DNA of 64,000 bases, taken from positions 186,001 to 250,000 of the forward strand of contig NZ_LJWX01000001.1 of assembly GCF_001431705.1 (NCBI RefSeq), written 5' to 3'. Below the pieces are notes generated by a model. The model worked only from the letters and a program-made list of their open reading frames with translations. It was not told the origin of the DNA and made no database searches. Source of the DNA: Ferrovum sp. JA12. Its GTDB lineage: Bacteria > Pseudomonadota > Gammaproteobacteria > Burkholderiales > Ferrovaceae. This document shows, piece by piece, positions 1 to 64,000 of this stretch; within the stretch, counting starts at the first letter, position 1; each line of letters begins with the position of its first letter. A program made the position numbers and the translations under genes.

Positions 1-936
1 ATAGCCTTTGCCTTTTTACCGAGCCTTTGTCTCCTGCTAGGTCATCCAGGCTGGCCACTATGGATTGGTTTATTTGCCTTGCCTATTCTAGAACTTCTGT
101 TCCAACGATATCAAGGCCCTATCCCCTACTGGAGTTTTTGGACACTGCGTTGTGTGCTGGCGGTGATTACTATTCAAGGTCTTTTAGGGGCCTTACTAGC
201 CTCGCATTATGCGTGGTGGTTAGTGATGTTGGCGGGAGCTGGGTCAGGCTATGCGGCAGGGAGCTCAGGCAATGCCCTTGGGCACGAGTTAGGACACAGC
301 AGAAATATTTGGGATAAACGCTTAGCAAAATGGTTTTTTACTAGCGTCTGCTTTGGCCATTACACTCAAGAACATGGGGCAGGACACCATGTGTTAGTGG
401 GCACACCTAAGGACAGTTTATACACTAACGTTAACGACAATCTCACCAGCTTCTCACAACGCAATATGATAAAACAATTGCGTCTTGGTATTCAAATAGC
501 CCGATCACGTGACAATCTCTGGTCAGAGGTATATGGTCCCATTTTCTTTTACGGACTCATCAATCTAGTGATAGGTTATTTTGCAGGTTGGAAGGGGGTC
601 CTATTTTTAACTTGCCAAACCATCGTTATGTATATGGTAGATGCCTCCATTACCTTCATACAACATTGGTCGCTGTATCGCAAAGAGATCAATGGTCGTT
701 ATGAGCGTGTGGGCCCGACTCATACCTGGGACTGCGATAACTGGATTACCACGGTAGTCTCCTTCAACAATTGCCGCCATGTGGACCACCACATTAATCC
801 CGGTAAAGATCTGAATGCACTGGAAAACGTGGCTGCGGCGCCCAAAATGCCCTATGGCTACGCTGTCATGGGGACGCTTGCTAATTTCCCCGGACTATTC
901 AGGCGAGTCATGGAACCTCTTTTACCCCACTCATAG
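1..936 (+). CDS. AlkB-type diiron membrane hydroxylase (alkane 1-monooxygenase family), 5' end cut off
   Basis: The reading frame is open from base 1, so the gene begins left of the window; 311 codons are visible. It is an integral membrane protein carrying the three histidine boxes of the AlkB / membrane desaturase superfamily: HELGH at visible codons 95-99, an EHGAGHH box near codon 125, and a C-terminal NNCRHVDHH box near codon 260. These histidines bind the non-haem diiron centre that activates O2 to hydroxylate alkyl chains. The family normally has about 400 residues, so roughly 80-100 residues are missing. No rubredoxin or rubredoxin reductase gene lies next to it in view. A fatty-acid desaturase or other alkyl hydroxylase is the main alternative; the box spacing favours AlkB-like. 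Confidence 0.85.
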   Translation: MAFAFLPSLCLLLGHPGWPLWIGLFALPILELLFQRYQGPIPYWSFWTLRCVLAVITIQGLLGALLASHYAWWLVMLAGAGSGYAAGSSGNALGHELGHSRNIWDKRLAKWFFTSVCFGHYTQEHGAGHHVLVGTPKDSLYTNVNDNLTSFSQRNMIKQLRLGIQIARSRDNLWSEVYGPIFFYGLINLVIGYFAGWKGVLFLTCQTIVMYMVDASITFIQHWSLYRKEINGRYERVGPTHTWDCDNWITTVVSFNNCRHVDHHINPGKDLNALENVAAAPKMPYGYAVMGTLANFPGLFRRVMEPLLPHS

Positions 937-1168
937 AGGAAAAACTCATCCTGCTGCATGAGTGATTGACCAACTGCCGCTACCCATGCCACTGTGCTAC
1001 AGGACATCGATGCTAAATCTCTCTAGCGGTTATGACCTGGACCTTCACACTCACTGGCATTGATGGTGGTCACTGCCGCCACCAAGCCAACTCATTTCAG
1101 CCTTTGCTGTCATTGAATCTATGGGCTGTAGCCATCCCCTAAGGGAGCTCAATCACTGATTTCATGGG
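937..1168. other. Intergenic stretch without a recognisable gene
   Basis: Between the hydroxylase gene and lgt I see no open frame of useful length on either strand and no clear hairpin terminator. Short fragments read as peptide but are interrupted by stops in every frame. It could hold decayed coding sequence, but nothing identifiable remains. The lgt promoter lies at its right end. Confidence 0.5.
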
Positions 1169-1174
1169 TATAAT
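1169..1174 (+). promoter_or_regulatory. Putative -10 box of the lgt promoter
   Basis: A perfect sigma-70 type TATAAT stands 29 bases before the lgt start codon. The -35 region at the expected distance (about 1146-1151) is poor, so the call rests on the -10 box and its position. Confidence 0.4.
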
Positions 1175-1203
1175 CGTAATTCTTCTTTTTTAAGGCGTTG
1201 ATC

Positions 1204-1995
1204 ATGCTTGTGCACCCGAACTTTGATCCTGTAGCAATCCATTTAGGCCCCCTGACTGTTCGCTGGTATGGACTGATGTACTTATTTGGCTTTTTAGCAG
1301 GCTCTTATGCTGGACGCTGGCGTATTAACACACAACCCTGGTTAAAGTGGAGCGTGGAGGAGGTTGATCAATTATTGACTTATGTGGTGTTTGGAGTCAT
1401 TGTTGGTGGTCGATTAGGCTATGTGCTCTTTTACAAACCTGAGTATTATTTTTCTCATCCTCTAGAAATCGTGGCTTTATGGAAGGGTGGCATGTCCTTT
1501 CACGGCGGTTTTTTAGGGGTAACTGTGGCGAGTAGTTTATTTGCCAGAAGAAGCCAACGCCGTTGGCTAGATATCACCGACTTTGTGGCCCCTCTTGTCA
1601 CCTTTGGTCTGGGCTTTGGGCGCTTGGGTAATTTTATTAACGGCGAATTACCAGGACGCCCCACTTCGCTTCCCTGGGGGATGATTTTCCCCAATACAGA
1701 CCTCATTGCTCGTCACCCCTCACAGCTCTATGAGGCTCTCCTCGAGGGGCTAGTGCTGGGTACTTTTTTATTTCTCGCGAGCAGAAAACAGCGCCCCACT
1801 GGTGTGTTATCCGCTTACTTTTTAATGGGTTACGGTAGCTTTCGTTTTCTTGTGGAGTTCACCCGCGAGCCCGATAACTTTCTGGGTTTATTGGATTTGG
1901 GATTAAGTATGGGCCAATGGCTAAGCCTGCCTATGATTATTGCCGGGCTAATACTGTGGAGAAGTTCTTTGAAATCGGCTATGATTATAAAATAA
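1204..1995 (+). CDS. lgt: Phosphatidylglycerol-prolipoprotein diacylglyceryl transferase
   Basis: Lgt attaches diacylglycerol from phosphatidylglycerol to the lipobox cysteine of prolipoproteins in the inner membrane. The 263-residue protein has the usual length, starts with the conserved [20 protein letters not shown] stretch, shows the [10 protein letters not shown] and HGGFLG segments and the diagnostic [10 protein letters not shown] signature, followed by RHPSQLYEA. About seven hydrophobic segments are visible. I chose the ATG at 1204 over an in-frame TTG two codons earlier because an AAGG ribosome site sits about 8 bases upstream and other Lgt proteins begin here. At least three lipoprotein genes in this window (livK, lptE and the 42543 gene) would be its substrates. 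Confidence 0.97.
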
Positions 1996-2091
1996 TAATA
2001 AGCTCTTTATACGGCAGGTAAAGACAATACATCACGAAGAACGCTGGCAATGAGAAAATTTAACTGCCTGTTATTAATTTGGGAGAATACC

Positions 2092-2412
2092 ATGAAATCA
2101 CTCTTGTCCTTATCCGTTGCATGTACTATTACCTTAGCAACCTTGTCAACCTATGCCGCTGAGAAAGGTGAAACACTTGCCGCACAAAATGGCTGCCTGT
2201 CCTGTCACGCGGTTGATCATAAAATCTTGGGGCCCGCTTACAAGGATGTGGCTAAAAAATATCAAGGTGTTGCCGGAATTGAAGACAAGCTTTTCCAGAA
2301 AGTCAGACATGGCGGTGGCGGTGTATGGGGTGCTATGGCTATGCCAGCTCAAACCAAAGTATCCGATGCCGATCTGCACACCATACTCAAATGGGTTCTT
2401 AGTCGAAAATAA
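2092..2412 (+). CDS. Small periplasmic class I cytochrome c (c551/c8-like)
   Basis: A 106-residue precursor with a typical Sec signal peptide ending at ...STYA-A, leaving a mature protein of about 85 residues. It has one haem site (CLSCH), a GPAYKDVAKKY segment typical of c551/c552 cytochromes, and a late Met in GAMAMPA as probable sixth haem ligand. It should be a soluble one-electron carrier in the periplasm, perhaps between quinol oxidation and a terminal oxidase. The ATG at 2092 follows a GGGAG ribosome site; an upstream in-frame ATG at 2050 would bury the signal peptide and is rejected. It stands alone between lgt and livK. Confidence 0.9.
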   Translation: MKSLLSLSVACTITLATLSTYAAEKGETLAAQNGCLSCHAVDHKILGPAYKDVAKKYQGVAGIEDKLFQKVRHGGGGVWGAMAMPAQTKVSDADLHTILKWVLSRK

Positions 2413-2443
2413 ATAGCCAATAAATAAAGGAGCGGTTAATTTC

Positions 2444-3586
2444 ATGGTCGTTAAACACATCGTCAAGCTATCCATTTTTTTAACTGCTGTCACTGTTTTA
2501 TCAGGTTGTCAAAAAAGTAGCCCTCCTGCCACCAGTGATTCTATTGAGGTGGTGATTGGTTCAGCAGCGCCCCTTACCGGACCACAATCACACTTGGGTC
2601 AAGACAATGCGAACGGTGCGCAACTCGCTATCGATGACGCCAACCAAGAGCACATTGTCATTCAGGGCAAAAAAGTACATTTTTCCTTACAAAGCGAGGA
2701 TGATGCCGCTGACCCGAAAACTGGCACCATCGTGGCACAAAAATTTGCCGACCAAAAGGTTAATGGGGTAGTGGGGCACTTAAACTCTGGCACCACCATT
2801 CCCGCATCTCGCATCTATTCAAACGCAGGAATTGTACAAATTTCCCCATCGGCCACCAATCCTAAATACACCCAACAGGGCTTTAAAACCGCTTTCAGAG
2901 TGATGGCTAATGATATTCAGCAGGGCCGAGTGTTAGCTCAATTCACCAGTCAACATCTAAAAGCCAAACGCGTGGCGATCATCGATGACGCCACCTCCTA
3001 TGGCCAGGGATTAGCTGACGAATATGCTAAAAACTTAACAGGGGTAGAAGTGGTGGCACGCGAGCATACCGATGACCACAGTACAGACTTTAGTGCCATC
3101 CTGACACGCATTAAAGGAAAATCAGCAGATGTGATTTTCTATGGTGGCATGGACGCGCAAAGTGGTCCCATGGTTAAACAACTGCGGGCTTTGCGGGATA
3201 AAGCCGTATTTTTAACAGGCGATGGGGGATGCTCCACCGAGTTTGCCCAATTAGCGGGCGATGCCGCCAACGCCAGCTTCTGTAGCTTGCCAGGCATCCC
3301 CCTTGATAAGATGCCAAAAGGCCCCGATTTTTCATCCCGCTTTAAGACTAAATTCGGTCCTATCCAAGATTATGCTCCCTATGCCTATGATGCCGTTGGA
3401 GTCATGATTGCAGCCATGCAACAAGCGCAATCCACCGATCCTGGTGAATATATTAAAGCCCTTTCTACCCTTCATTATAATGGGGTAACAGCAAATATTT
3501 CCTTTGACGAGAAGGGCGATCTTAAGGATGCTAAAGTGACTGTCTACGAGTGGCTACAGGGTAAAAAAACACCTGTAGAAAACTGA
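2444..3586 (+). CDS. livK: Branched-chain amino-acid type ABC transporter, substrate-binding lipoprotein
   Basis: A 380-residue type I periplasmic binding protein of the LivJ/LivK family. The N-terminus is a lipoprotein signal with lipobox LSGC, so it is anchored to a membrane rather than free. Typical family features are the GSAAPLTGPQ segment, the GVVGHLNSGTTIPAS hinge region and YAYDAV near the C-terminus. An AAGGAG site precedes the ATG. It faces livF tail to tail with only 4 bases between the stop codons, so it is transcribed apart from its presumed partners livHMGF. The ligand cannot be read from sequence; branched-chain amino acids, other amino acids or amides are all possible. Confidence 0.9.
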   Translation: MVVKHIVKLSIFLTAVTVLSGCQKSSPPATSDSIEVVIGSAAPLTGPQSHLGQDNANGAQLAIDDANQEHIVIQGKKVHFSLQSEDDAADPKTGTIVAQKFADQKVNGVVGHLNSGTTIPASRIYSNAGIVQISPSATNPKYTQQGFKTAFRVMANDIQQGRVLAQFTSQHLKAKRVAIIDDATSYGQGLADEYAKNLTGVEVVAREHTDDHSTDFSAILTRIKGKSADVIFYGGMDAQSGPMVKQLRALRDKAVFLTGDGGCSTEFAQLAGDAANASFCSLPGIPLDKMPKGPDFSSRFKTKFGPIQDYAPYAYDAVGVMIAAMQQAQSTDPGEYIKALSTLHYNGVTANISFDEKGDLKDAKVTVYEWLQGKKTPVEN

Positions 3587-3590
3587 TTAC

Positions 3591-4292
3591 TTAACCTAAA
3601 TAGGCTTGTTGTACGAGAGGATGGGTTAGGCAATTGCGTGCACTGTCGGAGAGGATAATCTCTCCGGTATCCATCACGTAAGCTCGGTCACAAAGGTTTA
3701 GTGCAAGCTCGGCGTTTTGTTCAATCAACAGTAAACTGACGCCGGCGCTCCCTACTCTCCCAATAATATCAAAAAGGTGATCCACCATCTGTGGCGCCAA
3801 CCCCATACTGGGTTCATCTAGCATCAACAATTGCGGTTCAGCTAATAGCGCACGACCAATGGCCAACATCTGTTGTTCCCCTCCAGAGAGGGTTCCCGCA
3901 TTTTGTGAACGTCTTTCATAGAGCCGCGGAAAAATATCATACACTTGAGCCAACTTAGGCTTAAGCTCTTTAGCGGGACGCGTATAGGCCCCCATCCACA
4001 AATTTTCTTCGATGGTTAAGCGTTGAAAAATACCCCTACCCTCTGGTACCAACCCTATTCCCCGTGTCACCCGCTCATAGGCTGGCAAGGTGTTGATGAC
4101 TTGGCCATTAAAATTGATGGTGCCATGACTCACAGGAACCAACCCTGCTAGGGCTTTCAAGGTAGTGCTTTTACCCGCTCCATTGGCGCCAATAATCGTG
4201 ACTCGTTCACCCTGCAACACATGAAAGTCAATCTGTCGCACTGCCTGTATCCCGTCGTAACTCACGGATAGGGCGGTCACTTCAAGCAGCAT
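3591..4292 (-). CDS. livF: Branched-chain amino-acid type ABC transporter, ATP-binding protein LivF
   Basis: A 233-residue ABC ATPase with Walker A GANGAGKST, the LSGGEQQML signature, Walker B LLMLDEPSMGLAP and the H-loop region, close to LivF throughout. With LivG it forms the nucleotide-binding heterodimer that powers LivHM. The ATG at 4292 has a GAGGG ribosome site and overlaps the end of livG by 11 bases; an upstream in-frame start at 4322 lies well inside livG and lacks a family match. It is the last gene of the livHMGF operon. Confidence 0.95.
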   Translation of the reverse strand: MLLEVTALSVSYDGIQAVRQIDFHVLQGERVTIIGANGAGKSTTLKALAGLVPVSHGTINFNGQVINTLPAYERVTRGIGLVPEGRGIFQRLTIEENLWMGAYTRPAKELKPKLAQVYDIFPRLYERRSQNAGTLSGGEQQMLAIGRALLAEPQLLMLDEPSMGLAPQMVDHLFDIIGRVGSAGVSLLLIEQNAELALNLCDRAYVMDTGEIILSDSARNCLTHPLVQQAYLG

Positions 4293-5058
4293 GATGTTGC
4301 CCTCGCCCAAGATACGCCTCAATGACTTTAGGATGGTGTTGTATGGTGTAGGGGTCCCCCTCGGCGATCACTTCCCCAAAGTTCAGCACAGAAATGTGCT
4401 GACACAACGACATGATCCATTTCACATCATGCTCAATGACCAATACCGTGATACCTTGTTCTTTCACTCGTTGAATCAGTGTCGCTAACTCTTGCCTCTC
4501 TCTCAGGTTCATCCCTGCCGCAGGCTCATCAAGAGCTAACAAAGTAGGTTCTGTAGCCAGAGCACGAGCAATTTCTAAACGCCGTTGATCACCGTAGGAT
4601 AAGGTTTTGGCGTAATCCCAAGCGCGCTCACTCAAGCCCACATAATCAAGAAAACAGTGGGCGCTCTCGCGCATGGCCCGTTCCTCATGACGTGTTTGAC
4701 GGGTATTGAAAATGGCTCCCCACACCGAGGCCTGGGAGCGTAAATGTCGCCCTACTAGAATATTCTCTAACACAGTCAAATTACCAAACAAACGGATATT
4801 CTGAAAAGTTCTGGCAATTCCACAACGCGCCACCTCGTGGGCTTGCCCCACGGGTAAAGGCCGATTAGCGAGCAGAATATCGCCCTGATCAGGACGGTAG
4901 AGACCGGTAATAATATTAAACAGGGTGGTTTTACCCGCACCATTGGGTCCAATCAAACCAACAATACTCCCCTTGGGGATAGCCATATTGACGTCTTTTA
5001 ATGCTAAAAGCCCGCCAAAACCCTTGGTGATGTGTCTCACTTCCAAGAGATTACTCAT
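4282..5058 (-). CDS. livG: Branched-chain amino-acid type ABC transporter, ATP-binding protein LivG
   Basis: A 258-residue ABC ATPase with Walker A GPNGAGKTT, the LivG-type signature LSYGDQRRLEIARAL, Walker B LLALDEPAAGMN and the C-terminal ...KVIEAYLG motif characteristic of LivG. It overlaps livM by 8 bases and livF by 11, indicating translational coupling in one operon. The absence of the long N-terminal extension of UrtD argues against a urea transporter. Confidence 0.95.
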   Translation of the reverse strand: MSNLLEVRHITKGFGGLLALKDVNMAIPKGSIVGLIGPNGAGKTTLFNIITGLYRPDQGDILLANRPLPVGQAHEVARCGIARTFQNIRLFGNLTVLENILVGRHLRSQASVWGAIFNTRQTRHEERAMRESAHCFLDYVGLSERAWDYAKTLSYGDQRRLEIARALATEPTLLALDEPAAGMNLRERQELATLIQRVKEQGITVLVIEHDVKWIMSLCQHISVLNFGEVIAEGDPYTIQHHPKVIEAYLGRGQHHAA

Positions 5059-6082
5059 GATGGAGCTCCTTGGCTCTCAGTCTTGAAGGAATAAGTCCCT
5101 CAGGACGTATGAGCATCATCACAACTAAGGCTAGGGCAAACATAATCAATCTTAAGTTAGCCGGATCAACCCATACTGCACCCAGTAAGCTTCTCTGCCA
5201 CCCGACACTGGCCCGAAGTAATTCAGGCAGCACACTCAACAACAAGGAGCCTACAATCACTCCCGGAATGTGTCCCATCCCCCCTAACACGACCATACAT
5301 AAAATCATCACCGATTCCATTAAAGTAAAGCTTTCAGGGCTGACAAACTCCTGAAAGCCCGCGAATAACCCCCCCGATAATCCGCCCACCGTGGCGCCCA
5401 AACCAAAGGCCAATAGCTTATAGCGTTTAGTGTGAATACCCACACATGAGGCAGCCAGCTCATCCTCTCTGATGGCCATCCAAGCCCGACCGATTCTGGA
5501 TTTTTCAAGGCGATAAGAAAATACAATGGCAATCATTACCGCCAATAAGAACAAATAATAAATATTGATCACGGCAGGAAAATGCAGTGACATCACCGAG
5601 AAGTCATGGTTAAAAACAAAGCTTCCCACCTGTAGTGGGTCAATGTCACTGATCCCTTGAGGGCCGTTAGTAATATTCACTGGCGCGGAGAGATTGTTTA
5701 AAAATATCCGAATAATCTCACCAAAGCCTAAGGTCACAATGGCCAAATAATCCCCCTTGAGGCGCAAGGTGGGGGCCCCTAACAGCACCCCAAACACCCC
5801 GGCTGACAAGGCACCAAGGGGTAAGACGACTAACAGTGGCCAATGCAACCCAAACTGTGGTGAGGATAGCAATGCATAACAATAAGCCCCCACAGCAAAA
5901 AAAGCGATATAGCCCAGGTCTAATAACCCTGCGTATCCCACCACCACATTTAAACCTAAGGACAGCATTAAGTAGAGTAAAGCAAAATCTAAAATCCTAA
6001 CCCAGCTCTGTCCCACTAAGACCTCAGTTAGCCAAGGTAACATGAGGGCGAGTAGCAATAATAGGTAATATTTATTCCTCAT
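5051..6082 (-). CDS. livM: Branched-chain amino-acid type ABC transporter permease LivM
   Basis: A 343-residue integral membrane permease with about ten hydrophobic segments. Family marks include LNVVVGYAGLLDLGYIAFFAVG near the N-terminus, the cytoplasmic coupling region with RIGRAWMAIREDELAA, and the GGMGHIPGVIVGS loop near the C-terminus. It partners LivH in the translocation channel. Its start overlaps the livH stop by 4 bases. Confidence 0.95.
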   Translation of the reverse strand: MRNKYYLLLLLALMLPWLTEVLVGQSWVRILDFALLYLMLSLGLNVVVGYAGLLDLGYIAFFAVGAYCYALLSSPQFGLHWPLLVVLPLGALSAGVFGVLLGAPTLRLKGDYLAIVTLGFGEIIRIFLNNLSAPVNITNGPQGISDIDPLQVGSFVFNHDFSVMSLHFPAVINIYYLFLLAVMIAIVFSYRLEKSRIGRAWMAIREDELAASCVGIHTKRYKLLAFGLGATVGGLSGGLFAGFQEFVSPESFTLMESVMILCMVVLGGMGHIPGVIVGSLLLSVLPELLRASVGWQRSLLGAVWVDPANLRLIMFALALVVMMLIRPEGLIPSRLRAKELHHE

Positions 6083-7002
6083 ACTTTCTCCTGAGTCTTG
6101 CCACCTAACAGCCCATTAGGTTTAAAGATCAGCACTAAAATCAGCACAAAAAAAGCAAACACATCTTTGTAGTTACTGCCAAATAGACCATGGGTTAAAT
6201 CACCGATATAGCCTGCTCCTAAGGCTTCCACGACACCAAGTAACACCCCCCCCAGCATCGCGCCTTTTAAATTACCAATTCCCCCTAATACGGCAGCAGT
6301 AAATGCTTTTAGTCCCAATAAAAAACCCATGGTGTAGTTACCCACCGAGTAATAGATCACGTCCATCACCCCAGCCACTGCGGCGAGGGCCGAACCCAGA
6401 ATAAAAGTTTGTGAAATAACCCGATCTGTATTAACCCCCATCAACTGAGCAAAGGGCACGCTTTGCGCTGTAGCGCGCATGGCACGACCGAGCTTAGTAT
6501 GATGAATCAATTGCCAAAGTAACAACATGAATAATAAGGATAAAACAAAAATACTTAATTGCAGCGTTGACACAACGAGGCCATGCCATGCCAACGTGAG
6601 CTCCCCTATATTTCCTGGGAAGGGGAGATAGCCTTTCCCCCAAATTAATGACGCCAATTGTTGCAATAATAAAGACAAACCAATGGCGGTAATCAGAGGC
6701 GCTAATTTAGGCGCTGAACGCAGGGGACGGTAGGCCACTTTCTCGATCAGATAACCCAGTATCATGCAAATGAATACAGAGAGTCCAAAGGCCACTATTA
6801 AAGCGCTCGTGAGCGGGAAGCCTTGAGTCATCAACCATTGTGTTGTGGACAGGGCAATTAAGGCTCCTATCATGACCACGTCACCATGGGCAAAGTTAAT
6901 CAATTCCATAATACCGTAGACCATGGTGTAACCCAGCGCCACCAGAGCGTAAATACTCCCCAACGTTAAACCATTAATCACTTGTTGCCAAAAGATCATC
7001 AC
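6079..7002 (-). CDS. livH: Branched-chain amino-acid type ABC transporter permease LivH
   Basis: A 307-residue membrane permease. It opens with the family-typical INGLTLGSIYALVALGYTMV and ELINFAHGDVVMIGA stretch and has the GRAMRATAQ coupling segment and the GGIGNLKGAMLGG loop. It is the first gene of livHMGF. Only 3 bases separate it from the end of hemF upstream, so the operon may be co-transcribed with hemF. Confidence 0.95.
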   Translation of the reverse strand: MMIFWQQVINGLTLGSIYALVALGYTMVYGIMELINFAHGDVVMIGALIALSTTQWLMTQGFPLTSALIVAFGLSVFICMILGYLIEKVAYRPLRSAPKLAPLITAIGLSLLLQQLASLIWGKGYLPFPGNIGELTLAWHGLVVSTLQLSIFVLSLLFMLLLWQLIHHTKLGRAMRATAQSVPFAQLMGVNTDRVISQTFILGSALAAVAGVMDVIYYSVGNYTMGFLLGLKAFTAAVLGGIGNLKGAMLGGVLLGVVEALGAGYIGDLTHGLFGSNYKDVFAFFVLILVLIFKPNGLLGGKTQEKV

Positions 7003-7005
7003 GGC

Positions 7006-7902
7006 CTAAATCCAATCACGTCCATTAATAAAATCCGTTAAAAGAGTGGCCTCAGCAGTACCCGCTTCGGGTTGCCAGTCGTAACGCCAGCGCACAATAG
7101 GAGGCATAGACATGAGAATCGATTCTGTTCTGCCCCCTGATTGGAGACCGAATAAGGTCCCGCGGTCATAGACTAAATTAAACTCCACGTAACGCCCGCG
7201 TCGGTAAGCCTGAAAATCTCTCTCTCGCTCACCAAAGGAAAGGTCTTTTCTTTTGTCAACAATGGGGGCGTAGGCCTGCAAAAAATGATCGCCCACGCTG
7301 GCCCACAGAGCCCGTGACTGATCCCAACCTAACTCATTAAAATCATCGAAAAATATCCCCCCCACGCCCCGGGGTTCACTGCGATGTTTTAAATAAAAGT
7401 ATTCATCACACCATTTTTTAAACTGCGGATACCATTGCTGACCAAAAGGATTCAGTGCTTGGCGGCAAGTGTCATGAAAATGCACGGCATCCTCGGTAAA
7501 CCCATAGTAAGGGGTTAAATCCATGCCACCACCAAACCACCACACAGGATCCTTCTGTTCATCAAAAGCAATAAAGCAGCGAATGTTCATATGTACCGTT
7601 GGCACATAGGGGTTTCTGGGATGCAAGACCAAGGATACGCCCAAGGCTTCAAATCTGCGCCCAGCTAACTCAGGACGGTGCTGTGTTGCGGAGGGAGGGA
7701 GGCCTGGCCCCATGACATGGGAGAAGTTCACGCCTCCTCGTTCAAATAAATGACCTTCCTCAATTAAGGCGCTGACCCCGCCACCCCCCTGGGGACGTTG
7801 CCAACTATCAAAACGAAAGGATTGACCGTCTAACTCTTCGCAACGTTTAACAATGTTGGCTTGCAAAGACATTAAATAAGTTTTAATTTCATTAACATCC
7901 AT
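7006..7902 (-). CDS. hemF: Oxygen-dependent coproporphyrinogen III oxidase
   Basis: HemF oxidatively decarboxylates coproporphyrinogen III to protoporphyrinogen IX, a cytoplasmic step of haem synthesis that needs O2. The 298 residues match the usual length and show [20 protein letters not shown], the HMNIRCF and [15 protein letters not shown] segments, and the C-terminal [16 protein letters not shown] motif. Haem demand is high here given the many cytochromes encoded further along the window. It is divergent from tsaC across 67 bases and may be co-transcribed with livHMGF. Confidence 0.97.
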
Positions 7903-7969
7903 AATCGCTTTATCCGTAAAATCTCAATAAACAGTGAAGTGTAACATTTTCAGATAGAATAAAATAACC

Positions 7970-8539
7970 ATGAAACAGACCAAACTCTCCCTCTCTGGAC
8001 GGGCACTCAGACACTATTTGGCACAAGGCGGTGTCATTGCCTATGCCACACGGGCCGTATTTGGACTGGGTTGTTCACCCTACAGCCAACGGGGCTTGAA
8101 AAAAATTCTACACATCAAAAAAAGACCCAGTCATAAGGGGCTTATTGTGATAGCCCATGATGCAGAACAATTTAAAACACTCCATCAGCCCTTGAGTTTA
8201 GCAGAGCAACACAGGGTTAACCAAAGCTGGCCAGGTCCCGTCACGTTTCTTGCTGCCGCCTCACGGCGTGCTCTACCCTTAGTTCGAGGTCGCTATAAAA
8301 ACAAAAAGATTGCTCTTCGAGTGGACGCCCACCCTGACACAGTAGCCCTGTTATCCACCATTAATATGCCGATTACCTCAACCAGCGCTAATTTATCGGG
8401 TCGCAGACCCATTCGTGACAGCCGGGAATGCTATCGTCAACTTGGTAAACAAGTGAGAGTGATCCGGGGAAGAGTTGCGCGCCATACTCAGCCATCAACC
8501 ATCATTGATTTGGGCAACGACAGAATTATTCGCCCTTAA
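7970..8539 (+). CDS. tsaC: L-threonylcarbamoyladenylate synthase (YrdC/Sua5 family)
   Basis: TsaC makes threonylcarbamoyl-AMP for the t6A modification at position 37 of ANN-decoding tRNAs. The 189-residue single-domain protein has the YrdC fold marks: the YATRAVFGLGC segment, the basic KKRPSHKGLIVI motif that binds the nucleotide, and the C-terminal STSANLSG motif. It lacks the extra Sua5 domain, so it is the TsaC rather than the Sua5 form. It ends in a 4-base tail-to-tail overlap with purD. Confidence 0.93.
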   Translation: MKQTKLSLSGRALRHYLAQGGVIAYATRAVFGLGCSPYSQRGLKKILHIKKRPSHKGLIVIAHDAEQFKTLHQPLSLAEQHRVNQSWPGPVTFLAAASRRALPLVRGRYKNKKIALRVDAHPDTVALLSTINMPITSTSANLSGRRPIRDSRECYRQLGKQVRVIRGRVARHTQPSTIIDLGNDRIIRP

Positions 8540-9810
8540 GAAGCGCTTTTTAGCGCCCGCCAGCCAATATCCCGTCGATATTGCTGCCCGGCAAATTCAA
8601 GGCGTTCAAGTCGTTGGTAGGCTTTTGAGGCAGCAAGACGTAAGGTATCCCCTAAGGCTGTCACACACAGCACTCGTCCGCCTCGCGTTACCCATTGCCC
8701 CTGATCGTTAACCCCAGTCCCCCCATGAAACACATGGGTATCCAAGGTAGTCTCTCCCTGATCAGTGATCACGTCCCCCACACGGGGAGTGTTAGGGTAA
8801 TTATGTGCCGCCATCACCACCCCTACGGCACTACGTCGATCCCACTCTAACTGTACTTGATCAAGACGACCTTTTACTGCCAACTCAAGAACTTCCACCA
8901 AGTCTGACTTTAATCGCATCATAATAGGCTGAGTCTCGGGGTCCCCCATACGACAGTTAAACTCAAGGGTTTTTATCTCTCCCGCCGGGCTAATCATTAA
9001 TCCTGCGTATAGAAAACCTGTATAAGTCCGGCCCTCAGCTTTCATACCACGAATGGCCGGCATAATCACTTGACGCATGGCCTTAGCATGAATATCGGGC
9101 GTCACTACCGGTGCTGGCGAATAAGCCCCCATGCCACCAGTATTAGGGCCCTCATCGCCATCTTGTAACCGTTTATGATCTTGACTGGTGGCTAAAGGAC
9201 ACACATTCTCGCCGTCAGAGAGAACGATGAAGCTGGCTTCTTCTCCCTGTAAAAACTCTTCAATCACCACCCGGTGTCCTGCCGCCCCTAAACTTCCTGC
9301 GAACATATGCTCTACTGCCTCGTGAGCCTCGGCGAGGGTCATGGCCACTACCACCCCTTTGCCAGCAGCTAAGCCATCGGCCTTTATCACAATGGGAGCG
9401 CCCCGCTCTTCAATGTATTGATGGGCTAAGGTGGCCTCCGAAAAAGTAGCATAGGCAGCCGTGGGAATATGGTGGCGGAGCATGAAAGCTTTAGCAAAAT
9501 CCTTTGAGGCTTCCAGTTGACTGGCCAGCTGAGTGGGGCCAAAGATAGCCAATCCTGCTGCCCGAAAAGCGTCTACCACCCCCTCAGACAAGGGTGCCTC
9601 AGGGCCCACCACGGTTAAATCAATGGGTTCCTCTTGGGCAAAACGTAACCATTCCGAGACGCTATGAAGATTAACATTATACAACCCCTCCTCCTGTGCC
9701 GTCCCAGCGTTGCCTGGTGCCACATAGACCCGAGATACCTTTTCTGACTGCACCAAACGCCAAGCCAGGGCATGCTCTCGCCCTCCTGAACCAATAACTA
9801 AGATTTTCAT
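8536..9810 (-). CDS. purD: Phosphoribosylamine-glycine ligase
   Basis: PurD joins phosphoribosylamine and glycine with ATP, the second step of purine synthesis. The 424 residues follow the ATP-grasp order: an N-terminal VIGSGGREHALAW domain, the GPEAPLSEGVVDAF segment, the ATP-binding IVIKADGLAAGKGVVVA loop, the HKRLQDGDEGPNTGGMGAYSP motif and the C-terminal EFNCRMGDPETQ. It lies 5 bases downstream of purH, and the two should be expressed together with dusB and fis. Confidence 0.98.
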   Translation of the reverse strand: MKILVIGSGGREHALAWRLVQSEKVSRVYVAPGNAGTAQEEGLYNVNLHSVSEWLRFAQEEPIDLTVVGPEAPLSEGVVDAFRAAGLAIFGPTQLASQLEASKDFAKAFMLRHHIPTAAYATFSEATLAHQYIEERGAPIVIKADGLAAGKGVVVAMTLAEAHEAVEHMFAGSLGAAGHRVVIEEFLQGEEASFIVLSDGENVCPLATSQDHKRLQDGDEGPNTGGMGAYSPAPVVTPDIHAKAMRQVIMPAIRGMKAEGRTYTGFLYAGLMISPAGEIKTLEFNCRMGDPETQPIMMRLKSDLVEVLELAVKGRLDQVQLEWDRRSAVGVVMAAHNYPNTPRVGDVITDQGETTLDTHVFHGGTGVNDQGQWVTRGGRVLCVTALGDTLRLAASKAYQRLERLEFAGQQYRRDIGWRALKSAS

Positions 9811-9815
9811 GGGAA

Positions 9816-11375
9816 TTAATGCCTAAAATGTCTTAAACCTGTGAAGACCATGGCGATGCCATGCTCATCCGCCGCCGCAATGACTTCCTGATCCTTGATG
9901 CTACCCCCTGGCTGAATAATCGCCGCGACGCCAGAACTGGCGATCACATCAATGCCATCTCTAAATGGAAAAAATGCATCGGAAGCCACCACAGAGTGCG
10001 CCAAGGTAAGTCCTGCGTCTTCAGCTTTTCTGGTGGCAATGCGCGTGCTGTCCACCCGACTCATTTGTCCTGCCCCAACCCCAAGCGTCATGCCTTCACG
10101 ACAAAAAACTATGGCATTGGACTTAACGTATTTGGCCACATGAAAAGCAAACTTTAAATCCTCCATCTGTGCGGGGGTAGGCTGTATCTTAGTGACCACC
10201 TTTAATTGAGTTTCATCAAGGCTGAGGTGATCGGGGGTTTGAATTAATAAACCGCCTCCCACACGTTTCATATCCCAGCCGTTAAAGGACTGCGTGAGAG
10301 GGACTTGAAGCACACGAATATTGGCCTTTTGTTTAAATATCTCTAAGGCTTTTTTGTCATACTCGGGAGCTAACACCACTTCCACAAATTGTTGCTGTAA
10401 GGCTATGGCAGTGGCTTCATCCACTTTACAATTAAAAGCAATAATGCCGCCAAAGGCAGAGGTCGAGTCCGTGGCATAGGCACGCCGGTAAGCATCATGA
10501 GGGTTGTCAGCAGTGGCGACACCACAGGGATTAGCATGTTTTACGATAACACAGGCCAGTTGATCGAGTGTTCGCACACAGTCCCACGCTGCATCACTGT
10601 CGGCAATATTATTGTAGGATAATTCTTTACCTTGCCATTGAGTGTACTCACTGAGCTGCCCGGCAGGGGCATGAGGATCCTGGTAAAACGCAGCGCTTTG
10701 ATGAGGGTTTTCTCCATAACGCAAACTTTGTTGACGAGTAAACGTTAAATGAAGACGCTGAGGATAACCCTGACTATCGTCCCCTTCCTCAACACAGGAT
10801 AAATAATTAGCAATCATACCGTCATACTCTGCCGTATGGGAGAAGGCCTTGACCGCCAAACGAAAACGAGTGGCCTGTGACAGCTCATTATGATGAGCTG
10901 TCATTTCCTCTAGCACTAAAGCATAATCGAGGGGATCGGTAACCACCGCCACATGAGCATGATTTTTTGCGGCAGAGCGCACCATGGCCGGGCCACCAAT
11001 ATCAATATTTTCAATCGCTTCATCTAAGGTACATTCTGGATTGGCAACGGTTTCTTTGAAAGGATATAAATTAACCACCACCAAATCGATGGCTTGAATG
11101 CCATGTAAGGCCATGGCATCGCGATGGGTACTCACATCTCGACGGGCAAGAATACCACCATGGATTTTAGGATGGAGCGTTTTAACGCGCCCATCAAGCA
11201 TTTCAGGAAAGCCTGTAAAATTGGAGACTTCAATCACCGCAATGCCCGCATCTCTTAATAAGCGCGCGGTGCCTCCTGTGGAGAGAATTTCGATGTGTCG
11301 CTGATGGAGTGCACGGGCCAATTCCACTGCACCCTGCTTGTTTGATACACTGATTAATGCTCGTTGAATAGCCAT
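9816..11375 (-). CDS. purH: Bifunctional AICAR formyltransferase / IMP cyclohydrolase
   Basis: PurH catalyses the last two steps of IMP synthesis. The N-terminal MGS-like cyclohydrolase domain shows the STGGTARLL and [14 protein letters not shown] motifs; the C-terminal transformylase domain shows RYGENPHQ and the catalytic [10 protein letters not shown]. Length (519 residues) is normal. I chose the ATG at 11375 over an in-frame TTG at 11387 because PurH proteins start at this point. The gene follows fis by about 12 bases. Confidence 0.98.
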
Positions 11376-11387
11376 ACGTTTTCCCAA

Positions 11388-11633
11388 TTATTCCTGCGCC
11401 AAACCATATTGTTGAATTTTTTTTCTTAAGGTATTGCGATTAATACCAAGCACCTGTGCTGCCAAAGTCTGGTTGCCTTGAGTGTGACGTAATACCACTT
11501 CCAACAAAGGCTTTTCCACAGTATTAATCAATAATTCATGGACTCCCGTGCATTTCTCACCCTCTAAACGGATAAAAAACTCAGTGGCCAAACGACGTAC
11601 ACATTGCGCCAATTCCGATTCCTGTTCACTCAT
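11388..11633 (-). CDS. fis: Fis family DNA-binding protein
   Basis: An 81-residue protein whose C-terminal half is the Fis helix-turn-helix (GNQTLAAQVLGINRNTLRKK). Fis is a nucleoid protein that bends DNA and controls rRNA, recombination and growth-phase genes. The N-terminal half is less conserved, as usual outside gammaproteobacteria. It overlaps the dusB stop by 4 bases; the dusB-fis pair is widely conserved in proteobacteria, which supports the assignment over a detached NtrC-type HTH domain. Confidence 0.92.
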   Translation of the reverse strand: MSEQESELAQCVRRLATEFFIRLEGEKCTGVHELLINTVEKPLLEVVLRHTQGNQTLAAQVLGINRNTLRKKIQQYGLAQE

Positions 11634-12649
11634 GCCGCTATGCCCTCAGAGTCTTCTTCTGTATATCGTAGACGTTCACTTTGCTCAGAATATTGATCAA
11701 AAAAGTCCATGACCGCTTGCTGTTGCATGTCCAGTTCCGTTAATTGATTCATGTGATGCCTAAATTGTGCCGAGCCCACTAATCCCTTGGTATACCAGCT
11801 AATGTGTTTACGGGCCACTCTCACCCCCGCCTCATCACCATAAAATTGATACAGATCAACCAAATGGGCGAGTAATACTGTTTTGATTTCAATCACCGAA
11901 GGAGGAGGCAATTTAGATCCAGTTTTTAAGTAATGATCAATTTCTCTAAAAATCCAGGGTCTGCCCTGTGCCGCACGCCCTATCATCAATGCATCTGCCT
12001 GAGTCTGTTCTAACACATATTTGGCTTTTTCAGGAGAAGTAATGTCTCCATTAGCCACCACCGGGATACCAATAGCATCCTTCACCGCGGCAATGGTCTC
12101 GTACTCAGCTTCCCCAGTGTAACCACAGGCTCTCGTTCTGCCATGAATGGCAAGGGACTGTATACCCGCTTGTTCCGCTATTTTGGCAACAGCTATCGCG
12201 TTGCGATGGGACTTGTCCCAACCAGTTCTAATTTTCAAGGTAACTGGCACCTTCACTGCCGCCACTACCGCTTCAACAATCGCTTTGACTAAGGGTTCGT
12301 TTTGTAATAGAGCAGAACCTGCCATAACATTACAGATTTTTTTAGCCGGGCAACCCATGTTGATATCAATGATCTGAGCTCCTTGATCCACATTGTAGCG
12401 GGCGGCTTCGGCCATCATTTTAGGATCAGCCCCGGCAATTTGTATGGCTTTGGGTTCCACTTCTCCCTCATGATTTGCGCGGCGCAGTGTTTTCTCAGAG
12501 CCCCATAACAGCGAATTGGAAGACACCATTTCTGAGACCGCAAGCCCTGCTCCCATACTCTTACACAGCATGCGGAAAGGCCGATCCGTAACCCCAGCCA
12601 TGGGGGCTACAATCAGATTGGTTGTTAACTGGTAAGGGCCTATGCGCAT
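11630..12649 (-). CDS. dusB: tRNA-dihydrouridine synthase B
   Basis: An FMN-dependent TIM-barrel enzyme that reduces uridine in the tRNA D-loop. In order it shows APMAGVTDRPFR, the active-site NMGCPAKKI with its catalytic Cys, HGRTRACGYTGEA, and VVANGDITSPEKA. At 339 residues it is the usual length. It is the first gene of dusB-fis-purH-purD, with a good -10 box upstream. Confidence 0.96.
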   Translation of the reverse strand: MRIGPYQLTTNLIVAPMAGVTDRPFRMLCKSMGAGLAVSEMVSSNSLLWGSEKTLRRANHEGEVEPKAIQIAGADPKMMAEAARYNVDQGAQIIDINMGCPAKKICNVMAGSALLQNEPLVKAIVEAVVAAVKVPVTLKIRTGWDKSHRNAIAVAKIAEQAGIQSLAIHGRTRACGYTGEAEYETIAAVKDAIGIPVVANGDITSPEKAKYVLEQTQADALMIGRAAQGRPWIFREIDHYLKTGSKLPPPSVIEIKTVLLAHLVDLYQFYGDEAGVRVARKHISWYTKGLVGSAQFRHHMNQLTELDMQQQAVMDFFDQYSEQSERLRYTEEDSEGIAA

Positions 12650-12682
12650 AAAAGGATCATGATGTTCATTGGATAATTTACC

Positions 12683-12688
12683 ATTATA
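12683..12688 (-). promoter_or_regulatory. Putative -10 box for the dusB-fis-purH-purD operon
   Basis: The complement strand reads TATAAT 33 bases before the dusB ATG, in the only intergenic gap (63 bases) between polA and dusB. The -35 sequence at 17 bases is weak, so the promoter may need an activator or be weak. Confidence 0.4.
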
Positions 12689-12712
12689 CCTCGAACATAC
12701 AAAATTAATATT

Positions 12713-15439
12713 TCAGTGGGCCGCATCCCAATTATTTCCCCATCCCATCTCCACCTTTAAGGGGACATTGAGCGTCATCACGTTCTCCATAGAGCGAGGC
12801 AAAAGCTCTTTAATCACTTCTTGTTCATGATGAGGAACCTCTAAAATCAATTCATCATGAACTTGCATAATCAATTTAGTAGTTAATCGTTGATCATGCA
12901 ACGCCTGATCCACCGCGATCATGGCGAGCTTGATCAGGTCTGCTGCAGTGCCTTGCATGGGAGCATTAATGGCAGCACGCTCTGCCCCCTGACGACGCAT
13001 AGCATTACTCAGACTGATATCAGGTAACCATAAACGCCGTCCTAATACCGTCTCCACAAAGCCCTGTTGTTTAGCCTTAGCACGGGTCTCATTCATGTAC
13101 CGTAAGACACCTGGGTAGCGCTGAAAGTAACGATCCATGTAAGCTTGCGCTGCTCCTCGCTCACAATTAATTTGTTTAGCGAGACCATAGGCTGACATGC
13201 CATAAATCAAACCAAAATTAATGGCTTTAGCAGCTCGTCGTTGCTCATCGCTCACCTCCTTTGCGGGCACACCAAAAATTTCTGCAGCGGTGGCACTGTG
13301 CACGTCCAAGCCTTGGGTAAAGGCATTGACTAAGCCCTCGTCCTCTGAGAGATGAGCCATGATACGCAGTTCAATTTGTGAATAATCCGCTGACACCAAT
13401 AACTTGTTAGGTCCAGCAATAAATGCTTCACGAATACGACGCCCCTCCACGGTGCGGATGGGAATGTTTTGTAAGTTTGGATCACTGCTACTCAGACGCC
13501 CGGTAACGGCCACGGCCTGAGCATAGTGGGTATGTACTCTGTGGGTCTCAGGATTAATCATACGGGGTAACTTATCCGTGTAAGTGGACTTCAACTTAGA
13601 CAGACTGCGATGAAACAACAATTGTTTGGCAATGGGATAATCCAGTGCAAGCTCTTGCAACACACTCTCATCCGTGGACGCTTCTCCCTTAGGGGTTTTT
13701 TTTAGTATGGGCAAGTGCAATTGTTGAAACAATATCTCTTGTATTTGCTTTGGTGAGTTTAAGTTAAAGGGCTGCCCTGCCAATTGGTGAACGTCTGCTT
13801 CAATTTCCATTAACTGTTGACCCAGTCGATCACTTTGTTGCTGTAATAAAGTCGCATCAATGAGAACCCCTTCGCGCTCCATTCGCCATAGAATATTTTG
13901 CATAGGAAGCTCAATATGTTGATAAATATCATTGAGTTTTGTCTGGGCGGTTAACGCTGAGGATAATCGCTGATGAATACGCAGCGTAATGTCAGCGTCC
14001 TCAGCCGCATAATGACTGGCATCAGTAATGGCCACTTGCTCAAAACCAATCGCTCTCGCCCCTTTACCCGTAATGCTCTCATAGGACGTTGTGTTTTCAC
14101 CTAAGTGTCGCTTGGCAAGGCTGTCTAGATTGTGGGGGAGATGGGATTCGAGAACATAGGACTCTAGCAACGTGTCATGGGCGACGCCTCTTAAATGAAT
14201 CCCATGATTAGCGAGCACATGAGTATCATACTTTAAATGTTGTCCGACTTTTTTATGCTCATCACTTTCAAGCCAAGGCTTGAGTTTTTCTAATACTTCC
14301 TTTATCGGCAGTTGATCAACCTGATCAGGGCCACAGTGTTGCAACGGCAAATAGGCCGCCTCGTGGGGACTTATCGAAAAAGACAGCCCCACAAGACGTG
14401 CAGCAAAGGGGTCCAGGCTAGTTGTTTCGGTATCTAACGCGGTTAATTGAGCTCCTTTAATTTTGTCAAACCATAGGTCAAATGCAGGCCAAGTGAGAAG
14501 CGTGTCATACTGTTTTTGTGCCACCACACTTTTGTGCTCTTCAGGCGGCGGTTGACGGGCTGGTGGCGGACTCGGCACACTGATGTCGTCTTCACGAATC
14601 AATTGACGAAGATCATATTTTTTTGCCAGCTGCACCAAACTCGCCTCTTGCCGCTCCCCCTTAATGAGGTCATTGAGTGCTACAGGGAGCTTAACATCGC
14701 AACGTATGGTTAACAGCTCACGAGCTTGGGGTAACCAGGTGAGCGCTTCTTTTAACCGCTCACCCAAGGCTCCTTTAATGTTATCGGCATGGGCCATGAT
14801 ATGCTCCAAAGAATCAAACTCTGCGATCCATTTTTGCGCTGTTTTAGGACCCACCTTGTGTACCCCAGGGACATTATCGGCACTGTCCCCAATGAGGGTT
14901 AAATAATCGACGAACTGTCGCGGATGAATACCATACTTGTTGCAGGCAGACTCCTCATCGAGTCTCTCGTTGGTCATGGTATTAATGAGCTGCACATGAG
15001 GCTGAATGAGCTGCACCATATCCTTGTCCCCCGTAGAAACCAATACTTCAGCGCCTTGGGCTACCGCTGTTTTCGCTAAGGTCCCAATCACATCATCCGC
15101 TTCCACCCCCGCTTCAACTAATAAGGGCCAACCTAAAGCCTGTATGATTTCATGCAACGGTTGAATTTGTTGAACCAGATCCTCTGGCATAGGTGGTCGA
15201 TGAGATTTATAGTCAGGGTATAACTCATGTCTAAAAGTGGGGCCCTTTGCATCAAATATGCAAGCCAGATAATCCGGCTTATAATCATGCTCTAGACGCC
15301 TTAACATATTGAGTACTCCCACCATGGCACCGGTTGGGAACCCGCTATGGCTACTGAGGGCGGGTAGAGCGTGATATGCTCTATACAGATAGGAAGAACC
15401 GTCCACAAGCACCAATAAGGGTTTAGAATTGATTGGCAT
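12713..15439 (-). CDS. polA: DNA polymerase I
   Basis: A complete three-domain Pol I of 908 residues for Okazaki-fragment processing and repair. The 5' nuclease domain shows VDGSSYLYRAYHALP, STGDKDMVQL and GDSADNVPGVHKVGPKTA. The proofreading domain keeps the catalytic DTE (ALDTETTSLDP, near residue 345), so 3'-5' exonuclease activity is expected. The polymerase domain has motif A SADYSQIELRI, motif B RRAAKAINFGLIYG and motif C MQVHDELILE. The start is set at ATG 15439 because GAGGTGG directly upstream is a good ribosome site; a GTG at 15445 overlaps that site. Confidence 0.98.
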   Translation of the reverse strand: MPINSKPLLVLVDGSSYLYRAYHALPALSSHSGFPTGAMVGVLNMLRRLEHDYKPDYLACIFDAKGPTFRHELYPDYKSHRPPMPEDLVQQIQPLHEIIQALGWPLLVEAGVEADDVIGTLAKTAVAQGAEVLVSTGDKDMVQLIQPHVQLINTMTNERLDEESACNKYGIHPRQFVDYLTLIGDSADNVPGVHKVGPKTAQKWIAEFDSLEHIMAHADNIKGALGERLKEALTWLPQARELLTIRCDVKLPVALNDLIKGERQEASLVQLAKKYDLRQLIREDDISVPSPPPARQPPPEEHKSVVAQKQYDTLLTWPAFDLWFDKIKGAQLTALDTETTSLDPFAARLVGLSFSISPHEAAYLPLQHCGPDQVDQLPIKEVLEKLKPWLESDEHKKVGQHLKYDTHVLANHGIHLRGVAHDTLLESYVLESHLPHNLDSLAKRHLGENTTSYESITGKGARAIGFEQVAITDASHYAAEDADITLRIHQRLSSALTAQTKLNDIYQHIELPMQNILWRMEREGVLIDATLLQQQSDRLGQQLMEIEADVHQLAGQPFNLNSPKQIQEILFQQLHLPILKKTPKGEASTDESVLQELALDYPIAKQLLFHRSLSKLKSTYTDKLPRMINPETHRVHTHYAQAVAVTGRLSSSDPNLQNIPIRTVEGRRIREAFIAGPNKLLVSADYSQIELRIMAHLSEDEGLVNAFTQGLDVHSATAAEIFGVPAKEVSDEQRRAAKAINFGLIYGMSAYGLAKQINCERGAAQAYMDRYFQRYPGVLRYMNETRAKAKQQGFVETVLGRRLWLPDISLSNAMRRQGAERAAINAPMQGTAADLIKLAMIAVDQALHDQRLTTKLIMQVHDELILEVPHHEQEVIKELLPRSMENVMTLNVPLKVEMGWGNNWDAAH

Positions 15440-15480
15440 GACCACCTCAATTAATTAAATAAAGGAATTATCGCAAAGTT

Positions 15481-15936
15481 ATGACAACAGAACTGAAATT
15501 AAATGGTAAGTTATTTCAGCTGGATACAGATCCTAACACGCCACTGTTATGGGTGATAAGAGATGTGGTGGGTCTAACAGGTACTAAATTCTCTTGCGGA
15601 GCAGGGTTATGTGGGGCGTGCACGGTACATGTTAACGGTGAGGCTACCCGATCCTGTATTACCCCCTTGTCCGATGCCGCTGGTAAAGAGGTCACCACCA
15701 TTGAAGGGTTGTCGGTAGAGGGGGATCACCCCCTGCAACTCGCTTGGCAAGAGCTCAACGTGTCGCAATGCGGTTATTGTCAATCTGGACAAATCATGAA
15801 CGCAGCGAGCTTGCTAAAGAAAAACCCTCATCCCAGTAGCAGTGATATTGATCAGGCCATGACCGGCAATTTGTGCCGCTGTGGCACTTACAACCGTATC
15901 CGCGCCGCCATTGAATTGGCCGCTAAAAAAGGCTAA
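15481..15936 (+). CDS. [2Fe-2S] subunit of a xanthine-oxidase-family molybdoenzyme (IorA-like)
   Basis: A 151-residue protein with both two-cluster domains of the small subunit in isoquinoline 1-oxidoreductase, CO dehydrogenase and aldehyde oxidases: a plant-type ferredoxin domain with CGAGLCGAC plus a later Cys (SCITPL), and an alpha-helical domain with CGYCQSGQ and CRCGTY. Such subunits carry electrons from a molybdopterin large subunit to an acceptor. No large subunit lies next to it: the following genes are a DUF2782 protein and thrB. The partner must be elsewhere or absent. The ribosome site is weak (AAGGA about 13 bases upstream). It is divergent from polA across 41 bases. Confidence 0.9.
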
Positions 15937-15944
15937 TCCGCATC

Positions 15945-16301
15945 ATGACTTTTCGCTCACGCATCTTAACAAGCTTCATGTCACTCATGGTAATTGGCGT
16001 CACGCTCCCTTGCAGTTATGCTGAAGACAACAACTTTAAAAGCGCTCCCCCACCGCCAGAATACGGTGTCAACAAAGATAATAACGAACCTGCTGACGAA
16101 CCACAGGTTACCATTGTGCAAAAAAGCGACGCCACCTTTGAAGAGACTCGCTATCACGGTAAACTATATAAAATTAAAGTCACCCCTAAAGTCGGCAAGC
16201 CTTATTACTTAATTGATGAGGAAGGAAAAGGGGTGTGGCACCGTTATGACGGTCCTGTTGATCAAACCATTGTTCCACAATGGGTCATTTTAAAATTCTA
16301 A
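15945..16301 (+). CDS. DUF2782-type exported protein
   Basis: A 118-residue protein with a signal peptide (cleavage near ...PCSYA-E), a proline-rich acidic linker, and a compact C-terminal domain with HGKLYKIKVTPKVGKPYYLID and a closing WVILKF. This is the pattern of the small DUF2782 family found between polA and thrB in betaproteobacteria. No function is known to me. It is probably co-transcribed with thrB, 11 bases downstream. Confidence 0.75.
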   Translation: MTFRSRILTSFMSLMVIGVTLPCSYAEDNNFKSAPPPPEYGVNKDNNEPADEPQVTIVQKSDATFEETRYHGKLYKIKVTPKVGKPYYLIDEEGKGVWHRYDGPVDQTIVPQWVILKF

Positions 16302-16312
16302 TATAACGATTC

Positions 16313-17254
16313 ATGGCTGTCTTTACTACTGTTTCCCAAGATACCCTCTCTGCCTGGTTAGTAGATTACCAGGTGGGAGAGCTACTTCATTTTGAAGGGA
16401 TCACCTCGGGTATTGAAAATACGAACTACTTTGTCACCACCACACGGGGACAATATGTCTTAACTATTTTTGAGAAATTAGCGCCAGCGGAAGTGGAATA
16501 CTATTTGCACTTCATGGCTTATGTCAGCTTGCATCATCTGCCTTGCCCCACCCCCCAAATGAACCGTGAGGGACAACTCCAAGGGCGTTTATATAATAAA
16601 CCTGCCACGTTAGTGTCTCGTCTCACAGGTCAATCCATTCTCTCGCCCAAGGAGGCGGAATGCGCCAAAATGGGAGCACTGCTTGCGCAGCTACATCTCG
16701 TAGGGCAACACTACCCGATGATTCACCTTAACCCTAGAGGGCGCAGCTGGTGGCAATTAACCGCTCCGCAAGTGATGCCGTTTCTAAATGAAGCAGAAAA
16801 ACACTGTTTAACCTCTCAGATGGAGCAGTTATTATCACGGTCCTGGAGCGAGCTGCCCAAGGGAACGATTCACGCCGACTTATTTCGTGACAATGTTCTC
16901 TTTGACCATGGGTCAATTAGTGGCCTCATTGACTTTTACTTTGCCGGGCATGAGGTATTATTATTTGATTTATGCGTTGTAATTAATGATTGGTGTATGA
17001 ATACCGACGCAACCCTGAATAGACAACGCTACCACACACTGCTGCAGGCTTACCATCAAGTCAGAGCGCTCACTCAGCCAGAAATGGTGGAACTCCCCTT
17101 TATGTTAAAGTCAGCCGCCATGCGTTTTTGGTTATCACGGTTATTTGATAAGTATTTACCCAGACAAGGCGCGATGATCCACGCCCATGACCCCAATTGG
17201 TTTTATCAGATGATAGAAAACTATCAAGGAAATCCCGCATTATGTCCACTTTAA
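16313..17254 (+). CDS. thrB: Homoserine kinase (ThrB, aminoglycoside phosphotransferase fold)
   Basis: This 313-residue enzyme phosphorylates homoserine in threonine synthesis. It belongs to the COG2334 kinase type rather than the GHMP type of enterobacteria. It shows EGITSGIENTNYFV near the N-terminus, GTIHADLFRDNVLFD (catalytic loop with its Asp), GLIDFYFAG (metal-binding Asp) and DLCVVINDWC. The place beside polA and DUF2782 is the usual betaproteobacterial one. The downstream membrane-protein gene overlaps its end by 13 bases. Confidence 0.95.
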   Translation: MAVFTTVSQDTLSAWLVDYQVGELLHFEGITSGIENTNYFVTTTRGQYVLTIFEKLAPAEVEYYLHFMAYVSLHHLPCPTPQMNREGQLQGRLYNKPATLVSRLTGQSILSPKEAECAKMGALLAQLHLVGQHYPMIHLNPRGRSWWQLTAPQVMPFLNEAEKHCLTSQMEQLLSRSWSELPKGTIHADLFRDNVLFDHGSISGLIDFYFAGHEVLLFDLCVVINDWCMNTDATLNRQRYHTLLQAYHQVRALTQPEMVELPFMLKSAAMRFWLSRLFDKYLPRQGAMIHAHDPNWFYQMIENYQGNPALCPL

Positions 17255-18006
17255 CGAATCCTGTTGCCGTTCCCCCTCTGCGCGGGATCCATTGGATTAG
17301 CGAGGGTTTTACGTTGGTATTTCATAGCCCCGTAGGTTGGCTCAGTGTGATGAGCATATGGTTCTTTTTCGCGTTACTGTGCTCTATCTTTTGGGGATTT
17401 GGACCTGTTTTATTTTCCTTAACGCTACCTATTTTCTTTGCCGGGTTGATGGTGGGTTGTCGTCACATCTCAGCAGGACGCTCTCTGAAAGTGCATCATC
17501 TGTTTACTGGATTTACCGTCAAAAACCCACGGCTCGTCGGTTTGGGAGGAGTCAATGTATTTTGGGAAGTGGTGTTATCAGTGATTACTCTCCTGTGGGG
17601 TGGACAACACATGACCAGTTTTCAGAACATGATCTTTGATAACACCACCAACGCTGAAGAATTACAAGTGATCATCAGCGAATTAACGCCCATGTTTATT
17701 ACGCTTAGTTTGGTTCAATTGGTACTATTAGTATTAGGTTGGTATGCACCGGCTCTACTTATTTTCTCCCCGGTATCTTTGCTAGAGGCCATTACGGTTT
17801 CCGGCAAAGCTTGCGTGATCAATATACTACCTATTATTGTGTATCTCATCACGATGGCGGCCATCTTGGCAGCCATCGGATTCACTGTACTAACTGTGCC
17901 ATTATTAGGTTTTTTACTAAGCTTGTTTGTGATTCCGACTATTGTGGCCAGTGTGTATGTCAGTTACAGCGACGTCTTCAAACAAGAGTCGCCCTCCACC
18001 CCTTAA
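17242..18006 (+). CDS. Polytopic membrane protein, probably BPSS1780 family
   Basis: A 254-residue protein with about six hydrophobic segments and no catalytic motif I recognise. It resembles membrane proteins called BPSS1780 family in betaproteobacteria, including the N-terminal WISEGFTLVFHSPVGWL stretch. I chose the ATG at 17242, which overlaps the thrB end and follows an AAGGAAA site, over a longer in-frame start at 17197. Function is unknown. It ends 4 bases before the converging SCO gene. Confidence 0.65.
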   Translation: MSTLTNPVAVPPLRGIHWISEGFTLVFHSPVGWLSVMSIWFFFALLCSIFWGFGPVLFSLTLPIFFAGLMVGCRHISAGRSLKVHHLFTGFTVKNPRLVGLGGVNVFWEVVLSVITLLWGGQHMTSFQNMIFDNTTNAEELQVIISELTPMFITLSLVQLVLLVLGWYAPALLIFSPVSLLEAITVSGKACVINILPIIVYLITMAAILAAIGFTVLTVPLLGFLLSLFVIPTIVASVYVSYSDVFKQESPSTP

Positions 18007-18010
18007 CTCT

Positions 18011-18634
18011 CTAATGGTGAGACATCAGTTGATTGGTGTCACTGACAATCTGATCCACCGTGCCAGGCATAGTCAAGGCTGCCCGAACTTGTCCTTTGGT
18101 ATTGATTAAAAACACTGAACTGGTATGGTCAACGGTATACCCATCTTTAATAGTGTCATGTTGATTATTGCGTTGGTAGTAAGCTGATAAGCTTTTCACC
18201 AGAGGCTTAAGGGCCTCATCACTGCCGGTGGCACCAATAAAACTTTTATCAAAGGAGGTGACGTACTGTTTTAATATCGTCACGTTATCACGTGGCCAAT
18301 CCACCGAGACAAAGACCACTAGCGGAGATTTTTCAGTACCCAGTTTTTGCGTTACTTTTGCCAAGGTGTTTAAGGTGGTGGGGCACACATCAGGACAATG
18401 GGTATAACCAAAAACGAGATAAGTCCAATGCCCCTCGAGGCTCGAGTTATCTAACACTCCCTCATGGGAAGTGGATTGTAATTTAAAGTTATCGATCTCT
18501 GGGCCATCATCGATAGCCACCACCAATTTACTGACTTTCATTTCCGAGGGGGCTGGTATAGTACTGACCCAATAAATTGCTACCATCAATACCAATACAG
18601 ACAAACCTGCAATCACCGCAACGAATACTTTCAT
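18011..18634 (-). CDS. SCO1/SenC/PrrC copper chaperone
   Basis: A 207-residue membrane-anchored protein (N-terminal hydrophobic helix) with a thioredoxin-like periplasmic domain. It has the copper-binding CPDVC in FGYTHCPDVCPTTL and the distant ligand His in VDHTSSVF. SCO proteins deliver or reduce copper for cytochrome oxidase assembly. The start codon directly abuts the stop codon of the upstream FGE-fold gene, so the two are translationally coupled. The position at the end of the oxidase cluster fits a role in maturing that oxidase. Confidence 0.92.
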   Translation of the reverse strand: MKVFVAVIAGLSVLVLMVAIYWVSTIPAPSEMKVSKLVVAIDDGPEIDNFKLQSTSHEGVLDNSSLEGHWTYLVFGYTHCPDVCPTTLNTLAKVTQKLGTEKSPLVVFVSVDWPRDNVTILKQYVTSFDKSFIGATGSDEALKPLVKSLSAYYQRNNQHDTIKDGYTVDHTSSVFLINTKGQVRAALTMPGTVDQIVSDTNQLMSHH

Positions 18635-19387
18635 TTAATTTAACCTCACCACCCTAAATCCAATATTATTTGAACGCGTATGGGGATCGTCCGCACTGCG
18701 TCGTCCCACCTCAAGCTCATCGGCGGTATTATTCCACGCCCCCCCTCTTAATACTCTTGAGGGACAAGATTGAGACTGCTCGGGAACCATTGTATCTTCC
18801 CAGGCACTGCCATTGTTAGGAGCCCCTTTCAAGGATTCATGATAACAATCCTCAAGCCACTCCCAAACATTACCATTCATGTCAAACAAACCCCAATCAT
18901 TAGGACGTTTTGTAGCAACCGCATGAGTGGTGTTATCACTGTTTTCCTTGAACCAGGCAATACTGGAGACATTGCTACTGCCACAATAATTTTGGCTAGT
19001 TCGTCCAATACAGGCATATTCCCACTGTGTCTCCGAGGGCAAGCTATAGTGTTTACCGGTTTTGGCATTTAGCCTTAAAATAAATACCTGAGCCTCTTCC
19101 CAACTGATATTTTCTACTGGACAAGCGTCACCGCAGCCAGTAAAGACGCTAGGATTGTGCCCCATTACAGCACGCCATTGGCCTTGGGTAATGAGCGTGG
19201 CACTCATTAAAAAAGATTTAGAAAAAGTCACACGATGAGGGCTATCGCCTCGGCTTTGATAACTTCCTGCAGGAATTTGCACCAAATCAGGACAGTTTGA
19301 ACAATCCTTCGTCATCTCCGCTGCATTTGATACCAAGGATAACAACATCAACATGCCTACATTAAATGAGATAGTCAATATCTTCAT
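18635..19387 (-). CDS. Exported FGE/sulfatase-modifying-factor fold protein lacking the FGE cysteines (NirV/PvdO-like)
   Basis: A 250-residue protein with a signal peptide (ending near SNAA-E) and one formylglycine-generating-enzyme domain: VQIPAGSY, NISWEEAQVF, LPSETQWEYAC, GNVWEW and the C-terminal RVLRGGAWNN...NNIGFR. True FGEs have a Cys pair shortly after the RGGS motif; here those positions are non-Cys, so it should not be a formylglycine generator. It does carry CSNC and CGDAC elements of its own. The start ATG at 19387 has a GGGAG site. It is coupled to the SCO copper chaperone downstream, which suggests a part in copper or oxidase maturation (inference). Confidence 0.85.
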   Translation of the reverse strand: MKILTISFNVGMLMLLSLVSNAAEMTKDCSNCPDLVQIPAGSYQSRGDSPHRVTFSKSFLMSATLITQGQWRAVMGHNPSVFTGCGDACPVENISWEEAQVFILRLNAKTGKHYSLPSETQWEYACIGRTSQNYCGSSNVSSIAWFKENSDNTTHAVATKRPNDWGLFDMNGNVWEWLEDCYHESLKGAPNNGSAWEDTMVPEQSQSCPSRVLRGGAWNNTADELEVGRRSADDPHTRSNNIGFRVVRLN

Positions 19388-19499
19388 GGTCACTCCCGAT
19401 TTATCCCTAGAGCAGGGTATTGTTATGAATTAAGTGTAACTGAGTCAGCCTTTATTCTCAATCACCGAACTCAACTAACTTTCAGCCATGACCTATAGG

Positions 19500-19548
19500 T
19501 GTAATATTACATTACAGTTTGAATGCATTAATTATTTGCTAAGCAAAT
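19500..19548. promoter_or_regulatory. Two inverted repeats in the divergent promoter region
   Basis: A perfect 12-base palindrome (TGTAATATTACA, 19500-19511) and a 15-base inverted repeat with 7-base arms (ATTTGCT-A-AGCAAAT, 19534-19548) lie between the FGE-fold gene (minus) and the 42-residue ORF (plus). Either could be an operator. A possible -10 (TAAAAT, 19564-19569) follows on the plus strand. Confidence 0.35.
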
Positions 19549-19610
19549 GCGCTTTTGATAGACTAAAATCATGAGTAAAACAATGATTATTAATTAACAA
19601 AGGGGGTGAT

Positions 19611-19739
19611 ATGGTAGTTCTAGATACTTGGGTAATGATTGTCCCAGTTATTTTATTTATTGGGGGTATTATTGTCTCCTTCAGTCTGGGTGGTATAGGG
19701 ATTGATCGAGTCAAACAAATTCGCCAAAATGAAAGATAA
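19611..19739 (+). CDS. Tiny single-helix membrane protein, 42 residues
   Basis: A short ORF with a strong AGGGGGT ribosome site just before its ATG. The product has one transmembrane helix (about residues 8-28) and a basic tail (GIDRVKQIRQNER). It is followed after 9 bases by a strong terminator, so it looks like a monocistronic gene of its own. Its size and layout resemble small accessory subunits of haem-copper oxidases, and it lies among oxidase genes, but I do not recognise the family. Confidence 0.65.
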   Translation: MVVLDTWVMIVPVILFIGGIIVSFSLGGIGIDRVKQIRQNER

Positions 19740-19748
19740 TTTTTGAAG

Positions 19749-19783
19749 AAACCTGGTTAAATAAATACTAACCAGGTTTTTTT
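19749..19783 (+). terminator. Rho-independent terminator after the 42-residue ORF
   Basis: An 11-base perfect stem (AAACCTGGTTA pairing with TAACCAGGTTT, 19749-19759 with 19769-19779) is followed by a run of seven T. It separates the tiny gene from the short oxidase-I-like gene at 19807. Confidence 0.9.
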
Positions 19784-19806
19784 ATACTTAAAAGACAATA
19801 ATAAAA

Positions 19807-20373
19807 ATGATTATCAATAAAAGTGAAACACAACCTTTAGTTAAATTTTTAGTGGTGTCTGCCCTTTCTTTTTTGGTAGGGACCATTCATGGTATGTTAC
19901 AAGTGATGCCCCCCATTAGGGCTTGGCTTGATTCCATAGGTAGTCCCTATGGCGGGCCCGGTCATATGATTGATCCTCTGGCCCATGCGCACATGAATTT
20001 GGTGGGCGGAGTAGTTATGCTAGCCATGGGGGCAACCTTCTATCTGTTACCACAATTCTCCGGTAAGAAACTGTACTCCAAGAAGCTGGTTTCTTATACG
20101 TTTTGGTTTACCGTAATGGGTGTCTACAGTTTTTACACCATTCTCATGGTCTTTGGTACCTGGGAAGGTTATCTAATGCTTCACGATCGTGAGATGTTAA
20201 GACAAGTTCATCAACATTATTACAGTCCACTGATGGCCTTATCTGGGACTTGTATGGCCATTGGTTTTCTTTTTTACTTCTTGAATATTGTATTAACTTT
20301 GGTTAAGTCCCCTAAAGCTATTGAGTCAACTTCAAAGGAAAACGTAGTTCGCCCACTGCATTTTCGTGCTTAA
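19807..20373 (+). CDS. Short haem-copper-oxidase subunit I-like membrane protein
   Basis: A 188-residue protein with four or five transmembrane helices. The core DPLAHAHMNLVGGVVMLAMG aligns with helix II of CcoN-type oxidase subunits (where a His binds the low-spin haem), followed by YLLPQ...LYSKKLVSYTFWF as in helix III. Helices VI, VII and X with the CuB and haem b3 ligands are absent, so it cannot be a normal oxidase catalytic subunit. A second His group (HQHYY) precedes the last helix. It may be a small cytochrome b or an accessory subunit. It is a homologue of the gene at 41923. Its 3' end overlaps the converging lipoprotein gene by 56 bases. Confidence 0.75.
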   Translation: MIINKSETQPLVKFLVVSALSFLVGTIHGMLQVMPPIRAWLDSIGSPYGGPGHMIDPLAHAHMNLVGGVVMLAMGATFYLLPQFSGKKLYSKKLVSYTFWFTVMGVYSFYTILMVFGTWEGYLMLHDREMLRQVHQHYYSPLMALSGTCMAIGFLFYFLNIVLTLVKSPKAIESTSKENVVRPLHFRA

Positions 20374-20707
20374 CCTGAATCTGTAATACTGATCTTTCGC
20401 CGGGTTCGATTCTCACCGCTCGGCGATATACTCCCATCCGACCATCCTCAATCATCTGAACCCAATCGTCTTGTTTTGCAGTACGAATGGAGATAATCAA
20501 ATCCCAGGCAGGAATATTTCTTTTAATATCGTTAGCGGTTACCACAATCTCATTCATACCCTGCTCAGGAGGGTTGGGACGAGTATCCACCTGCATACTG
20601 ACTCCTTGCCACTGTTGAGGAGCAGGATCGCCATTTGAGTCAGAACTAGAGCATGCTGACAAGGTGAGGGCTCCTAACAATAACCAAGACAGCTTAAATT
20701 TATCCAC
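20318..20707 (-). CDS. Putative lipoprotein downstream of ccoG
   Basis: A 129-residue protein starting with a lipoprotein signal, lipobox LSAC, then a Ser-rich linker and a beta-rich domain. I chose the GTG at 20707 because AAGGAG stands 9 bases upstream, right at the stop codon of the preceding gene, and gives a clean signal; ATG 20737 inside the upstream gene is the alternative. FixH often lies downstream of ccoG, but I see no clear FixH motif. Function unknown; probably periplasmic assembly or protection. Confidence 0.65.
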   Translation of the reverse strand: MDKFKLSWLLLGALTLSACSSSDSNGDPAPQQWQGVSMQVDTRPNPPEQGMNEIVVTANDIKRNIPAWDLIISIRTAKQDDWVQMIEDGRMGVYRRAVRIEPGERSVLQIQVKHENAVGELRFPLKLTQ

Positions 20708-20720
20708 CTGAACGCTCTCC

Positions 20721-21134
20721 TTATTTGTTTTGAGCATCCTGACTCCCTTGCTCACTGTTTTCTTTAACGCCGCCTTGAGCCGTGTCACCGTGCCATTTCA
20801 CCATGTAGTAAACAAAATAACCTGCCACAGCAATGTAAGCTAAAGCTATTGCAAACCCCCAATCTAACCAATGCTTTTGATGACCAGGACGCGTTCCCCA
20901 AAAGGGGAAGGCGAGTCCGACTCCCACGAGTAAGACCACCACTACCACCGCAAAGAACCAATACGGGACGGGACGTTGAGATTCAGGAATTTTTTCCACC
21001 AACTCCCAATCCTCAAGCCCTCGTTTAGACCTTCTTTCCTCATCGGAGGCATAACCTAAATGATCATCAGATAATTTGCCCCATTGTGAGGTAACTTTAT
21101 CCAGCTTTGGTTGATCGACTTGGTTCTCTTCCAT
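20721..21134 (-). CDS. CcoP N-terminal-like membrane protein without haem sites
   Basis: A 137-residue protein with a long charged N-terminus and two transmembrane helices. The segment around RPVPYWFF...AFPFWGTRP resembles the N-terminal helix of CcoP (a short polar lead, PxPxW, a hydrophobic helix, then YP or FP). It contains no CxxCH. A homologous arrangement occurs in the gene at 28551. It is 14 bases downstream of ccoG and shares its transcript. Possibly an assembly partner or alternative oxidase subunit. Confidence 0.55.
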   Translation of the reverse strand: MEENQVDQPKLDKVTSQWGKLSDDHLGYASDEERRSKRGLEDWELVEKIPESQRPVPYWFFAVVVVVLLVGVGLAFPFWGTRPGHQKHWLDWGFAIALAYIAVAGYFVYYMVKWHGDTAQGGVKENSEQGSQDAQNK

Positions 21135-21148
21135 CCCCTACCCCTCCA

Positions 21149-22423
21149 TTATTTCTCAGAAAAATACTGGATTGGAAAACGTTCTTCCCATCCCTGTGGC
21201 GATTTGGCCACAACAATCACACGGTGTATGCCATGTGTGATGTTGGGTGACAAACTTAAAATCAATGAGTGTCTTGCTGAGGCAGGAACTAACACCTGCG
21301 TTTCATCCAAGTGATACTGGTCAGGTCGCATGCCCTCCACTGATAGGGTAATCACTCCGTCACGATATTGTTTATTGGCAATAGAGATTTGATAATCTCG
21401 ACTGGTAGCATTGTTAAGCCCTTCAGCCTTATAGACGGCTAAATGATACGGCTGCCAACTGATTAATCCCCAAATAAAGAATGAGCAACCCATCAGTGCA
21501 ATCACCAGCACCCAACGTGTTCGGGTATCAAGACCAATGGCTGCATTTTTAAAATTTATCCGCGATTCTTTTTTCTCTTTTCTCTCACCCATTTCAAAGG
21601 TAAGCAGTCCAGGTTCATTCTTTTTAGCATGCAGCGTGTTACAGGCGTCAATACATTCACCACAATTGATGCAACTGTCATAGATATCTGTTTTTTTAGG
21701 ATCTAAATCAATAAAACAAGCCGTGACACAATAATTGCATTTTAAGCACTCGCTGGCACGAGAATCATCATACTTAATATGCAAGGTTTCACGGGTTTTA
21801 AAGCTATGCTGCCAAACTCTATACACACAGGCAAAACGACACCAGAAATGCCTGATGATAGCAATATCAATAAAGATAATAATTACCACAACCCCGTATA
21901 TCCAATGCAGAGAACGGGCTAATTTAGGATTAGACTGCCAAGCCAAAAAATCCCATACCACCTGGGGGGGGTAGAAATAAAACAGGGGAATCAGTGCAAA
22001 AAACATGGCGGCGAACAGAAAAGATAGCCCTAATAAAGACCAATTGAGTACTTTGTTTTTATTGGGCGCCACCAACGGAGCCTCTCCCTCAAGACTCACT
22101 TCTGCTCTTTTTCCCAATAACTTATGGGTCATAAAGTTAGCCCATTCCGCCATAATGTTTTGTGGACACACCCACCCACAAAAAACAGTCCCCGCAATGG
22201 AGTAAAGCATCACTAACATACACACTATTAAAATCCACAAGCCTGCCACCAGAAAGAAATCGGAAAACCAGATCTGTCGGCCCATCACCACCATTGCCCC
22301 AGCAATGGGGTCTAACCTAAAAATCCCCAAGGCGGGAACCAGTATCACCACGAGCACAGATAAAGCCTGAGCTGCGCGTCGGCGCAAATGATAATGATTG
22401 GGAGCAAGGGTTAGATTAGCCAT
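21149..22423 (-). CDS. ccoG: Cytochrome c oxidase accessory protein CcoG (FixG/RdxA), polyferredoxin
   Basis: A 424-residue inner-membrane protein with several helices in the N-terminal half, two [4Fe-4S] motifs (CLKCNYCVTAC and CINCGECIDAC) and an Ig-like periplasmic C-terminal domain. CcoG is known to take part in copper reduction for cbb3 oxidase assembly. Of the two CX3CP motifs linked to that role, the first is intact (CGWVCPQ), while the second reads CRFACVY, with Val in place of Pro. It is part of the long minus-strand oxidase transcription unit. Confidence 0.95.
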   Translation of the reverse strand: MANLTLAPNHYHLRRRAAQALSVLVVILVPALGIFRLDPIAGAMVVMGRQIWFSDFFLVAGLWILIVCMLVMLYSIAGTVFCGWVCPQNIMAEWANFMTHKLLGKRAEVSLEGEAPLVAPNKNKVLNWSLLGLSFLFAAMFFALIPLFYFYPPQVVWDFLAWQSNPKLARSLHWIYGVVVIIIFIDIAIIRHFWCRFACVYRVWQHSFKTRETLHIKYDDSRASECLKCNYCVTACFIDLDPKKTDIYDSCINCGECIDACNTLHAKKNEPGLLTFEMGERKEKKESRINFKNAAIGLDTRTRWVLVIALMGCSFFIWGLISWQPYHLAVYKAEGLNNATSRDYQISIANKQYRDGVITLSVEGMRPDQYHLDETQVLVPASARHSLILSLSPNITHGIHRVIVVAKSPQGWEERFPIQYFSEK

Positions 22424-22447
22424 GATGATTTGTACGTTGTATTAACA

Positions 22448-25015
22448 CTATAAACCTCTATTTTTCGCTGAGTTTGCCTCAAGGTCAAGAGGAGATAATT
22501 GTAAAAGCTCTGCCAGAGAATGATCCGCATCGGGATCCTTCTCTACCTGCTGTAAATGCCACAATGAGCGCCAAGCCTCCACATGATAGGGATTAATAGA
22601 GAGAATACGTTGTAAAAGAGTTTTTTCATCGAGACCGTGAGACAAGATATTTTTTTGGTTGGCAAAGAGCTGATCACTCAACGCATATTGTATCCAACGA
22701 TCCTGTGGATTGGCTTGGTAAGCGAGCTCGATCAAATGTGCCGCTTCGCCATCCTGACCGCTAAAAGTGGCCAGCCAAGAGCGTACCAAAAAATCTGTGG
22801 CAATAAAGCTGGCTTCGAAGTTTTTACTGTCTACCACAGGTACCGACAGTTCTTTTTTAGCCTGCGCCAAGGGCGGGCGGTTAGCCATGAGATAAGCCAA
22901 TATTTTAGGGAGTTCGTTACTGTTAGTATAGTGTAATCGTGGTAAAGTAAACTCAATCACAGGCGCCCATTCATCCTGTACCGGCACAGGAGAGTCTGGA
23001 ATGATTCCCATATAGCGTCCTGACCAAGTGAGCTTAGATTCACCAAGAAACTCTTTTTTAAGGGAGCCGGTTGGCAGGGAGGTGAATAAGCCATGACTGT
23101 CTAGGGTGTTGTCTGCACTACCCACCAAAGCCAAGTGCATCCCATCCATAAACATCACTCCTTCTGGAAACACTCTTTTAAAGGTAGTGAGAATCACTTC
23201 AAAGGATGAAAGATCAAATTGATTGAGTGCCAGCCATTGAACGAAAACCCCCTGATGATCTAAATGCTGGCGGACACGCTGGAATTGTTGCAATGACAGT
23301 AATGAAGAAACCCCCGCCAAATCAGGATGAAACAAATCCCCCACAATAACATCGTAGCGCCCTGTATGAGCGCTCAAAAAATGTCGCGCATCATCTTGAA
23401 TAATACTGGTTTGTTTTAATGTCTCTTGATTGAGCGCAGAAAACCAACTCTTAGCCCCAATAATAGCACCACGGGATAACTCAACAGCGGTTCTTGTTAA
23501 ATCGCTAAAAGGCAATGATCCCTCATCGGAAATACCCGTTCCCAAACCGAGCAAGAGTAAACTATGGGGGTTGCCCTGGTAGAGCAGAGGAAAATAAACT
23601 TGGTTTTCCTGAGTTAATACAGCGGTCGGCTCACTGGAGGCATCACGGCGTTGTAAATCAGTTAACAAATAACGCTGGCCGTTGGGTTGCTCGACCACCT
23701 CAGTCATCGCAATAGCATCTTCATAATGATAAAGATCTTTACTGTGTCCCAGTTCTTGGGGCAACAAACGACTGGTGGCGGGCATTTGGGAAATCCATAA
23801 TAAAACTCCTGCAGCGACGGGAATGATCGCCCACCAGAGTTTATTGTGTTGTTTAAAGTCTAATAATATAAACAAGAAGGCTATAAGTCCTAATATAGGC
23901 GTGGTTCCCCACAGCGGAATTAACACAAACCCAGTGATCAAAGCGCCCACCGCCCCACCTAAGGCATTCACTGAATAAAGCCATTGCCCTGAGTTGTGAT
24001 ACTGTTTAGCCAGTAAGGGTAGCCAAGCCCCTAAACTCAGCGTTACGGGTAAGGTCATGGCCAACATCAATAACCCCTGCACAAGAAGGGCTTGGTAAAA
24101 ACCAGAAAACTGGGCAGATTCAAGATAGGCTGATACTGGAATCCATTCGATTAATGAGAGAGCAATACCTGTGGCAACCAGCCAAGGTAAAAGATTTAAC
24201 CACTTAAACCGTCCCAACTGGCTTGTTAATACACTGCCTATAGCAATTCCTAATAAAAATGTTGCCAGGACTAATGCTAAAACGTACTCTGTGCGCAACA
24301 TAATCAGGCCAAACAATCTGGTCCAAGCCACCTCAAGCGCTAAGCTTAAGGCCCCTAGAGCACCATACTTGATTAGCGTATTTAATGGTGGTCGAACTGA
24401 AGTAGGCGGCTTAGTCTTCTTCTTATGCAAGCCTTTAGGCAATACAAACCAAAAACCAAAAGCCAATAACAAGCCAAACAAAGCAGCAATCCGTAAACTT
24501 GCCACCCATCCAAAAGTCGGCAATGCCCATAAGGGCCACAAAGCACCCAATACGCCACCTAATGTATTAAAGCCATAGATCCACGGCAGAGCTTTGGCTT
24601 GGTTACCCACATATCTGAGTACCAAGGAAAACCCTGCGCCCATGGCATAGGCTGGAATACTCAATAAGATTAAAGCTGCTAAGAAAATCAATACATGCCA
24701 GAGACTATCTGAAAAACGTAGTGCGGCAGAGTCAATAAAGGGGGTAGTTAGTCGTACTAAGGTAGGTAAAAAAATAGCAAATATACTCAAACCACACTCA
24801 ATCCATCCTAAGTAGAAGGAGGAGCGCATGACGGGAGATGATGCTGTTGAAAAACGCCATGCCCCAAGGCCTAACCCCATCATGAAGGCCGCCACGGTCA
24901 CCACCACAGCAAAAGCGCTGACGCCAAATTGAATGGATAAGAGGCGCATCCAAAGCACCTCATAGACTAAGGCCAGGAATCCGGAGCAAGCATACAGGCT
25001 AACCAGCCGGATCAT
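22448..25015 (-). CDS. Membrane-bound spermidine-synthase-like protein with C-terminal repeat region
   Basis: An 855-residue fusion. Residues 1 to about 410 hold many transmembrane helices typical of the 'MFS/spermidine synthase' fusion proteins (start: YACSGFLALVYEVLWMRLL). Next comes a Rossmann methyltransferase/aminopropyltransferase-like domain with LLLLGLGTGISDEG, an acidic-strand TAVELS and a VGDLFHPDL segment. The last 150 residues look like TPR-type helices (NPQDRWIQYAL, NPYHVEAWRSL). The substrate is unknown; true polyamine synthesis is not implied. Its place between ccoG and the oxidase genes, 9 bases from the next gene, suggests a link with respiratory complex assembly or with modification of a small molecule needed there (inference). 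Confidence 0.75.
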   Translation of the reverse strand: MIRLVSLYACSGFLALVYEVLWMRLLSIQFGVSAFAVVVTVAAFMMGLGLGAWRFSTASSPVMRSSFYLGWIECGLSIFAIFLPTLVRLTTPFIDSAALRFSDSLWHVLIFLAALILLSIPAYAMGAGFSLVLRYVGNQAKALPWIYGFNTLGGVLGALWPLWALPTFGWVASLRIAALFGLLLAFGFWFVLPKGLHKKKTKPPTSVRPPLNTLIKYGALGALSLALEVAWTRLFGLIMLRTEYVLALVLATFLLGIAIGSVLTSQLGRFKWLNLLPWLVATGIALSLIEWIPVSAYLESAQFSGFYQALLVQGLLMLAMTLPVTLSLGAWLPLLAKQYHNSGQWLYSVNALGGAVGALITGFVLIPLWGTTPILGLIAFLFILLDFKQHNKLWWAIIPVAAGVLLWISQMPATSRLLPQELGHSKDLYHYEDAIAMTEVVEQPNGQRYLLTDLQRRDASSEPTAVLTQENQVYFPLLYQGNPHSLLLLGLGTGISDEGSLPFSDLTRTAVELSRGAIIGAKSWFSALNQETLKQTSIIQDDARHFLSAHTGRYDVIVGDLFHPDLAGVSSLLSLQQFQRVRQHLDHQGVFVQWLALNQFDLSSFEVILTTFKRVFPEGVMFMDGMHLALVGSADNTLDSHGLFTSLPTGSLKKEFLGESKLTWSGRYMGIIPDSPVPVQDEWAPVIEFTLPRLHYTNSNELPKILAYLMANRPPLAQAKKELSVPVVDSKNFEASFIATDFLVRSWLATFSGQDGEAAHLIELAYQANPQDRWIQYALSDQLFANQKNILSHGLDEKTLLQRILSINPYHVEAWRSLWHLQQVEKDPDADHSLAELLQLSPLDLEANSAKNRGL

Positions 25016-25024
25016 ATCACCACC

Positions 25025-25429
25025 TTAAAAAGGATAAAACCAGACTAACCCCACAATCAAATGAACAATTGCAAGAGTCATTGTTAAGCCGGCAAAAATC
25101 ATATGGGCCACAAACCAAGGTTTATCAAAGACTCCCACCGCAATTCCTAGAGCACCCGTTGTGAATAACAACAGTAATAAAGGAATACCAATTAAAAACA
25201 TGATGACCTGTTTTTTGTGAGTACTCACTTGATCTTGATCTTGTTTTTCTTTTTCTTCTTTTTGTTTATCAAAAGCCTCTAACACCTGAATGCCATTGAC
25301 GTCCTTTTCAGATGGAGCGATGACTTTCGATGAGGTGGCCGAAGTATTATTCTCAGCATAGGCTGGGAGTAGAGCCGATAAAGACAGGGTCGTTAACACT
25401 AACATAATAAACAGTTGAATCGATTTCAT
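25025..25429 (-). CDS. Unknown exported/membrane protein with charged linker
   Basis: A 134-residue protein: a signal peptide (ending near PAYA-E), a highly charged Lys/Glu/Gln-rich stretch (around residues 55-75, likely helical or coiled coil), and two transmembrane helices at the C-terminus containing a His in each (AHMIFAG and VHLIVGL). The paired histidines in helices could bind haem, but this is speculative. No family recognised. It is in the oxidase operon. Confidence 0.6.
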   Translation of the reverse strand: MKSIQLFIMLVLTTLSLSALLPAYAENNTSATSSKVIAPSEKDVNGIQVLEAFDKQKEEKEKQDQDQVSTHKKQVIMFLIGIPLLLLLFTTGALGIAVGVFDKPWFVAHMIFAGLTMTLAIVHLIVGLVWFYPF

Positions 25430-25444
25430 GTTCTATTTTCTTCT

Positions 25445-25699
25445 TTATTGCTGCCCTGAGTCTTGTTCTGACTCAACGGACACTTCATCGGATTTATAAC
25501 GTGTGGAATAGCGCCATACTAATATGGCCATTAATACAAATGGGGCAAATATACCAATTAACAGAAATAAAAATATACTCCAGGGGGTTTCAATGGTCAC
25601 ATGCAAGTAGCGATAACTATCTAAGGCCAGGGCGGACTGAGACCAGGCGCTTAACATGATAGTCAGTAATACTCCTATTACATAATTAAATTGAGCCAT
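25445..25699 (-). CDS. Small unknown membrane protein in the oxidase operon
   Basis: An 84-residue protein with an N-terminal signal-like helix, a short periplasmic loop (SYRYLHVTIET), a second helix (PWSIFLFLLIGIFAPFVLMA) and an acidic cytoplasmic tail. The ATG at 25699 follows an AAGGGG site that overlaps the stop of the upstream gene. No family recognised. Confidence 0.6.
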   Translation of the reverse strand: MAQFNYVIGVLLTIMLSAWSQSALALDSYRYLHVTIETPWSIFLFLLIGIFAPFVLMAILVWRYSTRYKSDEVSVESEQDSGQQ

Positions 25700-25701
25700 G
25701 T

Positions 25702-26766
25702 TCAACGCCCCTTCGCCGGTGAATCACTGGCACATCGAAAACCATAAAAATCAGATGCATAGTTAGCAAAAGCAAAGTTTCTATGAAAACTTGAAGTGGA
25801 AAAAGGGTCCCCTTTCCAAGAACCGCCCCGTAAAACCTTATAGTGTGTCTTGACGTTGACTTGATCAGATATCTTTAATGCCTGATCTTGGGCGTTATCT
25901 TGCACTGCAACTTTACCTTTAAAAATTTCAGAAGGGGCATTGGATCCCTGATAGGGTAGAAAATCACTATCAACCCATTCATCCACATTACCCGCCATAT
26001 CCATTGCCCCATAGGGGCTAACCCCTGTGGGAAATGCCCCTACGTCGGTTGCTGAACCCACATCATAGTAGGTATTAACATTTTTAGGATCCATCACGTT
26101 ACCCCAGGGCCAACGTCGTCCGTCTGTGCCACGAGAGGCCTTCTCAAACTCTGCTTCGCTGGGTAGTCGCTTACCATCCCATTTACAATATTCTTTTGCG
26201 TCATACCAGGTTACCATGGTCACTGGATGCATTTTTTCTCCATTGGGAATACGTCCGTTTTTCCAGCTCAAAGGAGGCCTATGATGAGTGTTATAAATAA
26301 ATTTTGCATACTGTGCATTGGTAACCAAATATTTATCTAAGTAGTAAGTGGGTAGCGTCACTGTATGCTGAGGTTTATCTTGTATGTCTGCTCGCTCAAG
26401 GTTGGTCCCCATGATAAAGGGCCCTGCGGGAATTTTCACCATTGTCTCCACATCAGCCCATTGCTCTCTTGATAATAATCTCTCAATCGCTGCTGCATCA
26501 TAACTAGTACTAGACACGCTGCTATGCTCATGTCTTTCTTGGATAGTAATATCCTCTCCAGCGGCACGTATTCGTTTTTGTTCTTCTTTTAAATTATAGG
26601 TGGCTAGGTTTCTCATATCATCCATACGAATAGAACCCAGCTTAATAACATGTAAGGTACTACCAATCATGACAGCAATAACACAAGTTATAAGTGTTGC
26701 GTGGAGGTAGCGTTTTCTCTTTATTTTCTCTTGAGGAGAGAGTTGTTTTTTATTTTTATAAGCCAT
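25702..26766 (-). CDS. Membrane-anchored FGE-fold protein lacking the FGE cysteines
   Basis: A 354-residue protein: a basic N-terminus, one transmembrane helix (about residues 21-42), a helical stalk, then an FGE/SUMF domain: MVKIPAGPFIMGTN, DKYLVTNAQYAKF, VTWYDAKEYCKWDGKRLPSE, GNVDEWV and KVLRGGSWKGD...GFRCAS. The two catalytic cysteines that follow RGGS in true FGEs are missing, so a structural or metal-handling role is more likely. It sits inside the oxidase operon, and a second FGE-fold protein (18635) is coupled to a SCO chaperone, which makes a maturation role attractive. NirV beside copper nitrite reductases is a known parallel. Confidence 0.88.
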   Translation of the reverse strand: MAYKNKKQLSPQEKIKRKRYLHATLITCVIAVMIGSTLHVIKLGSIRMDDMRNLATYNLKEEQKRIRAAGEDITIQERHEHSSVSSTSYDAAAIERLLSREQWADVETMVKIPAGPFIMGTNLERADIQDKPQHTVTLPTYYLDKYLVTNAQYAKFIYNTHHRPPLSWKNGRIPNGEKMHPVTMVTWYDAKEYCKWDGKRLPSEAEFEKASRGTDGRRWPWGNVMDPKNVNTYYDVGSATDVGAFPTGVSPYGAMDMAGNVDEWVDSDFLPYQGSNAPSEIFKGKVAVQDNAQDQALKISDQVNVKTHYKVLRGGSWKGDPFSTSSFHRNFAFANYASDFYGFRCASDSPAKGR

Positions 26767-26777
26767 GTTTAATCTTA

Positions 26778-27224
26778 TTACTGTGTTGGTTTCTTCTTAT
26801 ACAAAAGATTCTTATCTCTTCTGCCATAAGTTCTTTTATTAATGACTTCACCCACCACCCCACCGATCATTGCTGATTCCATAATTAAAATCAGAAAGAA
26901 TCCCCACCAGCCTATGGGTTCGCGAGACATATGATCAGGAAGGGGACTATTCACCACTTGATAGAGCGCCATCACTCTAACCAATAGCGGAGGAAAGACA
27001 GCTAACCATTTACCCCCACCACCAAAAATGTAGGCCACGATGATTCCCGCCAAAAAGGGTAAAATAAACACGGCGGCAATCCAAGCAAAGCTAAAATAAG
27101 CAATACCATTAAATAACTCAATGTGTGAATCTAGTATCACATCACCAAAATGTAACAGCGCCGCCGCCACTCCAAAGGCAATAAAACCTTTTAATAAGCG
27201 ATCCTCTTGTTTTCTGTTATTCAT
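26778..27224 (-). CDS. Unknown four-helix membrane protein in the oxidase operon
   Basis: A 148-residue protein with about four transmembrane helices and a basic C-terminal tail (NKRTYGRRDKNLLYKKK). Its ATG overlaps the stop codon of the upstream cytochrome gene by one base (TAATG), so translation is coupled. No motif recognised; probably a structural or assembly subunit. Confidence 0.6.
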   Translation of the reverse strand: MNNRKQEDRLLKGFIAFGVAAALLHFGDVILDSHIELFNGIAYFSFAWIAAVFILPFLAGIIVAYIFGGGGKWLAVFPPLLVRVMALYQVVNSPLPDHMSREPIGWWGFFLILIMESAMIGGVVGEVINKRTYGRRDKNLLYKKKPTQ

Positions 27225-27712
27225 TAGTTTTTATAGGTTTTACCAGTTAGTTTTTCGTATTCCATTTTCTTTGTTTGCTCTAAATACCAGTCTTGAACTT
27301 TGAGACTAGCCATATATTGAGCAAGAACACGTCTATCATGCTCTGACAGGGATGCGTAAGAGGGCATACTGTACTGTTTTTTTAGTCGGCTTGGTAATAT
27401 TGTCTGAGGACTAACAGCTGAGAAATAATTATAAAACCATTCCTCTGTTCGTATTGACCCTATCCCATCAAGGGCAGGAGCAGGAACTGTTTCCATCATA
27501 TTTTTAACAGTCCATAAAGAATGACATTGACGGCATCCTTGAACTCTATAGATATCAGAGGCCTCACGCATCAGGTGATGATTGGCTGTCGTATAAAAGG
27601 GAATACCTTTATCTGGTTGCTTTTGTGTTTCAATTGTAAAAACATTTCTCGCCATCACAGCTAACACAACCACTGCCATGACGGCATAAATTATTTTCTC
27701 ACCACGTCTCAT
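27224..27712 (-). CDS. Membrane-anchored monohaem cytochrome c of the oxidase cluster
   Basis: A 162-residue protein: an RRGEK lead, a transmembrane anchor (residues 7-25), one haem site CRQCH (60-64) and the probable distal ligand Met116 in SMPSYASL, then LSEHDRRVLAQYM as in CcoO/NorC-type cytochromes. It could replace the haem domain that is missing in the CcoP-like subunit at 28551 and feed electrons to CcoO. It overlaps the upstream gene by 4 bases. The gene at 41335 encodes a parallel protein with the same layout. Confidence 0.85.
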   Translation of the reverse strand: MRRGEKIIYAVMAVVVLAVMARNVFTIETQKQPDKGIPFYTTANHHLMREASDIYRVQGCRQCHSLWTVKNMMETVPAPALDGIGSIRTEEWFYNYFSAVSPQTILPSRLKKQYSMPSYASLSEHDRRVLAQYMASLKVQDWYLEQTKKMEYEKLTGKTYKN

Positions 27713-27996
27713 ACAGTTTTATTTCGTTGCTCAGCCATGGCCTTTAAAAATACATCACGTTCTTTCTCTTGCTTAGCTAATACTTCACGACTTTTCGCAT
27801 AATCCTCTGGTTTCATTTTATCTTTATCGGACTCAGTAAAAACAAGATACTTAATGTCTTCATCAAACTGATTGTTTTTTGAAGCCCAGCGAATACCGTA
27901 GATAGAGGCAATAATAATCAAACCACCGGCAACTAACCATAAATAGATAGTCCAGCCATCACCTAACGAATCAATAAAATTCATAATAAAACTCAT
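27709..27996 (-). CDS. Small membrane protein, possibly CcoS-like
   Basis: A 95-residue protein with one central transmembrane helix, followed by RWASKNNQFDEDIKYLVFTE. That stretch recalls the WAxKxxQFDD...ILF signature of the oxidase maturation factor CcoS, but the protein is longer and has a charged helical tail with many Lys and Glu. A CcoQ-type small subunit is the alternative. A GGAG site precedes the ATG. The overlap of 4 bases with the following cytochrome gene indicates tight coupling. Confidence 0.5.
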   Translation of the reverse strand: MSFIMNFIDSLGDGWTIYLWLVAGGLIIIASIYGIRWASKNNQFDEDIKYLVFTESDKDKMKPEDYAKSREVLAKQEKERDVFLKAMAEQRNKTV

Positions 27997-28043
27997 AATT
28001 GTCTCCTATTTATAATTTCGACAGCACATCATCAAGCAAGTTC

Positions 28044-28343
28044 TTAAAAAAGGAAACCATTTAACATTTGTGCAGCACCGAATATAATTGCCACTACCAC
28101 ACCCATGATTATAGCTCCAAACATAACTTTTTCGCCGGTACGCATTTTACCTTCTGCGGCTTGCTCACGTATGGTTGCATAAATAATTCCGCAAAAAACA
28201 GCTACGCCAATCATGAGAAAAACAAAAACTCCATATCCAAAGTGCTGGCTTCTCATACCTTCTATACTAAGGTCTACCTTACCATTGTAGCCACTGTATT
28301 CAGTACTTATATTTAATAAATTTTCTGTAATTAATTTATACAT
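28044..28343 (-). CDS. Two-helix membrane protein of the oxidase cluster
   Basis: A 99-residue protein with two transmembrane helices separated by a cytoplasmic loop with MRTGEKVMFGAI. The RxGEK plus hydrophobic pattern recurs at the N-termini of the two anchored cytochromes (27224 and 41335 genes). Its ribosome site is weak and a perfect 12-base-pair hairpin ends 16 bases upstream of the start codon, which could limit its translation. Function unknown. Confidence 0.6.
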   Translation of the reverse strand: MYKLITENLLNISTEYSGYNGKVDLSIEGMRSQHFGYGVFVFLMIGVAVFCGIIYATIREQAAEGKMRTGEKVMFGAIIMGVVVAIIFGAAQMLNGFLF

Positions 28344-28359
28344 TTTAGTCTTTCAAATA

Positions 28360-28387
28360 AATATGCCACACATCAGTGTGGCATATT
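28360..28387 (-). other. Perfect 12-bp intercistronic RNA hairpin
   Basis: AATATGCCACAC pairs fully with GTGTGGCATATT around a 4-base loop, between the 41-residue ORF and the 28044 gene. On the minus strand it is followed by TATTTG rather than a T run, so it is more likely a stabilising or processing element than a full terminator. Confidence 0.75.
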
Positions 28388-28404
28388 ACGGTTAATAAGA
28401 AAAT

Positions 28405-28530
28405 CTAACTCTTTATCTGAGGTTTATCTTTGTCATAATTATCTACAAAGAAACTGTAGATAAATGGAAATATAAAAGCAACCGCTATGGGAAGTAAAAT
28501 TGCTAAAGGGCCATTATCTAATTCAATCAT
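28405..28530 (-). CDS. Tiny single-helix membrane protein, 41 residues
   Basis: A short ORF preceded by a GGAG ribosome site. The product has one helix (about residues 8-29) and a charged tail (DNYDKDKPQIKS). In location and size it resembles CcoQ, the small fourth subunit of cbb3 oxidases, because it follows ccoN, ccoO and the CcoP-like gene. Sequence alone does not prove this. A perfect hairpin lies 17 bases after the stop. Confidence 0.65.
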   Translation of the reverse strand: MIELDNGPLAILLPIAVAFIFPFIYSFFVDNYDKDKPQIKS

Positions 28531-28550
28531 TTGTGTCTCCTATTTAGTTT

Positions 28551-29183
28551 TTATTCTTCCACATGACCGTGACGTGGTTGCCAGGTTGTAGGTGGCAAAC
28601 GCTTGATCATTAAAAATACAGCTAAGAAGAAGTAGGATAAGTAAAACAGGTCAATGGTATAGCCTTTATCCCACCATGGTTGTTGACGAATTCTGGTGCC
28701 ATCAGGACGATAGTTACCTTCAAAGTTTGCTGTGACTACATTAGGTCCAACCACCGTATAGTCACCTAGATGTTCATGATGTTCCTGCAGAGCATTGATC
28801 TGTGGAGCAATCATTCGCAAATCATCCATTGAAACAGGGTGTCTTTCTAACAGAGCATGGTTAGCATTTGGGTCTTTGCTAACAATGTTTTCGATAATTT
28901 TTAAAGCCTCATCATCGTTTTTAGCGTTTAGAACCTCAGGATTTTGCATGGCTTGAACATAGGGCAAATATAATTTTGCCGTAGGTCTTTGGCCCCACAA
29001 AGGAAATGTCACTAAGAATGCGGTAATGACAGTTAACAAGACTAACCAAACAACTGGAACAGGCACAGGATTATTATCTTCTGTGAGTCCACCTAATAAC
29101 TCTCTTTCCCACAATTTTTTATTTTTTTCTGTGGTTTCATCATCACTGAGCGTAGCTAATGGATCTTTAAATGACCAGCCCAT
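28551..29183 (-). CDS. CcoP-like oxidase subunit without haem c domain
   Basis: A 210-residue protein placed where ccoP would be. The N-terminal part (EDNNPVPVPVVW, one helix, then FPLWGQRP) resembles the CcoP N-terminal anchor. A soluble middle domain of about 100 residues follows, rich in Asn, Glu and His and without any CxxCH, then a second helix near the C-terminus and a RHGHVEE tail. Canonical CcoP carries two haems c; this one carries none. The nearby monohaem cytochrome (27224) may supply that function. A shorter relative is at 20721. Confidence 0.6.
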   Translation of the reverse strand: MGWSFKDPLATLSDDETTEKNKKLWERELLGGLTEDNNPVPVPVVWLVLLTVITAFLVTFPLWGQRPTAKLYLPYVQAMQNPEVLNAKNDDEALKIIENIVSKDPNANHALLERHPVSMDDLRMIAPQINALQEHHEHLGDYTVVGPNVVTANFEGNYRPDGTRIRQQPWWDKGYTIDLFYLSYFFLAVFLMIKRLPPTTWQPRHGHVEE

Positions 29184-29215
29184 AATTCCCCCTAGATTAC
29201 TTATGTTGAATTTTA

Positions 29216-29239
29216 GTGGAGCTAGTCTCCTAGCCCCAC
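29216..29239 (-). other. Intercistronic hairpin with GAGA tetraloop after ccoO
   Basis: In the minus-strand transcript GUGGGGCUAG pairs with CUAGCUCCAC (ten pairs, one of them G-U) closing a GAGA loop, a stable GNRA type. It begins 14 bases after the ccoO stop. No U run follows, so it probably protects the ccoNO part of the message or marks a processing site. Confidence 0.7.
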
Positions 29240-29252
29240 CATATAACTACTA

Positions 29253-30194
29253 CTACTTAAGATTTAAAATAAAATCAATTAAATGTCTTGCGTCACTATT
29301 TGATGCATACATAGGTACTTCTGGTGGGTAAATACGCTTACCTTCAGTGTACTCGCTGTACGCTTTACGCCATTTATCATAATCAATAGGCTTACCGTTT
29401 GCATCAACCTTACCCCATAAATAGTCAAAACGAGGCATAATTGAATGTGGTTGCACCAGTCTTGGATTAAAGAAGTGCAACATTAACCATTCTTTTGATG
29501 CATTTCTTGAACCGACATGTAATAAATCTGGTGCTTTACGATCAGAACCAAACGCTGTTGGAGACTCACCATTAAAATCACCTAACATGGGAGGAGCACC
29601 AAATACTTGCCAATCTTGTGTTTGTTCTGGCAAGAGTGTGTGACACCACCAGCAACCCTCACGTACAAAGATTGATTTACCAGCACTGGCGTAGTAAGTG
29701 TTCGCATCACCGGCTGCTTTTAATACTTGCTCGGGATTCCATCCACGCGTAGCTGTGGCGTCTTCAATATAGTATTGTTTTTGATCGTTAGACCTCACCA
29801 AGAAAACAGCACCTTGATCCTTATTAGCCTCATTAATATGCCCATCATTAATACTAAGTTTCTCTGATACTTTACCTAGGTTCCCAGGGTGTATAACACC
29901 ACCAGGGAAAGGAGTACCCTTTTCATAAACATAGGCCGTGGTTGCTTCCATGGGTTGGCCTGTTTTAGGGTCAGTTTTCAGAATCACTTTTTCTGGACGA
30001 TGCCATCCCAGTAATAATGGATCATCTAAACTAAACCCAGACTCATGACCCGCCCAAAGTTGCTTATCTAAAGCTACCTCGGTTGCGCTAACGGAGGAGA
30101 TATCAAAACTTGGCAATAGCAGTGTAATCGTCATTGATCCACCTAATGCTAGAGCAAAGAAACGGGCTCCGACTTTATATTCTCTAAAATTCAT
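29253..30194 (-). CDS. ccoO: cbb3-type oxidase monohaem cytochrome c subunit (CcoO)
   Basis: A 313-residue protein with an N-terminal membrane anchor and a periplasmic cytochrome domain. The haem site is CWWCH (181-185) within SIFVREGCWWCHTLLPE; the segment GSDRKAPDLLHVGSR and the distal ligand Met253 in HSIMPRFDYL follow the CcoO pattern. It is longer than usual, with an inserted region between anchor and haem site. CcoO accepts electrons from CcoP or soluble cytochromes and passes them to the haem b of CcoN. A GAGGT site precedes the ATG. Confidence 0.9.
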   Translation of the reverse strand: MNFREYKVGARFFALALGGSMTITLLLPSFDISSVSATEVALDKQLWAGHESGFSLDDPLLLGWHRPEKVILKTDPKTGQPMEATTAYVYEKGTPFPGGVIHPGNLGKVSEKLSINDGHINEANKDQGAVFLVRSNDQKQYYIEDATATRGWNPEQVLKAAGDANTYYASAGKSIFVREGCWWCHTLLPEQTQDWQVFGAPPMLGDFNGESPTAFGSDRKAPDLLHVGSRNASKEWLMLHFFNPRLVQPHSIMPRFDYLWGKVDANGKPIDYDKWRKAYSEYTEGKRIYPPEVPMYASNSDARHLIDFILNLK

Positions 30195-30223
30195 GTCGAT
30201 TTACCTCTTATTATTAGTTAATT

Positions 30224-31630
30224 TTAACGTTCGTAAGCCAATTCATGGGGCATACGACCTTGTGGAACTTCTGTACCTTCACGAGCTGTCATCCACATAT
30301 TGTAGAGCCAGAAACAGTTACCGATAAACACTAAGGTACCACCAATCCAACGTGCAATCATGTAAGGATGTTCTGCTATGACCACGTCGATATAAGGCAC
30401 CTCATAAATCTTACCTGCTCCCTGAATCAAACCTGCGATAGTCATGGAAACCCAGTAAGTGGTGAACCCAATAAGTAGTAACCAGAAATGTATGTTGGCT
30501 AAGGTTAATGAATACAACTTACGGCGCATCATACTTTGCAAGCCTAAATAAACTGCCGCTGCTTCCAGGAATGTTGAGAAACCCAACAAAGCTAAATGAG
30601 CGTGAGCTACGATCCAACCTGTACCATGAATGTACCAGTTAATGGCACGGGTTTGTTGGAAACCACCTTGCATATTTAATGGTATTGCCATTAAGCAACC
30701 CGTAACGGTAAATCTAACTTCAATATTTTCAACAAACATATTCCATTTACCTTGCATAGTCAGCAAGATATTTGATACGAAGGCAATGGCAGGCACTAAA
30801 ATCAGCACACCTTCAACTGAGGCAAAAGACTTAAGCCACTCAGGTAATGGAGCAGACATTAAGTGGTGAGCCGCTGGGGTTGAGTAGAACACAACCACTG
30901 ACCAGAAATGTAAGTGTCCAATTCTATGTGAATACAAGGGATTACCTGTCACTTTTGGAATTGTGTAGTACGCAATTGCAGCGGCAACTGGCGTAATCCA
31001 CAAACCAAGCACATTATGAGCAAACCACCATGTTAAGTAGGCTTCTGTTAAACCAGTTAAATGGAAAAACTCTGGCAAGTTTCCAACTGTAAATACGATA
31101 GCTAACATGAAAGTCGCTGCAGCGAAAAACCAATTAGTGGTATAAATACCTTGCGTTCTACGATTAATAATCGTCATCCATACGTTTATACCAAGTGGTA
31201 CAACCATAAAGGTAATGATGTATAAGTCAATAAACCAGGGGAAATCTGAATACTCACGACCAGAGGTCATTCCAGCCCAAAGCACTGTCAAACCTAAAGA
31301 CAAACCAATGTTCCAGAGGAAAGCATTCCAAAGTCCTAACTTCTCCGACCACAATCTCGTATTACCTAAGGCTGGCGTTATATACATCATAGCCATACCA
31401 AAAGCCATTGATATCCAACCAAAAATAACTGCGTGAACGTGAACCTGACGCATGTGACCAAAAGCCAAAAACTCATATCCCGTCACAAAATCAGGAAAAG
31501 CCAATTTAGCAGCATTGAAAGAACCCAAACCTGTTCCGATCACAAACCAGACAATGGCTGAGAACCCCCAGTAAACTGCTGATGCACCATGAGGTATATC
31601 CTCATTTTTAGCCAGCAAATATTTAAACAT
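30224..31630 (-). CDS. ccoN: cbb3-type cytochrome c oxidase catalytic subunit (CcoN)
   Basis: A 468-residue, roughly 12-helix haem-copper oxidase subunit I. Visible ligands: His64 in helix II (low-spin haem b), His205 in helix VI and His255-His256 in helix VII (CuB), His343 and His345 in helix X (haems b3 and b). Tyr249 lies six residues before the HH pair, the position of the cross-linked tyrosine in cbb3 oxidases, which argues for oxygen reduction and against a nitric oxide reductase. The ATG at 31630 has an AAGGGGG site; a GTG two codons earlier is less likely. The subunit set around it is non-standard (no haem-bearing CcoP). Confidence 0.93.
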   Translation of the reverse strand: MFKYLLAKNEDIPHGASAVYWGFSAIVWFVIGTGLGSFNAAKLAFPDFVTGYEFLAFGHMRQVHVHAVIFGWISMAFGMAMMYITPALGNTRLWSEKLGLWNAFLWNIGLSLGLTVLWAGMTSGREYSDFPWFIDLYIITFMVVPLGINVWMTIINRRTQGIYTTNWFFAAATFMLAIVFTVGNLPEFFHLTGLTEAYLTWWFAHNVLGLWITPVAAAIAYYTIPKVTGNPLYSHRIGHLHFWSVVVFYSTPAAHHLMSAPLPEWLKSFASVEGVLILVPAIAFVSNILLTMQGKWNMFVENIEVRFTVTGCLMAIPLNMQGGFQQTRAINWYIHGTGWIVAHAHLALLGFSTFLEAAAVYLGLQSMMRRKLYSLTLANIHFWLLLIGFTTYWVSMTIAGLIQGAGKIYEVPYIDVVIAEHPYMIARWIGGTLVFIGNCFWLYNMWMTAREGTEVPQGRMPHELAYER

Positions 31631-31686
31631 CTTCACTACCCCCTTAATTGTTTCTTCATTGTTTCATTTACAGAACTACATATTAG

Positions 31687-31718
31687 TAAGGCCCTAGTAA
31701 AATCTTACTAGAGCCTTA
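31687..31718 (-). other. Intercistronic hairpin upstream of ccoN
   Basis: Two 14-base arms (31687-31700 and 31705-31718) pair with a single mismatch around a 4-base loop. It lies between the 36-residue ORF and ccoN, 57 bases before the ccoN start. No T run follows on the minus strand, so read-through into ccoN is expected; a processing or stability role is likely. Confidence 0.7.
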
Positions 31719-31728
31719 AATCTCATAC

Positions 31729-31839
31729 TTAGTGTTGATTAGTATTCTTGCGATCATGTGGCATCAAAATATACCATGATAACAACATACTTGAAAAAGC
31801 TAATGTAATACCAAACGCTGCTGCAATTGTGTTTAACAT
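31729..31839 (-). CDS. Tiny single-helix membrane protein, 36 residues
   Basis: A short ORF with a GGGAG ribosome site upstream. The product has one transmembrane helix (about residues 4-25) and a hydrophilic tail with several His and Asn (MPHDRKNTNQH). It sits between the 91-residue membrane protein and ccoN, and is followed by a hairpin, as are the other tiny ORFs here. Could be a small oxidase subunit; family not recognised. Confidence 0.6.
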   Translation of the reverse strand: MLNTIAAAFGITLAFSSMLLSWYILMPHDRKNTNQH

Positions 31840-31856
31840 GTTTTAATCTCCCACGG

Positions 31857-32132
31857 CTAGGCTAAATTTTCAAGGGCATTATGACGTTTTAGAGAAATTG
31901 CCAATAACGCAACATAAGCAAATCCAAAAACAAACATACACCAATCAATAAACCCTGTAAAAGTAGAGGGGACAAAAGCCCAACTCATCCAACCACCCCA
32001 ATCCTGGAATTTGCCACGGCCTGCAAAACACATTACTGTCGCACCGAATACACTGCCGTTACCCATTCCTGTGAGCATACCACCGACAATCATTACCCAG
32101 AATCCGCGCTCTCTAATTGATTTTTTTTGCAT
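31857..32132 (-). CDS. Small two-helix membrane protein at the head of the oxidase operon
   Basis: A 91-residue protein with two or three hydrophobic stretches, rich in Gly and Trp in the loop between them (GKFQDWGGWMSWAFVP). It is the first gene behind the internal promoter at 32262-32290. No family recognised; its constant neighbours suggest a structural or assembly role for the oxidase or for ACIII. Confidence 0.6.
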   Translation of the reverse strand: MQKKSIRERGFWVMIVGGMLTGMGNGSVFGATVMCFAGRGKFQDWGGWMSWAFVPSTFTGFIDWCMFVFGFAYVALLAISLKRHNALENLA

Positions 32133-32206
32133 CTCCCCCCCTTTTAAGCGTGCAAACTATTTAAATAGCTTGAATCAGTTTAACTTCTTTTTTAAATAAA
32201 AAGAGT

Positions 32207-32236
32207 AACAAATTATTAACAAATTTATCACAAATT
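32207..32236 (-). repeat. Three direct repeats with exact 11-base period
   Basis: The plus strand reads AACAAATT at 32207 and 32218 and CACAAATT at 32229. The period is one turn of the helix, which is typical of cooperative regulator sites. The array lies just downstream of the predicted transcription start of the oxidase operon. Confidence 0.5.
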
Positions 32237-32261
32237 TTTTAATTAAAAATACCTTATGTAA

Positions 32262-32290
32262 TTTATACCAGCTTAAGTCTCATTTTTCAA
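32262..32290 (-). promoter_or_regulatory. Strong sigma-70 type promoter for the oxidase operon
   Basis: On the minus strand TTGAAA (32285-32290) and TATAAA (32262-32267) are separated by 17 bases, with an extended -10 TGG just before the -10. It sits in the 198-base gap between actF and the 91-residue gene, so the oxidase genes can be expressed independently of the act genes. Confidence 0.6.
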
Positions 32291-32330
32291 CAAGTTTCAG
32301 CTGGGTTTAATGCTGATTGTTTCTTTTCTA

Positions 32331-33335
32331 CTACCTAATTAAATGATTTCTTTTAAATGCCCTTCTCATGATTAAGTAGGCTATACCAAATACAATGATG
32401 GTTGAGCCAAGATCAAACATACCCGTCATAGGCATGTGATGAGTAGGATAAGTCCCGGAAATCCAGGTGTACCTCTCAATCCAAGTTCCAATTACTATAG
32501 ACGATGCAATTAACGCGATTGCACTAGGGTTTTTCCTATTGAATGGGAACACCAGCATGACGAAAGGAAAGACAAACTTCATAACAAAGAATGTCCAAAA
32601 CAAACCGCCATATGGTCCGTTTTGCATTAAAAATATACGATCTGTTTCATCTCCAAAATTAGCATACCAAATAATTAAATATTGGCCAAAAAATGTATAC
32701 ACCCATAAGATGGAAAACCCTAACATCATTTGCGCAATGTAATTATAAAGATAACTGCCAGGGGATTTAATAAACAAGCCTGCCTTATCTAAAAAATAAA
32801 CCGTGATTACCAATACGCCAAGATACATACCAAAGACGCTGACGAAGTGATAAATCGAGTACATAGAACTTTCCCAACTGGGCAACAGCGTCATTTCAAA
32901 ATCCCAGGCCACCATCGTGCAAAAGAGGACATGCACAAAAGGGATTACCCCTGCAACCCATCGAAAATTATGACTCGCATCCGGGTTGGATTCTGCCTTG
33001 GCCTGAAGTCTAACAAAAGAACCATAGACTAACCCTACTATAATAAACCCAAGTATTTCTCGCGTTGCTAAAAAGGGTAAATTATTCCAAGCAGGTAATT
33101 TACCGTATCCCCCAACCCAAGGAAAGGTTAACTTACCGCCATAAAGTAAAATTAACAGTAATATAAAAGCAAGCGGATAAAGTGAAAAAAACGATACCGA
33201 AATAACCCGTATGTCAAACCGCCACTTTGCCCCAACCAAATGCAATAAAGCTGACAGCATGACTCCCGCCAACGATAAATGTAAAATAATAAGAAAATCT
33301 ACGGTCAGAACTGACCAACTAGAAAAAGAAATCAC
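32331..33335 (-). CDS. actF: Alternative complex III subunit ActF (NrfD-like membrane protein)
   Basis: A 334-residue polytopic protein (about nine or ten helices) matching ActF, the second NrfD-like subunit of alternative complex III: a HLVGAKWRFDIR loop, WVAGVIPFVHVLF, MVAWDFEMTLLPSWESSMY, and a C-terminal IERYTWISGTYP as in quinol-handling NrfD relatives. Translation starts at GTG behind GGGGGAGG. It follows actE by 24 bases and closes the act gene set. Confidence 0.88.
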   Translation of the reverse strand: MISFSSWSVLTVDFLIILHLSLAGVMLSALLHLVGAKWRFDIRVISVSFFSLYPLAFILLLILLYGGKLTFPWVGGYGKLPAWNNLPFLATREILGFIIVGLVYGSFVRLQAKAESNPDASHNFRWVAGVIPFVHVLFCTMVAWDFEMTLLPSWESSMYSIYHFVSVFGMYLGVLVITVYFLDKAGLFIKSPGSYLYNYIAQMMLGFSILWVYTFFGQYLIIWYANFGDETDRIFLMQNGPYGGLFWTFFVMKFVFPFVMLVFPFNRKNPSAIALIASSIVIGTWIERYTWISGTYPTHHMPMTGMFDLGSTIIVFGIAYLIMRRAFKRNHLIR

Positions 33336-33359
33336 GCTGCCTCCCCCTTTATAAATCTA

Positions 33360-33908
33360 TTATTTTGCTGAACCAACTGTATTTTTTTCTTGAGCAGCTT
33401 TTTTATCATCAGCAACCAAACCGTGTCTTACATAATTCACTACATCCCATCTCTCTTTTGGATACATATCATTGCCATAGGATGGCATTAAAGCACCACC
33501 AAAAGTGATGTGCGCAAAAATATATCCTTCTGGCGCTATTTTTTGTACATTCTCTGATGTTAGATCAAAAGGACGAACTAAAAGCTTAGCACCCACTAGA
33601 CCATCCCCAGTCCCTGATACACCATGGCAAGGCACGCAATAAATTTGAAATAATTCACGGCCATGGTTAATGGACTGTGCAGTAGCTTGATTAGGATTTT
33701 TTAATTTCATCGCCTCATCATGTGTTTTAATAAATGGCGTAGTTTGCGTGCCAGCCATGGGAATAGAGGTTTGTGGGAAGGGACGAACAGACTGTGGTCC
33801 CTCTTGAGGCTTAATACTAATTTGGTTAGCCATATCACGACTCCACGGCCAAGCAAAAGCAAGACTTGGTAATAATGCGGTCATGGTAAAGAGAGTAGCT
33901 CTTTTCAT
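33360..33908 (-). CDS. actE: Alternative complex III monohaem cytochrome c subunit ActE
   Basis: A 182-residue exported cytochrome with a signal peptide (ending AFA-W), a proline-rich lead, one haem site CVPCH in FQIYCVPCHGVSGTGDG and a distal Met in GALMPSYG. ActE forms the haem exit from ACIII towards soluble cytochrome, HiPIP or an oxidase. It overlaps actD by 4 bases. Confidence 0.93.
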   Translation of the reverse strand: MKRATLFTMTALLPSLAFAWPWSRDMANQISIKPQEGPQSVRPFPQTSIPMAGTQTTPFIKTHDEAMKLKNPNQATAQSINHGRELFQIYCVPCHGVSGTGDGLVGAKLLVRPFDLTSENVQKIAPEGYIFAHITFGGALMPSYGNDMYPKERWDVVNYVRHGLVADDKKAAQEKNTVGSAK

Positions 33909-34429
33909 TTTTTTTCCTCCCCAAGAATTTCTAACGAATGATGTTTTTTAAAAATCTCATTAATAACAGGAATACTGGTGTCTTCTGCTTTCACTAGTAT
34001 GCCAATTTTGTCTTCGCTTACCCGAGTGTTATACAGAGGACTTCTATTCCCCGGCAGTTTCCAACCAATAAAACAACCTATCACCGTCATCAGTACGCCT
34101 GACAGAATAAAGAACTCATAAGTGAGTACCATATCAGGAGGGATTGGCACCACTGGCCTTCCTCCACGAATTTGATAAATAAAAGAGGCTTGCGCAGAGG
34201 CCACTAAAGTTAAACCCGTTATTGGACCAAACAACACTCCAACCAAGGTAAACAACTGCACATAAACGGGTCTCTTGCCCAGTTTCTCAGATAACTCTGG
34301 GTGTTCAATAGGAGATTTAATCACTACATCTTTCATGCTGAAACCGGGCAGCTTGGTATTATTTAACTCATCTAACACGAGCCCAGCTTCCTCCATATTG
34401 TTATACAGAGCGAGTAAGTATGATTTCAT
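33905..34429 (-). CDS. actD: Alternative complex III subunit ActD (DUF3341)
   Basis: A 174-residue protein with an N-terminal soluble domain starting YLLALYNNMEEAGLVLDEL, then two transmembrane helices and a soluble tail. Length and layout agree with ActD. It shares one base with the end of actC and overlaps actE by 4 bases. Confidence 0.92.
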   Translation of the reverse strand: MKSYLLALYNNMEEAGLVLDELNNTKLPGFSMKDVVIKSPIEHPELSEKLGKRPVYVQLFTLVGVLFGPITGLTLVASAQASFIYQIRGGRPVVPIPPDMVLTYEFFILSGVLMTVIGCFIGWKLPGNRSPLYNTRVSEDKIGILVKAEDTSIPVINEIFKKHHSLEILGEEKK

Positions 34430-35847
34430 TATGCTACCCCTTTCGCTTTGAGCATTTTGCTTTGGTCGTGAACCATCTCTTTCACTTCATACATAGAAAT
34501 CGTTGGGAAAATCTTGCAGTAGAGCATGAACAGCATGGTGAACCAACCAAAACTTCCCGCTACGATGCCGAACTGTACCCAACTTGGCCACCATCCTGAA
34601 GTCCAAGTCCAAGGATATTGAGAATGCCCAAAAGTAGGGGTGATAATTTGTATTCGCTCAAGCCACATTCCAAAATTCAATATGATAGAAACCACCATTA
34701 ATGTAGGTAAATGTGTTCTGACAAACTTGATTAATAATGTAAAAGGCATGACAGTAGAACAAAATACCATTCCCCAAAAAACAGGGGCATAGGTGCCTGT
34801 CATTTTGTCAAGTAATTGCTGTTTTGCAATTTCATTTGCCCCGTACCACACAGTCGAGTATTCAATCAGATTTAAATAATTCCATACCATAGCTATGGCA
34901 AAAGTCATTTTGATTAATTTATTCAAAATCGGCATTGTCATATACGCTTCGAATCGAAAGACGTATCGCAATAAAATAAATAAAGTAATAATGACAGAGC
35001 ATCCTGAATACAAAGCCCCTGCGACAAAGTAAGGAGGGAAAGATGTAATGTGCCATCCAGGGTTTTGTGAGACAGCAAAATCGGTTGACACAATAGAGTG
35101 CACTGATACGGCAAGAGGCATCAAAAAGCAAGCTAATGTCATATAAGTCACTCTGAATGTAGCCCATTGACGATCAGTACCCTGCCAACCTAATGACATA
35201 AATGTATAAAGCTTTTTCCTCGCTCCAGTTGCATTGTCTCGACAGATTGCAAGATCAGGAACCATTCCTGTGTAGAGAAACAACAATGAGGAAGTTAAAT
35301 AAGTACCTATAGCCGTTGCATCCCATACCAAAGGAGAGCTAAAGTTTGGCCACACCCATCTCTCGTTGGGATAAGCCACTACGTAATAAAACTGCCAAAC
35401 TCGACCTAAGTGTATTAACACAAAGAGGGCGGCGGTCAACAAAGAAAAGGTCGTCATTGCTTCTGCATAACGGTAGATAGGTTTCCGCCAGTCTGCATGA
35501 ATGATATGTAGAAGGGCTGATAACAGTGTGCCCGAGTGCCCCATGCCAATCCAAAAAATAAATGTCGCAATATATAAACCCCACACTTGAGGATTATTCA
35601 AATCAGCAACACCCAACCCATTGTCATACTGGTATTTTTCGCAATATACACCAAAAGAAAACAGTGCCATCGCAGCAAAAAATATGACCCAAAATATTGG
35701 TCTTGGACGGTCTAAACTACGTAAAACATCCTTATTAATTTGCGCCCAACTGACGTCTTTATCAATATCCAGGTCCTTTGGAACGAATTTTTTCTCTATA
35801 TGTATTTCGTTATCATCCGGCACATCATGCTTGATCATATGACTCAT
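34429..35847 (-). CDS. actC: Alternative complex III membrane subunit ActC (NrfD family)
   Basis: A 472-residue protein of about ten helices. It contains WGLYIATFIFWIGMGHSGTL, LSALLHIIHADWRKPIYR, HLGRVWQFYY, and VSVHSIVSTDFAVSQNPGWH, all characteristic of ActC, which with ActF forms the quinol-oxidising membrane part of ACIII. It follows the Fe-S subunit by 49 bases and has a GAGAGGAAA ribosome site. Confidence 0.95.
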   Translation of the reverse strand: MSHMIKHDVPDDNEIHIEKKFVPKDLDIDKDVSWAQINKDVLRSLDRPRPIFWVIFFAAMALFSFGVYCEKYQYDNGLGVADLNNPQVWGLYIATFIFWIGMGHSGTLLSALLHIIHADWRKPIYRYAEAMTTFSLLTAALFVLIHLGRVWQFYYVVAYPNERWVWPNFSSPLVWDATAIGTYLTSSLLFLYTGMVPDLAICRDNATGARKKLYTFMSLGWQGTDRQWATFRVTYMTLACFLMPLAVSVHSIVSTDFAVSQNPGWHITSFPPYFVAGALYSGCSVIITLFILLRYVFRFEAYMTMPILNKLIKMTFAIAMVWNYLNLIEYSTVWYGANEIAKQQLLDKMTGTYAPVFWGMVFCSTVMPFTLLIKFVRTHLPTLMVVSIILNFGMWLERIQIITPTFGHSQYPWTWTSGWWPSWVQFGIVAGSFGWFTMLFMLYCKIFPTISMYEVKEMVHDQSKMLKAKGVA

Positions 35848-35896
35848 AAAATTTCCTCTCTCCCTTATCCCTTACCGAGACCTATTATTTATTTCC

Positions 35897-36745
35897 TTAT
35901 GCTTCTAAATCTCTCACACGCTCTAAATACACCACTGACGGATAAGTCCTAAATTCTTCAAAAATTCGATATCCTCTTAAGTTTTCATCTTTCTTTTGCT
36001 CATCTTTCTCAAGGGCTATTTGCTGATTTTTCCATTTTTTGGCCACTTGTGATTGTGGGTTAGCAAGATTACCAAAAGTGATTGCAGAGGTGGGGCAAGC
36101 TTGAGCACAGGCCGTCGTTACTTCTCCATCGCGCACCAAACGTCCATCTGTTTTAGCATGATCCATGGACTCTCTTAATCGTTGCACACAAAATGTACAT
36201 TTCTCCATAACCCCTTTACTTCTCACTGAAACATCAGGATTGAGTTGTAACTCTAATGGATTAGGCCAGGCTGTATCAGCATATTGCCACCAATTAAAAT
36301 AGCGAACTTTGTAAGGACAATTGGCGGAACAATAACGAGAACCCACACAACGGTTATAAACTTGTGTATTAAGTCCGTCAGCTGAATGGTGCGTGGCGCC
36401 AACAGGACATACCACTTCACAGGGAGCCGCTTCACACTGCTGACACATCATAGGTAAAAACTGAGCCCCCCTATCTGGTACCATATCAACAGGAACGCTT
36501 TCACCCTCCCCCCAATATCGTTCAATACGCAACCAATGCATAGCATGACCTTTCTCATACCTTTCCTTCCCTACCACTGGTAAATTGTTTTCTGCATAGC
36601 ATGCAGTTGTACAAGCATTGCATCCTGTACAGGCGTCTAAATCAATCACCATGGCCCACTTATAATCAGCATTCTTATACTGATCTAAATAAGGACGACG
36701 GGACCTGAAACTTGTCCAATTTTTTATTAAATTATTTAAAGACAT
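35897..36745 (-). CDS. actB2: Alternative complex III iron-sulfur subunit (C-terminal half of ActB as a separate protein)
   Basis: A 282-residue ferredoxin-like protein with four cysteine motifs: CTGCNACTTAC, CQQCEAAPCEVVC, CVGSRYCSANC and CTFC...CAQAC, matching the NrfC-type Fe-S domain that forms the C-terminus of ActB. In described complexes the molybdopterin-like and Fe-S parts are one polypeptide; here they are two genes. The ATG stands behind a perfect AAGGAGGT Shine-Dalgarno that lies in the last codons of the upstream half, so this is a real start and not a frameshift. Confidence 0.93.
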   Translation of the reverse strand: MSLNNLIKNWTSFRSRRPYLDQYKNADYKWAMVIDLDACTGCNACTTACYAENNLPVVGKERYEKGHAMHWLRIERYWGEGESVPVDMVPDRGAQFLPMMCQQCEAAPCEVVCPVGATHHSADGLNTQVYNRCVGSRYCSANCPYKVRYFNWWQYADTAWPNPLELQLNPDVSVRSKGVMEKCTFCVQRLRESMDHAKTDGRLVRDGEVTTACAQACPTSAITFGNLANPQSQVAKKWKNQQIALEKDEQKKDENLRGYRIFEEFRTYPSVVYLERVRDLEA

Positions 36746-36747
36746 GA

Positions 36748-38973
36748 CTACACCTCCTTACTTAATTCTGCTTTATCAGCTGCCATAGTTGCGACGAGTT
36801 TCCTTCCCTGTTGCAATGTAGTTGGACCTTCATCTTTGACAACCTTTTCATTGAGAGCAGTTTTAGTGACTTGAACCCTAGTTGCGAACAATGCTAACTC
36901 ACCTGTCTTTTCATCTGTGATAGGGTTAATAATTTTGAAAGGATTAACCCCTCGATTGGACGCATATCTTCCGTATGCTGTATGTCCCTGTCCAAAGGGG
37001 ATGGAGACCGTATTGGGCTGAATTCCAGGAAACAAATAAGCTTTAGCCAAAACAGATCCCATGGATGATTTGATTTCTAAAATATCCCCTTCACGAACTT
37101 GCATGTCCTGTGCAGTTTTAGGATTAATTTCAACCCATGAATCCCATACAACCGTAGTCATAGGGTCCGGTGACTCTTGTAACCAGGGAAGGTTAGCATG
37201 TCGACCGTCGCGCATATCTGCTTTTACTGAAGGCACAAAATAAAATGGATAGTTAACGTCTTCAGGATGAGTCTCAACCTTAGGTAAATTTACTGACTCA
37301 ATCTTTACTTTATCAATTTGCGCTTCTTTGAGAGGGACATGCAATACCCCGTTCATTAATGCACTATCCCAAAAATCATCATCGCTTAAAGTTGATTTAA
37401 AAACCGGTTTAGATTTCACTACAGCTTCTCTAATGTAAGAATAATAATCAGGATATTTACTGTAGCTTTTCTCATCACGTTCTTTTAACAATGTTAACAA
37501 CACATCACCAAAACTCTTGGTATGCGCATGAAGCTTTTCCATTAAAGGTTGCTGAATGCCGATTTCAATAGCCTCTGGTTGATAACTGGCAAGATGAGTA
37601 CCAAACTCTTCCACAGGTGAGAGTAAAGGTAAAACGACGTCGCATAACTCTGCTGTCTCATCAAGCTGAGTAACCATTGCTATTTTTAGAGGAACGTTAC
37701 TTAATTTATTTTTTAGTTCAATAAAAGCTGGAGCGGTATAAACTGGATTAACCCCCATCATGAATAACACTTTTACATTCTTAGCATCTAACTGATTATT
37801 TAGAGCCACTAAACCTTGGTAGTTACCATTGACATGCGTCATTTGCGGAAACGGATTTTCCATTGGCGCCGTCACTGTTTTTCCAACATTACCCAAAATA
37901 ACGTTTAATAACTCAATGGCGTAAGCATTCTGATAACCCTGTTGGTGCCCCTCTGCAGACAACCCGGACAACACCAATGTAGGCGTTTTTTCCCACATCA
38001 TGGCGATCAAGTGTCCAATGGCATCTGGATTTATTCCTGTTATTTGGCCCACAGTATACTTATCGTAAGCTTTAAGTGATTCGGTTAATTCTGTTGGTAG
38101 CGTCGTGTCATACTCAGGATGCTGGATTAATGCATTCGCGAGACCTAAAGCAAAAACTCCTTCTGTACCTGGGCGTATGGGATACCAACGATCTGCATTA
38201 CCTCCTGTTAAGGTCATACGTGGCTCTATCTGAATTAACGTACCACGAGGGGCTTTTCTAAATTGAGCATATTGATTTGCAAGATAAACAGGAGAGACTC
38301 CGGCACCCAGAAAATCATTACCAAATGAGAGAATCAATCTGGCTTCTTTTATTTTATGTACAGGATTAGTGTACCCATAAATATTTTCCCTAACTTGGTC
38401 ACCAACTTGAGTGGACAGGGAGTCATAGGCAATATGATTTTTCGAATCATAACTTTCTAAAAAGTTGTTAATTAATACCTTTTGATGGCCACTGACACTG
38501 TTAGTAAGAAATACAATTTCATTCCCTTTGATTCGACTGTCTTTACCTAACCCATCATTAACTATTTTCATAGCCTGGTCCCAGGATGCAGTTACTAATT
38601 TACCACCCTCTCTAATCATTGGGGTAGTTAAACGATCAGGGTTATATTGCAACTGAATACTGGCTTGACCTAAACCGCAAATTTTTCCATTACTTATAAT
38701 TGAATTAGGGTTCCCTTCTAATTTTAGTACTCTACCCTCTCTCACTCGACCCATAACACCGCAATGAGAAGGACATTGAGTACAAGTTGATGCATAAAAA
38801 ACGCTATTACCAGGAACTACAAAATCCTCTGGCTGAACATAGGACTGAACTTTTTCTACACCCGACTCAATGGAAGTGTTCCCACATCCTGCAAGCGTTG
38901 CCGCAGCCCCACTTATACCTAATATTTTAAGGAAATCTCTGCGTTCTACTATTGGTCTTTTTTCTGCTGCCAT
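36748..38973 (-). CDS. actB1: Alternative complex III molybdopterin-oxidoreductase-like subunit (N-terminal half of ActB)
   Basis: A 741-residue protein. The N-terminus has a twin-arginine motif (ERRDFLKI) and a lipobox-like LAGC. The body follows the molybdopterin oxidoreductase fold, which in ACIII binds no molybdenum. The classic cluster motif C-x2-C-x3-C-x27-C (CTQCPSHC ... KIC) is fully kept. I chose the ATG at 38973 because a GGGGGAGAG site precedes it and the Tat signal begins there; the longer start at 39054 would overlap actA. Confidence 0.93.
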   Translation of the reverse strand: MAAEKRPIVERRDFLKILGISGAAATLAGCGNTSIESGVEKVQSYVQPEDFVVPGNSVFYASTCTQCPSHCGVMGRVREGRVLKLEGNPNSIISNGKICGLGQASIQLQYNPDRLTTPMIREGGKLVTASWDQAMKIVNDGLGKDSRIKGNEIVFLTNSVSGHQKVLINNFLESYDSKNHIAYDSLSTQVGDQVRENIYGYTNPVHKIKEARLILSFGNDFLGAGVSPVYLANQYAQFRKAPRGTLIQIEPRMTLTGGNADRWYPIRPGTEGVFALGLANALIQHPEYDTTLPTELTESLKAYDKYTVGQITGINPDAIGHLIAMMWEKTPTLVLSGLSAEGHQQGYQNAYAIELLNVILGNVGKTVTAPMENPFPQMTHVNGNYQGLVALNNQLDAKNVKVLFMMGVNPVYTAPAFIELKNKLSNVPLKIAMVTQLDETAELCDVVLPLLSPVEEFGTHLASYQPEAIEIGIQQPLMEKLHAHTKSFGDVLLTLLKERDEKSYSKYPDYYSYIREAVVKSKPVFKSTLSDDDFWDSALMNGVLHVPLKEAQIDKVKIESVNLPKVETHPEDVNYPFYFVPSVKADMRDGRHANLPWLQESPDPMTTVVWDSWVEINPKTAQDMQVREGDILEIKSSMGSVLAKAYLFPGIQPNTVSIPFGQGHTAYGRYASNRGVNPFKIINPITDEKTGELALFATRVQVTKTALNEKVVKDEGPTTLQQGRKLVATMAADKAELSKEV

Positions 38974-39019
38974 GGCTCTCTCCCCCGTATCTATACTTTC
39001 TTGCTTTTTTACAGGCATC

Positions 39020-39637
39020 TTATTTATGGCACATCCAACAATCATTGGGGCCATTTGTTGTTTTTAAATTAACTTTGCTAATTTGATGATCTTTTTTGTG
39101 GCAATCAATACACCATCCCATAGAAATCGCTTTAACTCGTCTTGCAGTGGTCATATTGGCTACGTCTCCATGACAATACCCACATACCTCTCTCACCGGA
39201 CGTTTATCTTGAAAGTAAAATCTTTGAATATGTCGCTCATGATTAAATCGAACAAAATCTGGTAAATCATGTACTTTTTTCCAGGGAATAGAGATATGGT
39301 TATCCCAGTACCAGAATAGTTTTTTAATTCTAGGGCGATCCCGTACCTCAGGAATCATTTTATGACAACCAATACATTTATCTAAACGAGGAATTCCTGA
39401 TACGGCGCTTCTTCTAGCATAAGTATGACAATACATGCAGTTGATTTTCATCACATTAGCATGAGTGTAGTGAGGAAACTCAATGGGCTGTTCTACTTTA
39501 GGACCAAGAGCATTGTAGCCATCTATAGTTTGAGTACCGGGCGCCCCCCCAGGATGAAATGCCTCCGCATGACCTAATTGAGCCAGCATTGAAAACAAAA
39601 TACCAAAAAAGAAAAGTTCTATTTTTTTTATATTCAC
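39020..39637 (-). CDS. actA: Alternative complex III pentahaem cytochrome c ActA
   Basis: A 205-residue exported cytochrome with five CxxCH sites: CMYCH, CIGCH, CGYCH, CIDCH and CWMCH, the number expected for ActA. The N-terminus is a signal or anchor helix ending near GHAEA. I chose the GTG at 39637, behind GAGGAGGAG, over an ATG at 39697 that would put charged residues ahead of the signal. It is the first gene of the act operon. Confidence 0.95.
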   Translation of the reverse strand: MNIKKIELFFFGILFSMLAQLGHAEAFHPGGAPGTQTIDGYNALGPKVEQPIEFPHYTHANVMKINCMYCHTYARRSAVSGIPRLDKCIGCHKMIPEVRDRPRIKKLFWYWDNHISIPWKKVHDLPDFVRFNHERHIQRFYFQDKRPVREVCGYCHGDVANMTTARRVKAISMGWCIDCHKKDHQISKVNLKTTNGPNDCWMCHK

Positions 39638-39864
39638 GTCAATCTCCTCCTCAAAGATTAGACTTTTGCAAGATTTAGTTGTTTTTTTGCAACGCAAAAA
39701 AATTCAACCCTAAAAAACACTTGCGTTAACAATAATTATTATTTATAGTGCAAGAATCCCCAAATTTTGCTTTTTTTTATGATAAAAATGCAACTCATTT
39801 TATTTAAACTGTGCATCTTTAAGTTAATCGTTAAATTTAATTCAGATTGGACAAAACGTTAGAG

Positions 39865-39897
39865 ACAAAAAAAGCGGCGTGCAAGGCACCCCGCTTT
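39865..39897 (-). terminator. Terminator of the HiPIP gene
   Basis: On the minus strand AAAGCGG pairs with CCGCTTT with an inner GTGC/GCAC stem, followed by a T run (plus-strand A at 39867-39873). It separates HiPIP from actA, so the two are transcribed separately. The remaining 39638-39864 stretch is AT-rich and must hold the act promoter, which I could not place with confidence. Confidence 0.8.
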
Positions 39898-39910
39898 CAG
39901 ATGAAAAATA

Positions 39911-40198
39911 TTAACCAGCTTTTTGAACGAAACCGTTGCAATAGCAGTTTTGGCAAATCTCATCATCTCCTGGATAAAGCTTACAACCACTATGGTTTAA
40001 ATCAGCCTTAGGCAAGAAGTTCATACAAACTGCACAATGCTTAGCACCGTTTGGTTTGGTTTGAAATTTAAGAGCAGCACGAACAGCGGTGTTTTGATGC
40101 GCTGATGCTGAAGTTGATAAGCCAACTAGAGGAGCTGCAACTAAAGCAATTGAGCCCATCTTTAATAGTTGACGACGTGATAGTTTAATGTCTTCCAT
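39911..40198 (-). CDS. High-potential iron-sulfur protein (HiPIP)
   Basis: A 95-residue precursor with a Tat signal (LSRRQLLKMG, cleavage near ASA-H). The mature part has the HiPIP cysteine spacing: Cys55, Cys58, Cys72 and Cys87 for one [4Fe-4S] cluster, with the usual GCKLYPG and YCNGF segments. HiPIPs are soluble periplasmic electron carriers to oxidases or reaction centres, and relatives (Iro) occur in iron oxidisers. Two further cysteines (82 and 85) next to the last ligand are unusual. It is divergent from cytochrome c4 and followed by its own terminator. Confidence 0.93.
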   Translation of the reverse strand: MEDIKLSRRQLLKMGSIALVAAPLVGLSTSASAHQNTAVRAALKFQTKPNGAKHCAVCMNFLPKADLNHSGCKLYPGDDEICQNCYCNGFVQKAG

Positions 40199-40527
40199 GA
40201 AATATCCCCCAAAACATAATGATGTTATTAAATAAACCAGCTTTCAAACTTATTTTTTCACATGTGACTGTGTCAGACCAGTTGTTTGAATAACTGACAT
40301 GTACTTAGCGTATCTCTAAAAAAAAATGTTGTCAAACGTTTATTACAAGAATATTTTGCCATTACGTACCTTGTTACAATTTAATACTATTAATAATAAG
40401 AAATAACCAACTAGTTATTGATCGTTATTTTTTTTTAGGTTATGCTCATAAAAAAATATAGTGGCTTTTTAAAATAATTTAGAGAAGTCGTATTCACATT
40501 TTAATACCTTTAAGATTGGGGGGGTAA
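40199..40527. promoter_or_regulatory. Divergent promoter region between HiPIP and cytochrome c4
   Basis: 329 bases, very AT-rich, without ORFs. On the plus strand two promoter-like pairs occur: TTGTCA-17-TATTTT (40329-40357) and TTGTTA-17-TAATAA (40371-40399), either able to serve the cytochrome c4 gene. An inverted repeat TGTCAG ... CTGACA (40271-40276 and 40294-40299) lies about 75-100 bases upstream of the HiPIP start and could be an operator. The GGGGGGG just before the c4 start is its ribosome site. Confidence 0.45.
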
Positions 40528-41271
40528 ATGTATAAATCAATAAAAATCGCTAGCCTTACAGTAGCTTTATTTTCTTCATTATTTTCCGGTTTCGCTATGG
40601 CTGAGGGTATACCAATGGACGGAAACCCTGCAAACGGAAAACAAATTTTCATGAACGGTAAGGGTCCTGTTGTTGCTTGCATGACCTGTCACGGTCCCAC
40701 TGGATGGGGAACAGAAGCAATGGGAGCGCCTCGATTAGCTAACCTCGGCTATCCTTATATCGTTAAACAACTCACTGATCTAGCGGAAGGACGTCGTGTT
40801 CCACAAGGTGCTGGCGCAGTTATGCCCTATTTTGCTAGTCAATTAACACCTCAAGAAAGAAAAGATATCGCCGCCTACGTGAACACGTTAAATACCACAC
40901 CGGAACTTTCTGATTTAAAAGATATCCAATCAAGTGGACAGCCTGTAGGTGTTCGATACAAGGGTGAGATTCTAGTTAAGTATGGTGTGAGTGGAAAGGT
41001 ATCAGCTTGCGTCTCCTGTCATGGTTACAATGGGCGCGGTGCACCACCCGTCTTCCCAGTAATTGGTCAACAAAAATTCACTTATCTTGTTAATCAGTTA
41101 CACAACTGGAGAGATAAAAGCCGTAATAATGACCCATATCAAATGATGGAAGTGATTGCTAGTAAGTTAACGGATCAAGATATACTTGATGCAGCAACCT
41201 ACCTTGCCACTGCACCTAGAACTACAGATGGTGGTAGTGACTACACTTCATTTAGCGCGAAAACACAGTAA
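40528..41271 (+). CDS. Dihaem cytochrome c4-type protein
   Basis: A 247-residue exported protein with a signal peptide (ending AMA-E) and two homologous cytochrome domains, haem sites CMTCH and CVSCH. Distal Met candidates lie in VMPYFASQL and in the DPYQMMEVI region. Cytochromes c4 shuttle electrons from quinol-oxidising complexes to cbb3 oxidases, which fits the neighbourhood. A strong terminator follows. Confidence 0.93.
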   Translation: MYKSIKIASLTVALFSSLFSGFAMAEGIPMDGNPANGKQIFMNGKGPVVACMTCHGPTGWGTEAMGAPRLANLGYPYIVKQLTDLAEGRRVPQGAGAVMPYFASQLTPQERKDIAAYVNTLNTTPELSDLKDIQSSGQPVGVRYKGEILVKYGVSGKVSACVSCHGYNGRGAPPVFPVIGQQKFTYLVNQLHNWRDKSRNNDPYQMMEVIASKLTDQDILDAATYLATAPRTTDGGSDYTSFSAKTQ

Positions 41272-41291
41272 TCCCACTGTGTGATAAATCT

Positions 41292-41322
41292 AAAACCCGC
41301 GCTTTAGTGCGGGTTTTTTTTT
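41292..41322 (+). terminator. Rho-independent terminator after cytochrome c4
   Basis: AAAACCCGC pairs with GCGGGTTTT with a small loop, followed by a run of nine or more T. The next gene starts only about 15 bases later on the same strand, so partial read-through may control the 41335-43509 genes. Confidence 0.92.
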
Positions 41323-41334
41323 AAGAGATTAACT

Positions 41335-41907
41335 ATGGCAACAAATAAGTTTAGAGTTGGTGAGAAGGTACTGTTTGGTGTTATTGGCCTCATTGCAGTA
41401 TTTGCGATTGTTAGTTTCATTGGTTTAGAAATTTATCGATCCAAGCTTAAACACCCCATGTATCAAATAAATGATAGTTTTACATTTACCGAGGCGGGGC
41501 TTAGAGGTTCAGTATTATTTCGAGACAGAGGATGTACCAGTTGTCATAGGGCTGTGAGAAATGGTACTAATAACGGGGTAGATTTAGATGGAGTGGGTAC
41601 AAAAAGAAATTTTGTATACTTACTGAAGTTTCTACACAAACCTGAAGCTACCTATGACGCTAAAACGGTTGACCATGGTCCTTTTAAAGAAGCCGCATAT
41701 GTTTCAAATCTACCTGATAAAGAATTAAACGATTTAGCAACTTTCTTGTCAGAACTAAAAGCAAGACAAGGGGCTGCCGATTCGCCAATGCCCATGCCAG
41801 AGCGTTCAGGGTTTGTTGACGAAATGGTGAGTATTTGGGCACCAAAAAACTGGAAAAAAGAACACAAAGATCTTAGAATAGAAGCTGGAGAGCCACCAGC
41901 TAAATAA
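41335..41907 (+). CDS. Membrane-anchored monohaem cytochrome c paired with a short oxidase-I-like protein
   Basis: A 190-residue protein: an RVGEK lead, a transmembrane helix (about residues 11-34), one haem site CTSCH (67-71) and a segment LDGVGTKRNFVYLLKFL that mirrors the cytochrome at 27224. Where that paralogue has its distal Met (MPSY), this one has Ala or Glu, so the sixth haem ligand must be another residue or absent. The C-terminal tail is extended and charged. The arrangement with the next gene recalls NorC followed by NorB, but with a drastically shortened partner. Confidence 0.85.
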   Translation: MATNKFRVGEKVLFGVIGLIAVFAIVSFIGLEIYRSKLKHPMYQINDSFTFTEAGLRGSVLFRDRGCTSCHRAVRNGTNNGVDLDGVGTKRNFVYLLKFLHKPEATYDAKTVDHGPFKEAAYVSNLPDKELNDLATFLSELKARQGAADSPMPMPERSGFVDEMVSIWAPKNWKKEHKDLRIEAGEPPAK

Positions 41908-41922
41908 CATGGAGAAATAAAA

Positions 41923-42510
41923 ATGACAACCGCTCGTCCCTATCATGCAGAAATTTATCATCCAGACTATACTCGTTATACCCTTTTATTTGTTTACGCC
42001 TGCGTCACCTATGCCATTATTGGCTTCTCTTGGGGCGCCATTATGGGAGGAATCCCAGCTCTGAGGAACTTCGTGGACTACGCCCCTCACGGTAAACTGA
42101 TCCTTCTTGCACATGGTCATATTAACCTGTTAGGTTGGGTTGAAATGGCAATTTTTGGTGCAATTTATTATGTCATCCCACGTCTTGTTAACCGTCCAAT
42201 ATATAGTCTGAAATTAGTCAAGGTACATTTTTGGATTCATAATGTAGGCTTAATGGGCATGGTTGTTCTTTTCACTGTGGCAGGCGCAATTGGCGGATAC
42301 ACACCTGATGAACACAGCGAGAGAATGGTCAGTCACTTAATGGCTGGGGTAGGCATCTTTGGCACTCTGGTATTACTTGCCAACATTATTTGGGGATACA
42401 ATATTTTCAAAACAGGTAAAAAAGGTCCTGATTCTGTCATGATCAACGAAGTCAAAACAGAAACCAGGGTTAATCCTTCCTTTTCGACTAATAGCTTAGT
42501 TAACTCCTAA
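41923..42510 (+). CDS. Short haem-copper-oxidase subunit I-like membrane protein
   Basis: A 195-residue protein with about five helices. LLAHGHINLLGWVEMAIFGA matches helix II of CcoN/NorB-type proteins including the haem-binding His, followed by YYVIPR and KLVKVHFWIHNVG. The CuB and high-spin haem ligands of helices VI, VII and X are missing. Another His (MVSHLMAG) precedes the final helix and could complete a bis-His haem b site (inference). A homologue is at 19807. The gene follows the anchored cytochrome by 15 bases and is surely co-expressed. Confidence 0.78.
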   Translation: MTTARPYHAEIYHPDYTRYTLLFVYACVTYAIIGFSWGAIMGGIPALRNFVDYAPHGKLILLAHGHINLLGWVEMAIFGAIYYVIPRLVNRPIYSLKLVKVHFWIHNVGLMGMVVLFTVAGAIGGYTPDEHSERMVSHLMAGVGIFGTLVLLANIIWGYNIFKTGKKGPDSVMINEVKTETRVNPSFSTNSLVNS

Positions 42511-42542
42511 GATTTTTATCATAAAATCTTGAAACCATAGCC

Positions 42543-43052
42543 ATGAAAAACTTTATCCTTTCAACCATCTCAATAACAAGTGTTACCTTGTTATTGGGAT
42601 GTACGCCAACGAGCCGTCTTCATGTGGGCTCTGAAGCTCCTAAAATCCGTACTAAAACACTGCAGGATGTAGGCGGGGATATGGCAAAAATAACAACTTA
42701 TCGTCAACCTGATAAACGTATGTATCAATACTCACTTGATCAGGCTTTAAAAAGTGGTAAGCCTATAATGCTTGAGTTTGCGACACCCGGTCACTGTACT
42801 GTGTGTGATCGCCAACTTCAAGAAGTGAAGGCTTTATTAGATAAGTACCAAGGTCAAGTTATTTTTTTACACATGGATCAATATGAAAACCCTGATGCTT
42901 TTAAGGCTTATAAAGTCATGGGTGACCCATGGAACTTCTTTATTGATGCTAAAGGAATTGTTCGTTACGAACAACCCGGACCGATGTTAATGAATGAGAT
43001 GGATTACGCTATCAAAAATATGTTAGTAGCATCAGATAAAGTTAAACATTAG
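42543..43052 (+). CDS. Thioredoxin-fold lipoprotein
   Basis: A 169-residue protein with a lipoprotein signal (lipobox LLGC) and a thioredoxin-like domain containing CTVC in LEFATPGHCTVCDRQ, then VIFLHMDQYENPDAF and DPWNFFIDAKG. It could reduce apocytochrome or copper-site thiols in the periplasm, similar to TlpA or SCO partners. It follows the short oxidase-like gene by 32 bases and probably helps to mature it. Confidence 0.8.
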   Translation: MKNFILSTISITSVTLLLGCTPTSRLHVGSEAPKIRTKTLQDVGGDMAKITTYRQPDKRMYQYSLDQALKSGKPIMLEFATPGHCTVCDRQLQEVKALLDKYQGQVIFLHMDQYENPDAFKAYKVMGDPWNFFIDAKGIVRYEQPGPMLMNEMDYAIKNMLVASDKVKH

Positions 43053-43053
43053 C

Positions 43054-43509
43054 GTGTCAAACAAACTCTTTAGTTTAAAACAGGATAAGCAAGGCCTCGT
43101 ATGGGATCTAATGTTATACATTCCTACGGTGGTAGCTCTTTTTGGTCTTTCAGCTAGCTTCTGGTTTCAAAAAAACCCCTACTTAAGTTATTTGCTTTTA
43201 TTTCTGGGTAGTTTCTTTACTTTGGCGGGGACAAACCGCATCCTTAAAACACGTTTGATGATTTTGCCCACTTCGCCTGTCTCTTTAGAGGTAAATAATG
43301 CAGGAAATCAGGTTGGTATAAAATTAAAAAACGGAAAAACCGTTGAGCTCATTAAGCAGGTAAAATTCTTCAGGGATCTATCAGGAAAAAGTATAGGATT
43401 ATCAGGGCTTGATGGAACAGGACGCTTGCAACAATACGTTTTACATAAAGGTCAGTTTTTAACTGAAAAAGACTATGAATCTTTAACCAAACTATTTATT
43501 AAGAGTTAA
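43054..43509 (+). CDS. Unknown membrane protein with cytoplasmic domain
   Basis: A 151-residue protein beginning at a GTG right after the preceding stop codon. It has two helices in the first 65 residues and a beta-rich soluble C-terminal domain. No motif recognised. It is the last gene of the cytochrome/oxidase-like plus-strand unit and overlaps the next, converging gene by 4 bases. Confidence 0.55.
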   Translation: MSNKLFSLKQDKQGLVWDLMLYIPTVVALFGLSASFWFQKNPYLSYLLLFLGSFFTLAGTNRILKTRLMILPTSPVSLEVNNAGNQVGIKLKNGKTVELIKQVKFFRDLSGKSIGLSGLDGTGRLQQYVLHKGQFLTEKDYESLTKLFIKS

Positions 43510-43709
43510 TGCTTTTTCTTTCTTCTTTGATAAACATCCCACACCATATAAGTTAATGCTGCTCCCACCAGCGTGCACATGACTGCCATTAACAAGTATT
43601 CTGTGTGTTCAGACACTAACCCACCTACCACCATGTGGACTGTATAAGCAGAAAGGAAAAGTGAGCTACATCCTACCACCATATAAACAATAATCTCCTT
43701 AACATCCAT
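43506..43709 (-). CDS. Small two-helix membrane protein
   Basis: A 67-residue protein with two transmembrane helices and a strongly basic C-terminus (QRRKKKH). It lies one base downstream of the large membrane protein gene at 43711, so it should be coupled with it. No family recognised. Confidence 0.5.
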   Translation of the reverse strand: MDVKEIIVYMVVGCSSLFLSAYTVHMVVGGLVSEHTEYLLMAVMCTLVGAALTYMVWDVYQRRKKKH

Positions 43710-43710
43710 T

Positions 43711-45123
43711 TTATTTTTTTTCCTCTCCCTTTACATGTAAAATCACCCCACCGGGTTGCAGGGAAACCGTCTCAATCCGATCACCTAGTACGGATAGGTT
43801 CTGCGTCAAGCCCAAGTTTTTATTCTCGTTAGGTACAAAAATAATATGGGTAATACCCTTAATTAGCGCTAACTCTTGCTCTGGTTTTGCAGTTACCGGT
43901 GGCAGAGGGAGCACATCACAACGACATGCAATCATGGTTCGCGCAGGCCATTGACTGGCAACACGTATTAGGGGGGCGTGAACACTGTTTTCATCTGACA
44001 CTTTTCTGATTAAATCAACATCCTCAGATAAGGTCTGAATCACCTGATCTTGATTAGATAATACATTCGCTTTAGCAAAAACGTATTGATTCCGATCAGT
44101 ATGTAAATAGGTGGTACCAATCACTAAAAGTATTACCCATAACCATCCTCGCTGCACTAAGAAACCATACTGCAACAGCACTTTTCTAGGTTTAAGTATC
44201 CATGGAAAGCCAACGTTTAAAATAAACATAAGAAGCATGAAGCCCCAATTGTAATCACCAGATACAAGACCTAGGATAACGGCTAAAGCCAATGACAAAG
44301 ACAATTGGTTTTTTAACATTGTCTGACGATCAGAGATGAGAAACAATAAGGCGAGTAGCATGGCAATCAGGCCTAATAAAGCTACTTTTAGATCAAGTAT
44401 TACGTCGAGAGGATGCCCCGTAAATACACTTGCTGCAGCCGGGAAAGGGTTTAATCCGAAGCTAATGTCCTTCCAGCCCCACCGCAGTAATACTCCAGTA
44501 AACAAAGCTATCAAAGAGCCTATTAAAAAACTTCTTTGATTCACCTTACCAAGAGTACTGTCCTTATACCAACCAAATAAAACGCTCAGGCCATAGGCAA
44601 TTCCCATAGGATGAAGAGAAGCGGCAAATACAATCAATAATAATTGAGCAAAGAAATTACCTCCAAACAGCCTTGGCGCGGCCCGATAGGACCGATCGAG
44701 AGTAGCCCCATAGACCAGGCTGATAAACAACATAATAGCAGGATCTAATTGATCAATTTGCTGTAGTGTGATGGGAGCGATAAGAGCCAAACCACAGGAT
44801 AACAGTGCCGTTTCATCTTGTTTATTCGTCACATGCCATTGGTAAAGAAGGTAGGTAGCATGGGCGAATAGCAATAAGGTAACGATCTTTGCCGCAAGGA
44901 TCTGCCCTGGCCACAAGAAACCTAAAGGCAACCAAATCAATGCTCGCAGATCAGGCATCCCTAGTGTCACCACTGAACTCGCTACTTGATCACCAATAGA
45001 CCAATCCATTAATAGCGCTTTTGCTGCGCCCTCATTTAACGCAAAAGGCGCATGCCTAAACATTAAAAAAACCACTACTCCCCAAAGACCTAAGAGGGCA
45101 AACCCTTGAATTTTCTGATTCAT
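43711..45123 (-). CDS. Large polytopic membrane protein of unknown function
   Basis: A 470-residue protein with about ten helices followed by a soluble C-terminal domain of roughly 120 residues (CRCDVLPLPPV, THIIFVPNENKN). The shape resembles membrane glycosyltransferases of the GT-C type, but I see no clear catalytic DxD loop. It is followed by the 67-residue protein and preceded by a cytochrome c4-like gene. Function left open. Confidence 0.6.
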   Translation of the reverse strand: MNQKIQGFALLGLWGVVVFLMFRHAPFALNEGAAKALLMDWSIGDQVASSVVTLGMPDLRALIWLPLGFLWPGQILAAKIVTLLLFAHATYLLYQWHVTNKQDETALLSCGLALIAPITLQQIDQLDPAIMLFISLVYGATLDRSYRAAPRLFGGNFFAQLLLIVFAASLHPMGIAYGLSVLFGWYKDSTLGKVNQRSFLIGSLIALFTGVLLRWGWKDISFGLNPFPAAASVFTGHPLDVILDLKVALLGLIAMLLALLFLISDRQTMLKNQLSLSLALAVILGLVSGDYNWGFMLLMFILNVGFPWILKPRKVLLQYGFLVQRGWLWVILLVIGTTYLHTDRNQYVFAKANVLSNQDQVIQTLSEDVDLIRKVSDENSVHAPLIRVASQWPARTMIACRCDVLPLPPVTAKPEQELALIKGITHIIFVPNENKNLGLTQNLSVLGDRIETVSLQPGGVILHVKGEEKK

Positions 45124-45136
45124 TAATATTATCCAG

Positions 45137-45751
45137 TTATCTTAACCCAGCCGTAAAATCTGCTAAGGCACTAATTTCCTCATTACTTAAACGTGAAGCA
45201 ATAGCCATCATAATTGCCGAATTATGTCTTGCCCCGCTTTTAAAATGCAGTAGTTGCGTTTCAGTGTATTCCCGATATTGCCCTGAGAGTCTTGGATACT
45301 GACTTGGTACTCCAGCTCCCGTGGGTCCATGACAGCTGGCGCAAGCTGGGATACCTCTTATCGTATCGCCTGCACGCCAAAGATGCTCACCAATCACCAC
45401 CGATTGTTGACTGTGCGCAGAGGCCGTGTGAGGCTTTTGCTCGGCATACCAGGCTGCCACGTTTTGAATATCCGCATCACTGAGCATTGGGACAATGCCA
45501 GACATCACTAAGTTCTCTCGCTCTGGTGGGGCACCATTTACTGATTTCATATTTTCAATTTGTTTGACAATATATTCTTGTACCTGACCTGCCAAATGTG
45601 GCTGGGTCGGAATAGGGCTAACCCCCTCTAAACCATGACAGGCATAGCATACCCCTGATGCCACCGCTTTACCCTTAACCGGGTCTGGTTTTTTAGCATA
45701 GGAGCAGGTAGTGAGTACTAACAAACATACTGCAATAATAGTTTTAAACAT
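45137..45751 (-). CDS. Second dihaem cytochrome c4-type protein
   Basis: A 204-residue precursor with a signal peptide (ending SYA-K) and two cytochrome domains with CYACH and CASCH. Distal Met candidates are in IVPMLSDADI and IMMAIASRL. This is a more typical cytochrome c4 than the one at 40528. The ATG at 45751 follows a GGGGAGG site; the longer frame to 45835 runs into uvrD. It lies 44 bases downstream of uvrD. Confidence 0.93.
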   Translation of the reverse strand: MFKTIIAVCLLVLTTCSYAKKPDPVKGKAVASGVCYACHGLEGVSPIPTQPHLAGQVQEYIVKQIENMKSVNGAPPERENLVMSGIVPMLSDADIQNVAAWYAEQKPHTASAHSQQSVVIGEHLWRAGDTIRGIPACASCHGPTGAGVPSQYPRLSGQYREYTETQLLHFKSGARHNSAIMMAIASRLSNEEISALADFTAGLR

Positions 45752-45795
45752 ATTTGCCTCCCCGAAGCCTAACGCACACATTATTCTAACAGAAC

Positions 45796-47949
45796 TCATC
45801 CAATGCTTAACTTGGCATAAGCCAAAGCCAACCACTTCACCCCTACTTCTCTAAAGTTTACTTGTACTCGCCCCTCTTCACCACTGCCCTCCACAGCCAA
45901 AATCACACCGGGGCCAAACTTAATATGACTGACATTCTGGCCTACACGATAAGGGGAGAGGGATTTGGCGCTAAATGTTGTATCGGACGAAAATGTATTG
46001 GTTTTTTTAATTGACGGAGAAAAGTCAAAAAATGAATCCATTTTCTTGTTGGGTGTTAAATATTTACAAAGGGATTCTGGTATTTCATCTATAAACCTTG
46101 AGCGCATACCGTAACGAACTTGACCGTGTAACATTCGGTTTTCAGCTCGCGTTAAAGTCAATCTTTGACGCGCTCTGGTGATAGCGACATACATCAACCG
46201 CCGTTCTTCTTCCGACCCCTTGGCATCATTTAAGGCATTATCATGGGGAAACAGTCCCTCCTCCAACCCACTCACAAACACCACATCAAATTCAAGTCCT
46301 TTGGCCGCATGAACCGTCATTAACTGTAATGCATCAGCCCCTACCTGAGCCTCATGATCTCCCGCCTCAAGACTTGCATGAGACAAAAAGGCTGACAGAT
46401 CATCTAAATCTGTTTGATGGTCAAAACCATTGGCTGCCGCTACCAATTCCTCAAGATTCTCTACTCGATCAGCCCCGTCTTTATCCTGTTTAAAATGAGC
46501 CGCCAAAGTACTTTCCTGAATAACCAAAGCCGTTAGCTCAGGTAAACTCATTTCATGCGCCATTTCCTTCCAGCGCTCAACATGGTTCACAAACTGCATT
46601 AAACCACTACCGGCTTTACCACTCAACTCAAGAGAGGAGGCAGCCTGAAAGAGACTGGTGGCTCTCTCTTGGGCTCTTAACTGGATTATTTCAATGGATT
46701 TAGGACCTATTCCTCGGGGCGGGAAGTTCACTACCCGTAAAAAAGATCCGTCGTCATGTTGATTAGCAACTAGTCTTAAATAAGCCAATGCATGCTTCAC
46801 TTCCATCCGCTCAAAAAAACGTAACCCACCGTAGACCCGGTAACTGACTCCTGCAGCAAACAACGTTTGCTCCAATACCCGCGATTGAGCATTGGATCGA
46901 TATAAAATTGCCATATCCGACAAGGCCGTTCCCGTAGCATTTAACTCTTTAATGTTACCAACGATAAAACGCGCTTCCTCTTGATCGGTGGGCGCCTCAT
47001 AAATCCTAATGGGTTCCCCCGCGCCCACCTCTGTCCAAAGGGTTTTACCCATGCGGCCTTGATTGTTTTTAATTAGCGCATTAGCGGCATCTAAAATATT
47101 GCCATAGGAGCGGTAATTCTGCTCCAAACGTATTATTTCAGGTTGACCAAAATCCTTCTCGAATTGATACATATTGGCTACTTCAGCACCCCGAAAACCG
47201 TAAATTGATTGATCGTCGTCACCTACCGCAAACACCGAAGCATGAGGTCCTGATAAAAGCTTTAACCAAACATACTGCAAACGATTGGTATCTTGAAACT
47301 CATCCACTAAAATATGAGTAAACCGCCTTTGATAGTGCTCTCTTAACACACTATTGCGTTGTAATAACTCTACACTGCGCAACAACAGCTCAGCAAAGTC
47401 AACCACCCCCTCTTGCTGACACTGAATCTCGTACTGCGCGTAAATATCCTGCATGGCTCGTGTGGTGGCATCATGAACCAAGGCCTCTTGGGCGCGCCGC
47501 CCCTCTTCCTTATTACCATTAATAAAATGCTGGAGTTGCTTGGGCGGATACTGTTCCTCATTAACACCCATGGATCTTAGTAAACGCTTAATCGCTGAAA
47601 GTTGGTCTTGACTATCTAGTATCTGGAACAACGGGGGGAGATTAGCATCTTGAGGGTGGGTGCGTAGGAAACGATTACATAGTCCATGAAAGGTACCAAC
47701 CCACATTCCCCTCGTGCTAATAGGGAGTATGGCTGAGAGTCGGGTGAGCATCTCTTTGGCAGCTTTATTAGTAAAGGTTACCGCCAAGATACCATGGGGC
47801 GGCGCCAGGGAGTTTTGGATTAGCCACGCCATCCTTGTTGTCAATACGCGAGTTTTTCCACTTCCGGCACCTGCTAAAATTAAGGCAGAACCTTTACTCA
47901 GAGTAACGGCTTGGGCTTGCTCTTGATTTAAACCTGACAACAACTCCAT
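45796..47949 (-). CDS. uvrD: DNA helicase II, UvrD/Rep/PcrA type
   Basis: A 717-residue superfamily 1A helicase. Motif I is AGAGSGKTRVL, motif II VDEFQDTN, motif III GDDDQSIYGFRGA, motif V LMTVHAAKGLEFD and motif VI YVAITRARQRL. The C-terminal tail VGQNVSHIKFGPGVIL is the UvrD Tudor-like end, favouring UvrD over Rep. It unwinds DNA in nucleotide excision and mismatch repair. Confidence 0.96.
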   Translation of the reverse strand: MELLSGLNQEQAQAVTLSKGSALILAGAGSGKTRVLTTRMAWLIQNSLAPPHGILAVTFTNKAAKEMLTRLSAILPISTRGMWVGTFHGLCNRFLRTHPQDANLPPLFQILDSQDQLSAIKRLLRSMGVNEEQYPPKQLQHFINGNKEEGRRAQEALVHDATTRAMQDIYAQYEIQCQQEGVVDFAELLLRSVELLQRNSVLREHYQRRFTHILVDEFQDTNRLQYVWLKLLSGPHASVFAVGDDDQSIYGFRGAEVANMYQFEKDFGQPEIIRLEQNYRSYGNILDAANALIKNNQGRMGKTLWTEVGAGEPIRIYEAPTDQEEARFIVGNIKELNATGTALSDMAILYRSNAQSRVLEQTLFAAGVSYRVYGGLRFFERMEVKHALAYLRLVANQHDDGSFLRVVNFPPRGIGPKSIEIIQLRAQERATSLFQAASSLELSGKAGSGLMQFVNHVERWKEMAHEMSLPELTALVIQESTLAAHFKQDKDGADRVENLEELVAAANGFDHQTDLDDLSAFLSHASLEAGDHEAQVGADALQLMTVHAAKGLEFDVVFVSGLEEGLFPHDNALNDAKGSEEERRLMYVAITRARQRLTLTRAENRMLHGQVRYGMRSRFIDEIPESLCKYLTPNKKMDSFFDFSPSIKKTNTFSSDTTFSAKSLSPYRVGQNVSHIKFGPGVILAVEGSGEEGRVQVNFREVGVKWLALAYAKLSIG

Positions 47950-48041
47950 GACTTCCCTTTTTTTAAACTTAGTTGTAATCGATTATTATACGTTGGCTTC
48001 ACCATAGCACTAAACAGAAATATTATTATTTCAATACTTAA

Positions 48042-50624
<2,583 letters not shown>

Positions 50625-50630
50625 CTAATC

Positions 50631-51128
50631 ATGATAAAACAGATCATTATTGGTTTTTGGGTTCTTGTTTTGCTTAGCTCCTGTGGCTTTCAACTCCGTC
50701 AACCACCCCAGCTCCACTTTAAAACTATCTTTATCGAAGGGGTACTGGATTCCTCCATTAAACGGACTGTCACGAGCTCCCTGACCGTTGATGAAGGCTT
50801 AACTATCGTTAAAAATCCAGCTGATGCAGAGGTCATTGTTAATATTTCTCCCCCGCAAGCCACGCGACAAATATTAAGCTTAAATTCTCAAGGATTGGTC
50901 TCTCAATATACGCTTTACATGAAACTTAACTTCCGCGCTCACGATAATGAAGATAATGAACTGCTTCCTCCCACACAACTCGTTGCAAGCCGAATTCTAA
51001 AATATAGTGATGCACAAATTTACGCGAGCTTACAGGAAGAAAAAAGCTTAAACGATGATATGCGGCAAGATTTAGTATTACAAATGCTACGCCGACTATC
51101 TTCTATCAATCCCAAATCCGTTCACTAG
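50631..51128 (+). CDS. lptE: LPS-assembly lipoprotein LptE
   Basis: A 165-residue lipoprotein (lipobox LSSC, then GFQLR as in LptE/RlpB) placed between leuS and holA, the conserved position of lptE. It forms the plug in the LptD outer-membrane barrel that inserts lipopolysaccharide. It begins 6 bases after leuS ends. Confidence 0.93.
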   Translation: MIKQIIIGFWVLVLLSSCGFQLRQPPQLHFKTIFIEGVLDSSIKRTVTSSLTVDEGLTIVKNPADAEVIVNISPPQATRQILSLNSQGLVSQYTLYMKLNFRAHDNEDNELLPPTQLVASRILKYSDAQIYASLQEEKSLNDDMRQDLVLQMLRRLSSINPKSVH

Positions 51129-51133
51129 AAACA

Positions 51134-52150
51134 ATGCGTATTGATTCAAAAGACTTAACTCGTCACTTAAAAAAATCCTGGTCGCCCCTCTACATGATTC
51201 ACGGCGTAGAGCCTTTACTGGCACTAGAATCTTTGGATTTACTCATCAAAGTAGCCAAAGAAAAAGGCTATCTTAGCCGCGAGATTTATGTGGCTGATAG
51301 CAGCTTTGATTGGCACAGCTTTTTAGCTAATAGCCGCAGCAGCTCCTTATTTGCAGCACAAAAAATCATTGATTTACGACTTCCCTCAGGAAAGCCTGGC
51401 ATCATCGGTGCTGAAGTATTAAATACATTAAGCCTCACCCCACCCGAAGAAACCATCATCATTATCAGCTTACCTAAAATCGATTATCGTACTCAACAAA
51501 GTAAATGGTTTGATGTCATACAAAAAAATGGCCTACTGATCCAATGTCACCCCATAGAGAGAGCACAATTACCGCAATGGATCATCGAGCGTTTTCAACA
51601 ACAAGAACAAACCATCACACCGGCATCCGCTACTTTTATTGCCCATCAAGTAGAGGGCAATTTACTGGCTGCTCATCAAGAAATTCAAAAACTAACATTA
51701 CTGTTTCCAACAGGAGCCCTGACTGAAGACGACATTAAAAATGCCATAATGGATGTGTCGCGTTTTCAAATTTTTGATTTAATGCCTACGCTCTACAAAC
51801 GTGATTTACTTCAATTTGAGAGAATTTTATACGGCCTTAAGGCTGAAGCGGAAGCCCTTCCTCTGGTGCTATGGGCCCTCAATGAGGATATTCACCTTCT
51901 CCTAAAAGCGCTTGAGTTAAAAGATCAAGGTCTTCGTTTTTCTGAAATCACTCGTCAATTATATTTAAAACCTTTACAGGTCCAAAGCTATCCCGCCCTT
52001 CTTGAACGCTGTTCACTTCAACTTATAACAGAATGTATCATCGATCTTCATCACATTGATACAATGATAAAAGGTTTACAGGGAGGGGACCCCTGGCATG
52101 CGCTGGCTAATTGGGGACTCAAGTTTGTCAGGGGTTCCAGAAAAACATAA
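51134..52150 (+). CDS. holA: DNA polymerase III delta subunit
   Basis: A 338-residue protein of the clamp-loader delta family: an N-terminal fold with WSPLYMIHGVEPLLALES, a TIIIISLPKIDYRTQQSKWF strand region, and the C-terminal helical domain (DPWHALANWGLKF). It opens the beta clamp together with the DnaX complex. The adjacent lptE supports the call. Confidence 0.93.
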   Translation: MRIDSKDLTRHLKKSWSPLYMIHGVEPLLALESLDLLIKVAKEKGYLSREIYVADSSFDWHSFLANSRSSSLFAAQKIIDLRLPSGKPGIIGAEVLNTLSLTPPEETIIIISLPKIDYRTQQSKWFDVIQKNGLLIQCHPIERAQLPQWIIERFQQQEQTITPASATFIAHQVEGNLLAAHQEIQKLTLLFPTGALTEDDIKNAIMDVSRFQIFDLMPTLYKRDLLQFERILYGLKAEAEALPLVLWALNEDIHLLLKALELKDQGLRFSEITRQLYLKPLQVQSYPALLERCSLQLITECIIDLHHIDTMIKGLQGGDPWHALANWGLKFVRGSRKT

Positions 52151-52188
52151 AATCGACGTGATGATCAGCAATCTGATAACATAAACCT

Positions 52189-53457
52189 ATGAATTTAACT
52201 GACTTAAATACCCACATCACAGAGCTTGGACGCCATGCCAGAGCCGCCTCTCGTCTCGTGGCTAAAGCATCCACCTTGGCTAAAAATAATGCCTTAGTTT
52301 TTGCTGCACACCACCTAAGAGACAATACCGAAATTGTTCTCCAAGCCAACCTCAAGGACCTCGATAATGCTCAACGCTTAGGTTTTGACTCCGCCTTTAT
52401 TGATCGCTTAACACTGAGTCATAAAAGTATTGAACATATTGCTGTAGGGTTGGAACAAATCGCCGCTCTTCCAGATCCAGTGGGAGAAATAACCGATCTA
52501 GCAAGACGCCCATCGGGCATTGAGGTCGGTAAAATGCGGGGGCCTCTTGGTGTCATTGCTATTATTTATGAGGCACGTCCTAATGTCACAGCCGACGCAG
52601 CTGGGTTGTGCTTAAAATCCGGGAATGCTTGTATCCTTCGAGGTGGGTCTGAGGCGTTTCATACTAACCAAGAAATCGCTAAATCATTACATTTAGGACT
52701 CAGACAAGCGCAACTTCCTGAAAAAGCTATCCAGGTGTTAGAAACCACTGACCGAGCTGCCGTGGGAGAGCTGATTCAGCTCAATAAATTTATTGATGTC
52801 ATTATTCCTCGAGGTGGTAAAGGGCTCATTGAAAGAATTTCTAAGGAAGCCACCATTCCAGTCATTAAACATCTTGATGGGATATGTCATGTGTTTATTG
52901 ATGCCAGCGCCGATAGCGCCATGGCTATTCGTATTGCAGACAATGCAAAAACCCAGCGCTACGGTACCTGTAACACCATGGAGACGCTGCTCGTCCACCA
53001 AGATGTAGCGAGTGAGATTCTCCCTCCCCTTGTGGCACAGCTAATCGATAAAGGTGTTGAGTGCCGAACCGATCCCTTAGCGCGTCAAATTGTTCCACAC
53101 ACCATAGCCGCCACTGAGGATGATTGGGCCACCGAGTACCTATCTCCTATTCTATCTATTAAGGTAGTCGCCAATATAGATGAAGCCATGGATCACATCG
53201 CCCGCTTTGGCTCTCATCATACCGACGCCATCATCACAAATGATTGGAATAATGCTAATCGCTTCCTCAGAGAAGTGGATTCAAGCTCGGTAATGGTTAA
53301 TGCCTCCACGCGCTTTGCCGATGGATTTGAATATGGACTAGGCGCTGAAATAGGTATCTCAACAGATAAACTACACGCTCGAGGTCCAGTGGGGTTGGAG
53401 GGCTTAACTAATCAGAAATATGTGGTCTTTGGCCACGGGGAAATCAGAGCGGGTTAA
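52189..53457 (+). CDS. proA: Gamma-glutamyl phosphate reductase
   Basis: ProA reduces glutamyl-5-phosphate to the semialdehyde in proline synthesis. The 422 residues have the aldehyde-dehydrogenase fold with the catalytic Cys in [37 protein letters not shown] and [22 protein letters not shown]. proC, the last step of proline synthesis, lies about 4 kb away on the other strand. Confidence 0.97.
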
Positions 53458-53461
53458 TGGT

Positions 53462-54100
53462 TTGAAAGCACAAGGTTATTTTGGAGGTACATTTGACCCG
53501 ATTCACAACGGCCATTTGAGTGTGGCCAACCAACTACTGGTGTCCCTCGGCCTCGATACTCTCTGGTTGATGCCAGCTGGCACTCCTTGGCAGCGTGAGC
53601 CTCAAGTTAATAAAGATCATCGTTTAGCAATGATCCAACTCACTCTAGCCCAGTATCCTCATTTTAAAGTGGATGAACGAGAAATACACCGCCTTGGTCC
53701 CACCTATACTATTGACTCACTGACAGAAATTCGTCATGAACAAGGGAGTCAAGTCCCTATTTGGTTTATTGTTGGAGCCGACAGTTTTATTAATTTCCCT
53801 ACGTGGCGTAACTGGCAAAGCTTATTTGATTTAGCTCATATTGCCATAGCTTGCCGACCTCAGTTTGACTTAAAAACAGAAACACTTTCTACCCCTCTTC
53901 GTGTAGCCTTGGAGGAAAGATTAGAAAATGAACCTAAAACCATTACTTCACCAGCTGGTAAAGTTAGTATCATACCTATTATTGAAAGTCCCATTTCGGC
54001 CACAACTATTCGCGCGTTAATTCAGCGTCAAGAGGATGTTCAGTCTTTGGTACCGAGCCCAGTTTATACTTATATTTCTCAACATCACCTCTATCAATGA
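53462..54100 (+). CDS. nadD: Nicotinate-nucleotide adenylyltransferase
   Basis: NadD adenylates nicotinate mononucleotide for NAD synthesis. It shows GGTFDPIHNGHL (HxGH nucleotide-binding motif), WFIVGADSFINFPTW, and the ISATTIRAL end motif. I set the start at the TTG 53462, 5 bases after the proA stop, because homologues begin just ahead of GGTFDP; an ATG at 53420 inside proA is possible but gives an unusual lead. The following rsfS gene is the normal neighbour. Confidence 0.92.
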   Translation: MKAQGYFGGTFDPIHNGHLSVANQLLVSLGLDTLWLMPAGTPWQREPQVNKDHRLAMIQLTLAQYPHFKVDEREIHRLGPTYTIDSLTEIRHEQGSQVPIWFIVGADSFINFPTWRNWQSLFDLAHIAIACRPQFDLKTETLSTPLRVALEERLENEPKTITSPAGKVSIIPIIESPISATTIRALIQRQEDVQSLVPSPVYTYISQHHLYQ

Positions 54101-54106
54101 GTCGCC

Positions 54107-54475
54107 ATGAATCCAGATCAAATTAGTCAATGTATAGTGAAAGCTTTAGATGATATTAAAGCTAAAAATATTGAAGTACTTCATGTGACCGAGTTAACTA
54201 CGTTATGTGACATCATGATTATCGCCAGTGGCGACTCCACTCGGCAAACCAAAGCGCTAGCCAGAAATATTGAGAAAGAGTGCCTTCTAAACGAGATTCC
54301 TGTACACAGTGTGGAAGGCGGGGGGACGGGTGAATGGATACTCGTGGATTGTGGTAGCGTCATTGTTCATATCATGCAACCCACTGTTCGTGAATATTAT
54401 AATCTGTCCGAACTATGGGGTGGAGCTGTTCCGACACCTTTAGCCCTGAGTAAAAAAAAGAAGACAACCTCTTGA
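54107..54475 (+). CDS. rsfS: Ribosomal silencing factor
   Basis: A 122-residue RsfS/YbeB protein: DIKAKNIEVLHV, MIIASGDSTRQTKA, GTGEWILVDCGSVIVHIM, and REYYNLSELWG. It binds L14 and prevents subunit joining in starvation. It sits between nadD and rlmH, the widely conserved order. Confidence 0.96.
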   Translation: MNPDQISQCIVKALDDIKAKNIEVLHVTELTTLCDIMIIASGDSTRQTKALARNIEKECLLNEIPVHSVEGGGTGEWILVDCGSVIVHIMQPTVREYYNLSELWGGAVPTPLALSKKKKTTS

Positions 54476-54942
54476 AAATCCGTATACTTGCCCTGGGTCA
54501 CAAAATGCCTCATTGGGTTCAGGAAGTACAGCAAGAATATCTGAATCGTCTACCAAAAGAGTTTTCTGTGGAGTTGGTGGAAATCAAACCAGTAACAAGA
54601 ACTCAAAATAGAAGTACAGAACAGATTTTAGAGAGTGAAGCCAAAAAAATTGACTCTCAATTAAAAAATAACCACCTTACTGTTGTTTTGGATGAAAGAG
54701 GTCGCCCACTCACTACCCTGCAACTCACTCAACTGATTAAAACCGAAGAAGAGCTCGGTAGAAATATTGATTTTATTATTGGTAGCGCTGATGGTTTACA
54801 TGCTTCCATCAAACAAGCGGCTCATCATCTGATTAATATTTCTCCGTTTGTCTTGCCTCACGCCATGGTGCGAGCCATTCTTTGTGAACAGCTTTATCGT
54901 TCTTATACTATTTTACAAGGCCATCCCTACCATAGAGAGTAA
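54472..54942 (+). CDS. rlmH: 23S rRNA pseudouridine-1915 N3-methyltransferase
   Basis: A 156-residue SPOUT methyltransferase with the C-terminal knot region DFIIGSADGLHASI and LPHAMVRAILCEQLYRS...HPYHRE, diagnostic for RlmH. Translation starts at TTG, overlapping the TGA stop of rsfS by 4 bases, so the two are coupled. Confidence 0.96.
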   Translation: MKIRILALGHKMPHWVQEVQQEYLNRLPKEFSVELVEIKPVTRTQNRSTEQILESEAKKIDSQLKNNHLTVVLDERGRPLTTLQLTQLIKTEEELGRNIDFIIGSADGLHASIKQAAHHLINISPFVLPHAMVRAILCEQLYRSYTILQGHPYHRE

Positions 54943-54944
54943 CC

Positions 54945-55547
54945 ATGATTTATCTTGCATCCACCAGCCCAAGAAGGCGGGAGTTGTTAGCCCAGATCGG
55001 CATTAACTATGAACTCTTGTTACCAGAATCATCAGAGGAAGCAGTTGATGAAACGCCGCTCCCAGATGAAATTCCTCTTGATTACGTCTTACGTATTGCA
55101 AGAAATAAAGCGTTATTCAGTTGGCAAAGACTTGTGTCTTCACAAAAAACTCTATTTCCCATACTCGCCGCCGATACTACCGTCACCATTGATCACCTCA
55201 TATTAGGTAAACCAACAGATGCTGAGGAAGCAAGACATTACTTAACTCTCTTATCTGGCCAGCAACATCAAGTCCTTACTGCCGTGGTAGGCTGTTTTAA
55301 GGAAACCATCATTGAGCGATTAAGTATCAACCAAGTATGGTTTAAACCCCTGACAGCGCAAGATATTGAATGGTATATTGCTTCACAGGAATATCAAGAT
55401 AAGGCGGGAGGATATGCACTACAGGGACGGGCCGCATCGTTTATTAAACGCATTGAAGGAAGCCCTAGCGGAATTGTAGGCTTACCCCTTTATGAAACCT
55501 CCGAATTACTGAAGTTAATCACACAACCCAATATAAAATATGAATAA
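54945..55547 (+). CDS. maf: Maf-family nucleoside triphosphate pyrophosphatase
   Basis: A 200-residue Maf protein with the STSPRRRELL N-terminus, the AADTTV motif and KAGGYALQGRAASF near the C-terminus. It hydrolyses non-canonical or surplus dTTP/UTP-type nucleotides. It overlaps rng by 8 bases, the usual arrangement. Confidence 0.94.
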   Translation: MIYLASTSPRRRELLAQIGINYELLLPESSEEAVDETPLPDEIPLDYVLRIARNKALFSWQRLVSSQKTLFPILAADTTVTIDHLILGKPTDAEEARHYLTLLSGQQHQVLTAVVGCFKETIIERLSINQVWFKPLTAQDIEWYIASQEYQDKAGGYALQGRAASFIKRIEGSPSGIVGLPLYETSELLKLITQPNIKYE

Positions 55548-56991
55548 TCAAATACTCGTCAATGTTACCCCCCAAGAAACTCGAGTAGCCATCATTGAAT
55601 TAGGCGTAGCCCAAGAAATTCATATAGAACGAGCCAGTTCCCGAGGATTGGTGGGCAATATTTATTGGGGGAAAGTATCACGGGTTCTACCTGGGATGCA
55701 ATCCGCCTTTATTGATCTGGGTTTAGAGAAGTCAGCTTTTTTACATGTGGCGGATATTGCCGCCAATAAAGAAACCCAATCGCTGCCACCTATTGAAAAG
55801 TTATTATCTGATGGTCAGTCGCTTTTAGTTCAAGTCATCAAAGACCCCATTGGTACAAAAGGGGCTCGTTTATCCACGCAAATTAGTATTGCAGGCCGCT
55901 ATCTGGTTTATTTGCCCTTTGACAAGCATATAGGTGTTTCCCAACGCATAGAAAACGATGAGGAGCGCCTTCTACTCAAAGAGCGTCTTATTTCTATCCT
56001 ACCCCCTGACTATCAGGGAGGGTTTATTATCCGCACCGTTGCTGAGAACACCTCGGATGACGAACTACTGCGTGACTATCAATACCTATCGCAGTTATGG
56101 AAACATATTACCCAGGTACAAAGCACTCACTCTTCCCCTTTTTTACTCTATCAGGAACTCAACTTAGCCCAACGTGTTATCCGAGATTTTGTGATGGACA
56201 ACACCGATCGTTTATTAATTGATTCTCGTGAAAACTTTTTAAAACTCAAGCAGTTTGCCGAAGAGTATTGCCCACAGGCGCTTTCCTCTCTGGAGCATTA
56301 CATTGGACCGAGGCCGTTATTTGATCTCTTCGGTGTTGAAGAGGAAATTGAAAAAGCGCTATCAAGGCGAGTAGACCTGGAGTCTGGAGGCTACTTGATT
56401 ATTGATCAAACTGAAGCGATGACAACCATTGATGTCAACACTGGTGGCTTTGTGGGCGTCAAGAATTTTGACGATACGATTTTTAGAACGAACATGGAAG
56501 CAGCGCAAGCTATCGCCAGACAATTACGTTTGAGAAATCTAGGCGGTATTATTATTGCTGATTTTATTGATATGGAATCAGAGGAACATCGGGAAGCGGT
56601 ACTCACTGAGTTTCACAAAGCCCTGGCACGTGATAGAACCAAAATTAATGCCAGTGATTTTAGTAATCTTGGTTTAGTGGAAATCACCCGTAAACGCACT
56701 CGTGAAAGCTTAGCGCACGTCCTGTGTGAAACCTGCCCATGTTGCCAAGGTCGCGCCCAACTGAAAACACCACAAACATTATGTTACGATATTTTAAGAG
56801 AAGTGGTACGCACTGCAAAACAATTTAGCGCCAAAGAATATCGTGTGATCGCTCATCAAAAAGTCATTGATTTATTTCTTGACGAGGAATCAGCAAATCT
56901 AGCAGAAGTGAGCGACTTTATTGGTAAACCCATCAGCCTTCAGGGCAGTCATGGTTTAAACCAAGAATACTTTGATGTCATTTTAATGTGA
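55540..56991 (+). CDS. rng: Ribonuclease G
   Basis: A 483-residue RNase E/G protein: an N-terminal S1 domain (GNIYWGKVSRVLPGMQSAFIDLG), catalytic-core segments with MTTIDVNTGGFVG and GGIIIADFIDM (metal-binding Asp), and a Zn-link Cys cluster (CETCPCCQGR). The absence of a long C-terminal scaffold makes it RNase G, which processes the 16S rRNA 5' end. Confidence 0.95.
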   Translation: MNNQILVNVTPQETRVAIIELGVAQEIHIERASSRGLVGNIYWGKVSRVLPGMQSAFIDLGLEKSAFLHVADIAANKETQSLPPIEKLLSDGQSLLVQVIKDPIGTKGARLSTQISIAGRYLVYLPFDKHIGVSQRIENDEERLLLKERLISILPPDYQGGFIIRTVAENTSDDELLRDYQYLSQLWKHITQVQSTHSSPFLLYQELNLAQRVIRDFVMDNTDRLLIDSRENFLKLKQFAEEYCPQALSSLEHYIGPRPLFDLFGVEEEIEKALSRRVDLESGGYLIIDQTEAMTTIDVNTGGFVGVKNFDDTIFRTNMEAAQAIARQLRLRNLGGIIIADFIDMESEEHREAVLTEFHKALARDRTKINASDFSNLGLVEITRKRTRESLAHVLCETCPCCQGRAQLKTPQTLCYDILREVVRTAKQFSAKEYRVIAHQKVIDLFLDEESANLAEVSDFIGKPISLQGSHGLNQEYFDVILM

Positions 56992-56996
56992 GCCAT

Positions 56997-57566
56997 TTAC
57001 AGTAATTGCTCTATGAGCATTTCTAAGGCTCCAATTAAAATAGTAATGGTTAGTTGATAAATGATCATCAGTACAACGGGGGATAAGTCCAGTTGACCTA
57101 GAGGAGGAAGAATTCTTCTAACTGGCGTTAAAAATGGGGCGGTTAATGATCGCGCTAAGGGCATCAGCTCATTACTGGGACTCATCCAACTCAATACAGC
57201 ATAAACAAACACACTGGTCATTAAAATATAAATTGCTTGTTTTATTACAGCAATCATGGCCATAAAAATAACAAAAGGTAACGCATAGATAAATTGTGTC
57301 AAATGAATCTGACTAAAACCAATCATGTTGAGCGTGACAAGTACGATGTCCAACAGATAAGCCCAAAACAAACTGGCGTAATCAAAGCGCGGCGATTTGG
57401 GAAAGATTTTCTTTAAGGGATTGACAGCAAACTCTGTTAATTTATAACACCACTGTCCGATAGGATGGCGCCAAGGTGAAGCGAAATAAATCATCAGAAA
57501 ACGAAGTACCGCTAAGACGGTTAATAAAGTGAGAGCAATCTCAATAATAGACTCAATAGAATGCAT
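56997..57566 (-). CDS. yggT: YggT family membrane protein
   Basis: A 189-residue protein built of two YggT repeats, each with hydrophobic helices and a SPWRHPIGQW or TAPFLTPVRRILPPLG loop. It lies downstream of proC and yggS, the common arrangement. Role uncertain; linked elsewhere to osmotic response and cell division. Confidence 0.92.
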   Translation of the reverse strand: MHSIESIIEIALTLLTVLAVLRFLMIYFASPWRHPIGQWCYKLTEFAVNPLKKIFPKSPRFDYASLFWAYLLDIVLVTLNMIGFSQIHLTQFIYALPFVIFMAMIAVIKQAIYILMTSVFVYAVLSWMSPSNELMPLARSLTAPFLTPVRRILPPLGQLDLSPVVLMIIYQLTITILIGALEMLIEQLL

Positions 57567-57576
57567 AAATACCCTT

Positions 57577-58392
57577 TTATTGTTGACTGAGCGTACGTCC
57601 TAACTCTTCTGCTTTTTGACGTGCTGCCAAGATAGCTTTTTCTAGTAATTCTGCCACATGCTCTTGATTTAATATCGTTAAAGCCGCTTCAGTGGTTCCT
57701 CCTTTAGAGGTCACTTTCTCTCTTAGCACTGGCAGGGTGTCAGGGGATTGCGAGGCGAGCTTGGTGGCGCCTAAGGCCGTTTGTAATACTAGTTTTTGTG
57801 CGATCTCTTGAGGTAAACCAAGACTCTGAGCGATGTTTTGCATTTCTTCCATCATCCAAAAGAAATAAGCCGGGCCACTACCAGAGACTGCTGTGACAGC
57901 ATCTAAATCCGTTTCATGATCCACCCAAATGACGGAGCCCACCGCTGAAAGAAGTGACTGAGCACCCAGTTTATCTTCTTGATTGACTCCGGAGGTTGCA
58001 TATAAACCCGATATCCCCTCACCAATTAATGCTGGGGTATTGGGCATGGCACGCACGATGTTATTATGCCCCTTTAACCATTGTGATAGAGCATGAGTGG
58101 TCACTCCAGCGGCAATACTGATAACTCTTAACTGTTTGGGTAGCCTCCCTAGCCCCTTAGCAAGACTAGGCAATTGCTGTGGTTTAACAGCAAACACCAA
58201 GGTGCTGATCTGCTCAAGGTTGAGTTGATCACAGGATTGTAGAACCGTTAAGGACAACTCTTGCTCTAAAGCCTGAGCAACAGCTGGATTAATGTCTATT
58301 ACCTGAATGTCTTCTACCGCTTGGCCATGGCGAATCAACCCTTCAATTAAGGCTCTTGCCATATTGCCTCCACCAATAAAAGCTATGGTCAC
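57577..58392 (-). CDS. proC: Pyrroline-5-carboxylate reductase
   Basis: A 271-residue NAD(P)H enzyme for the last proline step. It shows the Rossmann start IAFIGGGNMARALIEG, the VFAVKPQQ segment, VRAMPNTPALIGEG and AVSGSGPAYFF. It is separated by one base from yggS and 10 bases from yggT. Confidence 0.97.
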   Translation of the reverse strand: MTIAFIGGGNMARALIEGLIRHGQAVEDIQVIDINPAVAQALEQELSLTVLQSCDQLNLEQISTLVFAVKPQQLPSLAKGLGRLPKQLRVISIAAGVTTHALSQWLKGHNNIVRAMPNTPALIGEGISGLYATSGVNQEDKLGAQSLLSAVGSVIWVDHETDLDAVTAVSGSGPAYFFWMMEEMQNIAQSLGLPQEIAQKLVLQTALGATKLASQSPDTLPVLREKVTSKGGTTEAALTILNQEHVAELLEKAILAARQKAEELGRTLSQQ

Positions 58393-58393
58393 T

Positions 58394-59092
58394 TTATTTC
58401 TCCCTCACTCCAAAAATACCGGTCCCCACTCTCACTTGGGTAGCCCCCTCACTGATGGCCATCAAATAATCCTGCGTCATCCCCATAGAGAGCGTATCCA
58501 TGCTGGAGTATTGCTGCCGAAGTTGGTCAAACCAATCTTTCATTTTTCTAAATTGCATCCTCAGTTCGGTATCGGAGAGTCTAGGGTCTGGGATAGCCAT
58601 TAACCCTCTTAATTGCAAGCCTCGGCACAAACTGACACAATGAGCCAACTGAGGCAGTTCCTTCTCATCCACGCCAGATTTAGACAACTCATGACTAATA
58701 TTAACCTGTATACACACGGAAAGGGGAGTTTTACCGCTAAGTAACCGCGCTTCTGAGAGACGTTGGGCAATTTTTTGACGATCCACACTGTCCACCCAGT
58801 CAAATTGCTGAGCAATCAAGGCGGTTTTATTACTCTGAATAGGTCCGATGAAATGCCAAATAATAGGTAGATGCTTTAGTGTATTCTGTTTGGTTAGAGC
58901 TTCTTGTAAATAATTCTCACCAAAATGAGTGACTCCTTCTTGAAAGGCTTCTGCAATCAAACTGGCTGGCTGAGTTTTACTGACCGCCACCAAAGTAACC
59001 TCATTGTCCACCTTAAGCTCTTGTATAGTATTCCTAATTGAGTCTATTCGTTGCCCTAGGGTTAGTTGTAAAATAGAGTGCTGTATGCTCAT
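58394..59092 (-). CDS. yggS: YggS family pyridoxal 5'-phosphate homeostasis protein
   Basis: A 232-residue PLP-binding barrel related to alanine racemase. The cofactor lysine lies in LVAVSKTQP, followed by FGENYLQEA, WHFIGPIQSNK and LSMGMTQDYLMAI. It manages PLP supply rather than acting as a racemase. First gene of yggS-proC-yggT. Confidence 0.95.
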   Translation of the reverse strand: MSIQHSILQLTLGQRIDSIRNTIQELKVDNEVTLVAVSKTQPASLIAEAFQEGVTHFGENYLQEALTKQNTLKHLPIIWHFIGPIQSNKTALIAQQFDWVDSVDRQKIAQRLSEARLLSGKTPLSVCIQVNISHELSKSGVDEKELPQLAHCVSLCRGLQLRGLMAIPDPRLSDTELRMQFRKMKDWFDQLRQQYSSMDTLSMGMTQDYLMAISEGATQVRVGTGIFGVREK

Positions 59093-59114
59093 AAAGTATT
59101 ACCTAAGGTGATGC

Positions 59115-59143
59115 TTGGTATATGATATCGTTAACTATTAAAT
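59115..59143 (+). promoter_or_regulatory. Putative promoter of the DUF971-ubiEJB operon
   Basis: TTGGTA and TTAAAT are spaced by 17 bases in the 64-base divergent gap between yggS and the DUF971 gene. The match is moderate. An AGGA ribosome site follows before the ATG. Confidence 0.4.
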
Positions 59144-59156
59144 AGGATGTTTTTGT

Positions 59157-59540
59157 ATGGCAGGATTAACTCCGGAAACACCCTGGCCCACTGATATTAT
59201 CCTTCATCAAGAAAGTCGACAACTGGAGATTAAGTTTGATGATAACAGCCAATATCAGTTTCCCATTGAATATTTAAGGGTCTATTCCCCCTCCGCTGAA
59301 GTGATTGGACATGGACCAGGACAAGAGATCTTACAAACGGGCAAGAGGCTGGTGACTATTCATGAAATAGTTCCAGTGGGGCATTACGCTATTAAAATCC
59401 ATTTTAGTGATGGCCACGACACAGGTATCTATTCCTGGGATTACTTAAAACGCTTAGGTGTTTATCATGAAGACAACTGGGCGGACTATTTAAACCGACT
59501 GGAGGCTGCAGGAGCTAGTCGTGATCAAGAGGTTCATTAA
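59157..59540 (+). CDS. DUF971 domain protein
   Basis: A 127-residue single-domain protein: the DUF971 pattern with [23 protein letters not shown] and [21 protein letters not shown]. The same fold forms the N-terminus of gamma-butyrobetaine hydroxylase. Bacterial stand-alone members often stand before ubiE; a role near Fe-S cluster handling is only suggested in the literature. It shares one base with ubiE. Confidence 0.9.
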
Positions 59541-60271
59541 TGAACAAAACACATTTTGGATTCACTGAAGTTGATGAACAGGACAAAGCAAAACGGGTCG
59601 GCGCTGTATTTGACTCAGTAGCCCCCTCCTATGACATCATGAATGACATGATGTCTTTGGGCTTACACCGTTTGTGGAAGTATTTCACCATTCAAACCGC
59701 CGCCATTAAACCCAATGAACGCATTCTTGATATTGCCTCAGGCAGCGGTGATCTAGCGCTAGGTTTCGCCAAACAACTCGGTCCTCAGGGACAGGTTGTG
59801 ATGTCTGATATTAATGGCTCCATGTTAGAGCGAGGGCGTAATCGTGTATTAGATCAAGGCTCGGCTATAGCAGCTGTTCAATGTGACGCTGAAAGCTTAC
59901 CCTTTCCTAGTCATTATTTTGATTGTGTGAGTGTGGCCTTCGGTTTACGTAATATGACCCATAAAGACAAAGCCCTGTCTGAAATGACTCGTATTTTAAA
60001 ACCAGGTGGCCGTCTATTGGTTTTAGAATTCTCTACCATTTGGGCACCGCTTAAACCGCTCTATGATCTCTACTCATTTAAATTACTACCTAAAATGGGG
60101 GAAATCATTGCAAAAGACGCATTGAGTTATCAGTATTTAGCTGAATCCATTAGAATGCATCCTGATCAGCAAACGCTGAAGACAATGATGGAACAGGTTG
60201 GGTTATCTCATGTCAAATGGTTTAACTTAACAGCCGGAGTGGTAGCCCTTCATCGTGGTTATAAAATATAA
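59540..60271 (+). CDS. ubiE: Ubiquinone/menaquinone C-methyltransferase
   Basis: A 243-residue SAM-dependent enzyme: the start [23 protein letters not shown] motif [20 protein letters not shown], and the family-typical [18 protein letters not shown] and [10 protein letters not shown]. It methylates the quinone ring. Directly followed by ubiJ and ubiB. The quinone made here feeds the ACIII encoded in the window. Confidence 0.97.
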
Positions 60272-60877
60272 ATGATTCATTCACTCCTCCCTGTCTCGTT
60301 GAAAGAGAAACTGTTTAACTTCACTAACCGCAAACTTGAACAGTTACTACTTAGTTCACCTACCTCGTTAAGTACATTACAACCCCATCATGGTAAGTTG
60401 ATCGAGCTAACTATTGCTCAATGGTCTAGTTACTTAACTATTCGTGAAGAGGGGTTACCGCAATTGGTAGTCGAACAGGACAATACTCCGGATTTGAGTA
60501 TTGTGATAAATGGAGAAGATCTGGCTAAGATTATTCAATCATCCTCTAGCGCATTACACTATATGCATATTCAGGGTAACTCAGCGCTGGCCAGCGATTT
60601 AGGCTTTGTTGCAAAACACTTCAGACCCGACCTTGAAGAATTATTAAGTCATTGGGTGGGGGATGTATTCGCTTACCAGTTATCAGAATTGGCTAAGCAA
60701 TCTTTTTCCTATGGGAAATCTATGCTTCATTTCATGCAACACAGCGTGTCGGAATATTTAACTGAAGAAAAACAGCTTTTGCTTGGACGAGAAGAGTTTC
60801 AGGACTGGGTTCATGAAGTCGAACTATTACAGCGACAACTAAATAATATTGAGAATCGTTTTAAGCATAAATTATGA
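60272..60877 (+). CDS. ubiJ: Ubiquinone biosynthesis accessory factor UbiJ (SCP2 domain)
   Basis: A 201-residue protein between ubiE and ubiB. An SCP2-like lipid-binding domain covers the first 110 residues (LELTIAQW-like strand and [16 protein letters not shown]), followed by helices. With UbiK it organises the soluble ubiquinone complex for aerobic synthesis. Directly adjacent to ubiE and overlapping ubiB by 4 bases. Confidence 0.9.
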
Positions 60878-62400
60878 TACGACTATTCAGGGTTTTTAAA
60901 ATACTATCTGTTTTTTTTCGCTATGGACTTGATGAGTTTTTCTTTTACCGTCATCAAAACGGTCTGCTAAATCAACTCGTCAAATACTTATTTTTTTGGC
61001 GCCAGCTTTCTGTACCCCGTGGCAATCGCTTACGTTTAGCCCTGGAAACCTTAGGTCCCATTTTTGTTAAATTTGGACAAGCACTCTCCACCAGAAGAGA
61101 CTTACTGCCTCCTGATATTGCCGATGAGTTAGCTTTATTGCAAGACAGGGTAGCGCCCTTCCCTGGCTTACAAGCCAAGAAAATGCTTGAGGAAGTGTAT
61201 CAAAAACCCCTTGAACAAGTATTTAAAACCTTTGATATTGAACCTGTTGCTAGCGCCTCTGTGGCACAAGTTCATTTCGCTACTCTCTTTAGCGGTGAAG
61301 AGGTAGCGGTTAAATTATTGCGCCCCCGAGTACATCAAATGATTGCCCGTGATGTGGCGTTGCTCTATACCATTGCTCATTTAATTGAACGTTTCATTCC
61401 CGCCTCTCGACGACTTCATCCCATTGAAGTCATTCAAGAATTCGAAAAACATTTAAAAGATGAGCTGGATTTAATGGTTGAGGCGTCAAACGCCAGTCAA
61501 TTACGGCGTAATTTCGCTGATCGTCGACTGCTCATTATTCCTGAGATCTATTGGGACTTTTGTGATGCCTCAGTGATGGTGATGGAACGTATGAATGGAA
61601 CGCCCATCAGCCAAGTCAATAAATTAAGATCCATGGGTATAGATATCCCAAAGCTAGCTAGAGACGGGGTGGAGATATTTTTCACCCAAGTGTTTAGAGA
61701 CGGTTTTTTTCATGCCGACATGCATCCTGGAAACATCCAAGTGGCCGAAGACGGCCGTTACATTGGACTGGATTTTGGGATTGTTGGAACCCTGAATAAA
61801 ACCGATAAAAATTATTTAGCCCAGAACTTCATTGCATTCTTTCGCCGTGATTATGCACGGGTAGCCCTGGCACACATTGAAGCGGGGTGGGTCCCTGCGG
61901 ATACGCGACCAGACGAATTTGAATCTGCCATTCGCTCAGTGTGTGAGCCTATTTTTGATAAGCCCCTAAAAGACATTTCTTTTGGTAAGGTACTTCTGCG
62001 TCTATTTCAAGTATCAAGACGCTTTAACATGGAAGTACAACCACAATTAGTTTTATTGCAAAAAACATTATTAAATGTTGAAGGACTGGGCAGAGATCTT
62101 GATCCGGAGTTAGACCTTTGGAAAACAGCTAAACCCTATTTAGAAAAGTGGATGAGCGAACAAGTGGGGGTGAGAGGTCTTCTTAAGGCCATTAAACATG
62201 AGGGGGGGCAATGGGTAGGACTCATTCCAGAGCTCCCACGCCTCATTCATCACAGTCTCAATCAACAACACTCAAATCAATTCCAAACTGATATAAAAGC
62301 TATTCAGCAACAAAACCAGAGTCTCCAAAGATGGTTAATGGTAATTCTTTTTCTCATGGGCTTACTGATAGGTGGTGAAGTGGCACAGTGGGTAATGTAA
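60874..62400 (+). CDS. ubiB: ABC1-type atypical kinase UbiB
   Basis: A 508-residue UbiB: the KxGQ motif in [16 protein letters not shown], the alanine-rich loop [11 protein letters not shown], the VKLLRP lysine, HADMHPGNI catalytic loop and [10 protein letters not shown], and C-terminal helices for membrane binding. It is an ATPase needed for aerobic ubiquinone synthesis. Confidence 0.97.
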
Positions 62401-62434
62401 AAACCCCCATTAATGATCATGGGGGTTTTTAAAA
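62398..62434. terminator. Strong, probably bidirectional terminator after ubiB
   Basis: AAAACCCCCAT pairs with ATGGGGGTTTT, with a short loop, flanked by A and T runs on both sides. It can end the ubi operon and the livGF operon that converge here. Confidence 0.93.
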
Positions 62435-62453
62435 GAATTACTAGAACAAAAAG

Positions 62454-63182
62454 TTAATGTCCCCCGCCCAGATAGGCAGCAACTACTTTCGGATCATTCT
62501 GTAAATCTTTAGCAGGGCCATGTACAGCAATTTTACCATTTTCCATTACATAGCCGTAATCCGCAATAGCCAAGGCCGCTGCAGCAAACTGTTCGACGAG
62601 TAGCATAGTGATTCCTTGTTCTTTTAAGCGACCAATGATATGAAATACCTCGTCCACTAAAATAGGTGCCAGTCCTAATGAAGGCTCATCAAGAAGTAAC
62701 ACATCTGGATTAAGCATCAGGGCTCGCGCCATAGCGAGCATTTGTTGCTCGCCGCCTGAGAGAGTACCAGCCAGCTGGTGCTGCCTCTCACGTAACCGAG
62801 GAAACAGATCCAACGCACGATCTAAATCACTGGCAATATCTCCCTTAGGTCTACCGCCCCTAATAGATAAGCGAGTAAAAGCACCGAGCAAAAGATTGTC
62901 TGTAATGGACTGAGTTGGAAATACTTTTCTTCCTTCTGGGGAGTGCGCAAGACCTAACTTGGCAATTTTATGGGAAGGAAGACCTGCAATATTCTTTCCT
63001 GAGAGCTCCACCTTGCCTGAGGTTGGTTTGATCATGCCACTGATTGCGCGCATGGTAGTGGTTTTACCAGCCCCGTTTGAACCAATTAAAGTCACCACTT
63101 TACCCTTAGGCACAGTTAAAGAAATGTCATGTAAAACTTGAACCTGACCATAGGAAGCTTTCAAATTCCGAACTTCTAACAT
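62454..63182 (-). CDS. livF: Second branched-chain amino-acid type ABC transporter ATPase (LivF)
   Basis: A 242-residue ABC ATPase with Walker A GSNGAGKTT, signature LSGGEQQMLAMARAL and LLLDEPSLGLAP, clearly LivF-type. It differs strongly from the LivF at 3591, so it is a separate system and not a recent duplicate. It lies 17 bases downstream of livG. Confidence 0.95.
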   Translation of the reverse strand: MLEVRNLKASYGQVQVLHDISLTVPKGKVVTLIGSNGAGKTTTMRAISGMIKPTSGKVELSGKNIAGLPSHKIAKLGLAHSPEGRKVFPTQSITDNLLLGAFTRLSIRGGRPKGDIASDLDRALDLFPRLRERQHQLAGTLSGGEQQMLAMARALMLNPDVLLLDEPSLGLAPILVDEVFHIIGRLKEQGITMLLVEQFAAAALAIADYGYVMENGKIAVHGPAKDLQNDPKVVAAYLGGGH

Positions 63183-63199
63183 AAATACCTTCTCTCTAT

Positions 63200-63997
63200 T
63201 TAACTGGCCTGACTACCTAAGTACGCCTCAATAACTTTCGGATTGCGTTGTACTGTCTCTGGCTGTCCTTCAGCAATTTTTTGACCAAAATCCAAGACAG
63301 AAACATTGTCACAAATACCCATCACCACATCCATATGATGCTCGATCAGAATAACAGTAATACCCTGTTCCTTGATTTTACGTATGATATTGATCAAATC
63401 TGCAATTTCTGGCGGTGTTAAACCTGCCGCAGGCTCATCAAGTAATAACAAAGCAGGGTTTAATCCCAAGGCGCGTCCAATTTCAAGTAATCGTTGTCGT
63501 CCATAAGGTAGATTTCTTGCTTCTTCATTAATAAAAGTATCAAGGCCAACAAATTTCAAAATACTGGCGGCTCTTTCTCTTGCGTATTGCTCTTCTCTTT
63601 GATATCGCGGTGTGTGCAACACCACATCAAGAAGATTTGACTTATAGGTATGGTGAAGTCCTACCATAACATTTTCTAGGGCAGTCATTTCACCAAACAA
63701 TTGAAGATTTTGAAAGGTACGGGCGATACCCTTTAAAGCAATATCAGATGGTGTGTCGCCTGATATGACTTGTTGGTCCAGGGAAACCGTTCCAGAAGTC
63801 GGCACGTAAATTCCTGTTAGAACGTTCATCATAGTAGACTTACCCGATCCATTAGGACCTATCAGGCCATGAATAGTGCCTTTGGTCACCGTTAAATCAA
63901 CTTCGTTTAAAGCCTTTAACCCCCCAAACTGCATCAAGATTTTTTTGGCATCCAACAAATCATTGGAGACCAGTGTTTTACCTTCCACGGCACTCAT
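63200..63997 (-). CDS. livG: Second branched-chain amino-acid type ABC transporter ATPase (LivG)
   Basis: A 265-residue LivG-type ATPase with GPNGSGKST, the signature region RNLPYGRQRLLEIGRAL, LLLLDEPAAGLTPPE and the terminal VIEAYLG. Its ATG is preceded by CTA so that TAATG could be the overlap with a livM stop codon beyond the window edge. Permease genes should lie further right. Confidence 0.95.
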   Translation of the reverse strand: MSAVEGKTLVSNDLLDAKKILMQFGGLKALNEVDLTVTKGTIHGLIGPNGSGKSTMMNVLTGIYVPTSGTVSLDQQVISGDTPSDIALKGIARTFQNLQLFGEMTALENVMVGLHHTYKSNLLDVVLHTPRYQREEQYARERAASILKFVGLDTFINEEARNLPYGRQRLLEIGRALGLNPALLLLDEPAAGLTPPEIADLINIIRKIKEQGITVILIEHHMDVVMGICDNVSVLDFGQKIAEGQPETVQRNPKVIEAYLGSQAS

Positions 63998-64000
63998 TAG

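Follow-up and report, generated by a model that had tools for sequence, protein, structure and literature searches.

A four-helix, single-unit homologue of haem-copper oxidase subunit I accompanies an anchored cytochrome c and one clade of cbb3-type oxidases

Introduction

In haem-copper oxidases, the HxH motif of helix 10 holds haems on both of its faces. Single-unit proteins as a kind were already described in 2014, when Pei et al. reportedly introduced the four-helix haem-copper oxidase homology proteins (HCOH). These are said to be closest to TM9-12 of CcoN and NorB, to resemble all three oxidase units and to carry a conserved His in helix 2, and their families were reportedly linked mainly to denitrification and NO. 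The protein described here, miniB, is like the HCOH proteins in being a separate gene, in having four helices, in its closeness to TM9-12, in its likeness to all three units and in its helix 2 His. It is unlike them, as they are described, in being tied to one cbb3 clade, in having a constant cytochrome c partner and in being accompanied by a second single-unit protein.

To our knowledge, no cytochrome is linked to YgdD, a four-helix protein of E. coli. YgdD has been proposed as an oxidase relative and is predicted to form a homotrimer, and it is likened to miniB here by that description; the accessible text of the source considers a homotrimer of four-helix subunits that has the fold of the oxidase core, and cites Pei et al. 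on the evolutionary units of the superfamily (PMC4602095). Pei et al. are also cited in the accessible text of PMC11218638, PMC12329440 and PMC10790758. Another family of four-helix size is DUF2871 (PF11070, 134 aa, function unknown); by title, none of the papers found to name DUF2871 deals with single-unit oxidases.

Some iron oxidizers and a biocathode bacterium have cbb3 oxidases from which canonical subunits are missing, with cytochromes and hypothetical proteins without an assigned role around them, according to the accessible parts of PMC4725956 and PMC5371394. For the cbb3 oxidase of Ferrovum strain JA12, only subunits I and II were found, and co-localized cytochromes were suggested as substitutes for subunit III (PMC4725956). 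In the parts available, a homologue of Cyc1 was located alongside the cbb3 cluster and expression of proximal ccoN and ccoO rose in Fe(II)-citrate (PMC8788666), and three hypothetical genes and a polyferredoxin were noted in a region syntenic with Mariprofundus (PMC5371394). The accessible literature searched, including papers most of which concern oxidases or electron carriers of iron oxidizers (PMC7029218, PMC4643136, PMC6443915, PMC10734462, PMC4725956, PMC5371394, PMC8788666, PMC10879576, PMC3179512, PMC10654088 and PMC8250860), does not name miniB, which within that scope is not proof that the protein is unpublished.

The gene pair

The pair lies in a 64,000-nucleotide stretch of DNA from Ferrovum sp. 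JA12 (contig NZ_LJWX01000001.1, positions 186,001 to 250,000; hereafter the window), in a genome of 2.0 Mb and three contigs. Two open reading frames on the forward strand, cytA (41335..41907) and miniB (41923..42510), are separated by +15 bp and encode proteins of 190 and 195 aa. A preliminary description of this DNA had placed both frames correctly. It had read them as an anchored monohaem cytochrome c and a compact, NorC/NorB-like or cytochrome-b-like membrane haem protein that passes electrons between quinone and cytochrome c, or else a mimic of the oxidase with a part in assembly or regulation, had proposed structure prediction and the occurrence across genomes as checks, and had named a lack of conserved His residues as evidence against its reading. 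Among the best 80 of 142 loci, cytA was found at 79, always upstream of miniB and on the same strand (79/79), with a median gap of −4 bp by longest-ORF starts. The single exception, L054, is explained by a contig that starts about 200 bp before miniB.

The cytochrome assignment of cytA stands: the protein matches PF00034 (E 1.7e-8) and has one CxxCH motif and an N-terminal hydrophobic stretch. Among the best 80 of 142 loci, C67xxC70H71 and H114 are invariant in all 77 rows of at least 150 aa, the window included, and Met164 is kept in 74 of these 77. The family of the oxidase cluster's own monohaem cytochrome c (27224..27712, reverse strand) is related to cytochrome A (hhalign E 1.3e-17), and the Met of that cytochrome has no counterpart in cytochrome A in the alignment. 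Because H114 is invariant and that Met is without a counterpart, bis-His coordination of the haem c of cytochrome A is a reasonable guess from sequence. None of the Pfam and NCBIfam models matching cytochrome A at E up to 1 is named NorC, a comparison made at the level of family models.

Likeness of miniB to one unit of oxidase subunit I

MiniB matches the COX1 family (PF00115) with an E value of 2.6e-16, above the curated cut-off, over profile positions 312-408 of 436, and therefore corresponds to the end of the oxidase and not to its beginning. A comparison of profiles by hhalign, built from 107 miniB rows (duplicates included) and from 38 CcoN sequences of the linked oxidase, gave the same picture: the best alignment was to the last third of CcoN (columns 329-456, E 4e-13), followed by the middle (5e-6) and the first third (3e-5), and these three best alignments are the three successive CcoN units. 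When the CcoN units were cut apart, they matched one another with E values of 0.046, 0.028 and 4e-4 and were matched by miniB with 3.8e-6, 7.1e-7 and 2.5e-15, a closer relationship that is favoured by the greater depth of the miniB profile.

Additional evidence came from structure prediction. A model built on 41 diverse orthologues is a confident four-helix monomer (pLDDT 89.9), with long helices at residues 14-43, 58-88, 96-126 and 130-166. The top-ranked fold match of this model is 3mk7_A, residues 299-463 (Z 17.1, rmsd 2.2, 152 residues); other oxidases and NO reductases are tied with it within one Z unit, nearly all of them aligned over the same last part. Foldseek matched the model to CcoN chains with E values of about 1e-4, and its matches to non-oxidase entries (a V-ATPase subunit, LTC4 synthase and others) were weak. 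Among solved relatives compared by sequence, the CcoN subunits of cbb3 oxidases (E 1.8e-14 to 9.4e-13) came ahead of NorB (2e-9). As judged by sequence profiles and predicted fold, miniB corresponds to a single one of the three repeats that make up haem-copper oxidase subunit I, and it resembles the last four helices of that subunit (CcoN TM9-12). The preliminary description, which had equated miniB with only the first helices of subunit I, was thus mistaken on this point; it was right about the missing CuB ligands, which belong to a unit that miniB does not have.

These features place miniB relative to the described families. It resembles the last four helices of CcoN (3mk7, 6xkw, 9g6b) both in fold and in sequence and has an HxH at the position of H345/H347; CcoN has 12 helices and six ligand His, CuB ligands included, whereas miniB has four helices, or one unit of three, and lacks the CuB unit. 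NorB belongs to the same superfamily and is a weaker match (4xyd, E 2e-9); it is a 12-helix subunit with an FeB site, and miniB has no FeB ligands because it has four helices only and no second unit. As an independent four-helix gene, most like helices 9-12 of subunit I and recognizably similar to its other two units, miniB agrees with the single-unit HCOH proteins, which are further described as assembling into homo- or heterotrimers in the manner of the oxidase core. With a limit of E 0.1, 40 of the 41 miniB members match DUF2871, the best of them at 4.5e-6; the window protein, at 18.3 bits against a curated Pfam cut-off of 27.4, falls outside that family.

Conserved histidines

In a sequence alignment, H64 and H66 of miniB are opposite H345 and H347 of the CcoN of 3mk7, which we take from the 3MK7 literature to be the ligands of haem b3 and haem b, respectively. 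An earlier reading, in which the helix II His was kept and the haem b3 ligand absent, is not borne out by this alignment. A b-type cytochrome holds a non-covalent haem by axial ligands, and in miniB the HxH stands where such ligands would be. H64, H66, E74, H102 and H106 are each unchanged in all 117 distinct sequences that cover them. These sequences were gathered by similarity only (151 matches in 150 loci, 118 distinct, of which the partial L027 does not cover the positions). The same five residues are present at 80/80 loci among the best 80 of 142. Another set of 112 rows, collected by the pattern HxH[V/I]N and containing duplicates and four non-orthologous rows, is circular for H64 and H66 and was not used for this count. 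With H64 and H66 conserved, the test that the preliminary description had set for its own reading did not refute it. Further His residues conserved in miniB lie early in helix 3 (H102 and H106). An extra His ahead of the last helix, singled out earlier, is not conserved: the position of H131 is His in 4 of the 117 distinct sequences, and H138 varies. In the alignment, nothing in the last CcoN unit of the cluster corresponds to E74 or H106.

MiniB forms a discrete family. The score gap to full oxidases is wide both in the class sample (E at most 7.8e-67 for miniB, against 6.8e-23) and in the phylum sample (6.6e-81 against 1.4e-20), and 43 columns are invariant across the 41 diverse orthologues, an alignment in which H64, H66 and N68 are not independent since its rows were picked by the HxH[V/I]N pattern; the four non-orthologous rows (one from L043, two from L088 and one from L091) were left out of it. 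This conservation excludes chance as the origin of miniB.

The proposal that the pair is NorC/NorB-like finds no support in these comparisons, since the nearest solved relatives of miniB are the CcoN subunits of cbb3 oxidases, ahead of NorB, and cytochrome A is kin to the monohaem cytochrome c of the oxidase cluster. A NorCB reading of miniB was rejected on its ligand pattern and nearest relatives.

Gene neighbourhood

Directly downstream of miniB, a gene for a thioredoxin-like lipoprotein (42543..43052, forward strand; PF00578, E 4.9e-7) encodes a CxxC at positions 85/88. Among the best 80 of 142 loci, this gene is always adjacent to miniB and on its strand (80/80), and Cys20 (the lipobox Cys, identified by eye), C85 and C88 are present in 81/81 rows. 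It is followed on the same strand by the gene for a conserved 151-aa protein of no known family (43054..43509), for which no Pfam or NCBIfam match was found at E up to 1; the two genes share their strand in 79/79 cases among the best 80 of 142 loci. On the other side of the pair lies the gene for a dihaem cytochrome c4-like protein (40528..41271, forward strand) with two PF00034 stretches. This gene was found upstream of cytA at 69 of the best 80 of 142 loci, on the same strand in 69/69, and by analogy with the accessible descriptions in PMC8788666 and PMC5371394 its product is a probable Cyc1-type carrier. A terminator-like hairpin with an 11 bp stem and a T run (41292..41317, forward strand) separates the c4-like gene from cytA; the region has four sites of this kind, and shuffled sequence predicts 3.5.

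The partner cbb3-type oxidase is encoded on the reverse strand of the window. Its catalytic subunit, CcoN (30224..31636; COX1, E 3.5e-77), has the six expected ligand His, and H66, H207, H257, H258, H345 and H347 are present in 38/38 CcoN sequences from the best 80 of 142 loci. The gene for the monohaem subunit of the same oxidase, named CcoO-like by eye (29253..30194), follows, and the CcoN-CcoO order is kept across loci. Where miniB and CcoN are both in reach among the best 80 of 142 loci, CcoN is downstream, on the same strand and less than 6 kb away in 36 of 39, and the gene order runs cytA, miniB, thioredoxin-like lipoprotein, 151-aa protein, a 91-aa membrane protein, CcoN and CcoO. In the window, the cytA-miniB block and CcoN are on opposite strands and about 10 kb apart, with genes assigned by eye to an alternative complex III between them, and in genome G424 the distance exceeds 300 kb; co-transcription of the block with CcoN is therefore not general.

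Several other genes of the region were noted. Immediately before CcoN, many loci and genome G184 retain the gene for the 91-aa membrane protein (31857-32132, reverse strand), which is apparently a companion of the oxidase and not of the alternative complex III genes beside it. Proteins that resemble, by eye, a CcoP membrane anchor lacking its haem domain are encoded in the CcoN cluster (28551-29183, reverse strand) and in the CcoG cluster (20721-21134, reverse strand). The oxidase region also has two look-alikes, likewise by eye, of formylglycine-generating enzyme or sulfatase-modifying factor (25702-26766 and 18635-19393, both reverse strand), the former of which is kept in many loci. Adjoining the alternative complex III genes is a gene for an Iro-like high-potential iron-sulfur protein (39911-40198, reverse strand; NCBIfam NF041615, E 2.8e-9, below the cut-off).

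Occurrence across genomes

Across 369 class-level genomes, miniB was found in 34, its own included, spread over 15 family codes and with a wide gap to the next match, a full oxidase; genome G184, whose match is such an oxidase, is not counted among them. A CcoN clade at least 78% identical to the CcoN of the window is present in 31 of the 34 carriers and was not found in any of the remaining 335 genomes (search cut-off E 1e-100; the CcoN of G182, in two pieces, counted as present). The three carriers without it are assemblies of 410-780 contigs. cytA is present in all 34 carriers (G292, where it is in two pieces, included) and, at comparable strength, in 0/40 controls, which are miniB-negative genomes hand-picked from the class sample and not a random draw; G184 has a distant relative at 3.9e-20. 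G184 also has a CcoN 59% identical to that of the window, no miniB, and a protein like the second single-unit homologue, miniA, that is described below.

At the phylum level, miniB was found in 45 of 398 genomes, its own included; the others fall into three family codes, one of them large, probably Zetaproteobacteria by comparison with the record titles of the loci, and several genomes of that large code show full oxidases only. The record titles of the best 80 of 142 loci name Ferrovum or Ferrovaceae (6), Gallionella, Gallionellaceae or Sideroxydans (15), Zetaproteobacteria or Mariprofundaceae (7), Chromatiaceae (5), Ca. Tenderia (1) and Nitrosomonadales (4), and 42 give only Proteobacteria, Beta- or Gammaproteobacteria. 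Many of the named carriers are iron oxidizers.

The link to iron oxidation was assessed with Cyc2. A single Cyc2 query from the same genome was positive in 46/369 genomes, 10 of the 34 carriers against 36 of the 335 others (Fisher p 0.005). A 19-row profile detected Cyc2 in 18/34 carriers against 5/40 hand-picked controls (Fisher p 3e-4), with some matches weak and covering the first part only; this profile leans towards carriers because it was built from matches in eight carriers and only one control. With the same profile, Cyc2 was not detected in 16/34 carriers. In the family of the window genome together with family f38, Cyc2 is present in 31/34 genomes, including five without miniB. As an observation on that family, these five (G008, G013, G018, G022 and G026, all of genus g6) have genomes of 2.2-3.4 Mb. 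Iron oxidation as such does not depend on miniB, since 16 of its carriers have no detected Cyc2 and five g6 genomes have Cyc2 and no miniB; miniB follows its CcoN clade, not Cyc2. As a strict marker of iron oxidation miniB was rejected, Cyc2 being enriched in carriers and not obligate.

A second single-unit protein

The window encodes a second single-unit homologue, miniA (19807..20373, forward strand; 188 aa; COX1, E 2.3e-9), with an H60-x-H62 motif that is invariant in 13/13 aligned sequences. The miniA and miniB families match each other with an hhalign E value of 4.4e-13, and miniA is present in 34/34 miniB carriers and in 1/40 of the hand-picked controls. Its gene adjoins FixH-like and CcoG-like genes, with a Sco-like gene near in the window (all by eye). 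In G184, miniA lies directly before the gene for the 91-aa membrane protein and CcoN, with a Cyc2-like gene on the same strand about 3 kb upstream. This stretch of G184 (L181, 847-10882, reverse strand) has the Cyc2-like gene, several cytochromes, miniA, CcoN, CcoO, small subunits and a thioredoxin-like lipoprotein on one strand, and is a candidate for a compact Fe(II)-to-oxygen gene set.

A tree of the oxidase units, from which two wrong-frame rows (u3_L033 and u3_L034) were left out, has deep supports of 27-41, and AU tests reject neither a grouping of miniB with unit 3 (p 0.47) nor one with miniA (p 0.39). The tree is compatible with miniB either as an ancestral unit or as one split off from the last unit.

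Discussion

The data directly support the homology of miniB to one oxidase unit, its invariant HxH in ligand position, its coupling to cytochrome A and its co-inheritance with one CcoN clade and miniA. The function that we tentatively favour is that of an oligomeric accessory b-type haem subunit of the cbb3-type oxidase of the same region, exchanging electrons with cytochrome A. We infer the haem binding, oligomerization, electron transfer and association with the oxidase in this model because the HxH is unchanged, a cytochrome c is kept alongside and the protein keeps company with one oxidase clade. MiniB would pack with its own copies, with miniA or with both via faces like those joining the three units of CcoN, and haem b would sit at those interfaces, close to the periplasmic face, ligated by H64 and H66 of helix 2. 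Cytochrome A, anchored in the membrane, would pass electrons to or from this haem, and the thioredoxin-like lipoprotein may keep the thiols or haem sites of the module in order. The invariant HxH, the closeness of the cytA gene and the 34/34 co-occurrence agree with the earlier proposal of a compact haem protein in the membrane that is linked to a cytochrome c.

The strongest rival is an assembly factor, in which miniB, perhaps with miniA, helps to insert haem or copper into the CcoN clade or holds half-made CcoN as a stand-in unit and is absent from the mature enzyme. Consistent with this are the association of miniB with one CcoN clade, the CxxC-bearing thioredoxin-like lipoprotein adjoining it at 80/80 loci (best 80 of 142) and the position of miniA beside CcoG-like and FixH-like genes with a Sco-like gene near (all by eye). 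However, the constant partner of miniB is a cytochrome c with a haem of its own, which looks more like an electron-transfer unit, and G184 has the 59% identical CcoN without miniB, though a miniA-like protein is present there. Moreover, cbb3 oxidases outside this clade are not known to need a protein of this kind. On balance, we consider an assembly role somewhat unlikely.

A different role is suggested by the other invariant histidines. H102 and H106, unchanged in 117/117 sequences, lie near the cytoplasmic end of helix 3 if the topology of CcoN applies, and miniB could thus bind haem at the outer face of the membrane (H64/H66) as well as at the inner face (H102/H106) and act as an independent quinone/cytochrome c oxidoreductase that passes electrons from cytochrome A to quinone in uphill transport. 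Cytochrome A, in which H114 is invariant and the usual Met is lacking, would suit a haem of lower potential. Nevertheless, miniB occurs apart from the CcoN clade in only 3/34 genomes, all of them fragmented assemblies, and the His of HFW is also found in the middle and last CcoN units (alignments), where we know of no role for it as a haem ligand. The window also already encodes an alternative complex III (32331-39697, by eye), whose cytochrome matches the model of the related QrcA at 1e-19, below the cut-off; in the accessible parts of the papers concerned, alternative complex III is itself proposed for uphill transport. An independent oxidoreductase is improbable on this evidence.

A further possibility goes beyond the favoured accessory subunit. 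MiniB and miniA may be free-standing thirds of an oxidase core that form, as homo- or heterotrimers, a second core without CuB and with bis-His haems between the subunits; together with cytochrome A, this would be a separate electron-transfer complex beside the cbb3 oxidase or docked on it, and a living example of the oxidase core before fusion. We regard this as speculative and improbable too.

MiniB could also be a structural membrane subunit without haem that replaces the missing membrane part of CcoP and serves only to anchor cytochrome A to the oxidase. A pure anchor, however, would not need invariant H64 and H66, and cytochrome A has a membrane stretch of its own at the N-terminus. This reading draws on the missing subunit III of the JA12 cbb3 oxidase and on the suggestion that co-localized cytochromes substitute for it (accessible text of PMC4725956), and is improbable. 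Finally, a decaying CcoN gene fragment or coding accident, which would account for a length of one third of CcoN, is virtually impossible for orthologues that form a family of their own, set clearly apart from full oxidases by score and with 43 invariant columns, and a decayed CcoN copy was rejected on this conservation.

The strict link of a single-unit protein to one oxidase clade, in company with a second such protein and a dedicated cytochrome, seems to be a new context for proteins of this kind. For cbb3 oxidases with missing canonical subunits, the results define a co-inherited set, comprising the CcoN clade, cytochrome A and two one-third oxidase proteins, with the thioredoxin-like lipoprotein and the 151-aa protein as constant neighbours, that can be purified or deleted together. 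If miniB does bind haem between subunits, it would be a small natural test case for the building of a three-unit oxidase core from one four-helix unit.
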